From assembly GCA_038873195.1 (NCBI GenBank), contig JAVZEV010000001.1, positions 586,490-650,489 on the forward strand: a stretch of DNA of 64,000 nucleotides, read 5' to 3'. The notes under the pieces are model-generated. The model saw nothing but the letters and a program-made list of their open reading frames with translations. It was not told where the DNA came from and did no database searches. This DNA comes from Candidatus Bathyarchaeia archaeon (GTDB lineage Archaea; Thermoproteota; Bathyarchaeia; Bathyarchaeales; Bathycorpusculaceae). Shown piece by piece: positions 1-64,000 of the stretch; the first letter of the stretch is position 1, and every line of letters begins with the position of its first letter. Position numbers and translations under genes: made by a program.

Positions 1-40
1 ACACCACTCACTTAGAGGCGATTAAGAGGATATAATTAAC

Positions 41-829
41 GTGACCATAAAATACGAGTTTCCAGAAAAGACTCCTAAATTTGTTAGAGACTTTCTAAAA
101 GATACATTTACTAGTGTTCATTCTGTACTTCGAGACAATTTGGTCGGCATTTACTTGTATGGTTCGCTTGCCATGAAATGTTTTAATCCAAAATCAAGCG
201 ACATAGACATCATTCTCATCGTGAAGAAAAGGTTATCAAAAGAACCGAAAAGAAAAATAGTTGAGTATTTAAAAGGAATAGGCTCAAAGGACAGACGTAT
301 AGAGTTGAGCATAGTTCGCGAGGGTGTTGTTCGAAATCCACAATATCCATTGATGGTGGATTTGCACTTTGAATATTGGGGAGAAGTCTTCGAAAACGAA
401 AAGGACAACGAAATTCTATCCAACTTGTACACTACGAGGAAGAGAGGGTTTTGCGTCTGGGGCAAACCAATAGACGATGTTTTCTCAAAAATCCCTGCTG
501 AATACCACCTTAGGTCGGTGATAGATGATTTGGAGCACACGAGAAAATACTTGCATGAGAATCCCGAGAATATTGGATACGACCCCACAGTCTATTGGGT
601 ACTTGGTTCATGCAGAATTCTAGCTTTCATAAGAGAAGAGAAAGTGCTTTCCAAGCTAGAAGGAGGACAATGGGGATTAGCTAATTTACCTAAAAAATAC
701 CAAGGCCTGATTGAACACGCACTCGCCCATTACCAAGGAAAAAAGAAAGAGCGAAAATGGAATCATGAAAAATTGGAAGCCTTTGCAAATTACATGACCA
801 GAGTTATTCATGGAGAATTGAAACTCTGA
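41..829 (+). CDS. Aminoglycoside adenylyltransferase-like nucleotidyltransferase
   Basis: The 262-residue protein has the N-terminal signature of the DNA polymerase beta-like nucleotidyltransferase fold: G41-S42, then D54-I-D56 as metal ligands. E88 in 'RRIEL' sits where AadA-type ANT(3'') enzymes carry a catalytic glutamate. The remaining ~130 residues are helical, like the C-terminal domain of AadA/DUF4111 proteins. It would transfer a nucleotide to a small molecule; the substrate cannot be read from sequence, and antibiotic resistance should not be assumed. The start is GTG, with an 'aagagga' ribosome site about 10 bases upstream. No operon partner is visible. The family is fairly sure, the function is not. 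Confidence 0.75.
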   Translation: MTIKYEFPEKTPKFVRDFLKDTFTSVHSVLRDNLVGIYLYGSLAMKCFNPKSSDIDIILIVKKRLSKEPKRKIVEYLKGIGSKDRRIELSIVREGVVRNPQYPLMVDLHFEYWGEVFENEKDNEILSNLYTTRKRGFCVWGKPIDDVFSKIPAEYHLRSVIDDLEHTRKYLHENPENIGYDPTVYWVLGSCRILAFIREEKVLSKLEGGQWGLANLPKKYQGLIEHALAHYQGKKKERKWNHEKLEAFANYMTRVIHGELKL

Positions 830-1085
830 ACGTTGCTGATTTGCAGTTCTCAAAAACCAAGTAAAACCGTTAAAGCGGGCTTGCTGTTACACACGTTGCC
901 ACCATGAAACTACACATCGACGTCACGTTTTAGAATGAGCATACTATTGAATAGTGAGATTCTTTGATTCTCTATGAAATACTTCGAAGAGTCTAACCTT
1001 TTGATTGAACCTATTTATAAGGGGGTCTAGCGTCTTCGAGAGGACTGTTCTAAAACTATGTAAAAAAGGATGGATATTATTTTGT

Positions 1086-2519
1086 TTATGTTACTAGTTC
1101 GTGCAGTTGCTTTGCTTTCAACGCTCGCCTAATCTCTAGCGCAATACGGTCTCCAGTGCTCATTCGCTTCTTATACTTCGCATTCGCATACTGTGCACCT
1201 AATCCCATGTGAACGTTTGTTCCGCCACCATGCCTTAACGCTACGTCCTGCGTCACTGGAATATGCATGTAAGGGTCTGCTTCGCCATGAATATCATACA
1301 ATCCATAATCCGTCGCCTTCTTCGCTTCAGCACCAACAGTCACATCCAACTTCACACTCGGCTTAAGCTCATACTTGCTAACACGGTCCCAAGTAATCAA
1401 AGTCTGCAAACACCAAGCACCAATAATCCCCGGATACGCATGTTCCCTACAAGCAAGCAAAAAGCGGTCAGCGTACCTATGCAAATCCTTAAGCAAAGAC
1501 TCCCTAAGACTAAGAATTGCATGCGCAGTAACCTCAAAAGACGGCACACGCTTAATCTTCTCCTGCACATCACTAGGCAAACGCTTCAAACCATCAAGGA
1601 TCGTTTCACGTCGCTCATCAATAGACAAAAACTGGTTAGCCAAGCAAATTCGCGCTTCCTCAACGCTCACATTGTAAAGCTTAGAGAACCACTCTTCAGT
1701 GTCACCCCACTCACCCTTAGCATCCAAAGGCGAAAAGAAAAAGTTAAAATTCGCATGCGGACCAAGCACAATCTGCTCCACACGACCATTCTCCAAGGCT
1801 TCCCTATTCAAGTTTCCAGCAGCAACCTCCCTAGCGACTTTCTCTTCCAAATCACGTGAATCCGCAGCAAAAATAAACTCACGCTCAAAAGCCCTGTGCG
1901 CATGCTCAGCCTTCAAAATCATTGGTTCATCAATAGGCTCCTTAAAACGAATCCCACCTTCGTAAACTTCGTACTTGTAAGATTTCGGATAAGGAATCCC
2001 CGCTTGCTCCGCAAACCAATAGTAATCCTTCTCAATTTCGCCTCTATTCTCAATCTTCAACAACTGCCTAGAACCAAGAATCGGCACCGCATAATCATTC
2101 TCGATAACGCTGCAGTATTCGTCACCGCCAACGTAAACCGCAAAAGCCCTATTAGTAATCTGCAAACACTCCAAATCCACAAGCACATCCGCATACTTCA
2201 CAATGTCCGAATACTTATCCAAAACCACAATGACACTTCGCCAATCACCAGTCTTCTTAATATCCTTAGGGTCATTAACAACACGAACGTCACGCTTCAC
2301 AAGAACCGGCAAATCCTCAACAGGCTCATCAGGCTTGCCAACCATAGGATTCTGCAGATAAATCCTCGCTCTGCCAGGAGTCGTATAAATAATGCTTCTT
2401 ATGCCATAGTTGCGTTGTCCCTGCCAAGCATCCAAAGCCGAATGCGAACCCAAATTTAATCCAATAGGCTCCTGATACCGTTTGGCTATTTCCTGCATTT
2501 CTTCTCTACTAATCACCAT
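1086..2519 (-). CDS. PurP-like ATP-grasp ligase (formate-dependent AICAR ligase family)
   Basis: The N-terminal part carries the PurP-type 'SHSALD' motif (about residues 25-30). The C-terminus has 'GGGTNVHMG' followed by an 'ALEIRRALKAK' helix, as in the archaeal IMP biosynthesis protein PurP, which makes FAICAR from AICAR, formate and ATP. The central region fits an ATP-grasp fold. At 477 residues it is clearly longer than classical PurP (about 360), so it may be a paralogue acting on a related substrate rather than the purine enzyme itself. It stands alone; no other pur gene is in the window. The ATG start has only a weak upstream ribosome site; the Met at residue 8 is an alternative. Confidence 0.7.
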   Translation of the reverse strand: MVISREEMQEIAKRYQEPIGLNLGSHSALDAWQGQRNYGIRSIIYTTPGRARIYLQNPMVGKPDEPVEDLPVLVKRDVRVVNDPKDIKKTGDWRSVIVVLDKYSDIVKYADVLVDLECLQITNRAFAVYVGGDEYCSVIENDYAVPILGSRQLLKIENRGEIEKDYYWFAEQAGIPYPKSYKYEVYEGGIRFKEPIDEPMILKAEHAHRAFEREFIFAADSRDLEEKVAREVAAGNLNREALENGRVEQIVLGPHANFNFFFSPLDAKGEWGDTEEWFSKLYNVSVEEARICLANQFLSIDERRETILDGLKRLPSDVQEKIKRVPSFEVTAHAILSLRESLLKDLHRYADRFLLACREHAYPGIIGAWCLQTLITWDRVSKYELKPSVKLDVTVGAEAKKATDYGLYDIHGEADPYMHIPVTQDVALRHGGGTNVHMGLGAQYANAKYKKRMSTGDRIALEIRRALKAKQLHELVT

Positions 2520-2713
2520 AGCTATTACACCATTTCCTGGTTAGAACTCTAAAATCCAACGCTTTAAACCTTTTTTACACTAAACAATCAAAACAGTGGA
2601 AAACCAAACCTACACATAGAATTTTCCTCCAGAACTCTCTTCTATCCTTTTTTTACATACCCAATTATAAAGGACAAAAAAGAGATTTTCTAATTGAAGG
2701 AGAGAAAGGAGAA

Positions 2714-2899
2714 ATGGCAGAAGCTTGCGGTTGGGTATTCGTAGGTCACATTCCCTTGCTTTATGATAAAAGAAGAGTGGCAAGGCAGTATCAAGTGGAA
2801 ATGTGGCTTGACCTTACACAGTTAGTCAAAGAATTAGGCATCGAAAAACTAAACGAAAACAACCATAACTCACATTCAAAAACGGATTATGTTGTGTAG
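2714..2899 (+). CDS. Small hypothetical protein (61 aa)
   Basis: This short reading frame begins with ATG just after a purine-rich stretch with two GGAG elements, a good ribosome site. The protein has no motif I recognise: an N-terminal hydrophobic patch (about residues 5-17), then a basic and helical middle, then a polar Asn-rich tail. Its last 24 bases overlap the 3' end of the convergent kinase gene. It could be a real small protein or a chance frame; the strong ribosome site is the main argument for it. Confidence 0.35.
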   Translation: MAEACGWVFVGHIPLLYDKRRVARQYQVEMWLDLTQLVKELGIEKLNENNHNSHSKTDYVV

Positions 2900-3646
2900 A
2901 AGACCGCACGCCTCCAAAACCTTTTCAAAATTCTCATGTGCCCTATCACGTTTATAACATCTTAAAGCATCAACAATAGCCCCCTTATCCCTTACTCCAA
3001 GCTTCTTAACCACTAAACCAGCAACTTCACCACTAACAAAAAGAAACTGGCAAACCGCAGTCACATTCGACGGTCTACGACGCACACTAGCAGTTTCAAA
3101 ATCAACAATAAACGGCTTACCATCTTCCCCAACAATCACATGCTTAGGCGCATGACTTAACTCTCCATGATCTAAACCGGCCACATCTAAACGCCAACAC
3201 TGCTCCAAAATTTCACGCAAAACACGCTTCACACGCCTTTTGCTCTTACATTTCTTTAGCCATTCCGGAAACAATTCGCCATCAACAAACTGCATAACAA
3301 GAAAATTGGCGCTAACGCCCCAAAGCTTCGGTCCGACATCCACAGAATTCGCTTTCTCAAGCATTTCCGCTTCGCGTAGCATTCCCTCACGGTCAGCATC
3401 CACCCTTCGAATCTTCAAAGCCACCTTCTCTCCATTCACATAGGCTATTGTAACAATACCCACGCAACCCTTACCCAAAACAGACACGCCAAACACGTCT
3501 TTGTCCCCGCAAAACTCCACGGCAGTCACGCCTAATCTACCCAACTCTACTAAACGCTTCCTAACCTCCGCCTTACATGCTCGCGGATAACACAATATGG
3601 ACGCGTAAGGCTCTTCGCTTAGCCGTTCAACAGTCACTCTCAACAT
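2876..3646 (-). CDS. RIO/Bud32-like predicted Ser/Thr protein kinase
   Basis: The protein keeps a minimal protein-kinase core: K78 in 'VALK' as the likely ATP-binding lysine, D159 in 'LDHGEL' as the catalytic-loop aspartate with K168 nearby, and 'VDFE' (D182) as the metal-binding DFG equivalent. This pattern and the 256-residue length match archaeal predicted kinases of the COG2112 type, small RIO/Kae1-associated-like kinases. Targets are unknown. It is divergent from the EF-2 gene, with about 80 bases between them. ATG start. Confidence 0.75.
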   Translation of the reverse strand: MLRVTVERLSEEPYASILCYPRACKAEVRKRLVELGRLGVTAVEFCGDKDVFGVSVLGKGCVGIVTIAYVNGEKVALKIRRVDADREGMLREAEMLEKANSVDVGPKLWGVSANFLVMQFVDGELFPEWLKKCKSKRRVKRVLREILEQCWRLDVAGLDHGELSHAPKHVIVGEDGKPFIVDFETASVRRRPSNVTAVCQFLFVSGEVAGLVVKKLGVRDKGAIVDALRCYKRDRAHENFEKVLEACGLLHNIIRF

Positions 3647-3684
3647 TAAACCTCAAACAGCCACACTCTACATCTGCTGAAATA

Positions 3685-3694
3685 AACATAAAAG
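3685..3694 (+). promoter_or_regulatory. TATA-like box upstream of EF-2
   Basis: An A/T-rich 'cataaaag' element lies about 35-40 bases before the EF-2 start codon. It would place transcription start a few bases before the 'aggag' ribosome site. Position and composition fit an archaeal TATA box; no BRE was assigned. Confidence 0.35.
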
Positions 3695-3727
3695 CATCGC
3701 AAAGTTAATAGAAAAAAGGAGCAAAAA

Positions 3728-5938
3728 ATGCCAAGATTCAAGCAAACCGCCGAAATACTCAAACTAATGAATAAAAAAGAAAACATACGCAACATCGGCA
3801 TAATCGCCCACATAGACCACGGAAAAACAACTCTGACAGACTCGCTACTGGCAGGAGCTGGACTATTACCGCCAAGCATAGCAGGCGAAGCCAAAGTTCT
3901 CGACTACTTAGAAGAAGAACAAAAACGCGGAATCACAATAAAAACCGCCAACATATCACTCCTACACGAAACAAAAGGAAACGCATACATCATCAACCTA
4001 ATCGACACACCCGGACACGTAGACTTCACAGGCAAAGTAACACGAGCATTACGCGCAATAGACAGCGCAATCGTCGTCGTAGACGCAGTAGAAGAAATCA
4101 TGGCTCAAACCGAAACAGTCACACGCCAAGCACTCGAAGAAAGAGTCAAACCAGTTCTTTTCATAAACAAAGTCGACAGGCTAATCAAAGAGTTAAAACT
4201 TGCTCCAGAAAAAATTCAGGAAAAATTCGCCCGCATAATCAGCAACTTCAACAATCTAATAGAAATTTACGCAGAACCAGAATTCAAGAAAAAGTGGAAA
4301 GTTAACCCTGCAAAAGAAACAGTTGCTTTTGGTTCCGCCCTTCACAAGTGGGGATTCACCCTAAACATAGCAAGACAAAAGGAAGTAAAATTCACAGACA
4401 TAGTAAACGCATACGCCAACGATAACTACGAAATACTTTCACGGTTACTTCCACTTCACCACACACTACTTCACATGATAGTCGAAAAAACGCCAAACCC
4501 AACAGAAGCCCAAAAATACAGACTGCCAAAAATTTGGAAAGGCAAAATCAACTCGGAAATAGGACAAGCAATGCTGAAATGCGACGACAAAGGACCAACA
4601 GTAATGTGCATAACAAACGCTCAAATAGACCCAAAAACAGGGCTCGTCGCAACTGGCAGAGTATTTTCAGGCTCAGTTAAAGAAGGGGACCACGTTTATC
4701 TTGTTGGCGCAAAAAAAGACTACCACATCAAGCAAGTATTCATGTATATGGGTGCCTTCAGAGAAACTGTCAACCAAATTACTGCCGGCAATATAGCCGC
4801 TTTATCAAATCTTGAACTGGCAAGAGCCGGAGAAACACTCGTCGATATTGCACATAAGGATGTCATGGTTCCTTTTGAACGTGTAAAATACGTTTCAGAA
4901 CCCGTCATGAGCATAGCTATAGAGCCAAAAAACCCTAAAGAATTGCCACACTTAGTGGAAGCAATGAACCGCCTTATCATAGAAGACCCAAACCTCGCCG
5001 CCACAATAGATAAAGAAACTGGACAATGCCTCCTCAGTGGAATGGGAGAACTCCATTTAGAAATTGCCTTGAAATTCTTAGAACAATACAGTGGAAAAAT
5101 GGAGCTAACGGCTTCCAGTCCAATAGTGACCTATAGAGAAAGCATTTTGAAACTAAGCAAAACAGTTATGGCGAAAACTTCTAACATGCGCAATAAACTA
5201 TTCGTGCAGGTAGCGCCTCTCGAAACCGAGCTTGTGGAATTGATGGAAAAGGGCGAGCTTGCAAACGGAATGGAACAGAAACGAATAGGCGATGTCGCTC
5301 AAAGAGTATTAAAGCAGTTTACTGAAGAAAATGCTAAAATTTTGGCTTTAAACGAACACGGAAACATACTCATAGATTTAACCAAAAACGTTCAAAGCAT
5401 ACAAGAAATAAAGGAAAACATCATCGCGGGATTTCACTGGGCATGCGACACTGGACCATTATGTGAAGAACCACTAAGAAACGTGAAAGTCACTCTTATA
5501 GAAACCCAAATTCACGAGGACCCAACACAACGTGAACCTACACAGATAATGCGAGCAATGAGCAGAGCAATTCTAGGTGCAGTTCTAACTGCTAAACCAG
5601 TGCTTCTCGAACCAATCTATAAAATTGAAGTATCTGTTCCAGTCGAATGGTTCGGCACCTGCACAAGCATAATAACACGAAAACGAGGAAAAATATTAGC
5701 TTCCGAAAACAAAGGCGCTTTGACAATTATTACCGGTTACATCCCAGTAGCCGAAACATTCGGCTTATCGGCAGAAATGCGCACAGCAACTTCTGGACGT
5801 GCCTTCTGGCAATGCACATTCTCTCACTGGGAACGAGTCCCAGAAAACATGGCAACGCAAATAATAAGGCAAATTCGAGAAAGAAGAGGGTTACCACTTG
5901 AAATTCCTAAACCAGAAAAATTTGTAGAGAAGGAATAA
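3728..5938 (+). CDS. fusA: Elongation factor 2 (aEF-2) lacking the diphthamide histidine
   Basis: Full-length archaeal EF-2, the GTPase that drives ribosomal translocation. GTPase motifs are intact: G1 'AHIDHGKTT' (residues 27-35), G2 around 'RGITI' (67-71), G3 'DTPGH' (93-97), G4 'NKVD' (147-150). Domains II-V follow, including the C-terminal 'GRAFWQ' and 'RERRGLP' segments. In domain IV the usual archaeal 'HEDAIHRG' tip is replaced by 'HEDPTQRE', so the diphthamide histidine position is Gln 601 (codon CAA, 5528-5530). The protein therefore cannot carry diphthamide there. It may be the only EF-2 of a diphthamide-free lineage or a second paralogue; the window cannot decide. A DNA glycosylase gene follows after 11 bases, probably co-transcribed. 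Confidence 0.93.
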   Translation: MPRFKQTAEILKLMNKKENIRNIGIIAHIDHGKTTLTDSLLAGAGLLPPSIAGEAKVLDYLEEEQKRGITIKTANISLLHETKGNAYIINLIDTPGHVDFTGKVTRALRAIDSAIVVVDAVEEIMAQTETVTRQALEERVKPVLFINKVDRLIKELKLAPEKIQEKFARIISNFNNLIEIYAEPEFKKKWKVNPAKETVAFGSALHKWGFTLNIARQKEVKFTDIVNAYANDNYEILSRLLPLHHTLLHMIVEKTPNPTEAQKYRLPKIWKGKINSEIGQAMLKCDDKGPTVMCITNAQIDPKTGLVATGRVFSGSVKEGDHVYLVGAKKDYHIKQVFMYMGAFRETVNQITAGNIAALSNLELARAGETLVDIAHKDVMVPFERVKYVSEPVMSIAIEPKNPKELPHLVEAMNRLIIEDPNLAATIDKETGQCLLSGMGELHLEIALKFLEQYSGKMELTASSPIVTYRESILKLSKTVMAKTSNMRNKLFVQVAPLETELVELMEKGELANGMEQKRIGDVAQRVLKQFTEENAKILALNEHGNILIDLTKNVQSIQEIKENIIAGFHWACDTGPLCEEPLRNVKVTLIETQIHEDPTQREPTQIMRAMSRAILGAVLTAKPVLLEPIYKIEVSVPVEWFGTCTSIITRKRGKILASENKGALTIITGYIPVAETFGLSAEMRTATSGRAFWQCTFSHWERVPENMATQIIRQIRERRGLPLEIPKPEKFVEKE

Positions 5939-5949
5939 GTGAGAACTGC

Positions 5950-6858
5950 ATGAAAATACTACTAAGTCGCTCATGCCCATTCAACCTTGACGTTACACTT
6001 TGTTGTGGTCAAGTTTTCAGATGGGATAAAATGGGCGAATGGTGGTTTGGCGTTACCGGAGAAAAAGTCTTTAAAATACGTCAGATCGGCGAGGAACTGG
6101 AATTTGAGAATGCAGATGAAGATTTTGTAAGAGAATATTTTGGGCTAAAAGATGATTTGCCAAAAATCCTTTCACAGATTAGCAAAGATAAGCATGTCAA
6201 AACTGCAATCGTGAAGTTTAAAGGTCTACGAATTCTCCGTCAAGACCCGTGGGAATGCTTGATTTCATACATTTGCGCGACATACAAGAACATTCCAGCC
6301 ATAAAGAAAATGCTTCTTAATCTTTCAAGAAAATTCGGAGAAAAAGCAGTTTTTGAAGGACGTGATTTTTACACTTTTCCGACCCCAGAAACTCTTGCAA
6401 AGGCAAACAAGCGAGAATTGCTTGAATGTGGTTTAGGTTATAGAGCAGAGTATGTTTTGGAAACTGCAAAAATGGTGCATAATGGCAATTCCTGTCTTGA
6501 GGATTTGAAGAAGGCAAATTATTTGAAGGCACGCAGCGAATTGCTTAAGCTTCCTGGAGTCGGTTCGAAAGTTGCAGATTGCGTTTCGCTTTTTTCTCTC
6601 GAAAAATTGGAAGCCTTTCCAGTTGATGTGTGGATAAAACGTATAATCTTAAAGTATTACGCGGACCATTTTGAAAGCGAATTTACCAAGAAAATCTTAG
6701 CACATAAATCGTTTGGAAAAGCGGAATATGAGAAAATGAGTTTGTTTGGACGAAAGTATTTTGGCGAATATGCGGGCTATGCTCAAGAATACTTGTATCA
6801 TTACGAAAGAATGCAGCATCAGATGATGTTGCTCTTTTTCAGTGTTTCGGCTGCTTGA
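5950..6858 (+). CDS. ogg: 8-oxoguanine DNA glycosylase/AP lyase, OGG1 type
   Basis: Base-excision repair enzyme that removes oxidised guanine and nicks the abasic site. The N-terminal 100 residues match the OGG_N/TBP-like domain ('LCCGQVFRW'). The helix-hairpin-helix-GPD core contains 'LPGVGSKVADC' with the catalytic lysine K207, followed by 'PVDVW' with the essential D226. The pair corresponds to K249 and D268 of human OGG1. Length (302 residues) is normal. It lies 11 bases behind EF-2. Its 3' end overlaps the convergent helical-protein gene by 40 bases. Confidence 0.9.
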   Translation: MKILLSRSCPFNLDVTLCCGQVFRWDKMGEWWFGVTGEKVFKIRQIGEELEFENADEDFVREYFGLKDDLPKILSQISKDKHVKTAIVKFKGLRILRQDPWECLISYICATYKNIPAIKKMLLNLSRKFGEKAVFEGRDFYTFPTPETLAKANKRELLECGLGYRAEYVLETAKMVHNGNSCLEDLKKANYLKARSELLKLPGVGSKVADCVSLFSLEKLEAFPVDVWIKRIILKYYADHFESEFTKKILAHKSFGKAEYEKMSLFGRKYFGEYAGYAQEYLYHYERMQHQMMLLFFSVSAA

Positions 6859-7178
6859 TTTCCGCTTGTTGTTGTAAGCGATATTGCCTCAGAAACAAGC
6901 TTCACCATATTAGCGTAATTGTGCTGTTTCGTTTGTTCAATAGCTTCTTCAAGCTTTACACTCACGTCTCGAAAACCTTGAACGCCCGAAGCGTTTGCGG
7001 CGATGTTAACTTCTTGAATGAGAGCATTAAAGTAAGCAACCAAGAGTTTTTCTGCACCAGCAATTTCTTCATCTTTCAAACTTTCTAAAATGCTCAGAAG
7101 ACTGGAAGCAATGATTAGGTTTGATTTGATTTTTTCTGCATAATGAAAAACAATTATTGCATTTTTAATTTCTGACAA
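6819..7178 (-). CDS. Helical hypothetical protein (119 aa)
   Basis: No family recognised. The sequence is predicted almost entirely helical, rich in Ala, Leu, Glu and Lys, without Cys or His clusters and without a signal peptide, suggesting a small cytosolic helical bundle. Amphipathic spacing across about residues 20-100 looks genuinely protein-like rather than like a shadow frame. The gene overlaps the OGG gene tail-to-tail by 40 bases, so the coding capacity of that stretch is used on both strands. Confidence 0.5.
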   Translation of the reverse strand: MSEIKNAIIVFHYAEKIKSNLIIASSLLSILESLKDEEIAGAEKLLVAYFNALIQEVNIAANASGVQGFRDVSVKLEEAIEQTKQHNYANMVKLVSEAISLTTTSGNQAAETLKKSNII

Positions 7179-7235
7179 AGCTTTTCTCTCAAAAGTGCTA
7201 TGTTTAACATCAAGGATAAGCTTTACGTGCCCAAC

Positions 7236-7517
7236 CTACTCTTTGGACGCACGCACCTTCCATTTCTCCAGTCTTCTGCTAACTTCCTCCTCAAGCTTTT
7301 CCTTAGAAATAAACCGCCCACGCACAATCACTTCCTCATCAATAGCAATACTCGGAGTACTCCTAATATCATAAGCCAACCCCTCCTTCGCCCCCTCTTC
7401 AGTCGCCATATTAACCTCTTTAAAAACTATCCCAAACTTCTGCGCCACTTCAAAAGCAAACGTCTTAGCCAAAGGGCAAGTTGGACAAGTGGGCAACGTG
7501 AAAACCTTCAATTCCAT
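7236..7517 (-). CDS. Glutaredoxin/thioredoxin-like small redox protein
   Basis: A 93-residue thioredoxin-fold protein with a CPTC redox motif at residues 11-14 and the cis-proline segment 'TPSIAID' near residue 55, both standard for this fold. It probably reduces disulfides or works as a small thiol carrier. I chose the second in-frame ATG because a 'ggggag' ribosome site lies eight bases before it; the upstream ATG would overlap that site. A thiol system fits an organism with several Hdr and Tfr genes, but a direct link is inference. Confidence 0.75.
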   Translation of the reverse strand: MELKVFTLPTCPTCPLAKTFAFEVAQKFGIVFKEVNMATEEGAKEGLAYDIRSTPSIAIDEEVIVRGRFISKEKLEEEVSRRLEKWKVRASKE

Positions 7518-7594
7518 AAGGCTTCTCCCCAAAATCTATCTTAACAGCAGATAACCCTTTTTAAATCTTTCACGAACGCCTATAAGCAGAAAAC

Positions 7595-7604
7595 GTTTAA
7601 ATTA
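7595..7604 (+). promoter_or_regulatory. TATA-like box upstream of the tRNA
   Basis: A 'gtttaaatta' element about 40 bases before the mature tRNA 5' end is a plausible archaeal TATA box with a short leader. A second A/T-rich stretch closer to the gene is an alternative. Confidence 0.3.
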
Positions 7605-7641
7605 ACTCTGAAACAGCATATTAAATGCTAACGAACAACAC

Positions 7642-7738
7642 GGGCCCGTAGCTCAGCTAGGTTAGAGCGACAGGCTCATAAATACACAGCAGCTGAGAAA
7701 CCTGTTGGTCAGGCGTTCAAATCGCCTCGGGCCCACCA
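7642..7738 (+). tRNA. tRNA with CAT anticodon (Met or Ile2), 19-nt intron, CCA encoded
   Basis: Full cloverleaf by hand: 7-bp acceptor stem (7642-7648 with 7728-7734), D stem GCTC/GAGC, anticodon stem ACAGG/CCTGT (7670-7674 with 7701-7705), T stem AGGCG/CGCCT, discriminator A7735, then a genomic CCA. The anticodon CAT is at 7677-7679. A 19-base intron sits after position 37. CAT can mean elongator Met, or Ile2 whose C34 is modified to agmatidine; the sequence alone does not settle it. The first acceptor base is G and there is no initiator-type GGG/CCC anticodon stem, so initiator Met is unlikely. Confidence 0.93.
7681..7699 (+). other. tRNA intron with bulge-helix-bulge splice motif
   Basis: The exon-intron junctions form a canonical BHB. 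The central 4-bp helix is CTCA (7675-7678) with TGAG (7694-7697). It is flanked by 3-base bulges TAA (7679-7681) and AAA (7698-7700), and the anticodon stem is the outer helix. Cleavage after the second base of each bulge gives cuts at 7680/7681 and 7699/7700 and joins A37 to A38. The substrate fits the archaeal tRNA splicing endonuclease. Confidence 0.88.
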
Positions 7739-7773
7739 TTGCATGAAAAAAAGAGAAAAAAGAGAGGTTATTT

Positions 7774-8010
7774 TTAGTTGATTAAGCGTTTTCTTTGTCT
7801 TTCCAGCATTGTGGTTCCTTCAGCTTTTGTGATTTCCATTTGAGTTAAGTAAGCGTCATTAATCTTGTAATAATCGAAGCGTTTTGAGGTTGAATTTGCT
7901 ACGCGTTTTTCATGAGTGATTTGCAAAATTATGTAATTTTTTCCCATTTCTAACATTTGGTACAGTTTTCCTTTAATTGTGCTAATTTTTCCTAAATCTA
8001 ACTGTTTCAT
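7774..8010 (-). CDS. Hypothetical protein (78 aa)
   Basis: A small protein of mixed beta/alpha character with many Lys, Tyr and Ile; no motif recognised. The chosen ATG has a 'ggga' element about 9 bases upstream and removes an N-terminal stretch that looks non-conserved; the frame is open 13 codons further up. It lies alone, downstream of the Bat-type regulator on the same strand with about 130 bases between. Confidence 0.4.
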   Translation of the reverse strand: MKQLDLGKISTIKGKLYQMLEMGKNYIILQITHEKRVANSTSKRFDYYKINDAYLTQMEITKAEGTTMLERQRKRLIN

Positions 8011-8139
8011 CTTGTTTCCCGTGATAGATATGGCTGGACGGGCAAGCATAAGTCTTCTACCGTCATGTGACTACCAGAAATAGAGCAATAGCAACGCGAA
8101 TTCAATAAGAAAAACAGAGAAAACAAGAAGCTGTTTTGT

Positions 8140-8859
8140 CTAAGCTACAATTTTGAGGCTTTTTCTCTTTTCTTCTGGCGCCTGCTTGTAGAGCATAATA
8201 TAAGGAATCAAAGACGCAATAAGCTTGTTTTCAGCCTTTTTCAAATGCTCCTGAAACGTCGTTCGCGGAACTTTCTTTTTCACAGCAATTGTTGAAACGT
8301 CAGCTTTTCTCGGCAATTTATAATAACCATAATTATAAGCCGCAAGCAACGCATTCATTTGTTTCTCTGTTAAATCAGAAAACAAAGAATCAGCCGTAAG
8401 CGCTAAAGAACTGGCAATAAACCCGTCAAAAGGAACTTTACGCAAGACGTCAAAAACGAAGCCTTTTTCTTCGATGCTTCTGAAAAACTTTTCCAAATCT
8501 TTATGTCTGAAAGCTATTACGCGGTAGTATTCCCAGCCTCCTTCGTAAACAATTGGATATACATGCAAAAGCGCGCATTCATCAATGAATTTGCTTGCAG
8601 GGTTCTCGATAGTAGAACAAGCGCATGTCTTCATGACTATATGCACTTTATGCTGGTCGGATGATTCTTCAACTATTTTGCTGATTTTAGAAAGTTCTTG
8701 CACTACGGCTGAGTATTCCTCGGGCTTTTCTGCAATCATTTCTATCACGTCGTATTCGTTATTGCACCAAAAGAACATTTTCATTGATGGAAATTTCTTG
8801 GAAATATTGCAGAATGGGCAATCGTGCGTTATTTTAAATACTACCTCAAAGAGTGGCAT
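8140..8859 (-). CDS. Bat-type (HTH_10) transcriptional regulator
   Basis: The C-terminal third is a bacterio-opsin-activator-like helix-turn-helix domain: 'LTEKQMNALLAAYNYGYY' leads into the recognition segment 'VPRTTFQEHLKKAE' (about residues 165-220), the hallmark of archaeal HTH_10 proteins. The N-terminal 150 residues hold CPFC near residue 14 and further Cys residues ('CNN', 'CAC'), possibly a metal- or redox-sensing domain. It probably controls nearby redox genes, but no target is visible. A TATA-like box 20-30 bases upstream suggests a leaderless transcript. Confidence 0.75.
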   Translation of the reverse strand: MPLFEVVFKITHDCPFCNISKKFPSMKMFFWCNNEYDVIEMIAEKPEEYSAVVQELSKISKIVEESSDQHKVHIVMKTCACSTIENPASKFIDECALLHVYPIVYEGGWEYYRVIAFRHKDLEKFFRSIEEKGFVFDVLRKVPFDGFIASSLALTADSLFSDLTEKQMNALLAAYNYGYYKLPRKADVSTIAVKKKVPRTTFQEHLKKAENKLIASLIPYIMLYKQAPEEKRKSLKIVA

Positions 8860-8880
8860 GATTAAAAAAATGGTACTCTG

Positions 8881-8890
8881 CCTATTTATT
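8881..8890 (-). promoter_or_regulatory. TATA-like box for the Bat-type regulator (leaderless)
   Basis: Read on the minus strand this is 'aataaatagg', centred about 26 bases before the ATG. No ribosome site precedes the ATG, so transcription probably starts at or next to the start codon. Confidence 0.4.
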
Positions 8891-8925
8891 GGTTAAGCCG
8901 TCACATGACGGGAAAGCTTTAAAGT

Positions 8926-9405
8926 TTATTTTGCAAGTTTTATAGCAAGATTCGCAACTCGTCTCCCAAGCTCCTTACACGAGCCAAGATCTCTCTCACG
9001 CGGAAAACCCACCGCCGCAGCCCCATAATGTTTATCGTTTGCACGCCCTTGAACAATCATGCCATGCACAAGCATAACCTGCAATATGGATAGTATGGTG
9101 GTTTCTGCGCCTGTTGCTGTTCCACCCGAGCTTGTGAAGGCTGCGCCAACCTTTCCCTCAAGTTTCCCATGAACTTTAACAGACTCGTCAAACAAAGCCT
9201 TGAGCTTGGCAGACATTAACCCATAATACGTTGGCGACCCCATAACTATTCCATCAGCACCGAGCAAATCTTCAACTGTTGCTTTGTCAGCTTTCTTCAC
9301 ATTCACAGCCACGCCTTTAATCTCCCTTGCGCCATCAGCCACAGCAAACGCCATCTTCTCTGTATTGCCACTCTTAGAATCGTAAACAACCAAAATCTTC
9401 ACCAT
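8926..9405 (-). CDS. Flavodoxin-family protein (WrbA/FMN reductase-like)
   Basis: The start of the protein ('ILVVYDSKSGNTEKMA') is the FMN phosphate-binding loop of flavodoxins. 'GSPTYYGLMSAKLKALFD' near residue 60 and 'FTSSGG' near residue 90 are the further FMN contacts seen in WrbA-like quinone reductases. The 159-residue length fits. It carries electrons or reduces quinone-like compounds in the cytosol using FMN. I placed the start at the ATG directly before the first beta strand; a longer form adds eight residues that do not look conserved. Confidence 0.82.
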   Translation of the reverse strand: MVKILVVYDSKSGNTEKMAFAVADGAREIKGVAVNVKKADKATVEDLLGADGIVMGSPTYYGLMSAKLKALFDESVKVHGKLEGKVGAAFTSSGGTATGAETTILSILQVMLVHGMIVQGRANDKHYGAAAVGFPRERDLGSCKELGRRVANLAIKLAK

Positions 9406-9539
9406 TTCAAACACGCTCTCGACCACCAATTGGAATGACCATTCATTTTAAACCTTTCCGGTGCACTCGCATGTCCTCAAATGAGCACTAGAAGATTGTT
9501 CCACAAGGTATAAGTGTCTAAAAATGTATTAAATTGGAC

Positions 9540-9613
9540 GTGAGGAGAACGGTAGACAACTTATAAGGGGAGAAAGGAGAGGGGATAAAATTATTTTCTA
9601 CCATTCTCCTCAC
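9540..9613. repeat. 16-bp inverted repeat with purine-rich 42-nt loop
   Basis: The arms are 9540-9555 and 9598-9613 and match at 15 of 16 positions; the mismatch becomes a G-U pair in a minus-strand transcript. The spacer is strikingly purine-rich on the plus strand. It lies in the only non-coding gap over 300 bases in the window (9406-9738), between two minus-strand genes, downstream of the nicotinamidase and upstream of the flavodoxin. It may be a structured leader, a small RNA or a protein-binding site. Nothing else coding was found in this gap. Confidence 0.6.
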
Positions 9614-9738
9614 ACAATCTTCAATATGCATGCATAGGTTGCTTTTAAATTTTTCTTTGCATCTCGAATTTAACCTAGAAAAATAGCCTTTTTCCCGGTT
9701 TTTAGCCCATTATTTGCTTGATTTTCTTCAGAGAAAAA

Positions 9739-10302
9739 TTAGGATTTGCCAAATTCCTTTACTATTTGGTCCACGGTCATTATTTTTGCGTTGTAAACGT
9801 ATTCCAGATATTTCAATCCTTGTTCATGATCTTCCTGCGTGAAGGCTTCTACGCCATCTTTGGCAATTATTATTTTGTATCCTCGGAAGAAAGCATCCGC
9901 AGCAGTATGCCTAACGCATATGTTTGTGTGTAATCCGCCCAAAACGACTGCCTTAGCACCTTCTCCTTTGTATAGACTTCTCAATAACGGTTCTAAGCCG
10001 GTTTCGTAGAAGCCGCTGTAAGTACGCTTCTCAACAACGTAATCTTTCGCCGTAGGCTTAAGCTCAGGGATTACCTCCGCCCCTTTTGTGCCCTTTATAG
10101 CGTGCTTTCCCCATTTTTCAACAACCTCAACATCTTGCGGATAGTGCGCATCGTTGCTGTAGATGACGGGAACGCCATGTTTGCGTGCAGCTTCAATTAG
10201 TCTTTTTAGGTTTGGAATTATGGACTTGGCTCTTTCGCATTTTAAATCGCCAGTTACAAAGTCGTTGAGCATGTCAATTATTATGACTGCCATGTTTTTC
10301 AT
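9739..10302 (-). CDS. pncA: Nicotinamidase/isochorismatase-family cysteine hydrolase
   Basis: The catalytic triad of the family is present: D10 ('IIIDMLNDF'), K92 ('VEKRTYSGF') and C129 ('HTNICVRHT'). The metal site of true nicotinamidases also appears to be there: D51 and H53 ('SNDAHYPQD') and H67 in 'WGKHAIKGT'. The enzyme would hydrolyse nicotinamide to nicotinate for NAD salvage. Its 187-residue length is typical. It is followed on the same strand by the long inverted repeat and preceded by an Xaa-Pro peptidase gene about 50 bases away. Confidence 0.85.
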   Translation of the reverse strand: MKNMAVIIIDMLNDFVTGDLKCERAKSIIPNLKRLIEAARKHGVPVIYSNDAHYPQDVEVVEKWGKHAIKGTKGAEVIPELKPTAKDYVVEKRTYSGFYETGLEPLLRSLYKGEGAKAVVLGGLHTNICVRHTAADAFFRGYKIIIAKDGVEAFTQEDHEQGLKYLEYVYNAKIMTVDQIVKEFGKS

Positions 10303-10354
10303 GGTTGACGTCTCCTCATGTAGTAATTAATGACATATGGCATATTTAAATTGT

Positions 10355-11428
10355 TTACTTCGCAACCTCCAAACTGTACAACCCATCGGTGAATTTTTCA
10401 CCTTTACGTTTCTGCACCAAAACAGTGTCCTCTATGCGGAAACCGCCAAAACCAGCAAGGTAAATGCCAGGTTCATTCGTAACAACATTGCCAACAACAA
10501 GCTTATCCTTACTTTCTGGACCCAATACAGGCGGTTCATGAACTTCCAATCCTACGCCATGGCCTAAACCGTGAACGAAGTATTCGCCGTAGCCAGCATC
10601 TGTTATCACTTTTCTGGCTGCTGCGTCAACTTCTTTTGCTTTTGCTTTGGGTTTTATGGCTTGATAGGCTTTCTCTTGAGCCAGTCTCACAATTTCGTAG
10701 ATTTTCTTTTGCTTTTCTGACGGTGTTCCCGCCGTAAAGGTTCTTGTCATATCTGAACGGTAGAAGTGATATGTGGCGCCTATGTCAACAACCACCAAGT
10801 CGCCTTTTCTGATTTCTCTGTCAGTGCAGCCGCCATGAGGAAAAGCAGAGCGAACACCAGAAGCCACGATGGTGTCGAAGGCTGTGCCCCAGCAACCGCA
10901 CTTTCGCATTGCATACTCGATTTCTGCGGCAACCTCATACTCTTTCACTCCAGGTCTTATTGTTTCATGGGCAACTTTCATTCCTTGAGTTGTGAGTTCT
11001 CCGGCTTTTCGCATTAGTTCAAGCTCTTTTTCGTCTTTCACTTTGCGAAGTTCCCAAACCAGCTTGCCTTGAATTTTCAGTTTTGCTTTGCCTCTCATGG
11101 CTTTTGCAAAAAGGCGATAACTATCATAACTAAGTGTGTCTACTGCGAGTTTTTTGATTTTGCATTCCTTCATTTGTATGCCTAGTTTTTCAGGCAATTT
11201 TTCGCCACGTTTTACAAGTTCGACTTTGAAGTCTTTTCCCTCAGCTTTTGCCTGTTCGTAGTTAACGCCGTAAACGTAAATTGTATTTTCGCCTTTTTTA
11301 GGAATTAATAAGCAAGCGGCACCTGGAAAACCCGTGAGATATATGAGGTTGGTTTCGTTTGTGACTAGAAATCCGTCGAACCCTTTCTTTTCAAAGGCTA
11401 TTTGCTTTAAAGCGTTTATTCTTTTCAA
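10355..11428 (-). CDS. pepQ: Xaa-Pro aminopeptidase/dipeptidase (M24 family)
   Basis: Pita-bread metallopeptidase that cleaves Xaa-Pro bonds. The N-terminal creatinase-like domain ends near residue 130. The catalytic domain shows the five-ligand dimetal site: Asp in 'VVVDIGATY', Asp in 'RSDMTRTF', His in 'GLGHGVGLEVHE', Glu in 'NEPGIYL' and Glu in 'RIEDTVLV'. Length (357) is standard. TTG start with a 'gggtga' ribosome site at good distance. Short gaps to the MoaD-like gene upstream and the nicotinamidase downstream suggest one transcript. Confidence 0.9.
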   Translation of the reverse strand: MKRINALKQIAFEKKGFDGFLVTNETNLIYLTGFPGAACLLIPKKGENTIYVYGVNYEQAKAEGKDFKVELVKRGEKLPEKLGIQMKECKIKKLAVDTLSYDSYRLFAKAMRGKAKLKIQGKLVWELRKVKDEKELELMRKAGELTTQGMKVAHETIRPGVKEYEVAAEIEYAMRKCGCWGTAFDTIVASGVRSAFPHGGCTDREIRKGDLVVVDIGATYHFYRSDMTRTFTAGTPSEKQKKIYEIVRLAQEKAYQAIKPKAKAKEVDAAARKVITDAGYGEYFVHGLGHGVGLEVHEPPVLGPESKDKLVVGNVVTNEPGIYLAGFGGFRIEDTVLVQKRKGEKFTDGLYSLEVAK

Positions 11429-11486
11429 GATTTTTCACCCGTGAAAGAAACTCTTATTGTTGCTTTTAACCTAAAACGTTTTTGTT

Positions 11487-11777
11487 TCAGCCGCCACTCA
11501 CGATTGGCAATAGGATAACGTGGTCTCCATGTTTGAGTTTGGTTTTTACGCCGTCTAACTGGTTCAGCAGGTAACCGTTCACGGTGATGATGTAGTTTGC
11601 CTTCACGTCGGCGCCTTTCGGTTCATAAACAGCCTTTCGGAAGGGTTCACCATACTTTTCAGAAAGCAGTTCGAGCAGGTCTGCGATTGAGGCGTCTTTT
11701 TGAATTTCAACCTCTTCTTCTCGCATACTGCGAATTATGTTTTTTATGTGACCAAGATATTCGACTTTGATTTTCAA
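11487..11777 (-). CDS. MoaD/ThiS-like ubiquitin-fold sulfur carrier
   Basis: A 96-residue beta-grasp protein ending in 'LPIVSGG'; the C-terminal Gly-Gly is what MoaD, ThiS and archaeal SAMP proteins use for adenylation and thiocarboxylation. It may carry sulfur for molybdopterin/tungstopterin or tRNA thiolation. The window contains an aldehyde oxidoreductase that would need a pterin cofactor, but no moa gene is adjacent. ATG start. Confidence 0.8.
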   Translation of the reverse strand: MKIKVEYLGHIKNIIRSMREEEVEIQKDASIADLLELLSEKYGEPFRKAVYEPKGADVKANYIITVNGYLLNQLDGVKTKLKHGDHVILLPIVSGG

Positions 11778-11897
11778 CGATGAACTTCCTCGGGCATCTG
11801 TAATATTTATGATTTGGAGTGATTATATATTCATTTCAGTCGGTCCTAAAGTTTTATTTACTTTTGAGTGGGGCAAGTTATCTGAGCGTATAGCCTA

Positions 11898-12356
11898 TTG
11901 AGCTTTGAATATCCTAAGCGTGTCCGTTTTGTTTGTGAACGCTGCGCAATTTGCTGTGGCGACACTGAAGAGAGGGTTAGGCAAGTTCTTCTTTTGAAAA
12001 TTGAAGCCGAACGTATATCGCGGGACATTTCGAAGAACATTGGTGGTTTTGCTGAGAAAATTGAGGGATCAGAACCTTATGCATATCGTATGAAAAAGAC
12101 CGAAGAAGGAAAATGTGTATTCTTGAAAGATAATCTATGCATGATTTATGAAGTGAGACCGCTAATCTGCAGGTTCTATCCTTTCCAACTTGAAAATATG
12201 GGAGACAACAAATTCGCATTCACATACACAAGCGAATGCCCCGGAATTGGAAAAGGCCCAAGCCTAAAGAGAAACTTTTTTGAAATGCTGTTCAAAGAAT
12301 CAGCAAAAATCATAAGAGAAGACGCAAAAAAATGTTCTCGAATCAACGAGTACTGA
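11898..12356 (+). CDS. YkgJ-type cysteine-cluster protein
   Basis: The protein contains the Cys pattern of the YkgJ/CxxCxxCC family: 'CERCAICCGD' at about residues 13-22, then 'GKCVFL', 'NLCMIYEVRPLICRFYPF', which together bind zinc or an Fe-S cluster. Function in this family is largely unknown. TTG start; a typical 152-residue length. It is divergent from the MoaD-like gene, with about 120 A/T-rich bases between them that hold both promoters. Confidence 0.8.
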   Translation: MSFEYPKRVRFVCERCAICCGDTEERVRQVLLLKIEAERISRDISKNIGGFAEKIEGSEPYAYRMKKTEEGKCVFLKDNLCMIYEVRPLICRFYPFQLENMGDNKFAFTYTSECPGIGKGPSLKRNFFEMLFKESAKIIREDAKKCSRINEY

Positions 12357-12492
12357 TTATGAAATTATCTAGTTAGTTGATAAGAAAAATTGGAAAATTG
12401 GACATATTTGTTTTTCATCGGGCAAAAGTAATTCTGCTAATAATTCTTTTATGTTTCAGCCAACAGTCTAGTTTCAAGGTGGTGCACTAGAA

Positions 12493-14172
12493 ATGTTTGA
12501 TAGGCACAAGTTGGAGGAAATCCGCAAGCTAAAGGAGAAGTGGGAGAAGGATGCTGTTGCTAAGAGTTTTGAGAAGCTCCCTGAAAAAGGAGAATTCGCA
12601 ACCACCTCCGACATTCCAGTTAATAGAGTTTACACTCCAATTGATATCGCAGAACATGATTATCTGCGGGACTTGGGGTTTCCAGGCGAGTTTCCGTTTA
12701 CTCGTGGCGTTTATCCAACCATGTATCGTGCTAGATTGTGGACCATGCGCCAATATGCAGGTTTCGGTACAGCAGAACAAACGAACAAGCGCTTCAAATA
12801 TTTGCTGGAGCAAGGACAGAAAGGTTTGAGTGTCGCTTTTGATTTTCCAACACAAGTTGGTTATGATTGTGACCATCCTATGGCGCGTGGTGAAGTGGGC
12901 AAGGCTGGCGTAAGCGTCAGCACTTTGCGAGATATGGAAATCGTCTTTGAAGGAATCCCTTTGGATAAGATTACGACTTCTATGACGATAAATGCGCCTA
13001 CAAACGTTTTGCTTGCAATGTATATTGCCGTTGCGCAAAAACAGGGCGTTGACCAATCTAAACTTGGCGGAACAGTTCAAAACGACGTTTTAAAGGAATA
13101 CGTTGCCAGAGGCATGTACATTTTTCCGCCGAAGCCTTCAATGCGCATGGTTACGGATATTTTTGAATACTGTTCTCAGCGCATGCCGCAATGGAACACG
13201 ATAAGCATAAGTGGCTATCATATTCGCGAAGCAGGCGCGACAGCGGTTCAGGAAATTGCCTTCACATTTGCAAATGCAATCGCCTATGTGGAAGCGGCAA
13301 TCAATCGTGGTTTAGACCTTGATAAGTTCGCTGGCAGATTATCCTTCTTCTTTGCTGCGCACAATAACTTTTTTGAGGAAGTAGCCAAGTTCCGCGCAGC
13401 CCGCAGACTTTGGGCAAAAATTATGCGTGAACGTTTCGGGGCGAAAAATCCGTCTTCGTGGATGTTGCGTTTTCACACGCAAACTTCAGGTGTTTTGCTT
13501 ACTGCTCAGCAGCCATATAACAACATTGTTAGAACGACGCTTCATGCTTTAGCTGCTGTTTTGGGTGGAACTCAATCGTTGCATACGAATTCGTTTGATG
13601 AAGCTTACGCGTTGCCTAGTGACCAAGCGGTGTTGGTTGCGCTTAGGACGCAGCAGATTATTGCGTATGAAAGTGGTGTGGTGGATACCGTTGACCCGTT
13701 GGCTGGTTCGTATTACGTTGAGTATTTAACGAATGAAATTGAGGAGAAAGCCCAGAAATACATTGAGCAAATTGACGGCATGGGCGGTGCTGTAGCTGCG
13801 ATTGAGAAGGGCTTCATGCAACGTGAAATCACGGAAAGCGCTTATCGCTATCAGAAGGAAGTCGAGAGCAAGAAACGAATTGTTGTAGGAGTGAACGAGT
13901 TCATAACGAAGGAAGAGATTCCGATAAAAATTATGCAAATTGACCCGAAAATTGAGAAAACCTTGATTGCCAGGCTGCAACGGATAAAAAAAGAGAGAAA
14001 TAACGCGAAAGTGAGTGAAGTTTTAAGCAAATTGCGTAAAGCTGCTGAAAACGAGAAGGTGAATCTCATGCCTTTCGTTCTTAACGCAGTGAAAGAATAT
14101 GCAACATTAGGTGAGATTTGCGGGGTTCTGCGTGAAGTTTTTGGCGAATACAAACCTTCGACAATTTTCTAG
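12493..14172 (+). CDS. mcmA1: Methylmalonyl-CoA mutase, large (catalytic) subunit
   Basis: Interconverts (R)-methylmalonyl-CoA and succinyl-CoA. The 559-residue TIM-barrel subunit shows '[15 protein letters not shown]' and '[11 protein letters not shown]' (about residues 75-120), the substrate channel and tyrosine region of archaeal mutases. The B12-binding domain is absent, as expected for the two-subunit archaeal enzyme; its partner is not in this window. It heads the propionate/succinate gene block that continues on the other strand. Its stop codon overlaps the stop codon of the convergent biotin-carrier gene in a shared CTAG. Confidence 0.95.
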
Positions 14173-14723
14173 CCGATAATGAAAAGGATTTCGCCTTCAC
14201 TTACTGAAGAACCTTCGGAAACGTTAGCTTCCTGAATTACTCCATTTTTTGGCGCGGTTATTTCGTTTTCCATTTTCATGGCTTCGATGACGCAGAGCAC
14301 TTGACCAGCTTTTACTTGGTCGCCTTTCTTAACTTTGACTGCGATTACTTTGCCCGTCATTGGCGCAGCTACGGCACCTTCAATGGCTTGTCTTTGTGTT
14401 ATTGTTCGTTTTGTAGGTTGAAGCAGTACTGGCTGAAAGGCGGTCAGCATTGGTTTAGCTGAGGGCGTTTTTATTTCTGCTTTGAATGTTGCCTCTTCAA
14501 CTTTCACTTGAAAAGGTTTTTCGCGGTCGATTGTTGGCAATTCTATCTTGTATATTTTGTCGTTTATTTTTATGCTGAACTGCTTTTCTAACGTGGATAT
14601 ATCGGTTTGTAATTCCACATTTAATGGTTTGTCATCGATTTTTACAGTGAAGGATTTTTCGCTTGTTTTTGTGACTTCGATTTTTCTGGGTTTGCCATCT
14701 ATGCAAATTTCGTATGTTGGCAT
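14169..14723 (-). CDS. Biotin carboxyl carrier protein (first copy)
   Basis: The C-terminal 70 residues are a biotinyl domain with 'VIEAMKMEN'; K150 is the biotinylation site. Residues 1-85 consist of repeated short beta-hairpin units of the form 'I.(D/N)(D/G)K...(V/I)E', and a Pro/Thr-rich linker follows. It begins two bases after the stop of the carboxyltransferase gene, so the two almost certainly form one enzyme. The ATG was chosen because a longer frame would run into the upstream gene. Confidence 0.88.
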
Positions 14724-14725
14724 CG

Positions 14726-16270
14726 TTATGCACCGTATTCTGTTAGGCTTTGTCTGCCAGCCAAAATCCAATTTGATGTGGCAGTTTTGGTTCTGACTGG
14801 AATTAAGGCTTTTGTTCCACGTGAGCTTGTTAGGCATGTTGCGACTGCAACAGAAACGGCAGCAATTTTTTCTAGTTCTTCAAGTTTTTCGGGGGGGATT
14901 CCAGTTTTGGTTTCTTCGCGTTTGACTTTTCTTTTCTTGAAGAATTCTAGGGCTTGCTGTGGGAAAAGGGCGTATGTGATTTTGTCTTCTTCGCTCTCAA
15001 TGTAGGGTTTCACGTCTTCTGGGATTTTGTTTAAGGCGGGTTCGAGAAGGTCTGCTGGGCGAGTTGTTATGGGTTCTTCATCGCCTATTATTTTCTTTTT
15101 CACTTTTGGGTCGATTGGAGCTGGCGGTTTTCCGTATAAGCCTTTAACGTAATCTTTAATTTCCTTGGGCACTATGCTATAGCGTTTGCCAGAAATGACG
15201 TTGAGAACTGCTTGGATGCCGACAAGCTGGCTTGTAGGCGTGACGAGCGGTGGATAACCGAGTTCTTTTCTCACTTTTGGGACTTCTTCGAGAACTTCTT
15301 TTAGGCGGTGTTCGGCTTTCTGTTCTTTTAACTGTTCGAGGAGGTTGCTAAACATTCCGCCGGGGATTTGGTGAACTATTATTGAGGCGTCTACGTGTTC
15401 GGATTTTGGGTCTATTAGTTTTAGTGGGTCGTAGTATTTTTCGCGGAGTTCTCTGAAGTAGTCTGCAATTTCGCTTAGGAGTTCGAGGTTTAGTCCCGTG
15501 TCGTAGGGTGTTCCTTTCAGTGCAGCTACAACTGATTCTACGGGAGGCTGTGATGTGCCCCATGCTAACGGCGAAAAAGCAGTGTCAAGAATATCTACGT
15601 CTGCTTCGCAAGCGCGGAAGTAGGTCATCATTACCATGCCGCTTGTGCTGTGCGAATGCAAGTGTACTGGTAAGCCTACTTCTTTTTTTAGGGCGGTTAT
15701 TAGTTCGTAGGCTGGTTGCGGTGCGAGCATGCCTGCCATGTCTTTTATGCAGATGCTGTCGCAGTTTAGTTGTGCTAGTTTTTTGGCGAAGTCTACGTAG
15801 TATTTTATTGTGTGGATTGGGCTGATGGTGTAGCAGATTGTGCCTTGGGCGTGTTTGCCGCATTTTTTGACGGTTTTGATTGCGACTTCCATGTTGCGAA
15901 TGTCGTTTAAGGCGTCGAAGACGCGGAATATGTCTATGCCGTTTTCTGCGGCTTTTTCTATGAATTTTATGAGCACGTCGTCTGGGTAGTTGCGGTATCC
16001 GACGATGTTTTGACCGCGCAGTAGCATTTGGAAAGGTGTCTTTTTTATGTGGCGTTTTAGTTGGCGGATGCGTTCCCATGGGTCCTCTGCGAGAAAGCGA
16101 ATTGCGACGTCGAAGGTTGCGCCTCCCCACATTTCCAGTGAGAAGAAGCCCACTTGGTCGATTTTTTCTGCGATTGGCAGCATTGTTTCTGTACGCATTC
16201 TTGTTGCCATTAGGGATTGGTGTGCATCGCGGAATGTTGTGTCAGTGAGCTTGACTGGTTTGCTTGGCAA
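14726..16270 (-). CDS. pycB: Pyruvate carboxylase subunit B / oxaloacetate decarboxylase alpha-type carboxyltransferase
   Basis: DRE-TIM metallolyase that moves a carboxyl group between biotin and pyruvate/oxaloacetate. Visible motifs: 'LTDTTFRDAHQS' at the N-terminus, 'EMWGGATFD' near residue 47, 'CIKDMAGML' with the lysine that is carbamylated in the family, and 'HLHSHSTSG' for the metal. The biotin domain is split off into the next gene. TTG start; a TATA-like 'tataaata' is so close that the transcript must be nearly leaderless. Without a membrane beta subunit nearby, an anaplerotic or transcarboxylase role is more likely than a sodium pump. Confidence 0.9.
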   Translation of the reverse strand: MPSKPVKLTDTTFRDAHQSLMATRMRTETMLPIAEKIDQVGFFSLEMWGGATFDVAIRFLAEDPWERIRQLKRHIKKTPFQMLLRGQNIVGYRNYPDDVLIKFIEKAAENGIDIFRVFDALNDIRNMEVAIKTVKKCGKHAQGTICYTISPIHTIKYYVDFAKKLAQLNCDSICIKDMAGMLAPQPAYELITALKKEVGLPVHLHSHSTSGMVMMTYFRACEADVDILDTAFSPLAWGTSQPPVESVVAALKGTPYDTGLNLELLSEIADYFRELREKYYDPLKLIDPKSEHVDASIIVHQIPGGMFSNLLEQLKEQKAEHRLKEVLEEVPKVRKELGYPPLVTPTSQLVGIQAVLNVISGKRYSIVPKEIKDYVKGLYGKPPAPIDPKVKKKIIGDEEPITTRPADLLEPALNKIPEDVKPYIESEEDKITYALFPQQALEFFKKRKVKREETKTGIPPEKLEELEKIAAVSVAVATCLTSSRGTKALIPVRTKTATSNWILAGRQSLTEYGA

Positions 16271-16430
16271 AGTTACTAGCCCCCCTTATTTATAGGTTGA
16301 ATGGGAGAGTAGAAAGGGTTATTGAAGCGGTATTAAATTGTTTAGGTTGGTTTTGTTGAAGCGTATTATTATTTTGTGGTAAGTATTCAGTCTGCATAAG
16401 TGTTTAATTTTTTTAGTGTGATGTAGGTTT

Positions 16431-18638
16431 ATGAAACTTCGGTTAAAATCGGTCATTGTAGTATGCGTGACAGTGTTTATGCTTCTAGCTATTTTTTCGT
16501 CTATAGCCTATGTTGTGGTGTTGTCTAGTTTCAGCGAGTTAGAAAAAGAGCACGTAACTGAAAACGTTCAACGTGCCAAAAACGTGCTTGAGGGAATGAT
16601 TTCAGATTTAGACTTATTCTTACTGGATTGGAGTTGTTGGGACGACACTTACTATTTTGTTATGGACAATAACACAGAATACATTGAGGCTAATCTTCTC
16701 GATTTAACTTTCATCAACGCAGAGCTTAACGCCATAATTTTCGTAAATTCTTCAGGGCAAATCGTGTTTAGTAAAGCTTTTGACTTGAATGAACAGGCTG
16801 CCATTCCAATTTCTCAGAGTCTTCTTTCAAACATTGAAGACAGCGACCTTTTATGGAACCACTCGGAGACCACAAGCCATGTCAGCGGTTTGTTACTTCT
16901 TCAAGAAGGACCAATGTTGATTGCTTCAAGACCGATTACTATGTCAAGTGGCGAAGGACCCATTGCTGGAGCTCTTCTGATGGGACGTAACTTGGATGAT
17001 GCTAAAATTCAAGAATTGATCGAAAAAGCGGCTCTGACGCTTAGCATACAAAGATTAGATGATTCGCAATTGCAATCAGATTTTCAGACGATGTTTTTGG
17101 ATTCAACAGATAGTGAGCAAATCTCGGTTATGCCGCAGAATTCTGACATAGTTTTAGGCTATACATTTCTAAGTGATATTTATGGAAACCCCATTTTAGT
17201 TCTTCAAGTTGACATGCCTAGAAACATCTACAAGCAAGGTCTGGCCAGCCTATACTACATTATCTACTCGATAGTTGTTGGCGGTCTCGTCTTCCTCGGC
17301 GTGTTTCTCATACTCTTAGAGAAGCTTATTCTAGCGCGAATAGAAAAAATAAGCAACACAACTAAAGAAATTAGAAAAACCCACAATCTCTCATTAAGAG
17401 TGCCAGAAATCGGAAGCGACGAACTTTCTGATTTTTCACGAGAATTCAACAAAATGTTGTCAACCGTTGACACACTTGAACACAAATTGCGCAATTACTC
17501 CGAGCATTTGGAAGAACTGGTTGAACAAAGGACGGAAGAGTTGAAGAAAAACCAGGAAAAACTGAAAAGCATTCTTTCTGCTTCTCCAGACGCCATCACA
17601 GCTACCGACTTAAACGGGATCATCACCGAATGTAATGAGCAGACATTAAGAATGCATGAATACGCGTCAAAAGGCGAATTAATTGGAAAAAACGCCTTTG
17701 TTCTTATCGCACCAAACGATCATAAAAAAGCTGAAGAAAAAATAAAAGAAACCTTAGAAAAGGGATACGTGAAAAACGTTGAATACACCTTTCTTACAAA
17801 AAATGGGCGAGAATTTCCCGCAGAGCTTTCTGCAAGTGTTATTAGAAACCAAAATGGCAAACCAGTAGGGTTCGTTGCCATAACAAAAGATATTAGTGAA
17901 CGCAAACAGTTGGAGCAGCAACTTTTCAAGGCACAGAAACTGGCCGCAATAGGAGAATTGGCGGGAATGGTGGGACATGATTTACGTAACCCGCTGACGG
18001 GAATCCAAGGCGCAGTATATTACCTCAAAACTAAACACTACAACAAACTAGACAACAAAGCTAAAGAAATGATTACTATCATCCAAGATGCTATAAACCG
18101 GTCTAACAAGATAATCAACGACCTTTTGGAATACGCTAAGGAAATACACTTGGATGTAAACAGCACTAACCTTGACGTTTTAATAAAGGAAAGCTTATCT
18201 TCCATAGAGATTCCGGATTCAATAGAAGTTGAATGTCAAGATTGCAAGGCTATAGAATTGCGTGTTGATGCAGCAAAAATGCAGAGAGTTCTCATAAACA
18301 TCATCAAAAACGCAATTGAAGCTATGCCTAACGGCGGCAAACTTTCTATTCGCTGCTCATGCCTAGAAGATTATGTCTCAATAAGTGTGTCTGACACGGG
18401 CGTTGGCATTCCAAAAGAAAATCTTGAGAAAATTTGGGCACCTCTGTTTACGACCAAAGCAAAGGGCATGGGATTTGGTTTGCCAATTTGTAAAAGAATA
18501 GTAGAAGCACATGGAGGCATAATAGCCGTAGAGAGCACGGTTGGCAAGGGCACAACTTTCACCATAACGATTCCACAAAAAATTGAGAGACAAGAAATCG
18601 TGTATGCTGACACGCCGAATAACACGGTGCAAGCCTAA
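16431..18638 (+). CDS. Membrane sensor histidine kinase (CHASE4-HAMP-PAS-HisKA-HATPase)
   Basis: A 735-residue sensor. Transmembrane helix 1 at about 8-31, then an extracellular CHASE4 domain ('LDWSCWDDTYYFV', 30-270), helix 2 at about 273-300, HAMP to about 350, a coiled segment, a PAS domain (about 379-500), and the HisKA box 'VGHDLRNP' with phosphoaccepting H516. The HATPase domain has N, G1 ('DTGVGIP') and G2 ('GMGFGL') boxes. No response regulator lies next to it. It is placed inside the biotin-enzyme block but on the opposite strand, so regulation of that block is possible but unproven. Confidence 0.92.
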   Translation: MKLRLKSVIVVCVTVFMLLAIFSSIAYVVVLSSFSELEKEHVTENVQRAKNVLEGMISDLDLFLLDWSCWDDTYYFVMDNNTEYIEANLLDLTFINAELNAIIFVNSSGQIVFSKAFDLNEQAAIPISQSLLSNIEDSDLLWNHSETTSHVSGLLLLQEGPMLIASRPITMSSGEGPIAGALLMGRNLDDAKIQELIEKAALTLSIQRLDDSQLQSDFQTMFLDSTDSEQISVMPQNSDIVLGYTFLSDIYGNPILVLQVDMPRNIYKQGLASLYYIIYSIVVGGLVFLGVFLILLEKLILARIEKISNTTKEIRKTHNLSLRVPEIGSDELSDFSREFNKMLSTVDTLEHKLRNYSEHLEELVEQRTEELKKNQEKLKSILSASPDAITATDLNGIITECNEQTLRMHEYASKGELIGKNAFVLIAPNDHKKAEEKIKETLEKGYVKNVEYTFLTKNGREFPAELSASVIRNQNGKPVGFVAITKDISERKQLEQQLFKAQKLAAIGELAGMVGHDLRNPLTGIQGAVYYLKTKHYNKLDNKAKEMITIIQDAINRSNKIINDLLEYAKEIHLDVNSTNLDVLIKESLSSIEIPDSIEVECQDCKAIELRVDAAKMQRVLINIIKNAIEAMPNGGKLSIRCSCLEDYVSISVSDTGVGIPKENLEKIWAPLFTTKAKGMGFGLPICKRIVEAHGGIIAVESTVGKGTTFTITIPQKIERQEIVYADTPNNTVQA

Positions 18639-18645
18639 GCCAAGT

Positions 18646-20214
18646 TTAGAGCGGCACGTTTCCATGCTTTCTTGAAGGCCTCGGCTCGCGTTTCGTGGCT
18701 AGACTTTCGAGTGCGCTGATTAGTTTTGGTCTGGTTTCTGCTGGCTCGATGACCTCGTCTATGTAACCTTTCTGCGCGGCAATGTAGGGACTTGCGAATT
18801 TTTGGCGATATTCACTAACAAGTTCCATACGCTTCTTTTCCGGATCTTTAGCTTCAGCAATTTCTTTTCGAAAGATTATGTTTATCGCACCGTGCGGTCC
18901 CATGACTGCGATTTCTGCTGTTGGCCACGCGTAGTTTATGTCTGCGCCGCTATGTTTTGAGCCCATGACGTCGTAGGCTCCACCGTAAGATTTGCGCAGT
19001 ATAGTCGTGATTTTTGGAACTGTTGCTTCGCAGTAAGCGTATAATAGCTTTGAACCGTGTTTTATTATTCCGCCGTGCTCCTGTTCTATGCCTGGTAAGA
19101 AGCCTGGCACGTCGACGAAAGTGATTATTGGAATGTTGAAGCAATCGCAGAAGCGTATGAAGCGTCCGGCTTTCATGCTGCTGTTTATGTCTAAAGCCCC
19201 AGCGTAATGCATGGGCTGGTTGGCAACAATGCCTACTGTTTTGCCATTCAAACGCGCAAAGCCGATCACAATGTTTTGCGCCCAGAGAGGTTGAATTTCG
19301 AAGAATTCGCCGTTGTCCACTACGCGGGTTATTACTTCTTTTACATCGTAGGGTTTGTCTGGGTCGTCTGGAAGAATTTTCGCTAAGCCTTCATCTGTGC
19401 GGTTTGGGTCGTCTGTGGGCTCAACAACGGGCGGGTCTTCTAGATAATTGCTTGGCAAATAGCTCAGAAGCTTCTTTATGATTTGGATGCACTGCTCCTC
19501 GTTTTGGGCTATAAAATGTGCGACACCGCTCGTTGCGCTGTGCACCATCGCTCCGCCAAGGTCTTCAAATGTGACTTCTTGTCCAAGCGCAGCTTTAACC
19601 ACGTCTGGACCAGTGATGAACATGTGCGATGTTTTGTCCACCATGATTATGAAATCTGTTAGGGCTGGCGAGTAAACGGCTCCGCCTGCGCACGGACCCA
19701 TAATGGCGCTTATCTGTGGAATTACGCCAGAGCTTATTACGTTGCGGAAGAATATGTCGCCGTAACCAGCGAGACTTGCAACGCCTTCTTGAATGCGTGC
19801 TCCGCCGCTGTCGTTTAAGCCTATAACTGGCGCGCCCGTTTTCAATGCCAAATCCATTAGCTTGCAGACTTTCTTAGCGAACATCTCGCCCAATGAACCG
19901 CCGAAAACCGTGAAATCTTGACTGAAAACGTAAACGAGCCTGCCGTCTATTGTGCCGTAGCCCGTTACTACACCATCGCCCAGAAACTTTTTTTCAGCCA
20001 TGCCGAATTCCGTACATTGGTGAACCACGAAACGGTCGAGCTCGTTGAAACTTCCCGGGTCAAGCAGTAGCTCAATGCGTTCGCGAGCGGTTAACTTGCC
20101 TTTTGCGTGTTGCTCTTCAATTCGCTTTTGTCCGCCGCCAAGCTTGGCTTGTTCGTTTAATTCGCGTAAACGCTTAATCTTCTCATCAACACTAGGCTCC
20201 TTAATGCTTGACAT
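18646..20214 (-). CDS. pccB: Propionyl-CoA carboxylase beta chain (carboxyltransferase)
   Basis: Crotonase-fold carboxyltransferase that puts carboxyl from biotin onto propionyl-CoA (or acetyl-CoA), forming (S)-methylmalonyl-CoA. Typical landmarks: '[11 protein letters not shown]' near residue 120, '[13 protein letters not shown]' near 155, '[11 protein letters not shown]' near 205 and 'VPGFLPG' near 375. The 522-residue length matches PccB. ATG chosen because 'gaggt' lies eight bases before it; an upstream TTG would overlap that site. With the carrier, biotin carboxylase and epimerase a few kb away on the same strand it forms a complete enzyme. Confidence 0.95.
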
Positions 20215-20292
20215 TATGAGATACCTCAAATTGAAACAGTATAATAACTCAACAAATATTTAGAACCTATGGAAGCATAAACCAATCTGATT

Positions 20293-20313
20293 CACCAATC
20301 TTCAAAGATGGTG
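20293..20313. terminator. Short hairpin between the zinc-ribbon and pccB genes
   Basis: Arms 'caccaatct' and 'agatggtg' form an 8-bp stem with one bulged base and a tight loop. It lies between two minus-strand genes. Archaeal termination depends more on T-runs than hairpins, so this is only a possible terminator or mRNA element. Confidence 0.2.
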
Positions 20314-20330
20314 GACATCTCACTGCATCG

Positions 20331-20640
20331 TCATCGCACTATAAATCCGATAATCATACCTATACTCGACAATATTAGAGAATAGTTGAGAAGCGGTTCC
20401 TTCCCAAGAGTCTTGTCAATATCAGCAGACCATAATGCGATAAGTAACGCTCCAATAAACCCCAGAGGAAAAATAGGATTATTGTTAATCCTAAACCACA
20501 AGAAGGAAATGAGAAAAGACATAATCATCCATCCCGATGAGTGAGTGTTGATGGGAGTAGAGAGATATTCCACAATACGGGCAAAATGACGCGTCGGAAG
20601 GAATAAGCTTGCCACACTTCGTGCAATTTTTTGTAGACAC
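20331..20640 (-). pseudogene. Zinc-ribbon membrane protein, apparently frameshifted
   Basis: Two reading frames join into one sensible protein. From GTG at 20640 the first frame encodes a zinc ribbon, 'CTKCG' then 'CPYCG' spaced as in archaeal zinc-ribbon proteins, and stops at 20491-20493. From about 20540 a neighbouring frame encodes two to three hydrophobic helices ('MSFLISFLWF', 'FIGALLIALW', 'LILSSIGMIIGFIV') and ends at 20331. Zinc ribbon followed by membrane helices is a common small archaeal architecture. So a one-base indel in the genome or assembly is the simplest reading; two overlapping genes, the second from ATG at 20528, is the alternative. Confidence 0.6.
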
Positions 20641-20771
20641 AATACCACCATTCCATAGTTACACTGACAAAAATTAAAAATTTTCGCAAAAGGTCCGCTT
20701 GATAAAGGCACACCTTTTATAGATTCTAAACGCCTCAATGTTGCCTAAAAAATAGCAACACTATTCTTAGC

Positions 20772-21575
20772 CTAAAAGAAAACATCTCCAACAAAGACGC
20801 GCCTTATTGTTCCATCTTCAAGTTTGAGAACCAAAGCGCCTTCGCTGTCAACATCCAAAGCCAACCCGCGCAACTTTTCAGTTTCGCCTGCAACAACCAC
20901 TTGCTTACCAAGAAAACCCGCATAGCTTTTCCATCTCTCCAGAACTGGATTAAATCCCTCTTTCAGAAACTGCTCGTAAACACAATCTAGCCTTTCAAGC
21001 AACGCCCTAAACAGTTCTTCCAGCTTAACTTTTCTTCCAAGCTCGTTCATCAAAGAAGTCGCGCTTTCCCAAAGTTCTTCCGGAAAAACCTTTCTCACAT
21101 CAAAATTTGCGTTAACACCAATGCCTAACACTGCAAAATTGACTTTTTCGCCAAGCGTGCTCATCTCCGCTAATACACCACAAATCTTGCGCCCGCCAAC
21201 CAACACATCATTAGGCCATTTAGTCTCAACCTTTAAACCATACAGTTCACGCAGAACATCAGCAACAGCCAAACCAGCCACAAAAACAAGCCTAACCGCC
21301 TCTGCAGCCTTAAGTTTCGGCTTAAGCACAACAGAAAACCACAAGCCACCCTCAGGAGAAAACCAGACTCTGCTCAAGCGTCCACGCCCAGCAGTCTGAG
21401 TTTGAGCAATCGCAACTGTTCCCTCAGGAGCGCCAAGCACGGCTAATTCTTTAGCCAACTCATTAGTCGAGCCAACAACACGACTGAAAAATATTCGCTT
21501 TCCAAACCGTTTTGTACGCAAGCCTTCCAGAAGCTTATCCAAATTTATCTTTGCAGGCACAGCATTTCTAACCAT
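20772..21575 (-). CDS. birA: Biotin--protein ligase (no HTH domain)
   Basis: Attaches biotin to the carrier proteins through biotinyl-AMP. Motifs: 'GRGRLSRVWFSPEGG' near residue 67 (biotin/ATP loop) and 'KWPNDVLVGGRKICG' near 120, then the C-terminal SH3-like domain. At 267 residues it lacks the N-terminal DNA-binding domain of bifunctional BirA, so it should be purely catalytic. Its ATG overlaps the stop of the epimerase gene by one base (TAATG), indicating translational coupling. Likely substrates are the two biotin carriers in this window. Confidence 0.93.
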   Translation of the reverse strand: MVRNAVPAKINLDKLLEGLRTKRFGKRIFFSRVVGSTNELAKELAVLGAPEGTVAIAQTQTAGRGRLSRVWFSPEGGLWFSVVLKPKLKAAEAVRLVFVAGLAVADVLRELYGLKVETKWPNDVLVGGRKICGVLAEMSTLGEKVNFAVLGIGVNANFDVRKVFPEELWESATSLMNELGRKVKLEELFRALLERLDCVYEQFLKEGFNPVLERWKSYAGFLGKQVVVAGETEKLRGLALDVDSEGALVLKLEDGTIRRVFVGDVFF

Positions 21576-21979
21576 TAAGGCTTTTCAACAAGCTCCAACA
21601 AAACGCCACGCGTGCTTTTCGGGTGAACAAACGCTATTTTCTTGCCTTCAGCGCCCTCTCGCGGTTTATCATCAACAAGCACAACGCCTTTACGCTTGAG
21701 CTCCGCCAAAACCATTTCAATATCATCGACTTCCACAGCAAAATGGTGCACGCCTTCACCGCGGCTTTCAAGAAACTTCGCAACTGGACTATCACCGCCA
21801 AGAGGCTCCAAAAGCTCAATCTGCGTTTCGCCGCCGGTGGAAAGAAACGCCACCTTAACCTTTCGCTCCGTCAAAACATGAACACCTAACAGCTTAAAAC
21901 CTAAAACGTCACAGTAAACGCGAACAGCTTCATCCAAATTCTTCACTGCAACACCAACATGGTCCATCCCAGCAAACAT
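21575..21979 (-). CDS. mce: Methylmalonyl-CoA epimerase
   Basis: Vicinal-oxygen-chelate fold enzyme that racemises C2 of methylmalonyl-CoA, linking the carboxylase (S form) to the mutase (R form). The repeat motifs 'MDHVGVAVKNLDEA' at the start and 'GVHHFAVEVDDIE' near residue 84 supply the metal-binding His residues, and 'GVLLELVEKP' ends the protein with the metal-binding Glu. The 134-residue length is typical. ATG chosen with 'gaggag' nine bases upstream; a GTG eight codons earlier is possible. Confidence 0.93.
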   Translation of the reverse strand: MFAGMDHVGVAVKNLDEAVRVYCDVLGFKLLGVHVLTERKVKVAFLSTGGETQIELLEPLGGDSPVAKFLESRGEGVHHFAVEVDDIEMVLAELKRKGVVLVDDKPREGAEGKKIAFVHPKSTRGVLLELVEKP

Positions 21980-22056
21980 TACTCTCAACTCCTCAGAGAA
22001 CACTTAACTCCATGCGAAACATCGAATAAAAGAGTTTCCAAAACAACCACCAAAAA

Positions 22057-22599
22057 TTAACTAATGATTGCCAAAACATCCCCTTTATTCACAACAGCCC
22101 CAGCAGAAACTCTGATTTCCTTTACAATCCCAGCCTTATGCGAAACCACTAGATTTTGCATTTTCATAGCTTCCAAAACGCAAATACACGCGCCCTTCTC
22201 AATTTTTCTACCGATATTCGCTTTTAAGGAAACAATTCTGCCAGAAATGGGAGCAGTCACAGCGTCCTTTCCAACAATCAAACCCGCTGCAGGCTTTTTA
22301 ACAACCTTGAACATAGGCTCTTGCTGTGTAGTCGACTCTCTCAAAATTTTAGGTTGAAACTGAACATCGAAAAGTTTTCCGTCAATTACAACTTGCCGAA
22401 AGCCGCTATAAACCTTATTTACACTCGCCGAAAAAGTTTTACCATTAATCTCCAGCACTGCCGCTTTGCCTTGTCCCGAATTTCTGAACGCAACACTAAA
22501 TGTTTTGCCGTCCACTTCCACCAAAAAACTACTTCCGTTCCGCTCCAAAACCCTAATCTTGTATGGCTTTTTGTTCACAAGAACTTCTTGAAAAGTCAA
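22057..22599 (-). CDS. pccC: Biotin carboxyl carrier protein (second copy, PCC gamma-like)
   Basis: The biotinyl domain has 'VLEAMKMQN' with K146 as the biotin lysine. As in the first carrier, residues 1-85 hold repeated beta-hairpin units ('VNKKPYKIRV', 'VDGKTFSVAF', 'INGKTFSASV', 'IDGKLFDVQF'). Its TTG start overlaps the biotin carboxylase stop in TTGA, so it is made with the carboxylase and probably serves propionyl-CoA carboxylase. Confidence 0.9.
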   Translation of the reverse strand: MTFQEVLVNKKPYKIRVLERNGSSFLVEVDGKTFSVAFRNSGQGKAAVLEINGKTFSASVNKVYSGFRQVVIDGKLFDVQFQPKILRESTTQQEPMFKVVKKPAAGLIVGKDAVTAPISGRIVSLKANIGRKIEKGACICVLEAMKMQNLVVSHKAGIVKEIRVSAGAVVNKGDVLAIIS

Positions 22600-24107
22600 A
22601 GCGCCCTACTCACTCTCCTTGTTCTTCCAGCAAGCCTCCAAGAAGAAACCGCCCTAGGCTCTCTTTTCGGAATTACCGCGCGAGTCTCGCTTCTTTCCAC
22701 ATAGTCGGCTAACACTGCAATAATTGCGGCGGCTTCTTCCTCTTCTAAGGTTTGTTTCGGCATAAGTCTCTCAATTTTTTCGTCGACAAAGTTTATGTGA
22801 ATGTCTCCTTTGAGAAACTGCTCGTCTTCCATGATTTTTTTGTGAAAGGGAATCGTTGTTTTTACACCTACTATTACAAATTCGTTCAGCGCATTTTTCA
22901 TTCGTTGTATTGCTTCCCCGCGGTTTTCTCCCCAAACTGCAAGTTTCGCGATGAGAGGGTCATAAAAAACCGAGATAGGATAGCCAACATATAGGTGAGT
23001 GTCAACTCTTACGCCGGGACCTCCGGGCAACTGAAGTTTGGATACGACGCCTGGAGACGGCATGAAATTGTTGTAGGGGTCTTCCGCATTGATTCTACAG
23101 TTAATCGCGTGTCCCCTTTGGACGATGTTGTTTTGTTTATATTCAAGTTTTTGACCAGCCGCAATTCTAATTTGCGCCTTTACAATGTCTAAGCCAGTAA
23201 CCATTTCCGTAATCAAGTGTTCAACCTGAAGCCTAGTGTTCATCTCCAAAAAATAATAATGCCCTTCTTGGTCAACAAGAAACTCGACAGTGCCAGCGTT
23301 AACATAGCCTACTGCTCTTGCAATTTTTACTGCAGCCACTCCCATCTCCTTTCTAAGCTTTCCAGTCATCAACATTGATGGAGTTTCTTCGATAAGCTTT
23401 TGATATCTCCTCTGAAGCGAGCATTCACGTTCGCCAAAATGAACAATTTTTCCATATTTGTCGGCTAAAATTTGAAATTCTATATGTCTTGCTCTGGGAA
23501 GAAATTTTTCAACGTAAATTTCGCGGTTTCCAAAAGAGCTCTCCGCTTCAGAAGCCGTAAGTTCCAGTGCTTGCTGCATTTCTCTTTTGTTCATTACCAG
23601 ACGCATACCCTTTCCTCCACCACCATAAACAGCTTTCACAAGAACTGGAAAGCCTACATGCCCTGCAATTTCAACTGCTTCATCCACGCTTCGGGCGGGT
23701 TCTATGCTTCCAGGAATAGCGGATACACCCGCTTTGACAGCGGTTCTGCGGGCTTCCACTTTACTTCCCATTTTCTTTAGAACTTCACTAGATGGCCCAA
23801 TGAATTCTATGTCGTTTTCTTCGCAGGCTTTGGCGAAAGCTGGGATTTGAGAAAGAAATCCATAACCAAGATGTACTGCCTCGCACTTTGATTTTTTAGC
23901 TACTTCAATTATTTTGTTGATTTTTAGGTAGCTCAGGCTGGGGTCTGCTGGTCCCACGCAGTAGCTTTCATCCGCATATTGAACATGCAGAGAGTCTGCG
24001 TCTGCCTCAGAATAGACAGCGACAGTTTTTGCTCCTAACTCTTTGCAAGCTCTAATCACTCTAACTGCGATTTCTCCGCGGTTAGCAACTAAGATTTTGT
24101 TGAACAT
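22596..24107 (-). CDS. accC: Biotin carboxylase (acyl-CoA carboxylase alpha subunit)
   Basis: ATP-grasp enzyme that carboxylates biotin with bicarbonate and ATP. 'VANRGEIAVRV' at the N-terminus, the glycine-rich 'GGGGKGMRLV' near residue 163, 'ERECSLQRRYQKLIEE' and 'EMNTRLQVEH' near 290 are standard. At 503 residues it has no biotin domain, which is encoded by the overlapping next gene. First gene of a coupled set: biotin carboxylase, carrier, epimerase, biotin ligase. Confidence 0.95.
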   Translation of the reverse strand: MFNKILVANRGEIAVRVIRACKELGAKTVAVYSEADADSLHVQYADESYCVGPADPSLSYLKINKIIEVAKKSKCEAVHLGYGFLSQIPAFAKACEENDIEFIGPSSEVLKKMGSKVEARRTAVKAGVSAIPGSIEPARSVDEAVEIAGHVGFPVLVKAVYGGGGKGMRLVMNKREMQQALELTASEAESSFGNREIYVEKFLPRARHIEFQILADKYGKIVHFGERECSLQRRYQKLIEETPSMLMTGKLRKEMGVAAVKIARAVGYVNAGTVEFLVDQEGHYYFLEMNTRLQVEHLITEMVTGLDIVKAQIRIAAGQKLEYKQNNIVQRGHAINCRINAEDPYNNFMPSPGVVSKLQLPGGPGVRVDTHLYVGYPISVFYDPLIAKLAVWGENRGEAIQRMKNALNEFVIVGVKTTIPFHKKIMEDEQFLKGDIHINFVDEKIERLMPKQTLEEEEAAAIIAVLADYVERSETRAVIPKREPRAVSSWRLAGRTRRVSRAL

Positions 24108-24344
24108 GTCTTGTTCAGTCCAGACGCAAACAGCCTTCTTTTACTTTACAAGTCAATTAAGCGTAATTGAATTAAATATTTTCACCATTGGACATTGAAA
24201 AGATTACAAAATTTTTCATCATTCATCTATGACGTTTTCTAGAAAAATAATGAGAATCGTGGGAGAAGGCAAATTTAGTTGGTTCGAATAGGATTCGGCA
24301 GCTTTTTAAGTTTCAGCTACAATAGAACCATAATGGAGTTAAGC

Positions 24345-25169
24345 ATGCTTGATACTCCATTCTTAGTTTCCTCCGCAGTTCTTATCGCGATAGGTTGCAT
24401 CTCTATATCCGTTTCGATAATCTTACATAGAAAATCGCGTGCAATCCAGAAAATCCCAAAAAAGCTTACACCAAACATTTTCCACAAACGCTTCAACATT
24501 TTTGACCCATACCCAAGCAGAAGGACAATCATTCACGGCAACATAATCACTATACTGCCATTTCTAATTTTTTTCGCAGCTCTAATTCTCACCTTTGTTG
24601 TGACAGCAACAATTATTCAAACTGGCTTGCTACTAAGCACAATCATCGTTATCCTTTGCGCTTCCTTAATGACGTTTGAAGAAGCATTTGAAATTCCCAA
24701 AAACGCGGATATCCTTTTGAAAGCCATCAAAGAAGGAACAAGTTTAGGAGAGGGCGATTTAACTGTGTTTTCTATAGTAAAAAAGACTTTGCCAAAGTTG
24801 AGAAATTACTACTTTGCGTTAGCAATCGTCTTTTTTGTCTTTTCAGCCATTTTACCTTACATCATGTCTTCAGCAATATTCACTTTTGTATGGGTTGTTA
24901 CGCTGCCCTTCGGACTTGCATCTTCATGGGGAGTTTTAGTTGCCTTTTATACTACATTATGGCTTGCTATAATCACATTAGCTATTCAACTTGCAGCTGG
25001 ACGAATTAGAAACAGAATTTTCGGCTTTCCACAACCAGAATCGTTATACACTGTGGGCAAACAGTTTGAGTTTATGAAACAGTGGATTCGTTGGCATCCT
25101 CATGAGCTATGTCACCGCCCACCACCAGAGCCAAACGGAATTCCTGAAAGTGAAAAGAGAAAAGAATAG
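24345..25169 (+). CDS. Multi-pass membrane protein of unknown function
   Basis: The protein has about six hydrophobic segments: residues 4-26, then pairs around 65-115 and three in about 160-235. A charged loop lies around 27-60 and the tail is polar and Pro/Glu-rich. No transporter or enzyme motif recognised. ATG chosen because 'ggag' lies six bases before it; earlier in-frame starts have no such site. It stands between the carboxylase block and the fumarate-reductase genes; no functional link can be claimed. Confidence 0.6.
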   Translation: MLDTPFLVSSAVLIAIGCISISVSIILHRKSRAIQKIPKKLTPNIFHKRFNIFDPYPSRRTIIHGNIITILPFLIFFAALILTFVVTATIIQTGLLLSTIIVILCASLMTFEEAFEIPKNADILLKAIKEGTSLGEGDLTVFSIVKKTLPKLRNYYFALAIVFFVFSAILPYIMSSAIFTFVWVVTLPFGLASSWGVLVAFYTTLWLAIITLAIQLAAGRIRNRIFGFPQPESLYTVGKQFEFMKQWIRWHPHELCHRPPPEPNGIPESEKRKE

Positions 25170-25273
25170 TTTCAATTTTTGAAACTCTCCACGTAATTCT
25201 CACTGAGAAAGGGAGTGAGAAGAAAACGCGTTTTTGTGAATGAAAACATTTTAAAATTTGCTTGCTTTCGGAA

Positions 25274-25283
25274 AACTATAAAA
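25274..25283 (+). promoter_or_regulatory. TATA-like box for the fumarate reductase operon
   Basis: 'aactataaaa' lies about 50 bases before the flavoprotein start codon, leaving a leader of roughly 25 bases with a 'ggtga' ribosome site. Composition and spacing are typical for archaea. Confidence 0.4.
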
Positions 25284-25331
25284 CCTACATGATAAAGTAG
25301 TGGTTATTCTCATAGCATAGGTGAAAAGTAG

Positions 25332-27032
25332 ATGGAAAAAAACGCTCATGACATAGTTATAGTCGGAGCTGGCTTAGCAGGTTTAAGAGCAGCAGTTGCC
25401 GCGGCAGAAATCAACAACAAGCTTGACATTGCCGTAATTTCCAAGCATCACCCGTTAAGGTCGCATTCTGTTTGTGCACAAGGCGGAACAGCAGCTGTTA
25501 TGCGTGAAAAAGACTCCTTTGACTTGCACGCGTTTGACACTGTAAAAGGCGCTGACTACCTTGCAGACCAAGATGTTGTGGAATTTTTTGTTAGGCAAGC
25601 ACCAAAAGAAATCGTATTAACTGAGCACTGGGGATGCCCATGGAGCCGCACGTCTGATGGAAAAATAGACCAACGACCATTTGGTGGACACTCATTTCCA
25701 AGAGCTTGCTTTGCAGCGGACATGACGGGTTTTCATGAAATGCACGCGATATATGGAAAAGCAATAACCTATGGCAATGTGAAATTTTACGATGAATGGT
25801 TCGCAACTTCGCTTTTGGTAGAAAACAATACCGCAGTGGGACTAACCGCCATAGACATGACAACCGGCGACATGCACGCATTCTCTGCGAAAGCCATCAT
25901 TATGGCAACAGGAGGACACGAACGCATTTACGAATTCACAACATTCTCACACACAACCACAGGCGATGGAATGGCAATGGCATACCGCGCAGGCGCGCCA
26001 TTGGAAGATATGGAATTTGTACAATTCCATCCCACAGGTTTGGTTCCCTCAGGCGTTCTAATTACCGAGGGCGCCCGAGGCGAAGGAGGATACTTGATTA
26101 ATGCTAATGGCGAACGCTTCATGAAGAAATATGCGCCGGAAAAAATGGAGTTGGCTCCGCGTGATGTTGTTTCGAGAGCGGAACAAACAGAAATCTTGGA
26201 AGGACGCGGACTTGAAGGACCCTATGGACCTTACATAGCTTTAGACCTTAGACATTTGGGCGAAGAGAAAATTAACGAGCGGTTGCCGCTAATTCGCGAT
26301 GTTGCAATAAAACTTGGCGGAGTCGACCCAGTCAAGGAACCAATACCCATTCGACCAGCAGCGCACTATTCTATGGGAGGAATCAAAGCCAACATAAAAA
26401 CTGAAACGCCCATAGCTGGCTTATACGCTGCGGGCGAATGCTCATGCATAAGCGTGCATGGCGCAAACAGGCTTGGCACAAACTCAACCGCTGAATGCCT
26501 CGTGTTCGGAGCAGTTGCAGGCGAGGAAGCTGCAAAATACGCGTTGAAAAACAGTGTTCATGAGATTCCTAAGGAAAAATTGTTGGCGGAAGAAAAGAGA
26601 GTTTTCGATGGCATATTGGGAAGCGAAGGCAGCGAACGAGTCCCAGCAATCAGAGACGAAATGCGTCGTATAATGAATGAGAAGGTGTGGATATACCGTA
26701 GAGGCGACCAGCTTCAAACGGCCATGAAAGAAATAAGAGAGCTTAAGGAAAGGTTCAAGCACGTAAGGGTTGAGGACAAAGGCAAACCGTTTAACACTGG
26801 ATTTTTGTCCGCTTTACAGCTTGATTTCATGTTGGATTTGGCGGAAGTAACAATAGCTAGCGCGTTTCAACGAACAGAATCGCGAGGCGCCCATTCACGG
26901 GTTGACTATCCAAAACGTGATGACCAAAACTGGCTAAAGCATACATTAGCTTATTACACGAGGGATGGACCTAAACTTGAGTACATTCCAGTCACGATAA
27001 CTAAGTGGTCGCCAGTTGCCAGAACCTATTAG
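25332..27032 (+). CDS. tfrA: Fumarate reductase/succinate dehydrogenase flavoprotein (TfrA-like)
   Basis: FAD subunit that interconverts fumarate and succinate. '[12 protein letters not shown]' (residues 10-21) binds FAD. H45 in '[10 protein letters not shown]' matches the His that binds FAD covalently in SdhA/FrdA. 'HPTGL' near residue 235 and '[10 protein letters not shown]' near 340 belong to the active site. The 566-residue length fits. The following gene is a TfrB-like iron-sulfur/CCG subunit and there are no membrane-anchor genes, so a soluble thiol:fumarate reductase, as in Methanothermobacter, is more likely than a quinone-linked enzyme. Confidence 0.92.
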
Positions 27033-27044
27033 GAGGATGAAAAA

Positions 27045-28610
27045 ATGAGCACTAAAGTTGAGAAAATTGTTGAATTCAAAATAAGCAGATATGACCCGGA
27101 AAGTAAAAGACGTTACGTGTCCACGTATAAAGTGCCAATTCGCAAAGGAACAACAGTACTTGACGCGCTACTTTACATAAAAGATAACTTGGACGAGACG
27201 CTATCTTTTAGGCAATCGTGTAGAATGGGAATCTGCGGAGACTGCGCAGTCAACATTAACGGAAAACCCATGCTGGCATGCTACACGCAAGTGCTACATT
27301 TAGACGCCGATTCGTTAACAATCGAGCCGCTTTCAAACTTGCCAGTAATCAAAGACCTCGTTGTCGACATTCAATCCTTCTTCGAGAAATATAAGAAAAT
27401 AAGAACCGTTTTGATAAAGCCAGAAGAAACATTCAAGCAGCCCAACGAGTTTGCGCAAACGCCAGAGGAGCTCAAGAAGTTCTGGGATTTGACACTGTGC
27501 ATTAAATGTTCAATCTGTTATTCGGCATGTCCAGCCGCAATAGACGAGAGATTCCTTGGACCCACAGCATTAACTGCCAATTATAGATTCCTCACAGACT
27601 CGAGGGACAACGGCTTAGACGAACGCTTAAAGCCCATGGCGGATAATATATGGCTTTGCACTCAATGCAACTCATGTACATTGTTCTGTCCAAAACTTGT
27701 AAGTTGCGCAAACGCGATACTTGATGACCACTGCTTCTTGATTGAGGCTGGAAACATTCCACGAACAGTTAAGGACGTTCTTGAAAGCGTCTACAAATAT
27801 CATAATCCAATGGGAACACATCAAAGCAAAAGAATGGATTGGGCTGAAGGCTTGAATGTTAAAACATTTCCAAACGTTTCAAAAGCTGATGTTTTGCTTT
27901 TCACGTGCTGCTCAACCACTTTTGACATTAGAAACAGAGAAATCGCCAAAACAATGGCTCAAATATTAAACAGTTTAGGCGTGGACTATGCAACTTTAGG
28001 CGCTGAAGAATGGTGTTGCGGAGACCACATGCTAAGGATGGGAGAGAAAGGACTTTTCGAAGAACTTGCCATACACAACATTGACATGTTCAAAAAGTTC
28101 AATGCGGAAAAAATCGTCACTTTGTCGCCACATTGTTACAACACGTTTAAGAATGACAAGCCCTACGCTGACGAAAAACTCAACGTGCAGCACTATACGC
28201 AATACTTGGCAGATGCAATTAAGCAAGGCAAGATAAAACCAACAAAACCCATGAGAAAAAAAGTCGCATATCATGACCCGTGCTTCTTAGGCAAACGCAA
28301 CGAAGTATATGAGGCGCCACGAGAAATCTTGAAGGCAATAGACGGGTTAGAACTTATTGAAATGAAGCGTACGAGACAAAGCAGTTTCTGTTGTGGTGGC
28401 GGCGCAGGAAGAGTTTGGACTGAAGAGGCGCCTTCAGAAAAGAGACCATGCGTGGACAGAGTTAAAGAGGCTTTGGAACTCGACGTTGACGTTATCGCAG
28501 TTGCCTGCCCGTTCTGCGTGACGACTCTGGAAGATGCTGTTAAAGTGTTAGACGTAGAGAACAAGATTGCAGTCAAAGATGTCATAGAACTCTTAAAAGA
28601 AGCCATTTAA
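27045..28610 (+). CDS. tfrB: Fumarate reductase iron-sulfur subunit fused to CCG (HdrB-like) domains (TfrB-like)
   Basis: The N-terminal SdhB part has a [2Fe-2S] site with C59, C64, C67 and C79, then two [4Fe-4S] motifs ('CIKCSICYSACP' and 'CTQCNSCTLFCP', about residues 152-220). The C-terminal half carries two CCG-type domains ('GAEEWCCGD' and 'SSFCCGGGAG' with 'ACPFC'), as in HdrB/HdrD, which bind the unusual clusters that act on thiols and disulfides. This is the TfrB architecture: electrons from thiol oxidation pass to fumarate. Only 12 bases separate it from the flavoprotein gene. Confidence 0.92.
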   Translation: MSTKVEKIVEFKISRYDPESKRRYVSTYKVPIRKGTTVLDALLYIKDNLDETLSFRQSCRMGICGDCAVNINGKPMLACYTQVLHLDADSLTIEPLSNLPVIKDLVVDIQSFFEKYKKIRTVLIKPEETFKQPNEFAQTPEELKKFWDLTLCIKCSICYSACPAAIDERFLGPTALTANYRFLTDSRDNGLDERLKPMADNIWLCTQCNSCTLFCPKLVSCANAILDDHCFLIEAGNIPRTVKDVLESVYKYHNPMGTHQSKRMDWAEGLNVKTFPNVSKADVLLFTCCSTTFDIRNREIAKTMAQILNSLGVDYATLGAEEWCCGDHMLRMGEKGLFEELAIHNIDMFKKFNAEKIVTLSPHCYNTFKNDKPYADEKLNVQHYTQYLADAIKQGKIKPTKPMRKKVAYHDPCFLGKRNEVYEAPREILKAIDGLELIEMKRTRQSSFCCGGGAGRVWTEEAPSEKRPCVDRVKEALELDVDVIAVACPFCVTTLEDAVKVLDVENKIAVKDVIELLKEAI

Positions 28611-28719
28611 ACTGCTAAAACCTACCGCTTCCTCTTTTTACCACGTTACAAGAAGCGCTCATTTGCAATTTTCATCTCAAAATTTATTTTGATAAATCAG
28701 CCAAACCCATGCAGATACA

Positions 28720-28736
28720 TTAATATATCTATATAA
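28720..28736 (+). promoter_or_regulatory. TATA-rich promoter of the aldehyde oxidoreductase operon
   Basis: An uninterrupted A/T stretch containing 'atatatctatataa' lies 45-60 bases before the start codon. A 'ggagg' ribosome site sits directly in front of the ATG. Confidence 0.4.
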
Positions 28737-28780
28737 CAAAAGTTAATAACTCTCTAAAATATGCTAAACGTGGAGGAAAA

Positions 28781-30637
28781 ATGTTGCACGGCTACGCTGG
28801 TAGAATTCTTCATATAGATTTAACAACGGGAAAAACCCATGTAGAACCTTTAAATGAAGAATACGCCAAGAAATACATTGGCGGAATAGGTCTAGGAATG
28901 CGCTTATGGCTGGACCAATCAAAACCGGGAGTGGAACCATTAAGTCCAGAAAACCCGCTGATTCTAGCGACAGGACCAATCTCAGGCACAGTCTGGCCGA
29001 CAGGCGGAAACGGACATGCCTTCGTTTCAAAGTCGCCTCAAAGCTATGGTGTCGGCGAAGCCAAATCTCACGGTTCTTTTGGAACAGAACTCAAAAGAGC
29101 AGGATATGACGCAGTAATTTTCAAAGGCAAAGCAGAAAAGCCAGTCTATGTTTGGATCGATGACGATTCAGTTCAGCTTTTAGACGCCTCGCATTTGATG
29201 GGTAAATCACCCGCTGACACAGAAGATGCGATTAGAGAGGAGCTAGGCGACTATTACATTCGCGTTGCAGCCATCGGTCCGGCTGGAGAAAAACTCGTCA
29301 AAATAGCATGCATAATTAATGACAAGACAAGAGCCGCTGGAAGAACAGGACTGGGCGCCGTGATGGGTTCAAAGAATTTGAAAGCCATAGCGGTTCGAGG
29401 AACACGCGACATTACAGTGGCTAAGCCGGAAGAATTTCTGGAATACGTGAAAGAGTTCCACGAAAGAATGAAAGGACCAGCAACGCAGAAATATAGAACT
29501 TTAGGCACGCCGGAAAACGTTCTTGTACACAACGCTCTGCATTGTATGCCAACAAGAAACTACAATAACGCGACTTTCGAAGGCGCGGAAAGAGTCAGCG
29601 GCGAAGTTCTAAACGACAGATATGTTGCAAAAGTCATCGGATGCAGTTCATGCGCAATGCGATGCGAACACGTATGCGTTGTTGCTGAAGGACCATATAA
29701 GGGTACGATGACGCGGATGGAGTACGAGCCCTTGTGGGCTTTGGGACCATACTGCGGCATTGACAGGCTCGACGCTATCATAAAGGGAATGGACTTATGC
29801 AACTATTATGGAATGGACTCTATAAGCGCTGGAGTGATTGTTGGCTTTGCAATGGACTGCTACGAAAAGGGCATATTAACAGAGAAAGACACGGATGGGA
29901 TAGACGCAAAGTTCGGCAACCACGAAGCACTAGTAAAGCTTCTTGAAAAAATGGGCAAACGCGAAGGCATAGGCGACATACTCGCAGAAGGCGTAAAAGG
30001 AGCCGCCGAAAAAATTGGCAACGGCGCCGAAAAACTGGCATTGCACATTAAAGGAGTTGAGGTCACCGGTTACGACCTTAGATGCCTAAAAACAGCAGCG
30101 TTAGGCTTTGCTGTCTCCTTCCGAGGAGCAGACCACAACAGACACGGAGCATACGCTTTTGACGTCAAAGGAAAAGTCAACCGCTTAAAAGCCGAGAAAG
30201 GAAGAGGCAAACTGGTCAAGGACATGGAAGACATGTACACCCTCATAGACTCATTCATCGTCTGCAAGTTCTCGCGTGGCACGTACTACAAGGAACTCGA
30301 GGACATGACTAAACTTTACAATTTGGTCACTGGTGCAGAAATGACAACCCAAGAGATGAAAATGGCTGGTGAACGCATAAACAACCTTGCAAGAGTGTTC
30401 AACGTCAGAGAAGGCTTAGGCAGAAAAGACGACAGTTTACCATGGAAAGTTATGAATCAGCCAATTACCGATGAGGGACCGTCTAAAGGAGCATACGTGA
30501 CGCAGGAAGAATTAGACTTGCTTCTAGACGATTACTACGAGGCTCGCGGATGGACAAGAGAAGGAGTGCCAACAGTAGCGAAACTGAAGGAACTCGGCAT
30601 GGACGACCTAATACACATAGTTGAAGAGAAAATGTAA
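28781..30637 (+). CDS. aor: Aldehyde:ferredoxin oxidoreductase (tungstopterin enzyme)
   Basis: Oxidises aldehydes to acids with ferredoxin as acceptor. The 618-residue protein starts with 'GRILHIDLTTGK', typical for AOR. It has the pterin region around 'ATGPISGT' and the Cys cluster 'CSSCAMRCEHVC' at about residues 288-299, whose fourth ligand is probably the Cys near residue 434. The following gene, 14 bases on, encodes a ferredoxin with four clusters, a common partner. In peptide- or sugar-fermenting archaea these enzymes deal with aldehydes from 2-oxoacids; substrate range cannot be read here. Confidence 0.93.
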   Translation: MLHGYAGRILHIDLTTGKTHVEPLNEEYAKKYIGGIGLGMRLWLDQSKPGVEPLSPENPLILATGPISGTVWPTGGNGHAFVSKSPQSYGVGEAKSHGSFGTELKRAGYDAVIFKGKAEKPVYVWIDDDSVQLLDASHLMGKSPADTEDAIREELGDYYIRVAAIGPAGEKLVKIACIINDKTRAAGRTGLGAVMGSKNLKAIAVRGTRDITVAKPEEFLEYVKEFHERMKGPATQKYRTLGTPENVLVHNALHCMPTRNYNNATFEGAERVSGEVLNDRYVAKVIGCSSCAMRCEHVCVVAEGPYKGTMTRMEYEPLWALGPYCGIDRLDAIIKGMDLCNYYGMDSISAGVIVGFAMDCYEKGILTEKDTDGIDAKFGNHEALVKLLEKMGKREGIGDILAEGVKGAAEKIGNGAEKLALHIKGVEVTGYDLRCLKTAALGFAVSFRGADHNRHGAYAFDVKGKVNRLKAEKGRGKLVKDMEDMYTLIDSFIVCKFSRGTYYKELEDMTKLYNLVTGAEMTTQEMKMAGERINNLARVFNVREGLGRKDDSLPWKVMNQPITDEGPSKGAYVTQEELDLLLDDYYEARGWTREGVPTVAKLKELGMDDLIHIVEEKM

Positions 30638-30651
30638 GGAGTGAATAGACA

Positions 30652-31155
30652 ATGGTTAAGATTCACGAAAGAAAATTCGTCTCAGCAGACCCAGACAAGT
30701 GCGTAGGCTGCCAAGTATGCGAGTACATCTGCTCATGGACAAAAGAAAAATCATTCAACCCATTGAAGTCGCGAATACGCGTTGTGCGGCTTAACCCACT
30801 CGTGAACGTCTCAATCACATGTAGACTTTGCGAAGACCCACCTTGCGTTGCAGCATGCCCAAGAGACGCCTTAACACAGTCAGAGGAAACAGGAATAATA
30901 ATGGTTGACGAGGACAAATGCAACGGATGCGGATGGTGCATAGAAGCATGCGATTACGGCGCAATAATGCTTCACCCAGACAGAAAAGTGGTTTTCTCAT
31001 GCGACCTCTGCAAGGAAAAAGGCGAACCCCAATGTGTCAAATGGTGCCCAGAAGAAGCATTAGACCTAGTCACAGCGGATGTTCTAGCGCAGAAGGCAAG
31101 ATTCACAGTAACAAAGAAACTCTTTCAAGAAGCACTAAAAGAAACAACAAAATAA
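30652..31155 (+). CDS. Polyferredoxin partner of the aldehyde oxidoreductase
   Basis: A 167-residue DmsB/HybA-like electron-transfer protein with four groups of cysteines: 'CVGCQVCEYIC', 'CRLCEDPPCVAACP', 'CNGCGWCIEACD' and 'CDLCKEKGEPQCVKWCP'. Paired crosswise these hold four [4Fe-4S] clusters. No signal peptide, so it works in the cytosol. It most likely carries electrons from the preceding aldehyde oxidoreductase to ferredoxin or an Hdr complex. Good 'aaggag' ribosome site. Confidence 0.9.
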   Translation: MVKIHERKFVSADPDKCVGCQVCEYICSWTKEKSFNPLKSRIRVVRLNPLVNVSITCRLCEDPPCVAACPRDALTQSEETGIIMVDEDKCNGCGWCIEACDYGAIMLHPDRKVVFSCDLCKEKGEPQCVKWCPEEALDLVTADVLAQKARFTVTKKLFQEALKETTK

Positions 31156-31197
31156 CCCTAACCTTTCCTTTTTCTAATTTTAAAAGCATTATGCACG

Positions 31198-31806
31198 TCA
31201 GCTTTCCATGAACTCTATAAACTCTTCCAAAGTCCGCTTCTTTAACGTGTAATTTGTTCGTTTCTCGTCGCCAATTGTGGAATAAGGACGCGGTCCATAA
31301 TCATGCCCAGGATACACTTCAACATCATCATCGAGCTTCATTAATTTCGTGAATAAACTGTAGTACATGTCTTCAGAGCTTCCGCCTGGCAAATCTGTCC
31401 TGCCACATTCGCCAACAAACAAGGTGTCGCCTGTGAACAGTTTGCCATTTGCTAGAAGGCATATGCTGTCGCGCGTGTGTCCAGGTGTGTGAATGACTTT
31501 AATTGTTATTTTGCCAACTGTTAAAATGTCGCTGTCGTCAACGCTTACGTCCTTGTTGATTTTGGCTAATTTGTGAGCGACAACATTGCCGCCGCAGCAA
31601 GCCTTTAAATTCTCATTGCCTGCCGTGTGGTCGCTGTGGCTGTGCGTGTTAATTGTATATTTTAGGGTGAAATTCTGGTTCTTCAAAACTCGTATTATCG
31701 CGTCTGTGTTAAAGCTGGAATCTATAACAGCGGCTTCTTTTGCGGCTTCATCTGCGATTATGTAGGAGAAATTGTCGCCATACTGTTTTATTTGCCTAAA
31801 AAACAT
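31198..31806 (-). CDS. Metallo-beta-lactamase-fold hydrolase (glyoxalase II / persulfide dioxygenase-like)
   Basis: Metal ligands H55, H57, D59 and H60 in 'THSHSDH'; further His residues in 'IHTPGHT' and 'YPGHDYG', with the bridging Asp in 'FTGDTLF'. The 'CGRTDLPGG' stretch resembles ETHE1-type persulfide dioxygenases as well as glyoxalase II, so thioester hydrolysis and sulfane-sulfur chemistry are both possible. In a strict anaerobe an oxygen-dependent reaction is unlikely. Strong 'ggaggt' ribosome site before the ATG. Confidence 0.85.
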   Translation of the reverse strand: MFFRQIKQYGDNFSYIIADEAAKEAAVIDSSFNTDAIIRVLKNQNFTLKYTINTHSHSDHTAGNENLKACCGGNVVAHKLAKINKDVSVDDSDILTVGKITIKVIHTPGHTRDSICLLANGKLFTGDTLFVGECGRTDLPGGSSEDMYYSLFTKLMKLDDDVEVYPGHDYGPRPYSTIGDEKRTNYTLKKRTLEEFIEFMES

Positions 31807-31823
31807 AAGTGCTTACCTCCATT

Positions 31824-33209
31824 TCAAACGCGAATAAAACTTGAGGCTGGAAGAGCCTCTATTTTCATTCCTCTTTTTGCCACTTCTCCCAAGTTTTCCA
31901 CACAGCCAATACTTGCGTCTATATTGTGATGCACTGGATGCGCCCACATAAACTCCGGCACAAGATTAAACTGCAAAGGAATTTCCATTGGTAACCCATA
32001 CTTTTCTTTCAAATCTCTGATTAAAGAGTCTCGGCTACACGCAAAGCGCACAGTAACGTAGCTTTTTACAAGCTGAGAAGCACCAAAAGCGCCTATCCCA
32101 TGCCACAATGCCGCGTTTTCCGGTGAAGCCAAAATGTAAAGAAAGAACTGAGGCGAAGAAGGAGTCTCATTGAAATTGTAGTTAACAAGTTTTTCACCTT
32201 CAACCGTGAAATGGTCGTCTGCCACGGCGACACTGACGTCTTTGGGGTCGATTGCGTTCGGATAAAGCGGCGTTGTTTCATAATCTACCTTAACATTTTT
32301 CAGTTTTGTTCCAGTAAAGTAGATTTTTCCTTTAGCGGCGCGTTTGGAGCCGTAGCCTTTAGGCGAATGCGGAATAGTTAATAATGTTGTTCGACTCTTC
32401 ATGCTTCTGCCGATGCAGTTGTAAACGCGCTCAACAGCCGCATAGTCCTTATGCACTTCTCTTATCACATGATGCAATAATCCATCCGTCGCTTCTTTTT
32501 TCATAATTGTAAGCGGCAACCGCATGGCTGGAAGCCTAAGGTCAATTCCGAAAGCTTCCGAGAAATGCTCAAGCTGCGTGTATTTTACTGCGTCAGCCAT
32601 ATCCATGTAACTGTCTCCGCAAGTTTTGAGGCAATAGTCAATCAGCTCTATTTCTTTCTGGCAAATAAGCGAGCCAGCGTATTTTTGTGCAAATTTCTGG
32701 TCTATCTCTAACCCGCGAGTAGTAACGTTTGTTGCTGGAAAAGCGCTTTGTCCACTTTTAACTATTGACTCTTTGAGGGGATTCATAGAATATCTGTCGG
32801 GTTCTATGTCGTCCGTGTTTAGCAGAAAAGGAAAAATTAAGCCTTCAGCAGGTTTTCTCAGCCTTTCACAAATTGCGTTCACGTCTTTATCGTCTGGGTT
32901 GTGCAGTCCGCAAGTGTGGAAGTGGTTTCCGCAAGCTTCAAGCAGTCGCGCGGCGATTAAGCCTTGAACTTCTTCTATGGTTAACTGTGGATTGGAGTAT
33001 TCAACAGAGGTTCGAAGGAAAAAGTGCCAACCTTCCACTGTAACATCGTTTCTTCGCTCATTCTTAAAGTAGAAGAAGTTTACGTTTCTCTTTTTGCTTC
33101 CATTCTCTCGCTCCTTAAAACTAATTAGCTCTTTAACTATGGTTTCGACACAGCTCCATGAATTCTTAAGAAAGTCGGTAACCAGCAACTTTGCCATCTC
33201 AATGGACAA
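31824..33209 (-). CDS. Unrecognised 461-residue protein
   Basis: I do not recognise this family. The protein is soluble-looking, has no signal peptide and no membrane helix, and contains conserved-looking His/Cys clusters: 'CGNHFHTCGLHNPDD' near residue 95, 'HHVIREVHKDY' near 250, and 'MWAHPVHHNID' near the C-terminus. These could bind metal. The N-terminal 60 residues are Lys/Arg-rich. Its start (TTG, with 'gaggt' upstream) lies six bases after the stop of the GNAT gene, so the two are probably co-transcribed. Codon use and length support a real gene. Confidence 0.7.
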   Translation of the reverse strand: MSIEMAKLLVTDFLKNSWSCVETIVKELISFKERENGSKKRNVNFFYFKNERRNDVTVEGWHFFLRTSVEYSNPQLTIEEVQGLIAARLLEACGNHFHTCGLHNPDDKDVNAICERLRKPAEGLIFPFLLNTDDIEPDRYSMNPLKESIVKSGQSAFPATNVTTRGLEIDQKFAQKYAGSLICQKEIELIDYCLKTCGDSYMDMADAVKYTQLEHFSEAFGIDLRLPAMRLPLTIMKKEATDGLLHHVIREVHKDYAAVERVYNCIGRSMKSRTTLLTIPHSPKGYGSKRAAKGKIYFTGTKLKNVKVDYETTPLYPNAIDPKDVSVAVADDHFTVEGEKLVNYNFNETPSSPQFFLYILASPENAALWHGIGAFGASQLVKSYVTVRFACSRDSLIRDLKEKYGLPMEIPLQFNLVPEFMWAHPVHHNIDASIGCVENLGEVAKRGMKIEALPASSFIRV

Positions 33210-33215
33210 GCAACA

Positions 33216-34055
33216 TCAACCTCGCTCTAAAGACTCTGCCAAGTAGAAGCAGTCTTTAGCATTGAAGGGTTTTAAAAACATTCTTGCCACACGGAACTGC
33301 TCTGTAAAACCAGAGCGCATAAGAAAACTGATTATTGCTGACTCTTTCTTAGGCAAACACAAAGAAACTTCAGAGCCAGCGAGTTTGTTAAGGATGGCTT
33401 TCAAAAGGTCAATCGCCACAGTCTTTCGCTCTCTCAAACACATTAATGGTCCTATTTCAGCTATTCCATTGTAAACTTTCGCCATAACATATCCCACAAT
33501 ACGTTCACTTTCAACTGACAAAAAACATGGATTACTGGAACTTTGCAGAATCGCGTCGAGCAATTTTTTTCGAGAAGCACCAAACCAGTAAGAATCATAA
33601 TCGACAATTCTTTGAAAATCTTCTTCTTTCGCCACTCTCAAACTAGACTCAACCGACGCTGTAAAGGCTTTTCCTTCGAGAACAATGAAGTCTGAATCGT
33701 ATTTGAAACCAAGTTTTTCGTAGAAGGGTATCGTGTTAACATAAGCGTATAAGCCAACATTGTTCACATTCTTGCCTGAAAAATATTCGATTACGCTTTT
33801 AACAAGCAACGCACCCGCGCCTTTCCTTCGATATTTTTCCTCTACTATTAGGTTTCCAAGCCAGCCAAGCTTGTCAAAGCCTATGGACGTGACAATCCCT
33901 ACCCGCTTCGAATCGTCAAACAGCACAAAGCAGCCTTCCGGCTCTAAAGCCATCATAAACTTGAAGTCTTCTTCTACAAAATTCCAGCCTTGCGTATCTG
34001 TAAGGCGAACAGCAAACTCGAAATCTTCCGGCGTCATTCTTTTAACACGTAACAT
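33216..34055 (-). CDS. GNAT-family N-acetyltransferase (two-domain, YitH-like)
   Basis: The first domain shows the acetyl-CoA pyrophosphate loop 'EEKYRRKGAGALLV' near residue 80 and the later 'NTIPFYEKLGF' helix-strand of GNAT folds. The second half (about 145-279) looks like the degenerate C-terminal GNAT domain of YitH-type proteins. Substrate unknown. The chosen ATG has an 'aaggg' site 5 bases upstream; a GTG six codons earlier is possible. It is followed closely by the unrecognised 461-residue protein. Confidence 0.8.
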   Translation of the reverse strand: MLRVKRMTPEDFEFAVRLTDTQGWNFVEEDFKFMMALEPEGCFVLFDDSKRVGIVTSIGFDKLGWLGNLIVEEKYRRKGAGALLVKSVIEYFSGKNVNNVGLYAYVNTIPFYEKLGFKYDSDFIVLEGKAFTASVESSLRVAKEEDFQRIVDYDSYWFGASRKKLLDAILQSSSNPCFLSVESERIVGYVMAKVYNGIAEIGPLMCLRERKTVAIDLLKAILNKLAGSEVSLCLPKKESAIISFLMRSGFTEQFRVARMFLKPFNAKDCFYLAESLERG

Positions 34056-34181
34056 ACAAACCCTTTTTTTCACGTGTCTGTTAAAGGATGCTTCAGATAA
34101 AAAGTATTATACTGGAATAAATTTTACTAAATGCACACATCATAAACTGATTGAACATTGAAAGGGTAGGCGCGCACAGAC

Positions 34182-34682
34182 TTGCAGTTGAAGGTTAAGA
34201 TACGCCGCAAAGCAAAAATAACAACACACCCATTCACCGACTACTTCAAAGGCTTCGAGAAAGTGGAAGCAGTAAGACGAATATTCGGAGAAAAAACCGA
34301 AGAAGTACTGCACAACTTAAGGATAGAATTTGTTGGAAGAAGAGGGTACATGGGCGTCAGCGACGAGGATGGACACCTTTTCGTAAGCGCGCATTACCTT
34401 AACAATGGCGACTTAATTGACATTTACCTTGACATAATCCACGAGTTAGTGCACGTGAAACAGTTCATGGAGGGAAAAGAGCTTTTCGACAACCACTACA
34501 GTTACGTGGACAGGCCAACCGAGATTGAAGCGTACGCTGCAGCGGTTGAAGAAGCGCGCAGGCTGGGATTAAGCGACGAGAGAATTCTGCAATATTTAAA
34601 AACTGAATGGATGAGCGAAGAGGAATTGGAGAAACTTGCCAAAACCTTAAACGTCAAATTCACAAAAAAGGCAGAAAAATAA
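34182..34682 (+). CDS. HExxH putative zinc metalloprotein
   Basis: A 166-residue protein with 'IIHELVHVKQF' (H87, E88, H91), a zinc-peptidase motif, and a downstream 'PTEIEAYAAA' glutamate about 23 residues later that could be the third ligand. The protein is otherwise charged and helical. It could be a small cytosolic peptidase or a zinc protein of unknown function. TTG start. It is convergent with the hydrogenase maturation protease gene; only 6 bases separate them. Confidence 0.7.
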   Translation: MQLKVKIRRKAKITTHPFTDYFKGFEKVEAVRRIFGEKTEEVLHNLRIEFVGRRGYMGVSDEDGHLFVSAHYLNNGDLIDIYLDIIHELVHVKQFMEGKELFDNHYSYVDRPTEIEAYAAAVEEARRLGLSDERILQYLKTEWMSEEELEKLAKTLNVKFTKKAEK

Positions 34683-34688
34683 ATTCAT

Positions 34689-35183
34689 TCAAATACGAAG
34701 CGAAAGAACAGCACTGGCGACATCTTGTGCCGTCGCCTCAATTTCCGGAGTTAATCCATCACCAAAATCAGTTTTTTTAGGTTCTATTAAGAGAAGAGCG
34801 ATTTTTGCTTTCGTTGTTTTGACAAGATATTCGCAGAATATTCGCAGTGGAAGCATGTGTGTTGTGTATGCTGGAAAATTTTTTAGCTGCTCTGGGTTTA
34901 TGAGTCGTGACTCGCCGGGTTTTAAGCCTAAAACCGCCGCGTCAATTAATAGAACATGTGACGGATTAAAATCTACTATTTGCTGAAGAAAATTCTCAGG
35001 AACAGTTTCACACTCAATCAAGAGAACATTGTCTGAAACTTTTCCACGTAAATCTTGGACAATCTTGACTCCAACATAGTCGTCCATACGGATTGGATTT
35101 CCTATTCCTGCTACAACGATTTTCTTGGCGTCGGAAAACCATTTCTTTAACTCTTTCTTGATGTCGTAGCTTCTTTTTGGCAA
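34689..35183 (-). CDS. hycI: [NiFe]-hydrogenase maturation protease
   Basis: HycI/HyaD-type endopeptidase that clips the C-terminus of a hydrogenase large subunit after nickel insertion. 'VAGIGNPIRMDDYVG' near residue 25 carries the nickel-sensing Asp, and 'LLIDAAVLG' near 87 and 'THMLPL' near 118 give the other conserved Asp and His. Both MvhA proteins here keep a C-terminal peptide to be removed. It lies 48 bases after MvhA of module A on the same strand, probably the last gene of that operon. TTG start with a weak ribosome site. Confidence 0.9.
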   Translation of the reverse strand: MPKRSYDIKKELKKWFSDAKKIVVAGIGNPIRMDDYVGVKIVQDLRGKVSDNVLLIECETVPENFLQQIVDFNPSHVLLIDAAVLGLKPGESRLINPEQLKNFPAYTTHMLPLRIFCEYLVKTTKAKIALLLIEPKKTDFGDGLTPEIEATAQDVASAVLSLRI

Positions 35184-35231
35184 TAGAAACCGCCATCAAA
35201 ACCTAAAAAGAACATAAAGAAAGAAAAAAGT

Positions 35232-36686
35232 TTATCGCTGCACCATTCGAAGCAGCTTCTTTTCGTTATTGTAAATTTCTATAGTCATCGGCATTTGTCC
35301 TACAGCAAAGTGTGTGGCGCATCCAAAGCAAGGGTCGTAGGCTCTAAAAGCCATTTCAACCATGTTAAGCACGCCTTGGTCAACTTTGTCGCCTTGAATC
35401 AAGCCTTTGGCTGCGTCGCGGATTGACATGTTTATTGCGGGAGCGTTGTTGGTTGTTGCGACAATGAGGTTCACGTCTTTAATCAAAGCATCCTTATCCA
35501 GTACATAATGGTGTATCAATGTGCCTCTAGCGGCTTCAACTATTCCCACGCCTTCACTTGGTTCGCCTGGTTTGTTGCGTACTTCTTTGCTTGTTATTTC
35601 CGGGTCTCTGCTCAGCTCCAAAGCGCGTTCAGCCGCGTACAGAAGCTCGATTAATCGTGCCCAGTGGAAAGCCAATGTCGAATGGACTGGTTTTCCGCCG
35701 AGAGTCTTGTACATAACTTTATACTCTTCTTGTGCAAGCGGTGTAGCCATGCCTTCAGCAGCGTTTAATCGCCCAAGTGGTCCAACACGATAAACACCAC
35801 TGTCTGCGCCGTCCACGAAACCTTTCCAGCCGACCTTCTTTAAGTATGGGAATTTCACGTAGGTCCATTCTTCTACGCGCTCAGCGATGTGGTTTAAGTA
35901 GTCCTTCGGTTCGAATCTGACAAATTCTTTACCAGAAGGGTCGACAACGCGGACTTTTCCGTCGTAAAAGTTGACTTTATTGCTTTCGTCAACTGTGCCC
36001 ATGTAATAAGTTTTCAATGTGTAAGCGTCGCTTTTAATCAAGTCCACGTATTTGCTGTTTCCCAAGACAATGTCGTGGAACAGTTTTAATGAGAACTGAG
36101 CAAACTTTACAGAGGATTCCGCCATTTTCTCAATTTCTTGTCTTTCCTCTTCTTTCAAAGGTTTAGACATTCCACCAGGCAATCCGCAGACTGGATGTGT
36201 GGCTTTTCCTCCGATTAACTCTGTTATTCTTTGTCCATAAGCTCTATGCTTAATGACTTCTTTGCCAATTTCTAAGCCAGCCTTCTCAATAACGCCGATG
36301 ACGTTTCTTTTTTCTGGAGGAGCGTCTGGACCGACCACAAAGTCGGGTCCACCGAGATAGTAGAAGTGAAGTGTGTGGTCGTAAATATAGTAGCCACAGT
36401 ACATGAGTTCTCGGAGCTTTTTAGCTGCAGACGGAGGTTCAACATTAAACGCGGCGTCCAAAGCTTTTGTTCCAGCCATGTGATGCGCGACTGGGCATAC
36501 ACCGCAGATTCTGCTTGTCAAAAGGGGCATGTCCTCAGCTTTTCTTCCGATGCAGAATCTTTCAAAGCCTCTGAGTTCTGGAACCTGCAAATAAGCGTTT
36601 TCCACGTCGCCCTTGTCATTTAGGAATATGGATATTTTCCCGTGACCTTCAAGTCGGGTTATCGGGTCTATTAGTATCTTCTTCAT
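35232..36686 (-). CDS. mvhA: [NiFe]-hydrogenase large subunit, MvhA type (module A)
   Basis: Catalytic subunit of an F420-non-reducing (group 3c-like) hydrogenase. Nickel ligands: C61 and C64 in 'RICGVCPVAHH' and C453 and C456 in 'DPCFGCATH'. A 25-residue tail after H459 is the expected substrate of the maturation protease. In methanogens MvhADG feeds H2 electrons to HdrABC, which bifurcates them to ferredoxin and heterodisulfide; the gene order here fits that. The start ATG overlaps the MvhG stop (ATGA). Confidence 0.95.
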   Translation of the reverse strand: MKKILIDPITRLEGHGKISIFLNDKGDVENAYLQVPELRGFERFCIGRKAEDMPLLTSRICGVCPVAHHMAGTKALDAAFNVEPPSAAKKLRELMYCGYYIYDHTLHFYYLGGPDFVVGPDAPPEKRNVIGVIEKAGLEIGKEVIKHRAYGQRITELIGGKATHPVCGLPGGMSKPLKEEERQEIEKMAESSVKFAQFSLKLFHDIVLGNSKYVDLIKSDAYTLKTYYMGTVDESNKVNFYDGKVRVVDPSGKEFVRFEPKDYLNHIAERVEEWTYVKFPYLKKVGWKGFVDGADSGVYRVGPLGRLNAAEGMATPLAQEEYKVMYKTLGGKPVHSTLAFHWARLIELLYAAERALELSRDPEITSKEVRNKPGEPSEGVGIVEAARGTLIHHYVLDKDALIKDVNLIVATTNNAPAINMSIRDAAKGLIQGDKVDQGVLNMVEMAFRAYDPCFGCATHFAVGQMPMTIEIYNNEKKLLRMVQR

Positions 36687-37666
36687 TCTTTCATCACCTT
36701 TCTCTTCAAAATGGATGCTGGTAAAGCGTACATGTAGAACGACCCAATTGGGTCTTTAACTTGGCTCATTAGCCTTTCAACATCCTCTTCCGTGTACTTT
36801 TCCTTCTCTTCTTCCAAACCGAGAATTGAAGCTAAAGCACTTATCATGGCTGCACCTTGTTCAGGCGCGTTGGGGCATGGACCGCCACAGCCTGTGCAGG
36901 GCATGTCAGCTTTTAAGCATCTGGCGCCGCATCCGCCTCTAGTCGCGGGTCCCATGCAGATTATTCCTTGTTCAAGCAAGCAACGCTCGGGCTCTGGAGT
37001 TTTCTCGTAAACGCGGTATATCTTGGAGATTTTCTTATTTTCTTTCTTTCGTGGGCATTCGTCACAGACTGATTTTAAGGGTGCAAGCACGGAGCCTTTA
37101 GGCGGCAATTCGCCTTTGGCTATGGCTTCAACTGCGAATAAGGTGCGTTCGACTGCTGGTGGACAGCCTGGAACGTAATAGTCAACGTCAACAACTTGGT
37201 CTAAGGTTCTGACTGTGTCGTAAAATTCTGGGATGTCAACTTCTCCCTCTTTAACATGCACTGTTGGTTTTGGTGTTTTATTTTCTGAGTTCGCCGTGGA
37301 GAAAGTCTTGAAATAGACTTTTTCGAAGATTTCCTTTTTATTAGCTAAGTTTGCTAGTCCGGGAACGCCGCCGAGGTGAGCGCATGCTCCGTAAGCGATT
37401 AGGATTTTTGATTTTTGCCGCAAAAGCTTTGCAAGGTGTTCTTGTTCTGAGTTGCGTATTCCACCGTTGAAAAAGCAAACATCGATGTATTTATCAGGCA
37501 TTGCCTCAACATCCTTGTATTTTATGTCCATTGCTACTGGCCAAAAAACGATGTCGGCGATTTGTATTACATCGAGGATTTTCTCATTTATATCCAAAAC
37601 GGCGATTTCGCAGCCTCCACAACTAGCAGCCCAATAAAAGGCTAGCTTCAGCTTGTTTTTTGCCAT
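36683..37666 (-). CDS. mvhG: [NiFe]-hydrogenase small subunit, MvhG type (module A)
   Basis: Iron-sulfur subunit between the NiFe site and MvhD. The N-terminus has 'ASCGGCEIAVLD' (C16, C19) as proximal-cluster ligands; the C-terminal half has 'CDECPRKK', 'GIICMGPATRGGCGARC' and 'PCTGCGGPC' for the medial and distal clusters. ATG chosen with 'ggag' six bases upstream, one base after the HdrB stop; a longer frame would overlap HdrB. Confidence 0.95.
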   Translation of the reverse strand: MAKNKLKLAFYWAASCGGCEIAVLDINEKILDVIQIADIVFWPVAMDIKYKDVEAMPDKYIDVCFFNGGIRNSEQEHLAKLLRQKSKILIAYGACAHLGGVPGLANLANKKEIFEKVYFKTFSTANSENKTPKPTVHVKEGEVDIPEFYDTVRTLDQVVDVDYYVPGCPPAVERTLFAVEAIAKGELPPKGSVLAPLKSVCDECPRKKENKKISKIYRVYEKTPEPERCLLEQGIICMGPATRGGCGARCLKADMPCTGCGGPCPNAPEQGAAMISALASILGLEEEKEKYTEEDVERLMSQVKDPIGSFYMYALPASILKRKVMKE

Positions 37667-37667
37667 T

Positions 37668-38558
37668 TCATTCTCCACCTTCAGTAACATGCTTCAATAT
37701 TTTAGAAGCGTCAACTCTAAGCTCGTTAAATGCAAGCTCTTCGGGCGACATGCCCATAGCTAAACCGAGCAATTGCGGATAATGCAAAACTGGAATGCCG
37801 TAAGTTTCGTTAAACATTTTTTCTATGCGCAACTCGTTCGTGTCGTACATTATGTGGCAGAATGGACAAATCGTTATCAAAGCCTCTGCACTGACTTGTT
37901 TAACATGGTTTAGCTTGTCTCTTGCAAGTTGTAAGGCGACTTTGTCGCTTACACCGACGCTTGGCGCACCGCAACATTCAGTCTCATCCATGTAATCTAA
38001 ACATGTTGCGCCTGTCGCTTCGATAAGCATTTTAAGCGTTTGAGGGTCTTCTGGATCGTCGAATCCTATGTATTCTTTTGGTCGCAGTATGTGGCAACCG
38101 TTGTGCTCCGCCACTTTAAGCATCGTGAGCGGTTTAACAACGGAATCTTTTATCTTTTCTAAGCCAACATCCTCCATTAGAACTTGCATTATATGCTTCG
38201 CGTTGACAGTTCCCTTAAACTCTAAGCCAGATTCTTTCAAATGTTTGTTTATTTCTTCGCGTAACGCCTTATCTTCCTTAAGCATCTTGTTAACTTTCTT
38301 TAAAGTTCCAGCACAACCCGGACACAAAGTGAGAATGTCCAATCCCTTTTGTTCAGCCAAAGCCAAATTTCTAGCTGCAAGAATGAGCATCATTTCGTGG
38401 CTGACTGGGTCAAGCGGGAGACCGCAACAGTTGAATTCAGGCATTTCAACAAGCTCAACGCCCAGTTTCTGCAGAACCTTTCTGGCAGATATCTCGTAGG
38501 CTGAAACACGATAAGGAATTGCGCACCCAAGAAAAATGAGATATTGATTCTTAGCCAT
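37668..38558 (-). CDS. hdrB: Heterodisulfide reductase subunit B (module A)
   Basis: Carries two complete CCG domains: Cys in 'FLGCAIP', then 'FNCCGLP', then 'LCPGC'; and 'HNGCHIL', 'TECCGAP', 'ICPFC'. In methanogen HdrB they hold two non-cubane [4Fe-4S] clusters that reduce CoM-S-S-CoB; in a non-methanogen the disulfide may differ. 296 residues is standard. Three bases after HdrC, one base before MvhG. Confidence 0.95.
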   Translation of the reverse strand: MAKNQYLIFLGCAIPYRVSAYEISARKVLQKLGVELVEMPEFNCCGLPLDPVSHEMMLILAARNLALAEQKGLDILTLCPGCAGTLKKVNKMLKEDKALREEINKHLKESGLEFKGTVNAKHIMQVLMEDVGLEKIKDSVVKPLTMLKVAEHNGCHILRPKEYIGFDDPEDPQTLKMLIEATGATCLDYMDETECCGAPSVGVSDKVALQLARDKLNHVKQVSAEALITICPFCHIMYDTNELRIEKMFNETYGIPVLHYPQLLGLAMGMSPEELAFNELRVDASKILKHVTEGGE

Positions 38559-38561
38559 TTT

Positions 38562-39089
38562 CTACTCACCCTTCTTTTCGAGATGTTTTAGAAAACTCAC
38601 TCCATGAAGTGCTTTCTTTATGCCTTCAGAATTGCCTCTTGGCAGTGGCGGCAATCCCAGGGTTTCTCGCTTCTTTATTCTTAAGTCTGGAATTTTGTAA
38701 GCGTAACCCGACTCAAGAATGCTCATAGCTTGCTCTTTAAAAACTTGAGGCACTATGCCCTTTTCTGCGGCTAAATTGCGTAGTACGCGGATTACACTGG
38801 CTACTTCAACATCTTGCGGGCAACGGTCTGTACACGTGAAACATGCCGCGCACAACCATAATGTGTCGCTGTTTAGCACGCGGTCTTTAAGTCCAAGCTG
38901 TGCCATGCGAATTATTTGTCTTGGGCGATATGTTTCGCTGAACTTGGCGACTGGACAGTCAGACGTGCATGTTCCACACTGGAAACAGCGCATCAGTTTT
39001 TCTCCGCCGTGCATTTTTGCAATTTCATACTTGAATTTAGGGTCCATTTCCGAAGCTTTAATCGGTTCTTTCTCTTCAACTTCAGACAT
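38562..39089 (-). CDS. hdrC: Heterodisulfide reductase subunit C (module A)
   Basis: Small ferredoxin-like subunit linking HdrA and HdrB. Two [4Fe-4S] motifs, 'CFQCGTCTSDCP' near residue 36 and 'CAACFTCTDRCP' near 80, as in methanogen HdrC. Its ATG overlaps the MvhD stop by one base (TAATG). Length (175) is usual. Confidence 0.94.
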   Translation of the reverse strand: MSEVEEKEPIKASEMDPKFKYEIAKMHGGEKLMRCFQCGTCTSDCPVAKFSETYRPRQIIRMAQLGLKDRVLNSDTLWLCAACFTCTDRCPQDVEVASVIRVLRNLAAEKGIVPQVFKEQAMSILESGYAYKIPDLRIKKRETLGLPPLPRGNSEGIKKALHGVSFLKHLEKKGE

Positions 39090-39526
39090 TAAGCCTTAAC
39101 CTCCACGTTTTTTAATGGACTTGGTCCAAGCTTTTTTATTTGTTCAACCATGTCCCGTACGACTGCCGCGAACTTGTCACCTTCGCTGGCTGAAACCCAC
39201 TCCAACCGTAAGCGTTCAGGTTCGATTCCGAAATCTTGAAGAACTTTCTTTAAAAGAGTTACCCTTCTTTGCGCCTTGAAGTTTCCACTAATGTAGTGGC
39301 AATCCGAAGGCAAGTGGCATCCGGCTACGAGCACGCCGTCTGCGCCGTTTTTGAAGGCTTCAAGAATGAATGTTGGGTCGATTCTGCCGCTGCACATGAC
39401 GCGTATGATTCTTATGTTTGGCGGATACTGGATTCGGCTTACTCCAGCCAAGTCTGCGCCTGCATAGCTGCACCAGTTGCAGAGAAAACCGATGATTTTT
39501 GGTTCGAATCCGTTTTTCTGGGTCAT
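39089..39526 (-). CDS. mvhD: MvhD (hydrogenase/Hdr linking [2Fe-2S] subunit, module A)
   Basis: Electron-transfer subunit that joins MvhAG to HdrA. Cys residues at 16 and 19 ('[10 protein letters not shown]'), in '[10 protein letters not shown]' and in '[12 protein letters not shown]' form the cluster site of the FlpD/MvhD family. 145 residues. The ATG overlaps the HdrA stop (ATGA) and has 'ggaggt' upstream; longer open sequence lies inside HdrA and is not coding. It is a second MvhD in this operon besides the winged-helix fusion. Confidence 0.93.
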
Positions 39527-42500
39527 GCTTGCACCTCCACAAGTGCGGCTTTGACTTGGGCAAGTATCTCTTCCGTGGTAAAGTGACCCATTATGATGGC
39601 TTTGGTTGGGCAGGCCGTGCCGCACGCTCCGCATCCTTTGCATGATGCTTCAATTACGTGTGCTGTAAGTTTGCCGTCTTTTTCCTTCATTTCTATGGCA
39701 CCGTACGGGCATAGATATTCACAAATCCTACAACCGCTACATAAATCTTCGTTCACGTTTGCAACAATTCCTTCCATCTCAAGTGTGGGTTTCGAAAGTA
39801 TGGTTGTGGCTCTTGCCGCGGCTGCGCATGCTTGCGCTATGCTTTCGTCGATGTATTTTGGTGAATGCGCCATTCCGCACAAGAAAACGCCTTCGGTGGC
39901 AAAGTCAACTGGACGGAGTTTCATGTGAGCTTCTAGAAAGAAACCGTCCTTTGTCAGTGGCACCTTGAGCATTTCGGCAATGCGTTTGTTGTCTGGGTTC
40001 GGAATTGTTGCGGCGCTTAAGATTAGAAAGTCTGGTTCGATTTCAACTGTTTCTTTCAAAACGGGCTCCCAGAAAGACACTTTTAACTTTCCATCATCAT
40101 TTGCGACTTGAGGCTTTCTTTCATCCTCGTAGTTTATGAATAAAACTCCTTTCTGTGCGGCTTCACGGTAATAGTCTTCTTTGAAACCGTAAGAGCGAAT
40201 GTCCTTGAATAAAACGTAGACTTCTGTTTCTGGGCTTAGCTCTTTAATTTTTAAAGCGTTCTTTATCGCTTGTCCACAACATATTCGCGAGCAGTTCGGT
40301 CTTTCCTCATTTCTAGCGCCTACACACTGAATCATAACTACGTTTTTAGCTTTGAATTTGCCGTTCGCAAGTTTTTCTTCCAGTTCATGTTGTGTCATCA
40401 CGCGTGGGTCTTTGCCGTAAAGGTATTCTTTTGGTTTGTATTCGGTTGCGCCCGTGGCGACTATGACGATGCCATGTTCAACTTCTTCCTCTTTGCCGCT
40501 GTGGTTTTTTATTTTTGATTTGAAGTTGCCGACGAAACCGCTGACTTCTGCCACTTCCGAGTCTAAGTGAACGTGTACCTTCTTGTTTTCCATGACTTCT
40601 TTGATTAAAGCGGTCAGTTTTTCTTTCGGGTCTTCCCCTTTTTCCAATAGATAATGAATTGTGCGTAGGTGTCCGCCGAGCTCTTTTTCTCTCTCAACAA
40701 GATGTACTTCAAACCCTTGTCTTGCAAGTTCAAGCGCCGCAGTCATGCCGGAAACTCCGCCGCCTATAACTAACCCAACTGGCGTGACGCTGATTTCTGG
40801 TTTCTTAAGCGGTTTCAAAAGTTTGGCTTTGGCTACTATTGAGCGGACGAGGTCTTTAGCTTTTTCTGTTGCTTCTTTGGGCTCGTGCATGTGCACCCAG
40901 CTGCATTGGTCGCGGATGTTGGTCATCTCGAACAAGTAGGGGTTTAAGCCCGCTTCCTGGACTGTTTCTCTGAAAAGCGGCTCATGCGTTCTAGGCGTGC
41001 AAGAAGCTACGACGACGCGGTTCAGATTGTGCTGTTGGATTTTTTCGCGGATGAGCTTCTGCGTGTCCTGCGAGCAAGTGTAGAGGTTGGCTTCAGCGTA
41101 AACCACGTAGGGCAAAGTTTTAGCATACTCCACAACTTCAGGAACGTTGACGACTCCGCCAATGTTGATTCCGCAGTGACAGACGAAAACGCCAATGCGC
41201 GGTTCTTCTTGGCTGACGTCTCTTTCTGGCGGATACTCTTTAACTGTCACAAGTTTTCCTCTTTCAGTAGCTACAACGTTCATTGCTTTGGCTGCTGCTC
41301 CGCTTGCTTGCGCGACACTTTCTGGAATGTCTTTGGGAGCGCTGAAGGCTCCGCAAACGAATATGCCGGGTTTTGATGTCTCTAATGGCGTAAAATGTCC
41401 GGTTTCGCAGTAGTTGTATTTGTTGAGTTTTATTCCCAAAGCTTTAGCAAGTTTTTCAACGCCTTTTGGCGGTTGCATTCCGATGGATAGGACGACCATG
41501 TCGAATTCTTCTGTCTTAGGTGTTTCATCCTCAACATAGTGAACGAAAAGGTTGCCGGTCAACGGGTCTTCAGTCACGCCTGCAACTCTTGACCTCACAA
41601 ATTTTATGCCCCACTCTTCTTTAGCGCGGTTGTAGTAGGCGTCAAATTCTTTTCCGTAAGCTCGCAAGTCCATGTAAAAGATTGTTGGCTCCAATTTGGT
41701 TGGCGTGTGTTCTTTGGCGATTACGGCTTCTTTCATGCCGTACATGCAGCATGCTGCGGAACAGTAAGTGTTGCCGAGCTGATAATCTCTCGAGCCTACA
41801 CATTGAATAAACGCAATTTTCTTGGGAATCTCGCCATCCGAAGGGCGCACGACAAGTCCACCGTAGGGTCCGGATGCGCTCAAGATGCGTTCGAATTCTA
41901 TGCTTGTCACCACGTTTGGATAACGTCCATAACCATATTCGGTTTTCAATCTTGCATCGAAGGGTTCAAAGCCAGGCGCAAGTATTATTGAGCCGACTTT
42001 GAGTGTGGCTTCGCTGTCTTGCTGGTCGTATGCCACTGCTTTCGCTTTGCAGATTTCGTAGCATGTTCCGCAACCAATGCATTTTTCACGGTCTATTTTG
42101 TACTTGAGCGGAACTGCCTGTGGATAATCAACGTAAATTGCGCCTCTTTCGCTTAAACCTTCATTATACATGTCAACCGCTTCGATTGGACATTTTTGTG
42201 CACATAAGCCGCAGCCGTTGCATTTGTCTTCGATTATGTAACGACTACGTTTTCGAAGTTTTACTTCGAAGTTTCCAGCTTCGCCGTTTAAGCCTAATAT
42301 TTCCGTGTTTGTCAGAATCGTGATGTTCGGATGTCTTCCCGTCGCCACGAGTTTAGGCGAGAGAATGCACATTGAGCAGTCGTTTGTTGGAAATGTTTTG
42401 TCCAGTTGAGCCATGACGCCGCCGATGCTTGCGCCTTCATCAACCAAATATACTTTGAAGCCGGAATCCGCCAAGTCTAACGATGCTTGTATGCCGGCAA

Positions 42501-42552
42501 CTCCTCCACCGACGACTAGAACAGCTCCAACTTTCTCCTTTGCCATTTTCAC
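39523..42552 (-). CDS. hdrA: Double HdrA fusion (two HdrA flavoprotein units in one chain)
   Basis: A 1009-residue protein, about 1.5 times normal HdrA. Residues 1-440 are an HdrA flavin unit without its N-terminal domain: '[11 protein letters not shown]', 'CSMCILSP', two ferredoxin motifs ('[12 protein letters not shown]', '[12 protein letters not shown]') and '[11 protein letters not shown]'. From about 447 a complete HdrA follows: '[11 protein letters not shown]', '[11 protein letters not shown]', a second FAD fold '[11 protein letters not shown]', 'CSRICCGQ', then '[12 protein letters not shown]' and '[12 protein letters not shown]'. Each unit should bind one FAD. The second FAD unit lacks the CxxC after the GG. 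GTG start overlapping the upstream stop; ATG two codons later is equally possible. Confidence 0.93.
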
Positions 42553-43304
42553 TTAACCTCCAAAGCCTTGTAAAATGGAGTTTGACCTTCCACATGGTCT
42601 AGAGCTATCATGTTTCTACGGCGCATGTCAACAATCTGCCTTAAAACAGCCGCAGGTTTCATTTCAACCATTTCTGCCAAGTCCTTCACAGAGAAGGGTT
42701 TGGTTTTGGTTAAGACGTAGATTTTGTGTCGAACAAACTCTTCATTGACAATTTCATCCAGCAACTCGTCGAATTCATCTTGCGACAGTTTCTCGCCATA
42801 AACGTTAACGCCTTCGGTTAGCTCTTTCTCTCTTCCAAGCAAAACTCTCAAACGAAAATCTGAAGCAGCATTCTTGGCTGCTAACACGTTAACCTTAATT
42901 TTTGAACCCAAATCTTTGCTTCGCAACGGAGAAGACCCAAGTTTTCCGATTTCTCTGGAAAACTCTTTGGCGTAATATTCAAAGTTCTTTTCATCTAATG
43001 GTGAATGCCAAACTAATTTTACGCGTTGAGGCTCCAATCCAGCTAATGCAACGAGTTTTGTAAGCATTTTTACGGCGCGTTCTGCTTGAAGGTTTCCTTC
43101 TTGGTAGTGGCAGTCTGGTGGTTTGCAACCCACAAGCATGACGCCGTCAACTCCGTTTGCAAGCGTGTCCAAAACGATGACTGGGTCCACTCTTCCAAGA
43201 CACATGATTCGAACAACATTAACGTTTGATGGAACTTCAGTTTCGTTTTGACAAAAAGCCCAGTTACACATGAAACAAACAATTTTAGGGTCGTCTGCCT
43301 CCAT
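42549..43304 (-). CDS. MvhD fused to a C-terminal winged-helix domain
   Basis: Residues 1-135 are MvhD-like, with Cys at 9 and 12 and later 'IMCLGRVDP' and 'GCKPPDCHYQ', so the [2Fe-2S] site is intact. Residues about 150-195 are a charged linker. The final 50 residues ('FSVKDLAEMVEMKPAAVLRQ', then a beta wing 'ALDHVEGQTPFYKAL') look like a winged helix-turn-helix. The domain could dock subunits or bind DNA. The gene lies 2 bases after the GltD-like gene and its stop overlaps the start of the double HdrA. Confidence 0.85.
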   Translation of the reverse strand: MEADDPKIVCFMCNWAFCQNETEVPSNVNVVRIMCLGRVDPVIVLDTLANGVDGVMLVGCKPPDCHYQEGNLQAERAVKMLTKLVALAGLEPQRVKLVWHSPLDEKNFEYYAKEFSREIGKLGSSPLRSKDLGSKIKVNVLAAKNAASDFRLRVLLGREKELTEGVNVYGEKLSQDEFDELLDEIVNEEFVRHKIYVLTKTKPFSVKDLAEMVEMKPAAVLRQIVDMRRRNMIALDHVEGQTPFYKALEVK

Positions 43305-43306
43305 TT

Positions 43307-45070
43307 TTATCGTCCCTCCGTTGCTGCCAAGGCAAGACTCATAATTTGCTCGTTAGGCATTTTCTTCATCGTTATCGCTTGTTCCGGGCAACGTGCAGCA
43401 CATATTCCACAGCCTTTGCAAAGGTCCTCGTTTACTTTGGCAATTTCTCGTTCGTCCTTTTTGACTGCACCAAACGGGCAAACAACCGCGCACACATTGC
43501 AGCCCACGCAGAGGTTTTCGTCAACAACTGCCTTGTCACCTTCGCAAAGCTCCAAGCTTGCGAGACATTCTGCGCATGGTCCACATCCCAAACAGCGAAA
43601 AGCTTCAAACATTGCTTTCTGCTTTGTTTTCTCTAAATATTCAGCTGCTTCCTCAAAGCTCAAACGTGGCTTTTCTATTGGCGGCTCATATCTTCGTTCT
43701 TTCTTTTTCAGAGAACCCCAGTTTTTAACCCACGTTACTTCTTCAACGGCATCGTCTCTTCCTTTTCGCAAATCTTGCCCAGTCAAGTAGAGATAGATGG
43801 AAACAGCTGCTCTTTTGCCTGCTCCAACGGCTTCAATTATGCTTGCAGGGCCAGTGGCTATGTCGCCTCCTGCAAACACGCCTGGCATGTTGGTTTCTAA
43901 TGTTAATGGGTCAACTTTCATTGATGGTGCTCTTGCTTCTTTGTCCAGAAGTTCCTTGGGTATGCAGGCAGACTCTGCAACTTGTCCCAGTGCGGGGATT
44001 ACCATGTCTACTTCATATTGATGTTCAGAGAAACTTATTGGAACGGGGCGCCTTCTTCCGCTTTCGTCTGGTTCGCCTAGTCGCATTCGCAAGCATTCGA
44101 TGGCTTTGACCTTGCCATTTTCGCCTATAATCTGTTTTGGCGCGACTAAGAAATAGAATTTTACGCCGTCTTTCTCAGCCAACTCCACTTCATGCGGCAG
44201 CGCGGGCATCTCTTCACGAGAACGCCTATACAATATCATAACTTCTTTTGCACCGAGTTTTTTGGCTGTTCTGGCAGCGTCTATTGCGCTGTTTCCGCCG
44301 CCAACAACCGCAACTTTTTCACCTACTTCAACACGTTCTCCAAGCGCAATTTTTCTCAGGAAATCCACGGCGTTTATGACGCCCTCCAAATCTTCGCCAG
44401 GCACGTTCAATTTCATGCCAAGCTGTGTTCCGATAGCTAGAAAGATGGCGTTATAGCCATCTTTGCGTAAGCTTTCAATTGTAATGTCTTTTCCAAATTC
44501 CACGCCAGTTTTTATTTCCACACCCAAATCTTTGATGTAGGCAATTTCGTTTAATACAACAAATTTTTCCAAGCGAAAATCGGGTATGCAATACCGCATC
44601 ATGCCGCCGGGTTCAGACATACGTTCAAAAACGGTTACGAGATAACCACGTTTTGCAAGTTCATAGGCTGCGGTTATACCTGCTGGTCCTGCGCCGACTA
44701 TGGCGATTTTTTCTTTGTGTTTCTTTGGTATGGGTTTAGGTTTTACTCGTTCATATTCACGTTCTACGTCGGCGACGATTCGTTTTAGAGCGCGAATTGC
44801 TACGGCTTGGTCCACGTTTGTTCTTGCACATGCATCCTCGCATGGGCTGAAACAGACTCTTCCACAAATTGCGGGAAAAGGCATGTCTTGCCTTATGAGT
44901 TCGACTGCTTCTTTGAATTTACCTTTTTGAAGCAGAGAAACGTATCCTTGAACGTTGACGCGTGCTGGACAGGCTGAGCGGCATGGTGGCAGTTGTCTCT
45001 TTACATTTGTGCTACTACCACTTGTCATTGTTAAACCAGCTTGATGTAGAATATTATCCTTATCTGCCAA
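43307..45070 (-). CDS. GltD-like FAD/NAD(P)H oxidoreductase with ferredoxin tail
   Basis: Resembles the small subunit of glutamate synthase and NfnB. N-terminal Fe-S region ('PPCRSACP', 'ICGRVCFSPCEDAC'), FAD fold 'IVGAGPAGITAA' near residue 124, NAD(P)H fold 'VVGGGNSAID' near 267. Two C-terminal [4Fe-4S] motifs, 'CVGCNVCAVVCP' and 'CKGCGICAARCP', complete it. It probably lets the module A Hdr complex exchange electrons with NAD(P)H. First gene of a tightly packed operon, 75 bases after the RHH-GcvH gene. TTG start with 'aggtgg' upstream; ATG at codon 15 is possible. Confidence 0.9.
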   Translation of the reverse strand: MADKDNILHQAGLTMTSGSSTNVKRQLPPCRSACPARVNVQGYVSLLQKGKFKEAVELIRQDMPFPAICGRVCFSPCEDACARTNVDQAVAIRALKRIVADVEREYERVKPKPIPKKHKEKIAIVGAGPAGITAAYELAKRGYLVTVFERMSEPGGMMRYCIPDFRLEKFVVLNEIAYIKDLGVEIKTGVEFGKDITIESLRKDGYNAIFLAIGTQLGMKLNVPGEDLEGVINAVDFLRKIALGERVEVGEKVAVVGGGNSAIDAARTAKKLGAKEVMILYRRSREEMPALPHEVELAEKDGVKFYFLVAPKQIIGENGKVKAIECLRMRLGEPDESGRRRPVPISFSEHQYEVDMVIPALGQVAESACIPKELLDKEARAPSMKVDPLTLETNMPGVFAGGDIATGPASIIEAVGAGKRAAVSIYLYLTGQDLRKGRDDAVEEVTWVKNWGSLKKKERRYEPPIEKPRLSFEEAAEYLEKTKQKAMFEAFRCLGCGPCAECLASLELCEGDKAVVDENLCVGCNVCAVVCPFGAVKKDEREIAKVNEDLCKGCGICAARCPEQAITMKKMPNEQIMSLALAATEGR

Positions 45071-45145
45071 TTATATTAAGCCACCTAAATCAAGTTTGAC
45101 GCAAAATTGACATAAAGTAATAAGGAAAAAAGAGGAAAATTGGGG

Positions 45146-45754
45146 CTATTCGCGCAGTCTTCCTTCCAGTTTGTTAACCAGCTTGTTGTATTCTCTTGGA
45201 CCAAGTAAACCCTTGAGTTCCTGCTCCAGAACCAACGAGTTCTTCGGTTTTATCTCCACAATCCAGCCTTCACCGTAGGGGTCTTCGTTGATTATGTTTG
45301 GTTCATTCCTAAGCTTCTCGTTAACTTTGGCTATTTTACCGCTGACTGGTGCGTAGAGGTCGAACATGAACATCCAAGTTTCCGCAACGCCGAAAGGCTC
45401 CATCTTGTTAACTTCTTTACCCACAGCTTCAGTCATTACATGGGCTATTCCTTTCAAGTGTCTCTGTGCGTAGTCGGATACGCCCACGCGGATGTTTCCT
45501 TCAGGTGTGACTTGAGCCCATGTGTGTTTTGGCGTGTAGAGCAACAGTTCTGGTGTGACTAGAAGCTCTTTACGTTTTTCTGTGGGAATTCCTTGGGTGC
45601 GCATGAGCTCTTCTAAGCGAAGGCGGATGGCTTCTGAGACGAATTCTGATATGCTTCTGTAGCGTCCTGTTTTGATTGCTTCTTCGATTTCTTTTATGAG
45701 TTCTGTTCTTAGGCTCACGGTTTTCCATTCTGATGTTTTTTCTTTTTCATTCAT
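45146..45754 (-). CDS. Ribbon-helix-helix protein fused to a GcvH-like domain lacking the lipoyl lysine
   Basis: Residues 10-52 form a ribbon-helix-helix DNA-binding domain ('WKTVSLRTELIKEI' strand and helix, then 'SISEFVSEAIRLRL'). Residues 75-172 are a glycine-cleavage-H-like hammerhead ('HTWAQ', 'GVSDYAQ', 'LYAPVSGKI', 'NEDPYGEGW'). The segment matching 'VESVKAVSD' in true H proteins reads 'AETWMFMFD', so the lipoyl lysine is Met 128 (codon at 45371-45373). It cannot be lipoylated there. Directly upstream of module A on the same strand, it is a candidate regulator sensing a small molecule or a protein partner. ATG with 'ggaggt' nine bases upstream. Confidence 0.88.
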   Translation of the reverse strand: MNEKEKTSEWKTVSLRTELIKEIEEAIKTGRYRSISEFVSEAIRLRLEELMRTQGIPTEKRKELLVTPELLLYTPKHTWAQVTPEGNIRVGVSDYAQRHLKGIAHVMTEAVGKEVNKMEPFGVAETWMFMFDLYAPVSGKIAKVNEKLRNEPNIINEDPYGEGWIVEIKPKNSLVLEQELKGLLGPREYNKLVNKLEGRLRE

Positions 45755-45781
45755 TTTACATCAACCTCCTTTACATCTGAT

Positions 45782-45792
45782 TGATATATAAC
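45782..45792 (-). promoter_or_regulatory. A/T-rich promoter region of the RHH-GcvH gene
   Basis: On the minus strand 'gttatatatca' lies about 30 bases before the start codon. The surrounding 150-base gap is unusually A/T-rich and contains further 'atatatat' and 'atgcatat' elements plus two 'tttacatc' repeats near the ribosome site. These might be operator half-sites of the RHH protein; this is inference. Confidence 0.3.
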
Positions 45793-45905
45793 ACAAGTCA
45801 GAAATATATATCTAATGCATATATTTTATTTATAGTAAATATCATATTAATCTAAACAACAAACATATTTATCTGTGCACATTAAAAATTCACACACTGC
45901 TGACT

Positions 45906-46112
45906 TTATTCTTTTACTCTGCCAAAATTCGACAGGTTCCACACGCGCTCATGCACGTAGTAAACAACCGTTTTTACAATAAGCTCTGTGATACCAACAA
46001 TAGTTCCTAAAGTTAGGTCCTTACTAAATATGAAAACCAAAAATATCGTTGTTAAAGTTGCAACAATCCTCCAAGAAACTGCCTTCACCACACTTCTAAT
46101 TGGTTTCTCCAT
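45906..46112 (-). CDS. DUF2061 small membrane protein
   Basis: A 68-residue protein starting 'MEKPIRSVVKAVSWR', with two hydrophobic helices (about residues 17-30 and 34-52) and the 'YYVHERVW' end typical of DUF2061. Function unknown; the family is widespread and is sometimes found near sulfur metabolism genes. It lies on the minus strand before the 150-base A/T-rich gap that leads to the RHH-GcvH gene. Confidence 0.85.
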   Translation of the reverse strand: MEKPIRSVVKAVSWRIVATLTTIFLVFIFSKDLTLGTIVGITELIVKTVVYYVHERVWNLSNFGRVKE

Positions 46113-46232
46113 CTACACACTTCCAACCGAGACTCTTTAATAAGCAACGAGGAAACATAAGTAACTTTCCAAACGCACATTCTCTACAAAAAACAACATG
46201 ATATGTAGTTTTAACGCAAGAATATAGTAAGG

Positions 46233-46243
46233 CATATAAAAAA
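46233..46243 (+). promoter_or_regulatory. TATA-like box for the AbrB-PhoU gene
   Basis: 'catataaaaaa' is centred about 34 bases before the GTG start. The transcript would have a very short leader; no strong ribosome site is visible, in agreement with near-leaderless expression. Confidence 0.4.
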
Positions 46244-46271
46244 ACAAATAGTAGTAAATACCATAAACGCG

Positions 46272-47357
46272 GTGAACTTTTTGGAAAGCAGAAAAGTGCA
46301 AAAAGTAGGATATTCAACAATGACCGTGTCGCTACCAAGCGAATGGGCAAAACAGAACAATATTAATCCAGGCGACATCGTCTTCCTCTTGCCCGAAAAA
46401 GATGGTACGCTGAAAATCGTGCCAAGCCACGTGGCACAAAAAGAAGAAGCAGATGAATACATAATAAATGCTGATGCATGCGACGAGCACGGACTGCTTG
46501 AAAGAATAATCGTGGGAAGCTACATACTGGGACGAGATGTCATAAGAGTAACCTCTGCAACCAGAATAGGAAAAGCACACGTGGACGAGATTCGCCGAAT
46601 TGTCCGCAAACTAATAGGATTAGGCATTCTCGAAGAAACCCCAAAAAACATTCTGCTACAATGCTCCGTCGACCCAGCAAAATTCAAACTTGACATGCTA
46701 ATCAGGCGGTTGTCTCTAATTTCGTCAACAATATTGTCTGAAACCATGCAAGCCTTTCTTGAAGGAAACGAAACCTTAGCCATAGAAGCCATAAACCGCG
46801 AAGACGAAGCCGACACAATCTACTATTTAGCAGTGCGTCTACTCTTGGCTGCGCAACAAAAACCAGAAATTGCAGAACAAACAGGCGCAACCGACGTGCT
46901 CTTCATTCCTGCAACACGCTTGATACTTCAATATTTAGAATTGATTGCAGACTACTCGGAAGACATGGCTAAAAAAATCATCGACCTCGAAGTTTACCGT
47001 CGTAGATTGCCGAAAAACGTGATTGAAAAAATCTATCACCTCAGCGAGCTAACACAAACCATCTTCCAGAAAGCTTTAGACTGCGTTTTCACACGCGACC
47101 TCAAAGTTGCAAACAGCGTGCTAGAAATGAAAAGCGTACTCCAAACTGAATCGGACAAGCTCATGCGGGAAATTCCTGAAATTCCATACTTGAGAGCAAT
47201 AATTTCGTGTTTAAACAAAATTGCAGACAAGGGCGCCACGATAGCAGACATCGCGATAAACAGAGCGCTGGAGCAACCGAGTAAGGAAGTGGAGAACATT
47301 ATTCGCACAGTAAAACATGTGCGAACTTTACCATTAGCCGCGAAGAAGAAAACTTAA
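46272..47357 (+). CDS. AbrB-PhoU fusion regulator
   Basis: N-terminal residues 1-50 are a SpoVT/AbrB swapped-hairpin domain ('KVQKVGYSTMTVSLPSEWA', 'NPGDIVFLLPE'). The rest is all-helical with two PhoU-like repeats (about 135-230 and 245-340). This architecture is common in archaea and is thought to regulate phosphate or metal uptake, though no pst genes are nearby. GTG start. 361 residues. Confidence 0.85.
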   Translation: MNFLESRKVQKVGYSTMTVSLPSEWAKQNNINPGDIVFLLPEKDGTLKIVPSHVAQKEEADEYIINADACDEHGLLERIIVGSYILGRDVIRVTSATRIGKAHVDEIRRIVRKLIGLGILEETPKNILLQCSVDPAKFKLDMLIRRLSLISSTILSETMQAFLEGNETLAIEAINREDEADTIYYLAVRLLLAAQQKPEIAEQTGATDVLFIPATRLILQYLELIADYSEDMAKKIIDLEVYRRRLPKNVIEKIYHLSELTQTIFQKALDCVFTRDLKVANSVLEMKSVLQTESDKLMREIPEIPYLRAIISCLNKIADKGATIADIAINRALEQPSKEVENIIRTVKHVRTLPLAAKKKT

Positions 47358-47450
47358 CATTCTTTTTGCGTCATAATTACTTCAGATTTGGCTTGAGAAG
47401 GTTAATATAAACAGAAATAAATAGTATATATAGAAGGTGTGTCATGCACC

Positions 47451-47927
47451 ATGAACGACTTTGAAGAAGCGTTACGAAATATAGATGTTTTCTGCAAAGT
47501 TTTGGTTAACAAAATCGTCGGAAACGAAGAAAACAGCAACATCACAATCGAGCCGATGGAACATCTCCTATATAAAAAGTACATAATAAGCGAACAGGTT
47601 GAGTCTAGTCCTATAGGCAAAAATTTCATTCCTCTTCCACAACTTGAAGAACCTTTAATTGACATTTTCGAGGAAGACAGGTACGTTAGGATTCTGATGC
47701 AGTGCCGCTGTAAGGAACAAAAAGTTACAATTCACCCAAGCATTGACGGTTTAGAAATCTGCAAGAGAGAATGTCACATTGATTCAGAAGGCACGGAAGT
47801 GTGTGTTGACAAATGCCAGAAGATAAATGTGCCAGTTAAAGAATTGCAGCTTGAAGACATGACTGTGAGATGTTCAAATAACGAAGTTTTTGAGGTTACT
47901 ATTCCAAGAAAAAGCTACGAAAGCTAG
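47451..47927 (+). CDS. Cys-containing protein with possible Hsp20-like fold
   Basis: The C-terminal half ('VRILMQCRCKEQKVTI', 'INVPVKELQLEDMTVRCSNNEVFEVTIPRK') has the strand order and closing strand of small heat-shock/alpha-crystallin domains. Seven cysteines sit in the inserted middle region and may bind metal. The N-terminal 70 residues are helical and acidic. The ATG was chosen because 'aaggtg' lies 11 bases upstream; a GTG four codons earlier has no room for a ribosome site. Family assignment is tentative. Confidence 0.55.
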   Translation: MNDFEEALRNIDVFCKVLVNKIVGNEENSNITIEPMEHLLYKKYIISEQVESSPIGKNFIPLPQLEEPLIDIFEEDRYVRILMQCRCKEQKVTIHPSIDGLEICKRECHIDSEGTEVCVDKCQKINVPVKELQLEDMTVRCSNNEVFEVTIPRKSYES

Positions 47928-47940
47928 AGCGCAGTCTCAG

Positions 47941-48141
47941 TTATTGTGAAGCGGCGCCTTTCCGTTTTATTCGAATTCTACACGCTTCTTCTCCGGAACA
48001 TTTGGAACACGTGTAGATAACGTCAAACTCGTTTTTTTCAGGGTCAGAAGGATTAACGATAAATGCGAAACATTCTTCGCCTTTGCTAATTGATGCTCCG
48101 CAGCAAAAGCATTTATGTTCTTTTAAAGCGACAACTTTCAT
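47941..48141 (-). CDS. Small zinc-finger protein (66 aa)
   Basis: Two CxxC pairs, 'CFCCG' and 'CSKCSGEEAC', about 35 residues apart form a likely zinc-binding treble-clef or ribbon. The rest is short beta strands and a basic C-terminal tail. The ATG was chosen at 'MKVVALKEH'; longer open sequence upstream is Phe-rich and not protein-like. It follows module B on the same strand with a 127-base gap. Function unknown. Confidence 0.6.
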   Translation of the reverse strand: MKVVALKEHKCFCCGASISKGEECFAFIVNPSDPEKNEFDVIYTCSKCSGEEACRIRIKRKGAASQ

Positions 48142-48268
48142 TGTTTTTTCCCGAGAGAACATGTGGTGAACGGTTGTTCTTAACGTTTTCCACGAACAAA
48201 ACAAGAAAATAACGTGATAAAAATAAAAAAAGAAAATCGAAAAGTGCTTCTGAGCACACAAAGGTTTC

Positions 48269-49144
48269 TTACATGATCTTGCTCAGCACCTTGTCCAATC
48301 GGATTTTATGGAAGTCAAGCGCAAGCTCTTTAGGGTCTATTCCCAACGCTAAGCTTAGAAGTTCAGAGTAATGGATAACGGGTATGTTGTATTCTTCCTT
48401 GTAAGCAGATTTTATCAACATCTGTCCAAGGTCTAAAGTTAAGAAGCAGAAAGGACAAAGCGTAACAATGCAGTCGGCACCCGCTTTTGTTGTGTTAACG
48501 ATTTTGTCACGGGCAATCGCTAACGCAACATCGTCAGCATAACCTCTCAAGAGCCCTCCACAACATTTCAGTTTGTTTCGGTACCAGATGCTTTTTGCGC
48601 CTAATGCTTCGATTAAATCGTCAAAGATGTGCGGGCGTTCTGGGTCGTCGAATTTCAAAAGCGCGCTTGGTCTCAGCAAGTGGCATCCTGAGAATGATGC
48701 TACTTTAAGACTGTTCAAATCTTTAACAACGTTTTTCTTTAAGCGTTCTAAACCAACATCATCCATTAAGACTCTCAAGTAATGTTTTACTTCCTTGGTT
48801 CCTTTGAATTCTTTGCCAGCGTTGGACAAGATTTTGTTGACTCTTGCTTTCAGTTTCGGATTTTCTCTCAATAGGTTGTTTGCCATGGCTAGAGATTCGA
48901 AACAGCCGGTGCACAATGTTACAATGTCGAGGTCGGCTTCTTCGGCTAAGCAAATGTTGTGTGCGGCGATTGCTAGGCTGGTTTCCATGTCTATGGATTG
49001 TAAGGGTGGTGGAGCGCAGCAGGTCATGTTGTCTAAGTCGACGAGTCCTATTCCAAGTCTGGTTAAGGCTTTTCGTGCTGATGTTTCATAGTTTGGTTGG
49101 CGGGCGGGTATGGTGCATCCTAAAAAGAGCGCGTAACTTGTCAT
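48269..49144 (-). CDS. hdrB: Heterodisulfide reductase subunit B, second copy (module B)
   Basis: Both CCG domains complete: 'FLGCTIP', 'MTCCAPP', 'LCTGC' and 'FSGCHLL', 'LKCCGGL', 'LCPFC'. It is recognisably related to HdrB of module A but clearly diverged. The ATG overlaps the HdrC2 stop in ATGA. It ends module B, which has no maturation protease of its own. Confidence 0.93.
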   Translation of the reverse strand: MTSYALFLGCTIPARQPNYETSARKALTRLGIGLVDLDNMTCCAPPPLQSIDMETSLAIAAHNICLAEEADLDIVTLCTGCFESLAMANNLLRENPKLKARVNKILSNAGKEFKGTKEVKHYLRVLMDDVGLERLKKNVVKDLNSLKVASFSGCHLLRPSALLKFDDPERPHIFDDLIEALGAKSIWYRNKLKCCGGLLRGYADDVALAIARDKIVNTTKAGADCIVTLCPFCFLTLDLGQMLIKSAYKEEYNIPVIHYSELLSLALGIDPKELALDFHKIRLDKVLSKIM

Positions 49145-49659
49145 GGCGTTCCTTCCTTCTTCCACTGTATTTTATCGAATCCTGTTGCGGCAAGTATTTT
49201 CTTCAATGTGTCTAAGCCTGCTGGTCTAAGCGGTGGTAAGCCATATTCTGGTCTTTTCTTTTCCACGAATTTGGATATTGGAACTATGCGTCCTTCATTC
49301 ATCAGTCCAGTCGCGAATTCCGAGTAGATGTTGGGGATGTGTCCTTCTTTGATGGCTATGTTTCTTAACGCGTAGATAACGTCTGCTATTTCGACTTTCT
49401 GCGGACACCTTTCTTGGCAGTTGTAGCATGAACTGCATAGCCAAATGGCGCCGCTTGTGAGAACTTCTTGTTTCTCGCCTAAAAGTGACAGTCTGATAAT
49501 GTCTCGGGGGTTGTAGCGTTCAGTGGTTTTGGCGACTGGGCAACTGCTGGCGCATGTTCCGCATTGATAGCATAAGGCTATGGTTTCGCCGCCTAACTGG
49601 CTTCTTATCTCGTCGGAAAATGAGGTTGCAGAGGTTTTTTGTTCTTTTTCATGCTTCAT
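49141..49659 (-). CDS. hdrC: Heterodisulfide reductase subunit C, second copy (module B)
   Basis: Two [4Fe-4S] motifs, 'CYQCGTCASSCP' and 'CSSCYNCQERCP', and an Arg-rich 'RYNPRDIIRLSLLG' helix between them, as in HdrC. ATG chosen with 'ggag' eight bases upstream; a GTG nine codons earlier overlaps the preceding stop. The N-terminal 20 residues are Lys/Glu/Ser-rich. Confidence 0.93.
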   Translation of the reverse strand: MKHEKEQKTSATSFSDEIRSQLGGETIALCYQCGTCASSCPVAKTTERYNPRDIIRLSLLGEKQEVLTSGAIWLCSSCYNCQERCPQKVEIADVIYALRNIAIKEGHIPNIYSEFATGLMNEGRIVPISKFVEKKRPEYGLPPLRPAGLDTLKKILAATGFDKIQWKKEGTP

Positions 49660-49682
49660 TATGCTTTCTCCTTTTGTGAAAG

Positions 49683-52094
49683 TCACATTAACTGCAGTGG
49701 ACCAAGCTTTTCTATTCTTTCAGTCATCATCTGCGCGGCTTCTGCGAATTTGTCGCCTTCTATGAAAACCATGTGGAACATTTCTAAACGTTCTGGCTCT
49801 ATGCCGTATTCCTTTAACAGCACTTTTGCAAGGTCTACTTTCTTTTGAGCCTTTTGACTGCCGACTTCGTAATGGCAACCGTCAGTTTTGCATCCTACAA
49901 CCATGACGCCTTGAGCGCCAGCTTTGAAGGCTTGTAAGAACTGGTGGACTTGCAAGATGCCGGTGCATGGGACTTTCATTACTCTGACGTTGGCTGGATA
50001 CTGCATCATCGCCATGCCAGAAGAGTCCACGGCTGTGTGACCACATTCTGAACAGGTTATAGCAAGAATTAACGGTTTGGATGTTCCATTCACAGATAAG
50101 AGCGCGTTCATTTGGGCTTCCATTTGGTTTGGTCGTGAGTGTCTAAGTTCTATGGCGTTGACGGGGCATGTGCCAACACAAATGCCACATCCTTCACATT
50201 TGAGGTCAGAAACTTGTGCAACAAAGTGATCTTCGCCCTTAGGCACTAGTGTTATGGCGTTGAATGGGCAGATGACTGGACAGAACTCGCAGTCTCCGCA
50301 GTACTCTTCATTCACGAATGCTGTTCGCTGGTCTTTGATTATTTTGCCAGTGGACAAGAATTTGGCGGTTTTCACAGCTGCTGAGTGAGCGTGCAGAGAG
50401 CTTGTCGGAGCGTCTTTTGGAAAAGTTGCGCCTCCACACAAGTATATTCCTCTGATTTTGGTTTCTGTTGGTCTCAGTTTGGCGTTGTATTCTTTGAAGA
50501 AGCCGTCTTGGTCAAGTTCTATTCCGAGCATTTCGGCAAGTTCTTTAGTGTCTTCTGAGGGCACCATTGCGGTGGCTAAAACTACTAGGTCGGCTTCGAG
50601 TTCGAAGAATCTTCTTAAGATAGCGTCTTCAACGTCTACGATTAAGATGTTTCCGTCTGGGTCGTGTGAAATTTCAGTTGGTCTGCCTTTAACGAACTTT
50701 ATTCCCATTTCTCGGGCTTTTTCATAATAGTATTCGTGTTCTCTTCCCGTTGTTCTGATGTCGATGTAACAGATTGTAATGTCCGTGTCTGGATATGCAG
50801 ATTTAATGAGCATCGCGTTTTTCAGAGATATCATACAGCAAATGCTTGAGCACCATGGGTTCCATCGTCGGTCGCGTGAGCCAACACATTGGATGAAAAC
50901 GATTCTTTTGGCGGGTTTACGGTCTGAAGGCTTTATAATTGCGCCGTTTGTGGGTCCGAAACCGTCAATCATTCTTGCAAGTTCAAGATTGGTTATTACA
51001 TCGGGATATTCGCCGTAGTGATATTCTTTTATAACGCTTGGGTCGTACTCTTTGAAGCCTGTCGCGACAATTATGCCGCCAACATTAAGCGTTAACTTCT
51101 CAGTTTTCTGGTTTAATTTGACGGCTTTTGTGGGGCAAATCTCCACACATTTAGCACATTCTTGGAATTTGCAAGCGCTCTCGTCGATTACGTAGACTGG
51201 CGGATGAACTGGTGGAGTGTTTATGTAGATTGCCTTTCGTGTTTTCAGTTTCGCATTATATTCGTCTGGCACTTCTACTGGACAGACTGTCGTGCAAAGG
51301 TCGCAACGAACACATTTGGACTCATCAACGTAGCGTGGTTTCTTCTCAACTGTAACCTTGTAGTTTCCAGGAACTCCTTCAACCTTGACAACTTTTGAGT
51401 TAGTTAATATGTTTAGGTTTGGAATTTCGGAAAATCCAGAGCGGTAAACGCATTTTCTTGAAGTGTGAGTTATAGCTTTCACGTCGGAAGCCGGAGATTG
51501 TATGCAGATGGCGCAGTCGTCTGTTGGAAAGAATCTTCCAGCACGAGCCGCTAGACCGCCAAGAAATGGAGCTTTTTCAACAAGATGCACTTCAAATCCC
51601 AAATCAGCCAAATCTTCGGCAGCTTGCATCCCAGCAATTCCACCGCCTATCACAAGAACAGACTTGACAGCTGGAAACTCCAGCTTCTCCAATGGTTCGA
51701 GAAGTTTGGCACGTTCAATGGCAGCTGAAAGCATCGCTTTGGCTTTTTCTGTAGCTTCTAATGGTGCGTCTCGGTGAGGCCATGCGCAGTGGTCTTTGAG
51801 GTCTATAACTTCCACGAGGTATGGGTTAAGCCCAGCTTCTTCTGCGGCTTTGACAATTTTTACTTCGCTCAGTTTAGGAAGGGTCTCTGCTACGACTAGT
51901 CGGTTTATCTTTTTGCTTTTTATGGCGTCCACGATAGTTTTTAGTCCTTCGCCTCTCCAGAACTCGTTTCCTCGCACAACAAGAGCTACGCCTGAAACTT
52001 TCTTCACGTGCTCTGTCAAGGCTTTGAAATCCAGTATTTCAGCGAGTTGCTTTCCACAATCAGATAGGAATACTCCAACTTTTACTTCTTCCAT
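49683..52094 (-). CDS. hdrA: HdrA-MvhD fusion with altered N-terminal domain (module B)
   Basis: HdrA flavoprotein with MvhD attached at the C-terminus. FAD fold 'VIGGGIAGMQAA' near residue 147, 'CAICIQSP', 'CVRCDLCTTVCP', 'CSSICCMISLK', 'CGDCEFCPVICP' and 'CEGCGICVGTCP' are intact. From about 655 an MvhD domain follows with 'ITCSECG', 'VPCTGILQV' and 'VVGCKTDGCHY'. The N-terminal domain lost the cysteines other HdrA proteins have: 'VFLSDCGKQL' replaces 'VFVCHCG' and the 'TCS' segment is gone. It lies between MvhA2 and HdrC2 and replaces two separate genes. Confidence 0.93.
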   Translation of the reverse strand: MEEVKVGVFLSDCGKQLAEILDFKALTEHVKKVSGVALVVRGNEFWRGEGLKTIVDAIKSKKINRLVVAETLPKLSEVKIVKAAEEAGLNPYLVEVIDLKDHCAWPHRDAPLEATEKAKAMLSAAIERAKLLEPLEKLEFPAVKSVLVIGGGIAGMQAAEDLADLGFEVHLVEKAPFLGGLAARAGRFFPTDDCAICIQSPASDVKAITHTSRKCVYRSGFSEIPNLNILTNSKVVKVEGVPGNYKVTVEKKPRYVDESKCVRCDLCTTVCPVEVPDEYNAKLKTRKAIYINTPPVHPPVYVIDESACKFQECAKCVEICPTKAVKLNQKTEKLTLNVGGIIVATGFKEYDPSVIKEYHYGEYPDVITNLELARMIDGFGPTNGAIIKPSDRKPAKRIVFIQCVGSRDRRWNPWCSSICCMISLKNAMLIKSAYPDTDITICYIDIRTTGREHEYYYEKAREMGIKFVKGRPTEISHDPDGNILIVDVEDAILRRFFELEADLVVLATAMVPSEDTKELAEMLGIELDQDGFFKEYNAKLRPTETKIRGIYLCGGATFPKDAPTSSLHAHSAAVKTAKFLSTGKIIKDQRTAFVNEEYCGDCEFCPVICPFNAITLVPKGEDHFVAQVSDLKCEGCGICVGTCPVNAIELRHSRPNQMEAQMNALLSVNGTSKPLILAITCSECGHTAVDSSGMAMMQYPANVRVMKVPCTGILQVHQFLQAFKAGAQGVMVVGCKTDGCHYEVGSQKAQKKVDLAKVLLKEYGIEPERLEMFHMVFIEGDKFAEAAQMMTERIEKLGPLQLM

Positions 52095-52104
52095 TTTTCA
52101 TCCC

Positions 52105-53562
52105 TCACCTTCTCAACGTTTTTACTAAACGCTTTTCACTGTCGTAAATTTCAACTTCAAGCGGCATCTCGCCAACAGCAAAGTGTGTAGCACAAGCAAA
52201 GCATGGGTCGTAAGCTCTGAAAGCCATCTCAACCATGTTCAGTATGCCGTCGCTGACTTTACCGTTGCGTATCAAGCCCTTTGCCGCGTTCTTTATGGAC
52301 ATGCAAATGCCAGGCGCATTGTGGGTTGTAGCCACTATCAAGTTGACTTTTTTGGCTAAGGCTTTCTCGTCAAGTATGTAATGGTGAATAAGCGTGCCTC
52401 TGGCTGCTTCCACGATGCCTACGCCTTCTCCGGGCTTTCCCGGCTTGTTTTTGATGTCCTTTCTTGTTATGCCCGGGTCTGTTATCAGCTCCAGCGCGCG
52501 TTCCGCTGCGTATAGAAGCTCGATTAATCGTGCCCAGTGGAATGCCAAAGTGGCGTGAACAGGTTTGCCGCCGAGTGTTTTGTACATTCTCTTGTATTCT
52601 TCGTTTGCCAAGGGCGTTGCCATGCCTTCAGCGGCGTTTAATCTGCCTAAGGGTCCAACACGGTATATGCCGCTTTCTGGTCCGTCAACGAATCCGTTCC
52701 ATCCAACTTTTTTCAGGTATGGCAGTTTAACGTAAGTCCATGGTTCAACGTGTTCTTCAATAACGTCTAAGTATTCTGAAGGGGCAAATTTCACGAATTC
52801 CTTCCCGTTTGGGTCTACGACTCGAACTTTGCCGTCGTAGAAGTTCACGTGGTTGTTTTTGTCAACTGTGCCCATGTAGTAGGTTTTAAGCGCATAAGGC
52901 TCACTTTTAACTAAGTTCACGTAATCAGCGTTTTTGAGAACTATGTCATCAAAGAGTTTCAAGGTGAACTTTGCAAACTCCACGCAGCTTCTAATCATTG
53001 TTTCTATTTCTCGCCGCTCCTCTTCAGACAAAGCCTTAGCGATTCCACCTGGCACACAAGCGCTCACGGGATGGGTGGGTCTTCCGCCAAGCATGCCGGT
53101 TATTTTTTGTCCATAAGCCCTATGCTTTATCACTTCTTTGCCGATTTCTAAGCCAGCCTTTTCTATTACGCCGAGAACGTTTCTTTTTTCTGGAGGAGCG
53201 TCTGGACCAACAACAAAATCTGGACCGCCTAAGAAGTAGAAGTGTAAGATGTGGTCGTAAATGTAGTAGGCGACGTATTCTAACTCTCTCAGTTTCTTGG
53301 CTGTTTCTGTTGGTTCCACATTGAACGCGGCGTCTAAGGCTTTGGCGCTTGCCATGTGATGCGCGACTGGACATACACCGCAGATTCTCGTGGTTATTAT
53401 AGGTAAATCTTCGGCTCTTCTTCCCTCGCAGAATTTTTCGAAGCCTCTGAGTTCTGGAACCTGCAAATAAGCGTTTTCCACGTCACCCTTGTCGTTTAAG
53501 AATATGGTTATTTTTCCGTGACCTTCAAGTCGAGTTATTGGATTTATTACTATTTCTTTCAT
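52105..53562 (-). CDS. mvhA: [NiFe]-hydrogenase large subunit, second copy (module B)
   Basis: Very similar to MvhA of module A over its whole length. Nickel ligands C61 and C64 ('RICGVCPVAHH') and C454 and C457 ('DPCFACATH') are kept, as is a 25-residue C-terminal peptide, so it needs the same protease. 485 residues. ATG overlaps the MvhG2 stop. The 10-base gap to HdrA-MvhD indicates one transcript. Confidence 0.95.
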   Translation of the reverse strand: MKEIVINPITRLEGHGKITIFLNDKGDVENAYLQVPELRGFEKFCEGRRAEDLPIITTRICGVCPVAHHMASAKALDAAFNVEPTETAKKLRELEYVAYYIYDHILHFYFLGGPDFVVGPDAPPEKRNVLGVIEKAGLEIGKEVIKHRAYGQKITGMLGGRPTHPVSACVPGGIAKALSEEERREIETMIRSCVEFAKFTLKLFDDIVLKNADYVNLVKSEPYALKTYYMGTVDKNNHVNFYDGKVRVVDPNGKEFVKFAPSEYLDVIEEHVEPWTYVKLPYLKKVGWNGFVDGPESGIYRVGPLGRLNAAEGMATPLANEEYKRMYKTLGGKPVHATLAFHWARLIELLYAAERALELITDPGITRKDIKNKPGKPGEGVGIVEAARGTLIHHYILDEKALAKKVNLIVATTHNAPGICMSIKNAAKGLIRNGKVSDGILNMVEMAFRAYDPCFACATHFAVGEMPLEVEIYDSEKRLVKTLRR

Positions 53563-54497
53563 TTCATCATCTTCCTCCGCAATATCGAGTTAGCGAGAGA
53601 ATACTTGTAAAAGGTTCCAACGGGGTCAACAACTTGTTCGATGACGCTTGGGTTGGTGGCTATGGATGCAAGAGCACTTATTGCTGCGGCGCCTTGGTCG
53701 CTCACCCGCGGTGCTGGACCACCGCAACCCGTGCATGGTATATTCACTTTGGGACATTGCGCGCCGCATCCTGCGCGTGTTGCGGGTCCCATGCAGATGA
53801 CTTGTTGGTCCCAGAAGCATGTTTTGAAGTCATCGTCTATTTCGTAGATTCTTTTTATTTCGTGGAGTTTTCGGTCTTTCTTTTCTCTTGGGCATTCATC
53901 GCAAACTGCCTTTGTCGGAAGTAGGCTGGAGCCTTTTGGTGGGAGTTTGCCGCTTGCAATTGCTTCGATGGCTTGGAGGATGCATGGGATTGGCGGTGGA
54001 CATCCAGAGAGGAAGTAATCCACGTCTACGGTTTGAGCTAAAGTTTTCACTGTGTCATAAAACTCTGGCAGTTCAAGTTCTCCTTCTTTCACTTTTAATG
54101 AGGTTTGCGGGGTTACAGATCGCGGGTTTTTTGTTGAGGGCGTTTCAAAATATGCTCTTTCAAAGATTTTCTCTTTGTTCCAAAGGTTTCCGAGGCCTAT
54201 TACGCATCCGTCGCATGCGCATGAGCCGAATGCCACTAGGGTTTTGGATTTTTGTCTTAGGAGTTTTGCCATGTGCTCGTTTTCTTCGGTTCTTATGGCG
54301 CCGTTGAAGAAGCATACGTCAATGCTTTTGTCTGGCATGGCTTCGACATCTTTGTATTTTATGTCTATGGCTACTGGCCAAAAAACGATGTCGGCGATTT
54401 GTATTACGTCGAGGATTTTTTCGTTTATGTCTAAAACGGCGATTTCGCAGCCTCCGCAGCTTGCTGCCCAGTAGAAGGCAATTTTAAGTTTGTTCAT
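53559..54497 (-). CDS. mvhG: [NiFe]-hydrogenase small subunit, second copy (module B)
   Basis: Begins 'MNKLKIAFYWAASCGGCE' with the proximal-cluster cysteines, followed by 'CDECPREK', 'VICMGPATRAGCGAQC' and 'IPCTGCGG'. It keeps the ligands of module A MvhG but is 15 residues shorter. ATG chosen with 'aggtg' five bases upstream. First gene of module B; the 135-base gap to the ACD gene probably holds the promoter. Confidence 0.95.
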   Translation of the reverse strand: MNKLKIAFYWAASCGGCEIAVLDINEKILDVIQIADIVFWPVAIDIKYKDVEAMPDKSIDVCFFNGAIRTEENEHMAKLLRQKSKTLVAFGSCACDGCVIGLGNLWNKEKIFERAYFETPSTKNPRSVTPQTSLKVKEGELELPEFYDTVKTLAQTVDVDYFLSGCPPPIPCILQAIEAIASGKLPPKGSSLLPTKAVCDECPREKKDRKLHEIKRIYEIDDDFKTCFWDQQVICMGPATRAGCGAQCPKVNIPCTGCGGPAPRVSDQGAAAISALASIATNPSVIEQVVDPVGTFYKYSLANSILRRKMMK

Positions 54498-54632
54498 CTT
54501 GTCACCTGTCTGAAGCAATTTTGATGAAAGAATATGATAATTGCAGTTTCTATAATTTAAATTTAGCCATTAGTAAATAGAAAAATGATGATTAAGCCTT
54601 ATGCGTTAAGCTTAGCTTAAACATGTGACGAG

Positions 54633-57437
54633 TTACGCGGTTAAGGCTTCACCTTTTTCTGTTTCCTTCTGTTCTACTCGTGCGGGTTGCGATTTTGTCT
54701 GTTCTAATACGTGCTCCATGGTTTTTGGCGGTTCACATGACACCGCTTCTTCTTTTAGGCTGAGTGTGCCTTTGACTGTGCCGTCTTCCATGTACTTCAG
54801 TGCAAAACCCATTTTCTGTGTTAGGCTGATGGCTCGGTGGTTGTCCGGCAACATTATCGCGTATAATGTTTCGATGCCCATGTCCCTGCAAATGTCAATT
54901 GTGTAGTCAACCATTTTCGTGCCCAAGCCGAGTCCTTGCCATGGGTCTGCAATTATGAAGGCGATTTCGCCTGTTTTTCCGTCTGGTTCGATGCTGACGC
55001 GGACTACGCCGAGGATTTTTCTTCGTCCTTCTTCGGTTAGTTCGGCGATTATGGCGATTTCGCGGTCGTAGTCGATGTTGCAGTAGCGTACTCGCATTTC
55101 GTGTGGTGTGTCCTTTATTATTTGGAAGAAGCGGTAGCGTATGGATTCTTCGCTGAAGTTTTGGAACATTTCCAGCCATAAGGGTTCGTCTTCGGGTTTT
55201 ATTGGTCTTAACAGCACGGTTCGCCCGTCGCGCATCCGCCATAAAGTCTCATACTTCTTGGGGTAGGGGCTTATCACGAGGTGCTGGTGTGGCTCGATTT
55301 TTTGGAAGACACGTTCTTTGTCTATGAGAATACGCGCGTCTATTGCGCAAGCCTCTTTCTCGTTTATGAAAAGCGGGTTAATGTCAATCTCTTTAATTTG
55401 TGGAAAATCAATTAACAGTTGCGAAAACCGCACGATGATTTCTTCGAGAAGTTTAATGTTAGCGGGCGGCACGTTTCTGTAGCCCTTTAGAAGCTGGTAA
55501 ACTTTGGTTTCTTCCATCATCCGCCTTACCAACGTCTGGTTTAAGGGTGGAAGCCCAAGCGAAAAGTCTTTGAAAAGTTCCACGCCTACGCCGCCCATGC
55601 CGAAGAGGATTACGGGTCCAAAGAGTGGGTCGGTTTTGGCGCCAAGTATGACTTCGTAGCCGCGTTTGTTTATCATTTTTTGCACTGTTACGCCGATGAT
55701 TTCAGCATTGGGGTTGTAGGCTTTGGCGTTTTTTATGATGGTTTCGTAGGCTTCGCGGACTTCGGTTTCGTTTTTCAGGTCGAGGATTACGCCGCCAGCG
55801 TCGGTTTTGTGCGTTATTTGCGGCGAGAGGATTTTTAGAACGACTGGATAGCCGATTTGTGAGGCGCATGAAATTGCTTCTTCTAGTGTCTTAGCGACCA
55901 TTGTTTTTGCTACTGGAAACTCGTAGTATTCTAGTAGTTTTTTGGCTTCGGCTTCGTTTAGGAGCTCGCGATTTTCTGCGGCCGCGTTTCTGATTATTGT
56001 CATTATCGGGCGTTTTGGCGGAGACGCGTCGACTGGGAGCTCTTCTGGTGTTTCGTAGATTAGTTCCAAGTTGCGTTTGTAATGGTACATGTAAAGGTAG
56101 GTTTTGATTGCTTGTTCTGGCGTTCCGTATGTTGGAATGCTGTTTTGGTTTAGGATGCTGTTTGCGTCTTCCACGGCTCCGCGTCCCATGAAGGAAGTTA
56201 AGATTGTCTTGTTTTGGTAGCCCCTGTTCTTTACTACTTCTGCTATGGCTTGTGCGATTTCGACTGGTTCAGCAACTGCTTGAGACGTGTAGATGATTAG
56301 GATGCCGTCCACGTTTTCGTCGTTTAAGCACGCTTCAACTACCGCCTTGTAACGATCTGCATGCGCATCACCTAGAATGTCGATTGGGTTGCCTCTGCTC
56401 CAGTAAGGCGGCAAGATACTGTTAAGATAATCCATTGTTTTCTGGCTTAGTTTGGCGAGTTTTCCGCCTCGCGCGATTAACGCGTCAGTAGCCATGACTC
56501 CGGGTCCGCCTGCGTTTGTGATTATGGCGAGGTTTGGTCCTTTTGGTAGGGGCTGCATGCCTAGGACTTCGGCGGCGTTGAATAGGTCTGCGATTTCTTC
56601 TACGCGTACCATGCCTGCGCGTTTGAATGCAGCGTCGTAAATCATGTCTTCGCCTGTGAGCGAGCCCGTGTGTGATGCGGCGGCTTTTGCGCTTTCTGTG
56701 AATTTGCCTGCTTTTACTACGATTATGGGTTTTGTGCGTGCGAAGTGGCGGGCTGCGCTTAGAAATTTTCGCGCGTTTGTTATGCCTTCTATGTACATGA
56801 GGATGCTGCGGGTTTTTGGGTCTGTTCCGAAATAGTCGATTAAATCGCCGAAGTCTACGTCTATCATTGAGCCTACTGAGACGAAGTTGCTGAAGCCGAT
56901 GTTTTCTTCTATTGCCCAGTCAAGAATTGCGGAGCCAAGCGCGCCAGATTGGCTGATGAAGGCGATGTTGCCTGGTTTGGGCATTTTGCTTATGAAAGTA
57001 GCGTTTAAGTTGACACTTGGGCGAATGACGCCTAAACAGTTTGGTCCGATTATGCGTAAGCCGTATTTGCGTTTTATTTCAGTTATTTTGTCTTCTAGTG
57101 CTTTGCCTTCTTCGCCGATTTCTTTGAAGCCTGCTGAAATTATGATTATGCCTTTTATTCCTGCTTTGCCACATTGTTCGACTATTTCGGGGACGGTTTT
57201 GGCTGGAGTGGCGATAACGGCTAAGTCGACTGGTTCTGGGATTTGGTTAACAGACTGGTAAGCCTTTAAGCCTAAAACTTCTGGCTTGCGAATGTTTACG
57301 GGATAGACTTTGCCATTAAAACCAAGCTCAATAAAATTTTTCATTAACGCATAGCCTACAGTGCCCTCTTCGTCGCTTGCGCCGATTATGGCGACGCTTC
57401 GAGGATTAAAAATCTTATCAAGATACAAGGTAACCAA
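54633..57437 (-). CDS. acd: ADP-forming acyl-CoA synthetase (alpha-beta fusion) with C-terminal GNAT domain
   Basis: Order of domains: CoA-binding (about 5-100), succinyl-CoA-ligase-like (150-290), ATP-grasp (490-700), GNAT (735-895). H256 in 'AASHTGSL' is the phospho-histidine of ADP-forming enzymes, which make ATP from acyl-CoA, ADP and phosphate. 'GLGLGTKMVD' in the last domain is the acetyl-CoA loop of GNATs. The same architecture occurs in bacterial Pat protein acetyltransferases, whose synthetase part is thought inactive. The kept His suggests a working synthetase, perhaps with acetyltransferase activity as well. 934 residues. Confidence 0.9.
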   Translation of the reverse strand: MVTLYLDKIFNPRSVAIIGASDEEGTVGYALMKNFIELGFNGKVYPVNIRKPEVLGLKAYQSVNQIPEPVDLAVIATPAKTVPEIVEQCGKAGIKGIIIISAGFKEIGEEGKALEDKITEIKRKYGLRIIGPNCLGVIRPSVNLNATFISKMPKPGNIAFISQSGALGSAILDWAIEENIGFSNFVSVGSMIDVDFGDLIDYFGTDPKTRSILMYIEGITNARKFLSAARHFARTKPIIVVKAGKFTESAKAAASHTGSLTGEDMIYDAAFKRAGMVRVEEIADLFNAAEVLGMQPLPKGPNLAIITNAGGPGVMATDALIARGGKLAKLSQKTMDYLNSILPPYWSRGNPIDILGDAHADRYKAVVEACLNDENVDGILIIYTSQAVAEPVEIAQAIAEVVKNRGYQNKTILTSFMGRGAVEDANSILNQNSIPTYGTPEQAIKTYLYMYHYKRNLELIYETPEELPVDASPPKRPIMTIIRNAAAENRELLNEAEAKKLLEYYEFPVAKTMVAKTLEEAISCASQIGYPVVLKILSPQITHKTDAGGVILDLKNETEVREAYETIIKNAKAYNPNAEIIGVTVQKMINKRGYEVILGAKTDPLFGPVILFGMGGVGVELFKDFSLGLPPLNQTLVRRMMEETKVYQLLKGYRNVPPANIKLLEEIIVRFSQLLIDFPQIKEIDINPLFINEKEACAIDARILIDKERVFQKIEPHQHLVISPYPKKYETLWRMRDGRTVLLRPIKPEDEPLWLEMFQNFSEESIRYRFFQIIKDTPHEMRVRYCNIDYDREIAIIAELTEEGRRKILGVVRVSIEPDGKTGEIAFIIADPWQGLGLGTKMVDYTIDICRDMGIETLYAIMLPDNHRAISLTQKMGFALKYMEDGTVKGTLSLKEEAVSCEPPKTMEHVLEQTKSQPARVEQKETEKGEALTA

Positions 57438-57636
57438 GACAGAGCAACCATCCAGATAAGTGGTGAATCCTATAGCGGAAATTAAAACTTTGCGACTTAA
57501 TACTACAACTTTCGCTTGAGGAACTTGTTTCTTTCGTTTAACGAAGAGTCATTCGAAATATAAAGAAAAGTGATTTTGGGTTAACATGCGCAAGTATTAA
57601 AAATCAATTGCATGAAAGATAGTGGATTGATGTGTT

Positions 57637-59256
57637 ATGAAAAGAAAAATCGTTCTAACCCTAACATTGACAATACTGGTGTCTGCTTTATTATGTGCAA
57701 AACTTATCTCAATAAACCCTACGAATGCCGTACAAACAACCGTACAACTTCTGTGGACGAATCCCATGCAAGTACACGATGTAGCAGTCTCAGCCAACGG
57801 CAACTACCTAGCCGCAGTAAACAACACCGGCTTACACTATTTCGATGCAGACAGCCCAAACCCAATATGGTCTTACCAGCCCGAAGCGGGCACACTCTTG
57901 TCAGTGGCTATATCCGCTGACGGCGACTACGTGGTAGCAGGCGACACCAACGGCTACCTACACTACTTTAACCAGTCAACCCACAGAACAGGCAGCCAAA
58001 CCACGCCAACATGGACAAGCATGGGCATGGGCCCGGGACCAGTAGAAAAGGGTACATTGGATATGTCGGCAAACGGCAACTACACCGTAGTAGGGGGAAC
58101 AGGCATAAGTATATGGTACTACGCTGGATGCATAGCACGAACAGGACCAGACCAGACTCCAACATGGACCCGCATGGCAGGCGTAAGCGACTACCGCACT
58201 GTCCATATTTCACCAAACGGTAAATACGTGGCAGGCGGCGGAGCAAGCTACGAAGGCGGATTTGTAATTTTCTTCAAAGACGCAGACACGCTTGAAGGAA
58301 ACCCATCACCAACATGGATGGCGCAGACTCAACTAACCAGCACAATAATGGAGTTGGCACTGTCAGACGACGGTTACGCAGTAGCAGCAATAGACTCTGG
58401 ACCAATACCATCAACCCTATATTACTGGGCAAACGCCACAAACCTAACAGGCGACCCAGAGGCAACATGGACAAATCCAAACGCGTTCAGTTGCGTAGAT
58501 ACTAACGGCAATGGCGAAACGGTGGTAACAGGGGGAATCTACTTTACAAGCGTGCACTACTGGGCAAATGCAAGGACACGCGAAGGAACACAAGACGAAG
58601 ATTGGGTAAACCTAACCGAAACAAACGTCTATGACATAGCAATAAGCAAGGACGGAAGCATAATGGCGGTTCCAACCATGGACCCCTCATCAGGCGATTA
58701 CGCAGCTTACTTCTTAACAGCAAATGGTAACATCATAGGCAACATCACGTTGCCGTCTTTCGCAAACATGGTTTCAATGTCCACTGCGGGCACAACAGTA
58801 GCAATGGCTGGACCGGGCTACGACAGCCTATACCTATTCAAAATAGAAACAGACTCAACCCCGCCCTCAATAAACGATGTTTACCAACAACCAGACGAAG
58901 ACAACGTGTATCCAACCAACACTGTAATAGTCTACGCCAACGTGACAGACGACCAAAGCGGAGTAAAACAGGTAATATTAAACTATACTACTGGCAATGG
59001 AACATGGTTCACCCAAACAATGGAGCTTTACATAGCAGACATCTGGAACGCCACAATACCAGCCTTCCCATACTGCACAACAATAACCTACATAATCATA
59101 GCAGAAGATAACGCTTACAACACAATATCAACAGACGAACTGGGATTCGCGCTTCAATACCACGTCATCCCAGAATACACGCCAACACTACTCATACTAG
59201 CGCTAATGACAGCAACAACCCTAACAGCCACAGCCTACAAAAGAAAAAGAAAATAA
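57637..59256 (+). CDS. Secreted beta-propeller surface protein with C-terminal sorting-type anchor
   Basis: Residues 1-31 form a signal peptide. Then about six repeats with 'VAVSANGNYLAA', 'VAISADGDYVVAG', 'VHISPNGKYVAGG' and 'LALSDDGYAVAA' make a WD40-like beta-propeller (about 40-400). A beta-sandwich follows (about 405-505). The end is 'IPEYTP', a hydrophobic helix and 'KRKRK', the layout of PEF-type archaeosortase signals (residues 511-539). It should be exported and anchored outside the cell; Asn/Thr-rich sequence suggests glycosylation. Ligand unknown. Confidence 0.8.
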   Translation: MKRKIVLTLTLTILVSALLCAKLISINPTNAVQTTVQLLWTNPMQVHDVAVSANGNYLAAVNNTGLHYFDADSPNPIWSYQPEAGTLLSVAISADGDYVVAGDTNGYLHYFNQSTHRTGSQTTPTWTSMGMGPGPVEKGTLDMSANGNYTVVGGTGISIWYYAGCIARTGPDQTPTWTRMAGVSDYRTVHISPNGKYVAGGGASYEGGFVIFFKDADTLEGNPSPTWMAQTQLTSTIMELALSDDGYAVAAIDSGPIPSTLYYWANATNLTGDPEATWTNPNAFSCVDTNGNGETVVTGGIYFTSVHYWANARTREGTQDEDWVNLTETNVYDIAISKDGSIMAVPTMDPSSGDYAAYFLTANGNIIGNITLPSFANMVSMSTAGTTVAMAGPGYDSLYLFKIETDSTPPSINDVYQQPDEDNVYPTNTVIVYANVTDDQSGVKQVILNYTTGNGTWFTQTMELYIADIWNATIPAFPYCTTITYIIIAEDNAYNTISTDELGFALQYHVIPEYTPTLLILALMTATTLTATAYKRKRK

Positions 59257-59359
59257 TAACACACCCCATTTTTCTCATTAAACCACAATTCACCGAAAAA
59301 TTCAACCTATATATAAGGGAGGGCTATACCTTCCACGAGCACAAAAAGAACACAATCGC

Positions 59360-61726
59360 CTAAACATTCAACTTCTGCTTTATCGCATTCCGCTTCTCAT
59401 CCGCCAAAGGACCAAACTTCTTAATACGCTCAGTAAACATCACGAACAACTCCGCAGCCTTCTTATACACTGGCAAAGGCACATAACTATACCGCACACG
59501 CATGCTCTCCACGCCAAACTGCGCTAATTCGCGTCCCAACTCAATCATCCGCTTCTTCGTAAACTTCTCATCAATCTCCTCACTGCCCTCAATCACCAAA
59601 ACACCATCCGCGCCAAAAGCAAACGCACTAAACAAATGCTTCCTACCCAAAATCGCCGTAGAAGGAACTGCAACAATACGAATATTCTCCGGATAATTCG
59701 CGCGGTCCAAACCCAAAAAGTCCATACCCGTATAACCAACATTCTTATCCACAAACGCAACAACCCGCACTTCACCAGCATCTTTATCCGCCAAAACACC
59801 ACGCAACTGCGCAAACAACTGCCTACTCGTCGAATTCTTAAAATCAATCGCTTCTTGCGGACAAACAGGAATACAAGCACCACACCCAACACACTGAAAC
59901 GGGTCAACTTTAGCCTTACCATCCACCATAGTAATCGCGTTAACTGGACAAACAGGCACACATGCTTGGCAACCATTACACAAATCCGCAATCACAAACG
60001 CCTTTTCTGGGCTAGTCGTCACATAATCACTCTTCAAAAACAAAGCCGCCTTAGCCGCTGCTCCCAAACCATCACTAACCGTATCACGCACATCCTTAGG
60101 ACTCAAAGCACAACCACAAGCAAAAATTCCAGTAACAAGCGAATCAACAGGATCAAGCTTCGGATGCTTCTCAGTAATGAAACCATCCTCACCAATCGAA
60201 ACCTTCATCTTCTCCGCAAGCTCCTTCAAACCCTTAGGAGGAACCATCGGCGTCGCCAAAGCAACCATGTCAAACTCTGCCTCGCCAACCTCACCAGTCA
60301 ACGTGTCCTCAGCCTGAACCACAAGCTTACCATTACTGTTATTCTTGAAAACTTCCGCCACTTTCCCACGAATAAAAGTAACACCTGCTTCCTGATCACG
60401 CCAATACAAATCCTCATAGCCCTTTCCAGTAGCCCTAATATCCGTATAATAAATCGTAACATCAATACCCAACATTTTCTTCAACACAAAAGCCTGCTTC
60501 AACGCGTACATACAACAAATGCGGCTACAATAAGGAATATACTTCTTATCACGCGAACCAGCACACAAAACAATCGCCACACGCTTAACATCGCTGCCAT
60601 CCGCACGCTTAACATACCCGCCAGTTGGGCCAGTCGCAGAAACAAACCGCTCCAAATCCATCATCGTAATAACATCCTTGTAAACACCATAACCAAAAGT
60701 CTCAAGTTTACGCGCATCATAAAGCTGATAACCAGTAGCCAAAATTATGCCGCCAACCTTCAACTCCACAACCTGCCCAGCATCATCAATATTAATAGCT
60801 TTAGCAGGACAAAGCTGCTCACATTTACGACACTTGTTACACGCTTCAAAATCTATCACATAAGCAGAAGGAACAGCCTGCGGAAACTCAATGTAAGCCG
60901 CCTTTCGCTTAGACAAACCCTCATTAAACTCGTCCGGAACAGAAATCGGACAAACCTTAGCACACACACCACAACTTCTACACTTCTGAACATCCACACC
61001 ACGAGGCTTCATAAACACCTTCACATTATAATTGCCCGGACGCCCACTAACTTCCTGCACCTCAGCATAAGTAAGCAAATTAACATTCGGGTTCCTACCA
61101 ACCTCAGCCATCCTCGGCGTCAAAATACACTGCGCACAATCTAAAGTTGGAAAAACCTTCGTCAACTTCGCCATGTTCCCGCCAATACTAGGCTTACGCT
61201 CAACCAAATGCACCTTATAACCCAAATAACCAAGCTCAAGCGCAGCCGTAATCCCAGCAATCCCACCACCAACAATAAGAATTTCCCGCGAACCCTTCTC
61301 GCTTATAGTTTCTAAAGGCTCAAGCTCCTTACTCCGTTCATAACCACCTCTAATCAAACTTATCGCTTTCTTCGTAGCCTCCTGCGATGAATGTGGACCC
61401 ATAACCCAAGAATCTTGTTCCCGAATATTCACAAACTCAAGCATGTAAGGATTTAACCCAGCCCTTTCCAGCACGCTTTGAAAAGTAGCAAGATGCATGC
61501 GTGGCGTGCAGCTAGCAACTACAACTCTGTCCAGATTCTCCTTTTTTATAGCTTCGGCAATCATTTCTTGAGCTGGTTTAGAGCATAAATACTTGTGATA
61601 TTTGGCTACTGCCACGCCTTCCCAGCTTTTAATGGCGTCAACAACTGCTTTAACGTCCACAACGTCGCCTATGTTTCCGCCACATTCACAGACGAAAATT
61701 CCGATTTTCGGCGTTTTCTTCTCCAT
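59360..61726 (-). CDS. hdrA: HdrA with C-terminal MvhD-like domain lacking its cysteines (third HdrA)
   Basis: 788-residue HdrA. Intact N-terminal domain ('FVCECGGNIG', 'LCSKPAQ', 'SCTPRMH'), FAD fold 'IVGGGIAGITAA' near 149, 'CAQCILTP', 'CRSCGVCAKVCP', 'CNKCRKCEQLCP', 'CSRICCMYALK', 'CNGCQACVPVCP' and 'CVGCGACIPVCP'. The last 140 residues resemble MvhD but the expected cluster cysteines are absent ('VVAFVDKNVGYTG', 'VAVPSTAIL', 'VIEGSEE'). The start ATG has 'ggag' nine bases upstream; 61 codons of open sequence before it lie in the promoter region. Divergent from the HdrD-like gene. Confidence 0.93.
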   Translation of the reverse strand: MEKKTPKIGIFVCECGGNIGDVVDVKAVVDAIKSWEGVAVAKYHKYLCSKPAQEMIAEAIKKENLDRVVVASCTPRMHLATFQSVLERAGLNPYMLEFVNIREQDSWVMGPHSSQEATKKAISLIRGGYERSKELEPLETISEKGSREILIVGGGIAGITAALELGYLGYKVHLVERKPSIGGNMAKLTKVFPTLDCAQCILTPRMAEVGRNPNVNLLTYAEVQEVSGRPGNYNVKVFMKPRGVDVQKCRSCGVCAKVCPISVPDEFNEGLSKRKAAYIEFPQAVPSAYVIDFEACNKCRKCEQLCPAKAINIDDAGQVVELKVGGIILATGYQLYDARKLETFGYGVYKDVITMMDLERFVSATGPTGGYVKRADGSDVKRVAIVLCAGSRDKKYIPYCSRICCMYALKQAFVLKKMLGIDVTIYYTDIRATGKGYEDLYWRDQEAGVTFIRGKVAEVFKNNSNGKLVVQAEDTLTGEVGEAEFDMVALATPMVPPKGLKELAEKMKVSIGEDGFITEKHPKLDPVDSLVTGIFACGCALSPKDVRDTVSDGLGAAAKAALFLKSDYVTTSPEKAFVIADLCNGCQACVPVCPVNAITMVDGKAKVDPFQCVGCGACIPVCPQEAIDFKNSTSRQLFAQLRGVLADKDAGEVRVVAFVDKNVGYTGMDFLGLDRANYPENIRIVAVPSTAILGRKHLFSAFAFGADGVLVIEGSEEIDEKFTKKRMIELGRELAQFGVESMRVRYSYVPLPVYKKAAELFVMFTERIKKFGPLADEKRNAIKQKLNV

Positions 61727-61774
61727 CTTGACAATCTCCGCTTTCCATGATAGTTTTAGATGATACAAGGGAAA

Positions 61775-61788
61775 ACACTTATTAAAAA
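61775..61788 (+). promoter_or_regulatory. Divergent promoter region between HdrA and HdrD-like genes
   Basis: 'cttattaaaaatct' is A/T-rich in both directions and lies about 30 bases before the HdrD-like start and about 50 before the HdrA start. It can serve as TATA box for the former, near-leaderless, and possibly also for the latter. Confidence 0.3.
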
Positions 61789-61815
61789 TCTTATGCCCCA
61801 ATTTAGTTAAAAGTG

Positions 61816-62934
61816 ATGTTGAACATGAACGCTCAAGAACTCGTGCAGAAACACAAGCTTCTCGAGTGCATCCAATGTGGAACATGCACTGGAAGCTGTC
61901 CAGTGGCAAGAAAAGCTAACTTAAACGTTAGAAAATACATGCGTGAAGTCGCCACCTTTGGCAAGTTAACAATTCATCCACAGAACGAGCTATGGAGTTG
62001 CACGACATGCTCAACATGTGGCGTGCGATGCCCAAAAGAAATAAACCCATACGAATTCTTAATCGACATTCGCAGCATGGCTGTTGAAGAAGGACAAATC
62101 GCACCGACAATTCGAGACGCGTTAGAAAGCATATTCAAAAATGGCAACCCTTGGGCAAGAATACGCAATAAGCGTTCAGAATGGAGTCAAGATTTAAATC
62201 TCAAGCATGCTTCGCAAGGCGCAGAAATCCTCTATTATGTCGGCTGCACATCAGCCTATGACCCGAGAGTGCAAAACGTAGCCAAAAGCCTTGTAGCATG
62301 TTTCCAGAAAGCCGGATTAAACTTTGGCGTGTTGGGCGATGAGGAAACATGTTGTGGAAGCGAAGTTTACGGCATGGGCGAAAAGGGCTTGTTCGATTTT
62401 CTCGTTGAAGAAAACATGAAAATTTTCAGCAAATACAACGTAAAGCAAACTGTCACAAACTGTCCCCACGGTTTTCACGCATTCAAAAACAGGTATAATC
62501 AAACAAGCATTGAAGTGCAACATCACACGCAACTGCTTGCAAAACTGATAGACGAGAAAAAACTAACTTTCACAAAAGAAGTTAACAAAAAAGTAATCTA
62601 TCACGACCCATGCTTTCTCGGAAAACAGAACAACATCTACGAAGAACCACGCAAAGTCATCGAAAGCGTGCCAGGAGTAAAACTGTTAGAATTTGACCGT
62701 TCCAAAGCAAGAAGCCTTTGCTGTGAAGGTGGTGGTGGAAGACTTTGGGTTGACATTCCAGGTCCTCGTTTGGCAGAAATCCGCGTTAAGGATGCTGTTG
62801 AAGCTGGTGCGGAGATTTTGGCTGTGGCGTGTCCATTCTGCCTATTGACCATAGAAGATGCTGTTAAGACAACTGGTAACGAGGGCAAAATCCAAATAAT
62901 GGATATAGCGGAACTGCTTGCTTTGGCAATTTAG
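61816..62934 (+). CDS. hdrD: HdrD-like protein (HdrC-HdrB fusion)
   Basis: N-terminal HdrC-type motifs 'CIQCGTCTGSCP' and 'CTTCSTCGVRCP' (residues 17-80) are followed by two CCG domains: 'VGCTSAYD' to 'ETCCGSE' with 'NCPHG', and 'HDPCFLGK' to 'SLCCEGGGG' with 'ACPFC'. It is closely similar to the C-terminal part of TfrB. HdrD pairs with the membrane HdrE in methanogens; no HdrE is here, and the divergent HdrA is the likely partner. GTG, ATG and a second ATG are close together at the start; the first ATG was taken. Confidence 0.92.
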   Translation: MLNMNAQELVQKHKLLECIQCGTCTGSCPVARKANLNVRKYMREVATFGKLTIHPQNELWSCTTCSTCGVRCPKEINPYEFLIDIRSMAVEEGQIAPTIRDALESIFKNGNPWARIRNKRSEWSQDLNLKHASQGAEILYYVGCTSAYDPRVQNVAKSLVACFQKAGLNFGVLGDEETCCGSEVYGMGEKGLFDFLVEENMKIFSKYNVKQTVTNCPHGFHAFKNRYNQTSIEVQHHTQLLAKLIDEKKLTFTKEVNKKVIYHDPCFLGKQNNIYEEPRKVIESVPGVKLLEFDRSKARSLCCEGGGGRLWVDIPGPRLAEIRVKDAVEAGAEILAVACPFCLLTIEDAVKTTGNEGKIQIMDIAELLALAI

Positions 62935-63032
62935 CTTTTTTACATTATTTGTTGTTGGATTTTTCGGAATATTCTTATTTTTCAGAAAAGTCTAAATATT
63001 CCGCTTTGCAATTTCTCTCAGGAAGTGAAAAC

Positions 63033-63272
63033 ATGACTAACAACACGGGATGCTGCAAAGTCGATGCAGTAGTCACTGTTGATTCTAAAGGACAAATCGT
63101 TTTACCAAAAGATTTACGAGAAAAAGCCAGACTGAAACCAAACGATAAATTGGCAGTCATAGGGTGCGAACGTAACGGCGAGGTATGCTGCATCATGATG
63201 GTCAAAGCCGAAGCGCTTGGAAACACGGTGAAAAGCATGCTGGGACCAATATTGAAAGATGTTTTCAAGTAA
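63033..63272 (+). CDS. AbrB/SpoVT-like protein (HgcAB-associated type)
   Basis: A 79-residue protein with the AbrB core 'VDSKGQIVLPKDLREKA', Cys pairs at the N-terminus ('GCCK') and near residue 54 ('VCC'), and a helical tail 'VKSMLGPILKDVF'. This layout resembles small proteins annotated as HgcAB-associated, found beside mercury-methylation or arsenic-methylation genes; hgcA and hgcB are not seen here. The Cys pairs may bind metal or metalloid. The ArsM gene follows after 12 bases, suggesting a metal-responsive operon. ATG with 'agga' upstream. Confidence 0.75.
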   Translation: MTNNTGCCKVDAVVTVDSKGQIVLPKDLREKARLKPNDKLAVIGCERNGEVCCIMMVKAEALGNTVKSMLGPILKDVFK

Positions 63273-63284
63273 GGAGGTGTTAAT

Positions 63285-64000
63285 TTGGTAAGAGAAGAAG
63301 AGATTAAGAAAATGGTGAGAAAAAGCTATGCTAAGGCAGCTAAAAAAGAATCTTGCTGCTGTGGTCCGGAATGTAAGGCAAATTTTGAGCAGATTGGCTA
63401 CAGCAAACTCGAACTGGAATCGCTTCCCGAAGGCGCCGCTTTCAGTCTGGGATGTGGAAACCCAGTAGCGCTTGCATCACTTAAGGAAGGCGAAACAGTT
63501 CTTGACCTTGGTTCTGGTGGTGGGCTTGACTGTTTTCTTGCAGCGAAAAAAGTTGGAGAAAAAGGACGTGTTATCGGCGTTGATATGACGCCTGAAATGA
63601 TTGACAAGGCAAGAGAAAACTGTAGAAAAGGTGGATACAAAAATGTGGAGTTTCGGCTTGGAGAAATTGAGAACCTTCCAGTTGCAGACAACACGGTTGA
63701 CGTTATTATTTCAAACTGTGTCATCAATCTTTCACCGAGCAAAAAGAGAGTTTTCGAAGAAGCCTTCAGAGTGCTAAAGCCTGGTGGAAGATTAATGATT
63801 TCTGACATTGTCTTATTGAAAGAGTTGCCTAAAGCGATAAAGGAAAAGGAGCAAGCATACGTTGGCTGTATTTCCGGAGCAGTGATGAAAGACCAATATC
63901 TAGAATTAATCAAAAAGGCTGGCTTTCAAGATGTTAAGGTTGTTGAAGAAACACGTTTCCCCATTGACTTCGTTGTTGACGACCCATCTGCAAAGGCTAT
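63285..64000 (+). CDS. arsM: Arsenite methyltransferase ArsM (cut by window end)
   Basis: SAM-dependent methyltransferase; 238 codons are visible and the frame is still open at the edge. 'VLDLGSGGGLDCFLA' (residues 72-86) binds SAM. C57 ('SLGCGNP'), C145 ('SNCVINL') and C195 ('VGCISGA') match the three As(III)-binding cysteines of ArsM. The N-terminus adds a 'CCCGPEC' cluster at 24-30. TTG start with a strong 'aaggaggtg' site. It would convert arsenite to methylated arsenicals. Confidence 0.9.
   Translation, partial: MVREEEIKKMVRKSYAKAAKKESCCCGPECKANFEQIGYSKLELESLPEGAAFSLGCGNPVALASLKEGETVLDLGSGGGLDCFLAAKKVGEKGRVIGVDMTPEMIDKARENCRKGGYKNVEFRLGEIENLPVADNTVDVIISNCVINLSPSKKRVFEEAFRVLKPGGRLMISDIVLLKELPKAIKEKEQAYVGCISGAVMKDQYLELIKKAGFQDVKVVEETRFPIDFVVDDPSAKA

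Follow-up and report, generated by a model that had tools for sequence, protein, structure and literature searches.

The stretch of DNA analyzed here (the window) comprises 64,000 nucleotides from a Candidatus Bathyarchaeia archaeon and carries an EF-2 gene on the forward strand at 3728-5938. This gene is termed A and the second EF-2 copy of the same genome is termed B. The window's genome is labeled G000 and its sister species G119. The A reading frame encodes a protein of 736 amino acids, IHEDPTQREPTQ, which scored 813 bits against the TIGR00490 aEF-2 profile (cut-off 738) over residues 3-725 and is thereby identified as an aEF-2 equivalog. Pfam domains I-V are all present. The GTPase motifs were described as intact in an earlier sequence-only reading of this DNA, and all five were recovered: the G1 P-loop AHIDHGKTTL (residues 27-36; 3806-3835, + strand), RGIT, the G3 motif DTPGH (residues 93-97; 4004-4018, + strand), NKVD and GSAL. 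A structure model of A (mean pLDDT 81.8) has five domains and resembles archaeal EF-2; the model was built on 15 sequences, mostly bacterial EF-G, and so says little beyond confirming the EF-2 fold.

The diphthamide loop of A reads HEDPTQREPTQ (5513-5545, + strand). Codon 5528-5530 is CAA, which places Gln at residue 601 where the modifiable His of the domain IV loop is expected, and A consequently lacks the hallmark residue of a canonical diphthamide-bearing EF-2. The Gly that follows the Arg is replaced by Glu (G603E), and residue 605 is Thr in place of Ala. The Gln and the lost Gly had both been pointed out from the sequence alone. The tip HEDAIHRG that was then taken as the norm is not the usual one here, as relatives in the class and phylum mostly have HEDPVHRG or HEDPAHRG. 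An alignment of 212 EF-2 proteins was used to compare residue 601. Duplicates and proteins shorter than 600 amino acids (partial or split copies) were excluded, among them A or B fragments from G075, G086, G092, G094, G103, G112, G120, G146 and G154, and the A proteins from outside family f1 are a sample rather than every genome. Column 601 is His in 71/71 type B proteins and in 20/20 sampled EF-2 proteins from the rest of the phylum. It is also His in the 58/58 type A proteins with an intact tip, by construction, because these were chosen on the tip motif. An A row counts as tip-altered if its tip motif differs at all, and 6 of the 63 rows in this set still have His in column 601.

An assembly or sequencing error at 5528-5530 would have removed the substitution. 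The G119 tip, HENPTQRE, comes from a separate assembly and shares this Gln, which argues against such an error. The difference is also not confined to one codon: the window protein departs from the conserved residue at 24 of the 200 columns whose conservation is 97% or higher. The chance that an error accounts for Gln601 is negligible.

The window's assembly (1.63 Mb, 2 contigs, 98% complete) was searched for a second EF-2 and for the dph genes, a check that the sequence-only reading had proposed, and both were found. EF-2 B is located at G000:C1:1351832-1354045, is 48% identical to A and has an intact HEDPVHRG tip: VHEDPVHRGPAQ. Single matches over the cut-off were obtained for dph1/2 (PF01866), dph5 (TIGR00522) and dph6 (PF01902). 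The presence of B and the dph set means that diphthamide has not been lost from G000 and that A is one of two EF-2 copies. A paralogue and a loss of diphthamide had both been offered as explanations; the former is what the genome contains. An organism without diphthamide that relies on A as its working EF-2 would account for the His601 to Gln change, but B with its HEDPVHRG tip and the dph1/2, dph5 and dph6 genes refute this explanation in G000, and it is extremely improbable. The Korarchaeota precedent invoked for such a loss is also weaker than claimed: K. cryptofilum lacks the dph genes and its EF-2 retains the His (PMC3541065).

Across the order, PF01866 was found in 153/162 genomes and dph5 over the cut-off in 136/162. 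Multiple PF01902 (dph6-type) matches per genome occur in G171, G078, G082, G104 and G105. B was found in 81/162 genomes of the order (70 in family f1, 8 in f5, 2 in f4 and 1 in f6), and a sample of 398 genomes from elsewhere in the phylum contained no relative closer than about 53% identity. In a PDB search, the best match of B was Pyrococcus EF-2 (760 bits) and that of A was Sulfolobus EF-2 (797 bits).

Trees and gene order distinguish the native copy from the divergent one. A survey of 256 genomes of the class gave an EF-2 match in 229. The families of the class other than f1 mostly have a single EF-2, which within the same order is 60-70% identical to A. The tips examined among these single EF-2 proteins outside f1 keep HEDPVHRG, and most relatives with A as the sole EF-2 keep both domain IV histidines. 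The window protein was placed among the A proteins in a quick tree of 142 rows. In a careful tree, the EF-2 proteins of the class and phylum, including canonical A, form one clade that excludes B (99/96). The clade without B holds when three euryarchaeal sequences serve as the outgroup (100/99), and B then stands alone outside the Thermoproteota clade. In the careful tree B joined a long Aenigmatarchaeota branch, a join that the program flagged as possibly false. B is thus placed by the trees as a divergent EF-2 outside the phylum's EF-2 clade; with trees composed without Asgard, Korarchaeota and Hadarchaea sequences, it could be either foreign or a very old paralogue.

The order c2-c3-[EF-2]-c1-c4 is common to the window and the A-only genome G145. 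Cluster c3 (51 genomes) is represented in the window by a conserved gene with weak similarity to RIO/Bud32-like kinases (2876-3646, - strand), which is transcribed divergently from A with 82 bases between them. Cluster c1 (63 genomes) is the downstream neighbor, an OGG-type DNA glycosylase (5950-6858, + strand). Both are markers of the native EF-2 locus. Cluster c2 (38 genomes) is a conserved PurP-like gene with DUF1297/DUF1246 domains (1086-2519, - strand), which scores below the NCBIfam cut-offs and is often present as two tandem copies. B lies head-to-head with A, about 90-235 bases away, in G114, G115, G116, G117, G118, G122, G132, G134, G137 and G158, and one small ORF lies between A and B in G133 and in G064 (family f4). 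B has moved away from A in the window's genome. The tree and the gene order together identify A as the native, vertically inherited copy. The same grounds rule out that the window gene arose as a divergent duplicate of the canonical copy. By these comparisons it is the native gene that has been altered, and the canonical tip sits on the divergent copy, a result that goes beyond the sequence-only reading.

The EF-2 tip that reaches into the decoding center belongs to domain IV, and the G domain and domain V contain the contacts to the 50S factor site. The retention of conserved columns was calculated for each domain. The window protein keeps 92% in the G domain, 85% in domain II, 83% in domain III, 58% in domain IV (residues 471-623; 5138-5596, + strand) and 95% in domain V. 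Loop I of domain IV reads AKTSNMRNKL (5171-5200, + strand) as compared to the usual AKSPNKHNRF (mostly A/GKSPNKH.. in relatives). The second invariant histidine of the domain, His488, is therefore Arg, and TSNMR occupies the place of the SPNKH loop of a canonical translocase EF-2. His488 is kept in 58/58 intact A proteins, 71/71 B proteins and 20/20 phylum proteins. The earlier view that the protein looks functional applies to its GTPase half but not to domain IV, which is eroded.

The same pattern is seen across the tip-altered A proteins, which keep 85% of conserved columns in the G domain, 63% in domain II, 76% in domain III, 50% in domain IV and 79% in domain V. His601 and His488 are both gone in 54/63 of these proteins, and residue 601 is occupied by 13 different residues among the 63. 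Between G000 and G119, 25 of the 62 amino acid differences in A fall in domain IV, which makes up 153 of the 736 residues (p = 0.0004). These counts indicate that A is keeping the parts predicted to contact the 50S subunit and losing the part predicted to reach the decoding center.

Genomes of the order differ in how far this has gone. A is intact in G064, G114, G115, G117, G122 and G133, each of which also has B. Single tip changes occur in g17 (HGDPAHRG, HKDQVHRG), g32 (HENPVHRG), g19 (HENPTYRG) and G116. His601 is absent from A in the window's genus (HEDPTQRE in the window) and in many other genera, and the A loop is shortened in many g5 genomes. The A tips of G053, G165, G169 and G170 were read later and lie outside the 212 rows. 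In the f4 genome G053, which has B, A reads HEDPAHHG and SPNKLN, a pattern that points to a separate start of A decay in f4. Arranged in this way, the sequences suggest that where B is present A decays stepwise, from intact through single changes and the loss of both histidines to a shortened tip. A was found in 67/81 B genomes and not found in the other 14, which include the near-complete G140, G136, G123 and G096, and A therefore looks dispensable. In G146 (G146:C57, L119), the A gene falls into two reading frames that overlap, which reflects either a real break or an assembly error.

For the G000-G119 pair, A has a dN/dS ratio of 0.140 and B one of 0.011, and the dS values of the two genes are similar. 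The ratio was computable in 12 of 13 genome pairs for A (0.039-0.174) and in 11 for B (0.011-0.087), and A exceeded B in 9 of the 10 pairs with both values. B genes within the same genus are also constrained. A ratio far below 1 but above that of B indicates that A is under purifying selection that is weaker than the selection on B. Eleven A-only pairs gave values of 0.014-0.224, and because the canonical A-only pair G152-G153 has a ratio of 0.123 at comparable dS, a relaxation of the whole window gene is not proven. The clustering of changes in domain IV is a firmer sign than the whole-gene dN/dS.

These data bear on the possibility that A is a relic that has had no selected function since B took on all the work, with domain IV the first part to decay. 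The 14/81 B genomes in which A was not found, the decay of domain IV in many directions (13 residues at position 601 in 63 proteins), the higher dN/dS of A in 9/10 pairs and the split A of G146 are all consistent with a relic. On the other side, the tip-altered proteins keep DTPGH in 63/63 cases along with most of the conserved columns of the G domain (85%) and domain V (79%), the 12 computable A ratios are far below 1, and A persists in 67/81 B genomes and across whole genera that are already without the tip. A relic is an unlikely explanation on balance.

We propose instead that A is the class's ancestral EF-2, that it was demoted after B took over, and that it serves as an accessory 50S-side GTPase. 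Taken as a whole this account is reasonably probable, and its parts differ in strength. The demotion of the native copy is highly probable, and A has likely lost normal translocase function. The assignment of A to a specific 50S-side role is tentative. In the proposed mechanism, diphthamide-modified B would now be the translocase. A would still bind the 50S GTPase center and hydrolyze GTP, but would be unable to drive normal translocation. It would keep a 50S-side job that needs neither diphthamide nor the decoding-center tip. Freeing newly made 50S subunits of aIF6 would be the most likely candidate for this job; failing that, A may keep 50S subunits dormant. The job would be dispensable, because some lineages have lost A. 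The PurP-like gene is found near A in A-only genomes as well and is for this reason a lead only.

The association between B and the loss of His601 was counted over 106 full-length A rows of the order, which are related to one another. Both features are present in 49 rows, neither in 37, B only in 12 and lost His only in 8 (Fisher p 9e-11). An A tree built without domain IV contains 5 changes of His state. A phylogenetically independent-pairs test of His601 loss against B gave no support, with few events to draw on (4 pairs, 0 in the same direction). A link leading from B to the decay of A is thus not confirmed by the tree-corrected test; the demotion itself is well supported.

The 8 rows with lost His in which B was not found are G149, G173, G174, G175, G104, G105, G078 and G082. 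A domain IV search returned one significant copy only in each of these genomes and in G165, G169 and G170, whose tips are likewise without His. In 6/11 genomes of g50, a genus of the related family f5, the search recovered no EF-2 other than a tip-less A that appears to have neither domain IV histidine (G173, G174, G175, G165, G169 and G170). No EF-2 was found in 10/162 genomes of the order, which means that part of the B absences must be due to missing assembly; the g50 fraction exceeds what this rate suggests. PF01866 and dph5 are kept in five of the six genomes, all but G174. In G174 (95% complete), PF01866 was not found, dph5 was not among the listed matches, and dph6 is present. The only EF-2 found in G174 (loci L192, L361 and L366) is without both domain IV histidines. 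G174 represents either a true diphthamide loss or assembly gaps. In the f5 genomes G173 (C2), G168 (C4) and G174 (C1), dph6 lies about 1.3 kb from an A without the diphthamide site. It is doubtful that the six g50 archaea, with G174 as the extreme case, carry out translation using an EF-2 devoid of any diphthamide site. If they do, either the demoted factor was re-promoted or neither the diphthamide loop nor SPNKH is required for translocation in archaea.

The g50 genomes also bear on the possibility that A is a condition-specialized translocase that works without diphthamide. This would agree with the full five-domain length of A, with a model resembling archaeal EF-2, with the tip-less A as the sole EF-2 found in 6/11 g50 genomes, and with the viability of K. 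cryptofilum without dph genes, although its EF-2 keeps the His (PMC3541065). A working translocase is difficult to reconcile with the joint loss of both invariant histidines and of much of domain IV around them, with the shortened loop in many g5 genomes, and with the stronger constraint on B in 9/10 pairs. We consider a specialized translocase improbable and retain a demoted, 50S-side A as the working explanation.

Few archaeal and eukaryotic proteins are as strongly conserved as EF-2. The role of diphthamide and of the domain IV tip is still debated. Within a single order, this gene can be followed at one locus through naturally occurring stages that run from intact to tip-less, with B available for the main work. 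The series would show which parts of EF-2 are kept after a handover of translocation, and it bears on aIF6 release and ribosome dormancy. In effect it is an experiment of nature on the abilities of a tip-less EF-2. A caution also follows for phylogenetics: EF-2 serves as a single-copy marker in archaeal trees, but in this order the canonical tip belongs to the divergent copy.

A limited literature search found no description of the EF-2 case in this order. EF-2 paralogues without diphthamide residues are already known from archaea without dph genes, in Asgard and other lineages (PMC10307638, citing Narrowe et al. 2018). A and B resemble this arrangement in that an EF-2 without diphthamide residues stands beside a second EF-2. 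They differ in that the Asgard-type hosts are described as being without dph genes (PMC10307638), whereas G000 has dph1/2, dph5 and dph6 and the altered copy is the lineage's native gene. In Methanosarcina, aEF2 and PurH jointly dimerize 50S subunits (PMC12605026), which places an archaeal EF-2 at the 50S factor site outside translation. The gene two genes from A is a PurP-like purine gene, but PurP is not PurH. The Methanosarcina dimer as described there uses an ordinary EF-2, unlike the altered A (PMC12605026).

Sulfolobus aEF-2 produced recombinantly in E. coli, and hence without diphthamide, frees aIF6 from the 50S subunit upon GTP hydrolysis (PMC8024482). EFL1 is a eukaryotic protein with no known archaeal orthologue, and its release activity is also carried out by archaeal EF-2 (PMC8024482). 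Like A, EFL1 is an EF-2-like five-domain GTPase, and it is thought not to translocate. Unlike EFL1, A arose recently from archaeal aEF-2: archaeal EF-2 came first in the PDB search with A, and the EFL1 entry 5anb scored 271 bits compared with 797 for Sulfolobus EF-2. Bacterial and mitochondrial EF-G1/EF-G2 pairs split labor between two translocase-type GTPases, and the A/B pair is of independent origin. The simplest reading of A and B is a division of labor of this kind, in which B would translocate and A would perform a task on the 50S side.

Follow-up and report, generated by a model that had tools for sequence, protein, structure and literature searches.

The gene at 45146–45754 (minus strand) of the window, the 64,000-nucleotide stretch of Candidatus Bathyarchaeia DNA analysed here, encodes a ribbon–helix–helix (RHH) domain fused to a glycine-cleavage H-protein (GcvH) fold that has lost the lipoyl lysine, and a conserved inverted repeat with a single exact copy in the genome lies in its own promoter. 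We consider this protein, RHH-GcvH, to be probably a locally acting one-component autoregulator with a NikR-like layout, in which the H fold serves as a regulatory or assembly module.

Domain structure of RHH-GcvH

The frame is open over the whole of 45146–45754 on the minus strand and translates into 202 aa; the gene call draws on this reading, on Pfam and NCBIfam matches and on homologues. The RHH domain was placed at residues 10–50 (45605–45727, minus) from the Pfam model RHH_1 and a family profile. In the window protein, RHH_1 matches residues 12–49 with 19.6 bits, 0.9 bit below the curated cut-off of 20.5. The assignment is stronger at the family level, where it is supported by matches to RHH_1 in 16 of the 22 RHH-GcvH homologues (best E 4e-6) and by NikR appearing as the first PDB match when the profile of the RHH-GcvH N-termini was searched against solved chains (E 0.004). 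From the alignment to NikR and general knowledge of RHH proteins, we take W10, T12, and S14 to be the DNA-contact strand positions. RHH domains fold as dimers, and the RHH part of the AlphaFold2 (AF2) monomer model, in which the strand appears as a helix with pLDDT of about 55–80, was therefore left uninterpreted.

The GcvH fold spans residues 71–194 (45173–45544, minus) and is complete. Pfam GCV_H matches it with 103.9 bits against a cut-off of 22.2, the pLDDT block means of this part of the model are mostly 89–98, and Foldseek places the H-domain model on 3ab9, the lipoylated H-protein of E. coli, with a TM(target) of 0.94. The RHH–GcvH fusion proposed in the initial annotation is thus borne out by the RHH_1 and NikR matches together with the GCV_H score. 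Ordinary GcvH proteins share the complete fold and about 35–45% identity with RHH-GcvH, but they carry the lipoyl lysine, whereas RHH-GcvH has a methionine in an aromatic hairpin, an added RHH domain and no gcv gene context. An ordinary GcvH with the lysine and GcvP are encoded elsewhere in the same genome, so RHH-GcvH is not its glycine-cleavage H protein.

Loss of the lipoyl lysine

Our alignment set 51 proteins of the RHH-GcvH clade, of which 47 are complete and the others truncated or with a shifted start, against 44 ordinary GcvH proteins. The former lipoyl hairpin of the window protein comprises residues 125–131, E-T-W-M-F-M-F (45362–45382, minus), and the codon of Met128 (45371–45373 in plus-strand coordinates) falls at the lipoyl-lysine position of every ordinary GcvH compared. 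Lysine occupies this position in 44/44 ordinary GcvH proteins and in 0/51 members of the RHH-GcvH clade, which upholds the proposed lysine loss; no member restores a lysine when aligned. The emphasis on Met128 itself stands only in part: it does replace the lysine in the window protein, but the residue is not conserved, being M in 38 members, W in 8, P in 3, N in 1, and L in 1. W127 is present in 51/51 members (V in ordinary GcvH), F129 in 49/51 (A or S in ordinary GcvH), and position 131 is F, H, or Y in 49/51 (S in ordinary GcvH). Since W127 and F129 are kept while residue 128 varies, the alignment identifies the aromatic flank (E-T-W127-x-F129), rather than Met128, as the conserved feature of the hairpin. 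The window protein contains no cysteines. Other diverged H folds outside glycine cleavage exist, i.e. Streptococcus pyogenes GcvH-L (5a35) and the GcvH-like models TIGR03077 and NF045810; RHH-GcvH differs in scoring far under the cut-offs of the latter two, neither of which includes an RHH domain.

Distribution, origin and selection

Among 257 genomes of the class, full-length RHH-GcvH fusions were confined to four families, all belonging to the same Bathyarchaeia order, and no further fusion was found outside the order in 398 genomes sampled across the phylum (E 1e-43). In a scan of named genomes, the RHH forms occurred only in 'Candidatus Bathyarchaeota' among the matches listed. A limited, less-than-full literature search returned no paper on the fusion. 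Tandem pairs of the gene occur in two of the four families, and also in a single genome from the family to which the window belongs.

In the tree, the H domains of the fusions lie on one side of a branch with an SH-aLRT of 100%. As they form one clade, a single origin is likely, and one fusion and one lysine loss would fit the H-domain tree. Comparison with relatives gave dN of 0.002–0.08 at dS of about 0.3–1.7, indicating from the sequences that the gene is under purifying selection and is not decaying. An extra copy in locus L188 (G181:C40:4984-5373) has an in-frame stop and is apparently decaying; an intact copy lies elsewhere in that genome.

Gene neighbourhood

Neighbouring genes were compared in 46 loci and the window, with 43 loci assessable per side; the genomes are related, and the counts given here are not independent events. 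The neighbour kept most constantly is AbrB-PhoU, a divergently encoded regulator with AbrB (MazE-type) and PhoU domains (46272–47357, plus; assigned by Pfam and locus comparison), present in 41 of the 43 loci with enough upstream sequence. A small DUF2061 membrane protein (45906–46112, minus; Pfam, 66.9 bits) is encoded between the two regulators in the window and in some relatives only. Two small proteins without Pfam matches (47439–47927 and 47941–48261), the second with CxxC pairs, lie beside AbrB-PhoU in many relatives.

The placement of RHH-GcvH ahead of an Hdr-Mvh operon, noted in the initial annotation, was confirmed: the two share a strand, and the module lies 3′ of RHH-GcvH. The module begins with a GltD/NfnB-like NAD(P)H flavoprotein with ferredoxin domains (GltD; 43307–45070, minus; Pfam, with NfnA and the glutamate synthase small chain as PDB relatives) and continues with the linked hydrogenase/Hdr genes MvhD, HdrA, MvhD, HdrC, HdrB, MvhG, MvhA, and a hydrogenase protease (34689–43304, minus; ORF reading and comparison); Pfam FlpD matches 42549–43304. 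The region 34689–63272 of the window holds at least two complete Hdr-Mvh modules (34689–45070 and 48269–54518) within 30 kb, and a third HdrA/HdrBC-like set at 59360–62934 falls in the same 30 kb.

The proposed linkage to Hdr genes holds for most loci but not for all. The GltD-MvhD-HdrA-...-MvhGA module lies downstream in 32/43 loci, two of them after a gene for a TauE transporter. In 7/43, the gene is followed by TauE, a 124-aa protein (S124) and a Hox-type NiFe hydrogenase cluster or its start, and in 4/43, including the extra, apparently decayed copy in L188, no redox operon follows directly. Altogether, NiFe hydrogenase genes adjoin RHH-GcvH in 39 of the 43 assessable loci. In L180 and L181, RHH-GcvH stands beside AbrB-PhoU but is not followed by a hydrogenase operon, and in G035 AbrB-PhoU is divergent to an Hdr operon with no RHH-GcvH between them. 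Many genomes that lack RHH-GcvH have close relatives of MvhA, hydrogenase genes with at least 77% identity, and we therefore rejected a strict rule by which RHH-GcvH tracks NiFe hydrogenase. In such genomes the operon is usually short, HdrC-HdrB-MvhG-MvhA, and has no GltD. Nearly all orthologues of the flavoprotein GltD (at least 63% identity) come from RHH-GcvH genomes (28 of about 30), and GltD is the better correlate of RHH-GcvH.

Several other arrangements were seen in these loci. The 124-aa protein (L037:8110-8484; relatives in L039, L044, and L173) is without a Pfam match and contains several conserved cysteines; beside RHH-GcvH, its gene always separates TauE, or a TauE-like gene, from the genes that follow. 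At L214:8100-10511 (G113), a GltD-like flavoprotein is apparently fused to a trimethylamine-methyltransferase-like N-terminus in one ORF of 803 aa, with a gene for a corrinoid protein and an HdrA operon beside it; the fusion is either real or an assembly error. At L054:10404-12183 and L208:2653-4845, a gene for a CoA-disulfide-reductase-like flavoprotein follows that of the ordinary GcvH, and in L208 MvhG and MvhA come after this pair.

A predicted operator in the RHH-GcvH promoter

A perfect inverted repeat, GATATATA-N14-TATATATC (45783–45812, no strand assigned), overlaps the RHH-GcvH promoter. The initial annotation had pointed to 45755–45905 and to the region before 45070 as places for operator half-sites; the repeat lies in the former, and in the latter RHH-GcvH's own repeat is absent and the palindrome present is of another sequence. 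In aligned upstream regions, the repeat is kept, with N14 or N15, across the clade that has a single copy of the gene, and at least 14 of the 16 repeat positions are matched in 26 of 28 RHH-GcvH promoters of this clade. Genome-wide, the exact repeat occurs once in its own genome, with one other place at two mismatches. The N15 form has exactly one mismatch-free copy per genome in ten relatives, always just before RHH-GcvH, and the reversed-pattern control gave no matches in those ten. Before the GltD, TauE, Hdr, and Mvh genes, at best 12/16 positions were matched; the high score of the AbrB-PhoU gene is due to the intergenic region that it shares with RHH-GcvH. As the exact repeat was found only at RHH-GcvH in its own genome and the ten relatives, a regulon of the inverted repeat was rejected.

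The half-site centres are 22–23 bp apart. The tandem clade, in which the contact position matching S14 is R or K, is without the GATATATA repeat, and several of its members carry GTATnTAT-N12-ATAnATAC instead. This correlation between residue and operator is what self-recognition predicts, in a comparison of two clades only that is not independent of descent. The inverted repeat is mostly TATA and may in part be core promoter. The unique, conserved palindrome is new, and we predict that it is the operator of RHH-GcvH; together with the RHH family matches, its position in the gene's own promoter supports the suggestion that the protein is a putative transcription factor.

A near-palindrome, TAGTATTTACTA (the second box), has separate copies before the two divergent genes: TGATATTTACTA (45833–45844, minus), 78 bp before RHH-GcvH, and TGGTATTTACTA (46252–46263, minus), 8 bp before AbrB-PhoU. 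Most relatives with the DUF2061 gene between both regulators have a copy at both promoters. The second box TRGTATTTACTA is not enriched, with 16 genome-wide matches against 26 in the reversed control, and the same arrangement was seen only at the two promoters of the pair, so a regulon of this box was also rejected. Since only these two sites are arranged in this way and the inverted repeat is unique, both boxes appear to be local to the RHH-GcvH/AbrB-PhoU pair.

A probable separate promoter of the GltD-Hdr-Mvh operon

In the gap between RHH-GcvH and GltD, a T-rich stretch follows the RHH-GcvH stop codon, and in the alignment 18 loci share a TTAATATAT element with a BRE-like GGTGGC in front of it, represented in the window by GGTGGC-TTAATATAAT (45070–45085, minus). 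The stretch and the conserved BRE/TATA-like element suggest that the GltD-Hdr-Mvh operon probably has its own promoter, and on the same grounds a common operon of RHH-GcvH with GltD-Hdr was dropped. The description of the gene as lying on the same strand just ahead of the operon is thus right as to position, but does not extend to co-transcription. The position of the promoter element also makes the listed GltD start, TTG at 45070, probably too early, the true start probably being the ATG at 45028. Next to the operon TATA box lies a palindrome, TCAAACTTGA (45090–45099). In several relatives, the C..G and T..A pairs of a palindromic YYAANNTTRR near the operon promoter (45070–45099) covary; this element is perhaps the operator of another regulator.

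Proposed mechanism and alternatives

In the mechanism that we propose, the N-terminal RHH domain would bind DNA as a dimer, and the C-terminal H barrel, unable to carry lipoate, would regulate this binding. Two RHH dimers would occupy GATATATA-N14/15-TATATATC, with half-sites two helix turns apart, and the bound protein would block its own promoter and possibly affect the divergent AbrB-PhoU. The former lipoyl hairpin, with its aromatic E-T-W-x-F, could be a surface for tetramer assembly or for docking of a small ligand or partner protein, and either event would change DNA binding; the initial annotation proposed a lipoyl-like ligand, a thiol or the Hdr complex itself as what the protein could sense. 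In the end, this would probably act on the NAD(P)-linked NiFe-hydrogenase/Hdr genes alongside, via AbrB-PhoU or via weaker, undetected sites.

This layout resembles that of NikR, an N-terminal RHH followed by a C-terminal regulatory domain, which the RHH profile found first among solved chains; NikR operator half-sites are likewise two helix turns apart, matching the spacing of the RHH-GcvH repeat, and a location next to NiFe-hydrogenase genes is a further likeness. The nickel-responsive NikR differs in that its RHH is joined to an ACT domain, whereas RHH-GcvH has an H-protein barrel and no cysteines, and a nickel role is unsupported. The matches of NikR models to the window protein are limited to the RHH stretch and lie far below cut-off, the C-terminal part belonging to GCV_H. 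The NikR operator, GTATGA-N16-TCATAC (PMC7055735), also differs in sequence from the predicted RHH-GcvH operator.

The same-strand adjacency seen in 39 of 43 loci, 32 of them Hdr-type and 7 Hox-type, could mean that RHH-GcvH acts directly on the GltD-Hdr-Mvh (or TauE-Hox) operon, as repressor or activator, according to the redox state or assembly of the enzyme. An NAD(P)(H)-reacting flavoprotein occurs in both types of neighbourhood, and the YYAANNTTRR palindromic element adjoins the operon TATA box. However, that palindrome differs in sequence from the RHH-GcvH repeat, which is itself missing before GltD and TauE (maximum 12/16), and the operon seems to have a promoter of its own; direct control of the hydrogenase genes is thus a candidate only, possible but on balance doubtful. 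Somewhat less likely is that the H domain is a signal-free stabiliser or oligomerisation module of a constitutive autorepressor, its proximity to hydrogenase reflecting an inherited gene block. The freedom of residue 128 (M/W/P/N/L) between fixed hydrophobic flanks is as expected for an interface, L180 and L181 retain the pairing with AbrB-PhoU where no hydrogenase operon follows, and the similar hydrogenase genes (at least 77% identity) do without RHH-GcvH in many genomes. Set against this, W127 and F129 were kept when the adjoining operon switched from Hdr to Hox type and GltD orthologues track RHH-GcvH, both of which suggest a physiological link.

Two further readings are highly improbable. 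The initial annotation drew an analogy to LbpA, the lipoylated H-like protein of sHdr sulfur oxidation, and the H fold beside Hdr genes could suggest a lipoyl carrier of an sHdr-like system with a DNA-binding add-on. The alignment contradicts this, as none of the 51 members has the lysine that is strictly conserved in published LbpAs, which mostly have two cysteines and LplA encoded nearby (PMC6067878). The family also lacks those cysteines, the window protein having none at all, no LplA accompanies it, the ordinary GcvH with its lysine and GcvP are encoded elsewhere in the genome, and the neighbouring module is of the HdrABC-MvhADG hydrogenase type, unlike sHdr; the analogy therefore fails. 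We give as little weight to a type II antitoxin, with a ParD-like RHH and an unusual toxin-binding domain: the ParD-family match is weak (25.3 bits against a cut-off of 46.2), and in none of the loci could a toxin gene be recognised after RHH-GcvH, where genes for large redox enzymes or a transporter come next.

Beyond the local autoregulator that we favour, a more speculative and rather unlikely extension is that the dead lipoyl hairpin senses the redox or assembly state of the NAD(P)-linked NiFe-hydrogenase/Hdr complexes and signals it to DNA, forming with the divergent AbrB-PhoU a dedicated two-regulator switch found in one Bathyarchaeia order only.

Bathyarchaeia are an abundant uncultured group in which the control of hydrogenase and electron-bifurcating complexes is poorly known, and the predicted 30-bp operator makes an in vitro test possible without culturing the archaeon. 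If the proposed autoregulator is correct, RHH-GcvH would represent a family of one-component regulators that use an H-protein barrel as their regulatory domain, and would clearly exemplify the reuse of a cofactor carrier in signalling or assembly.
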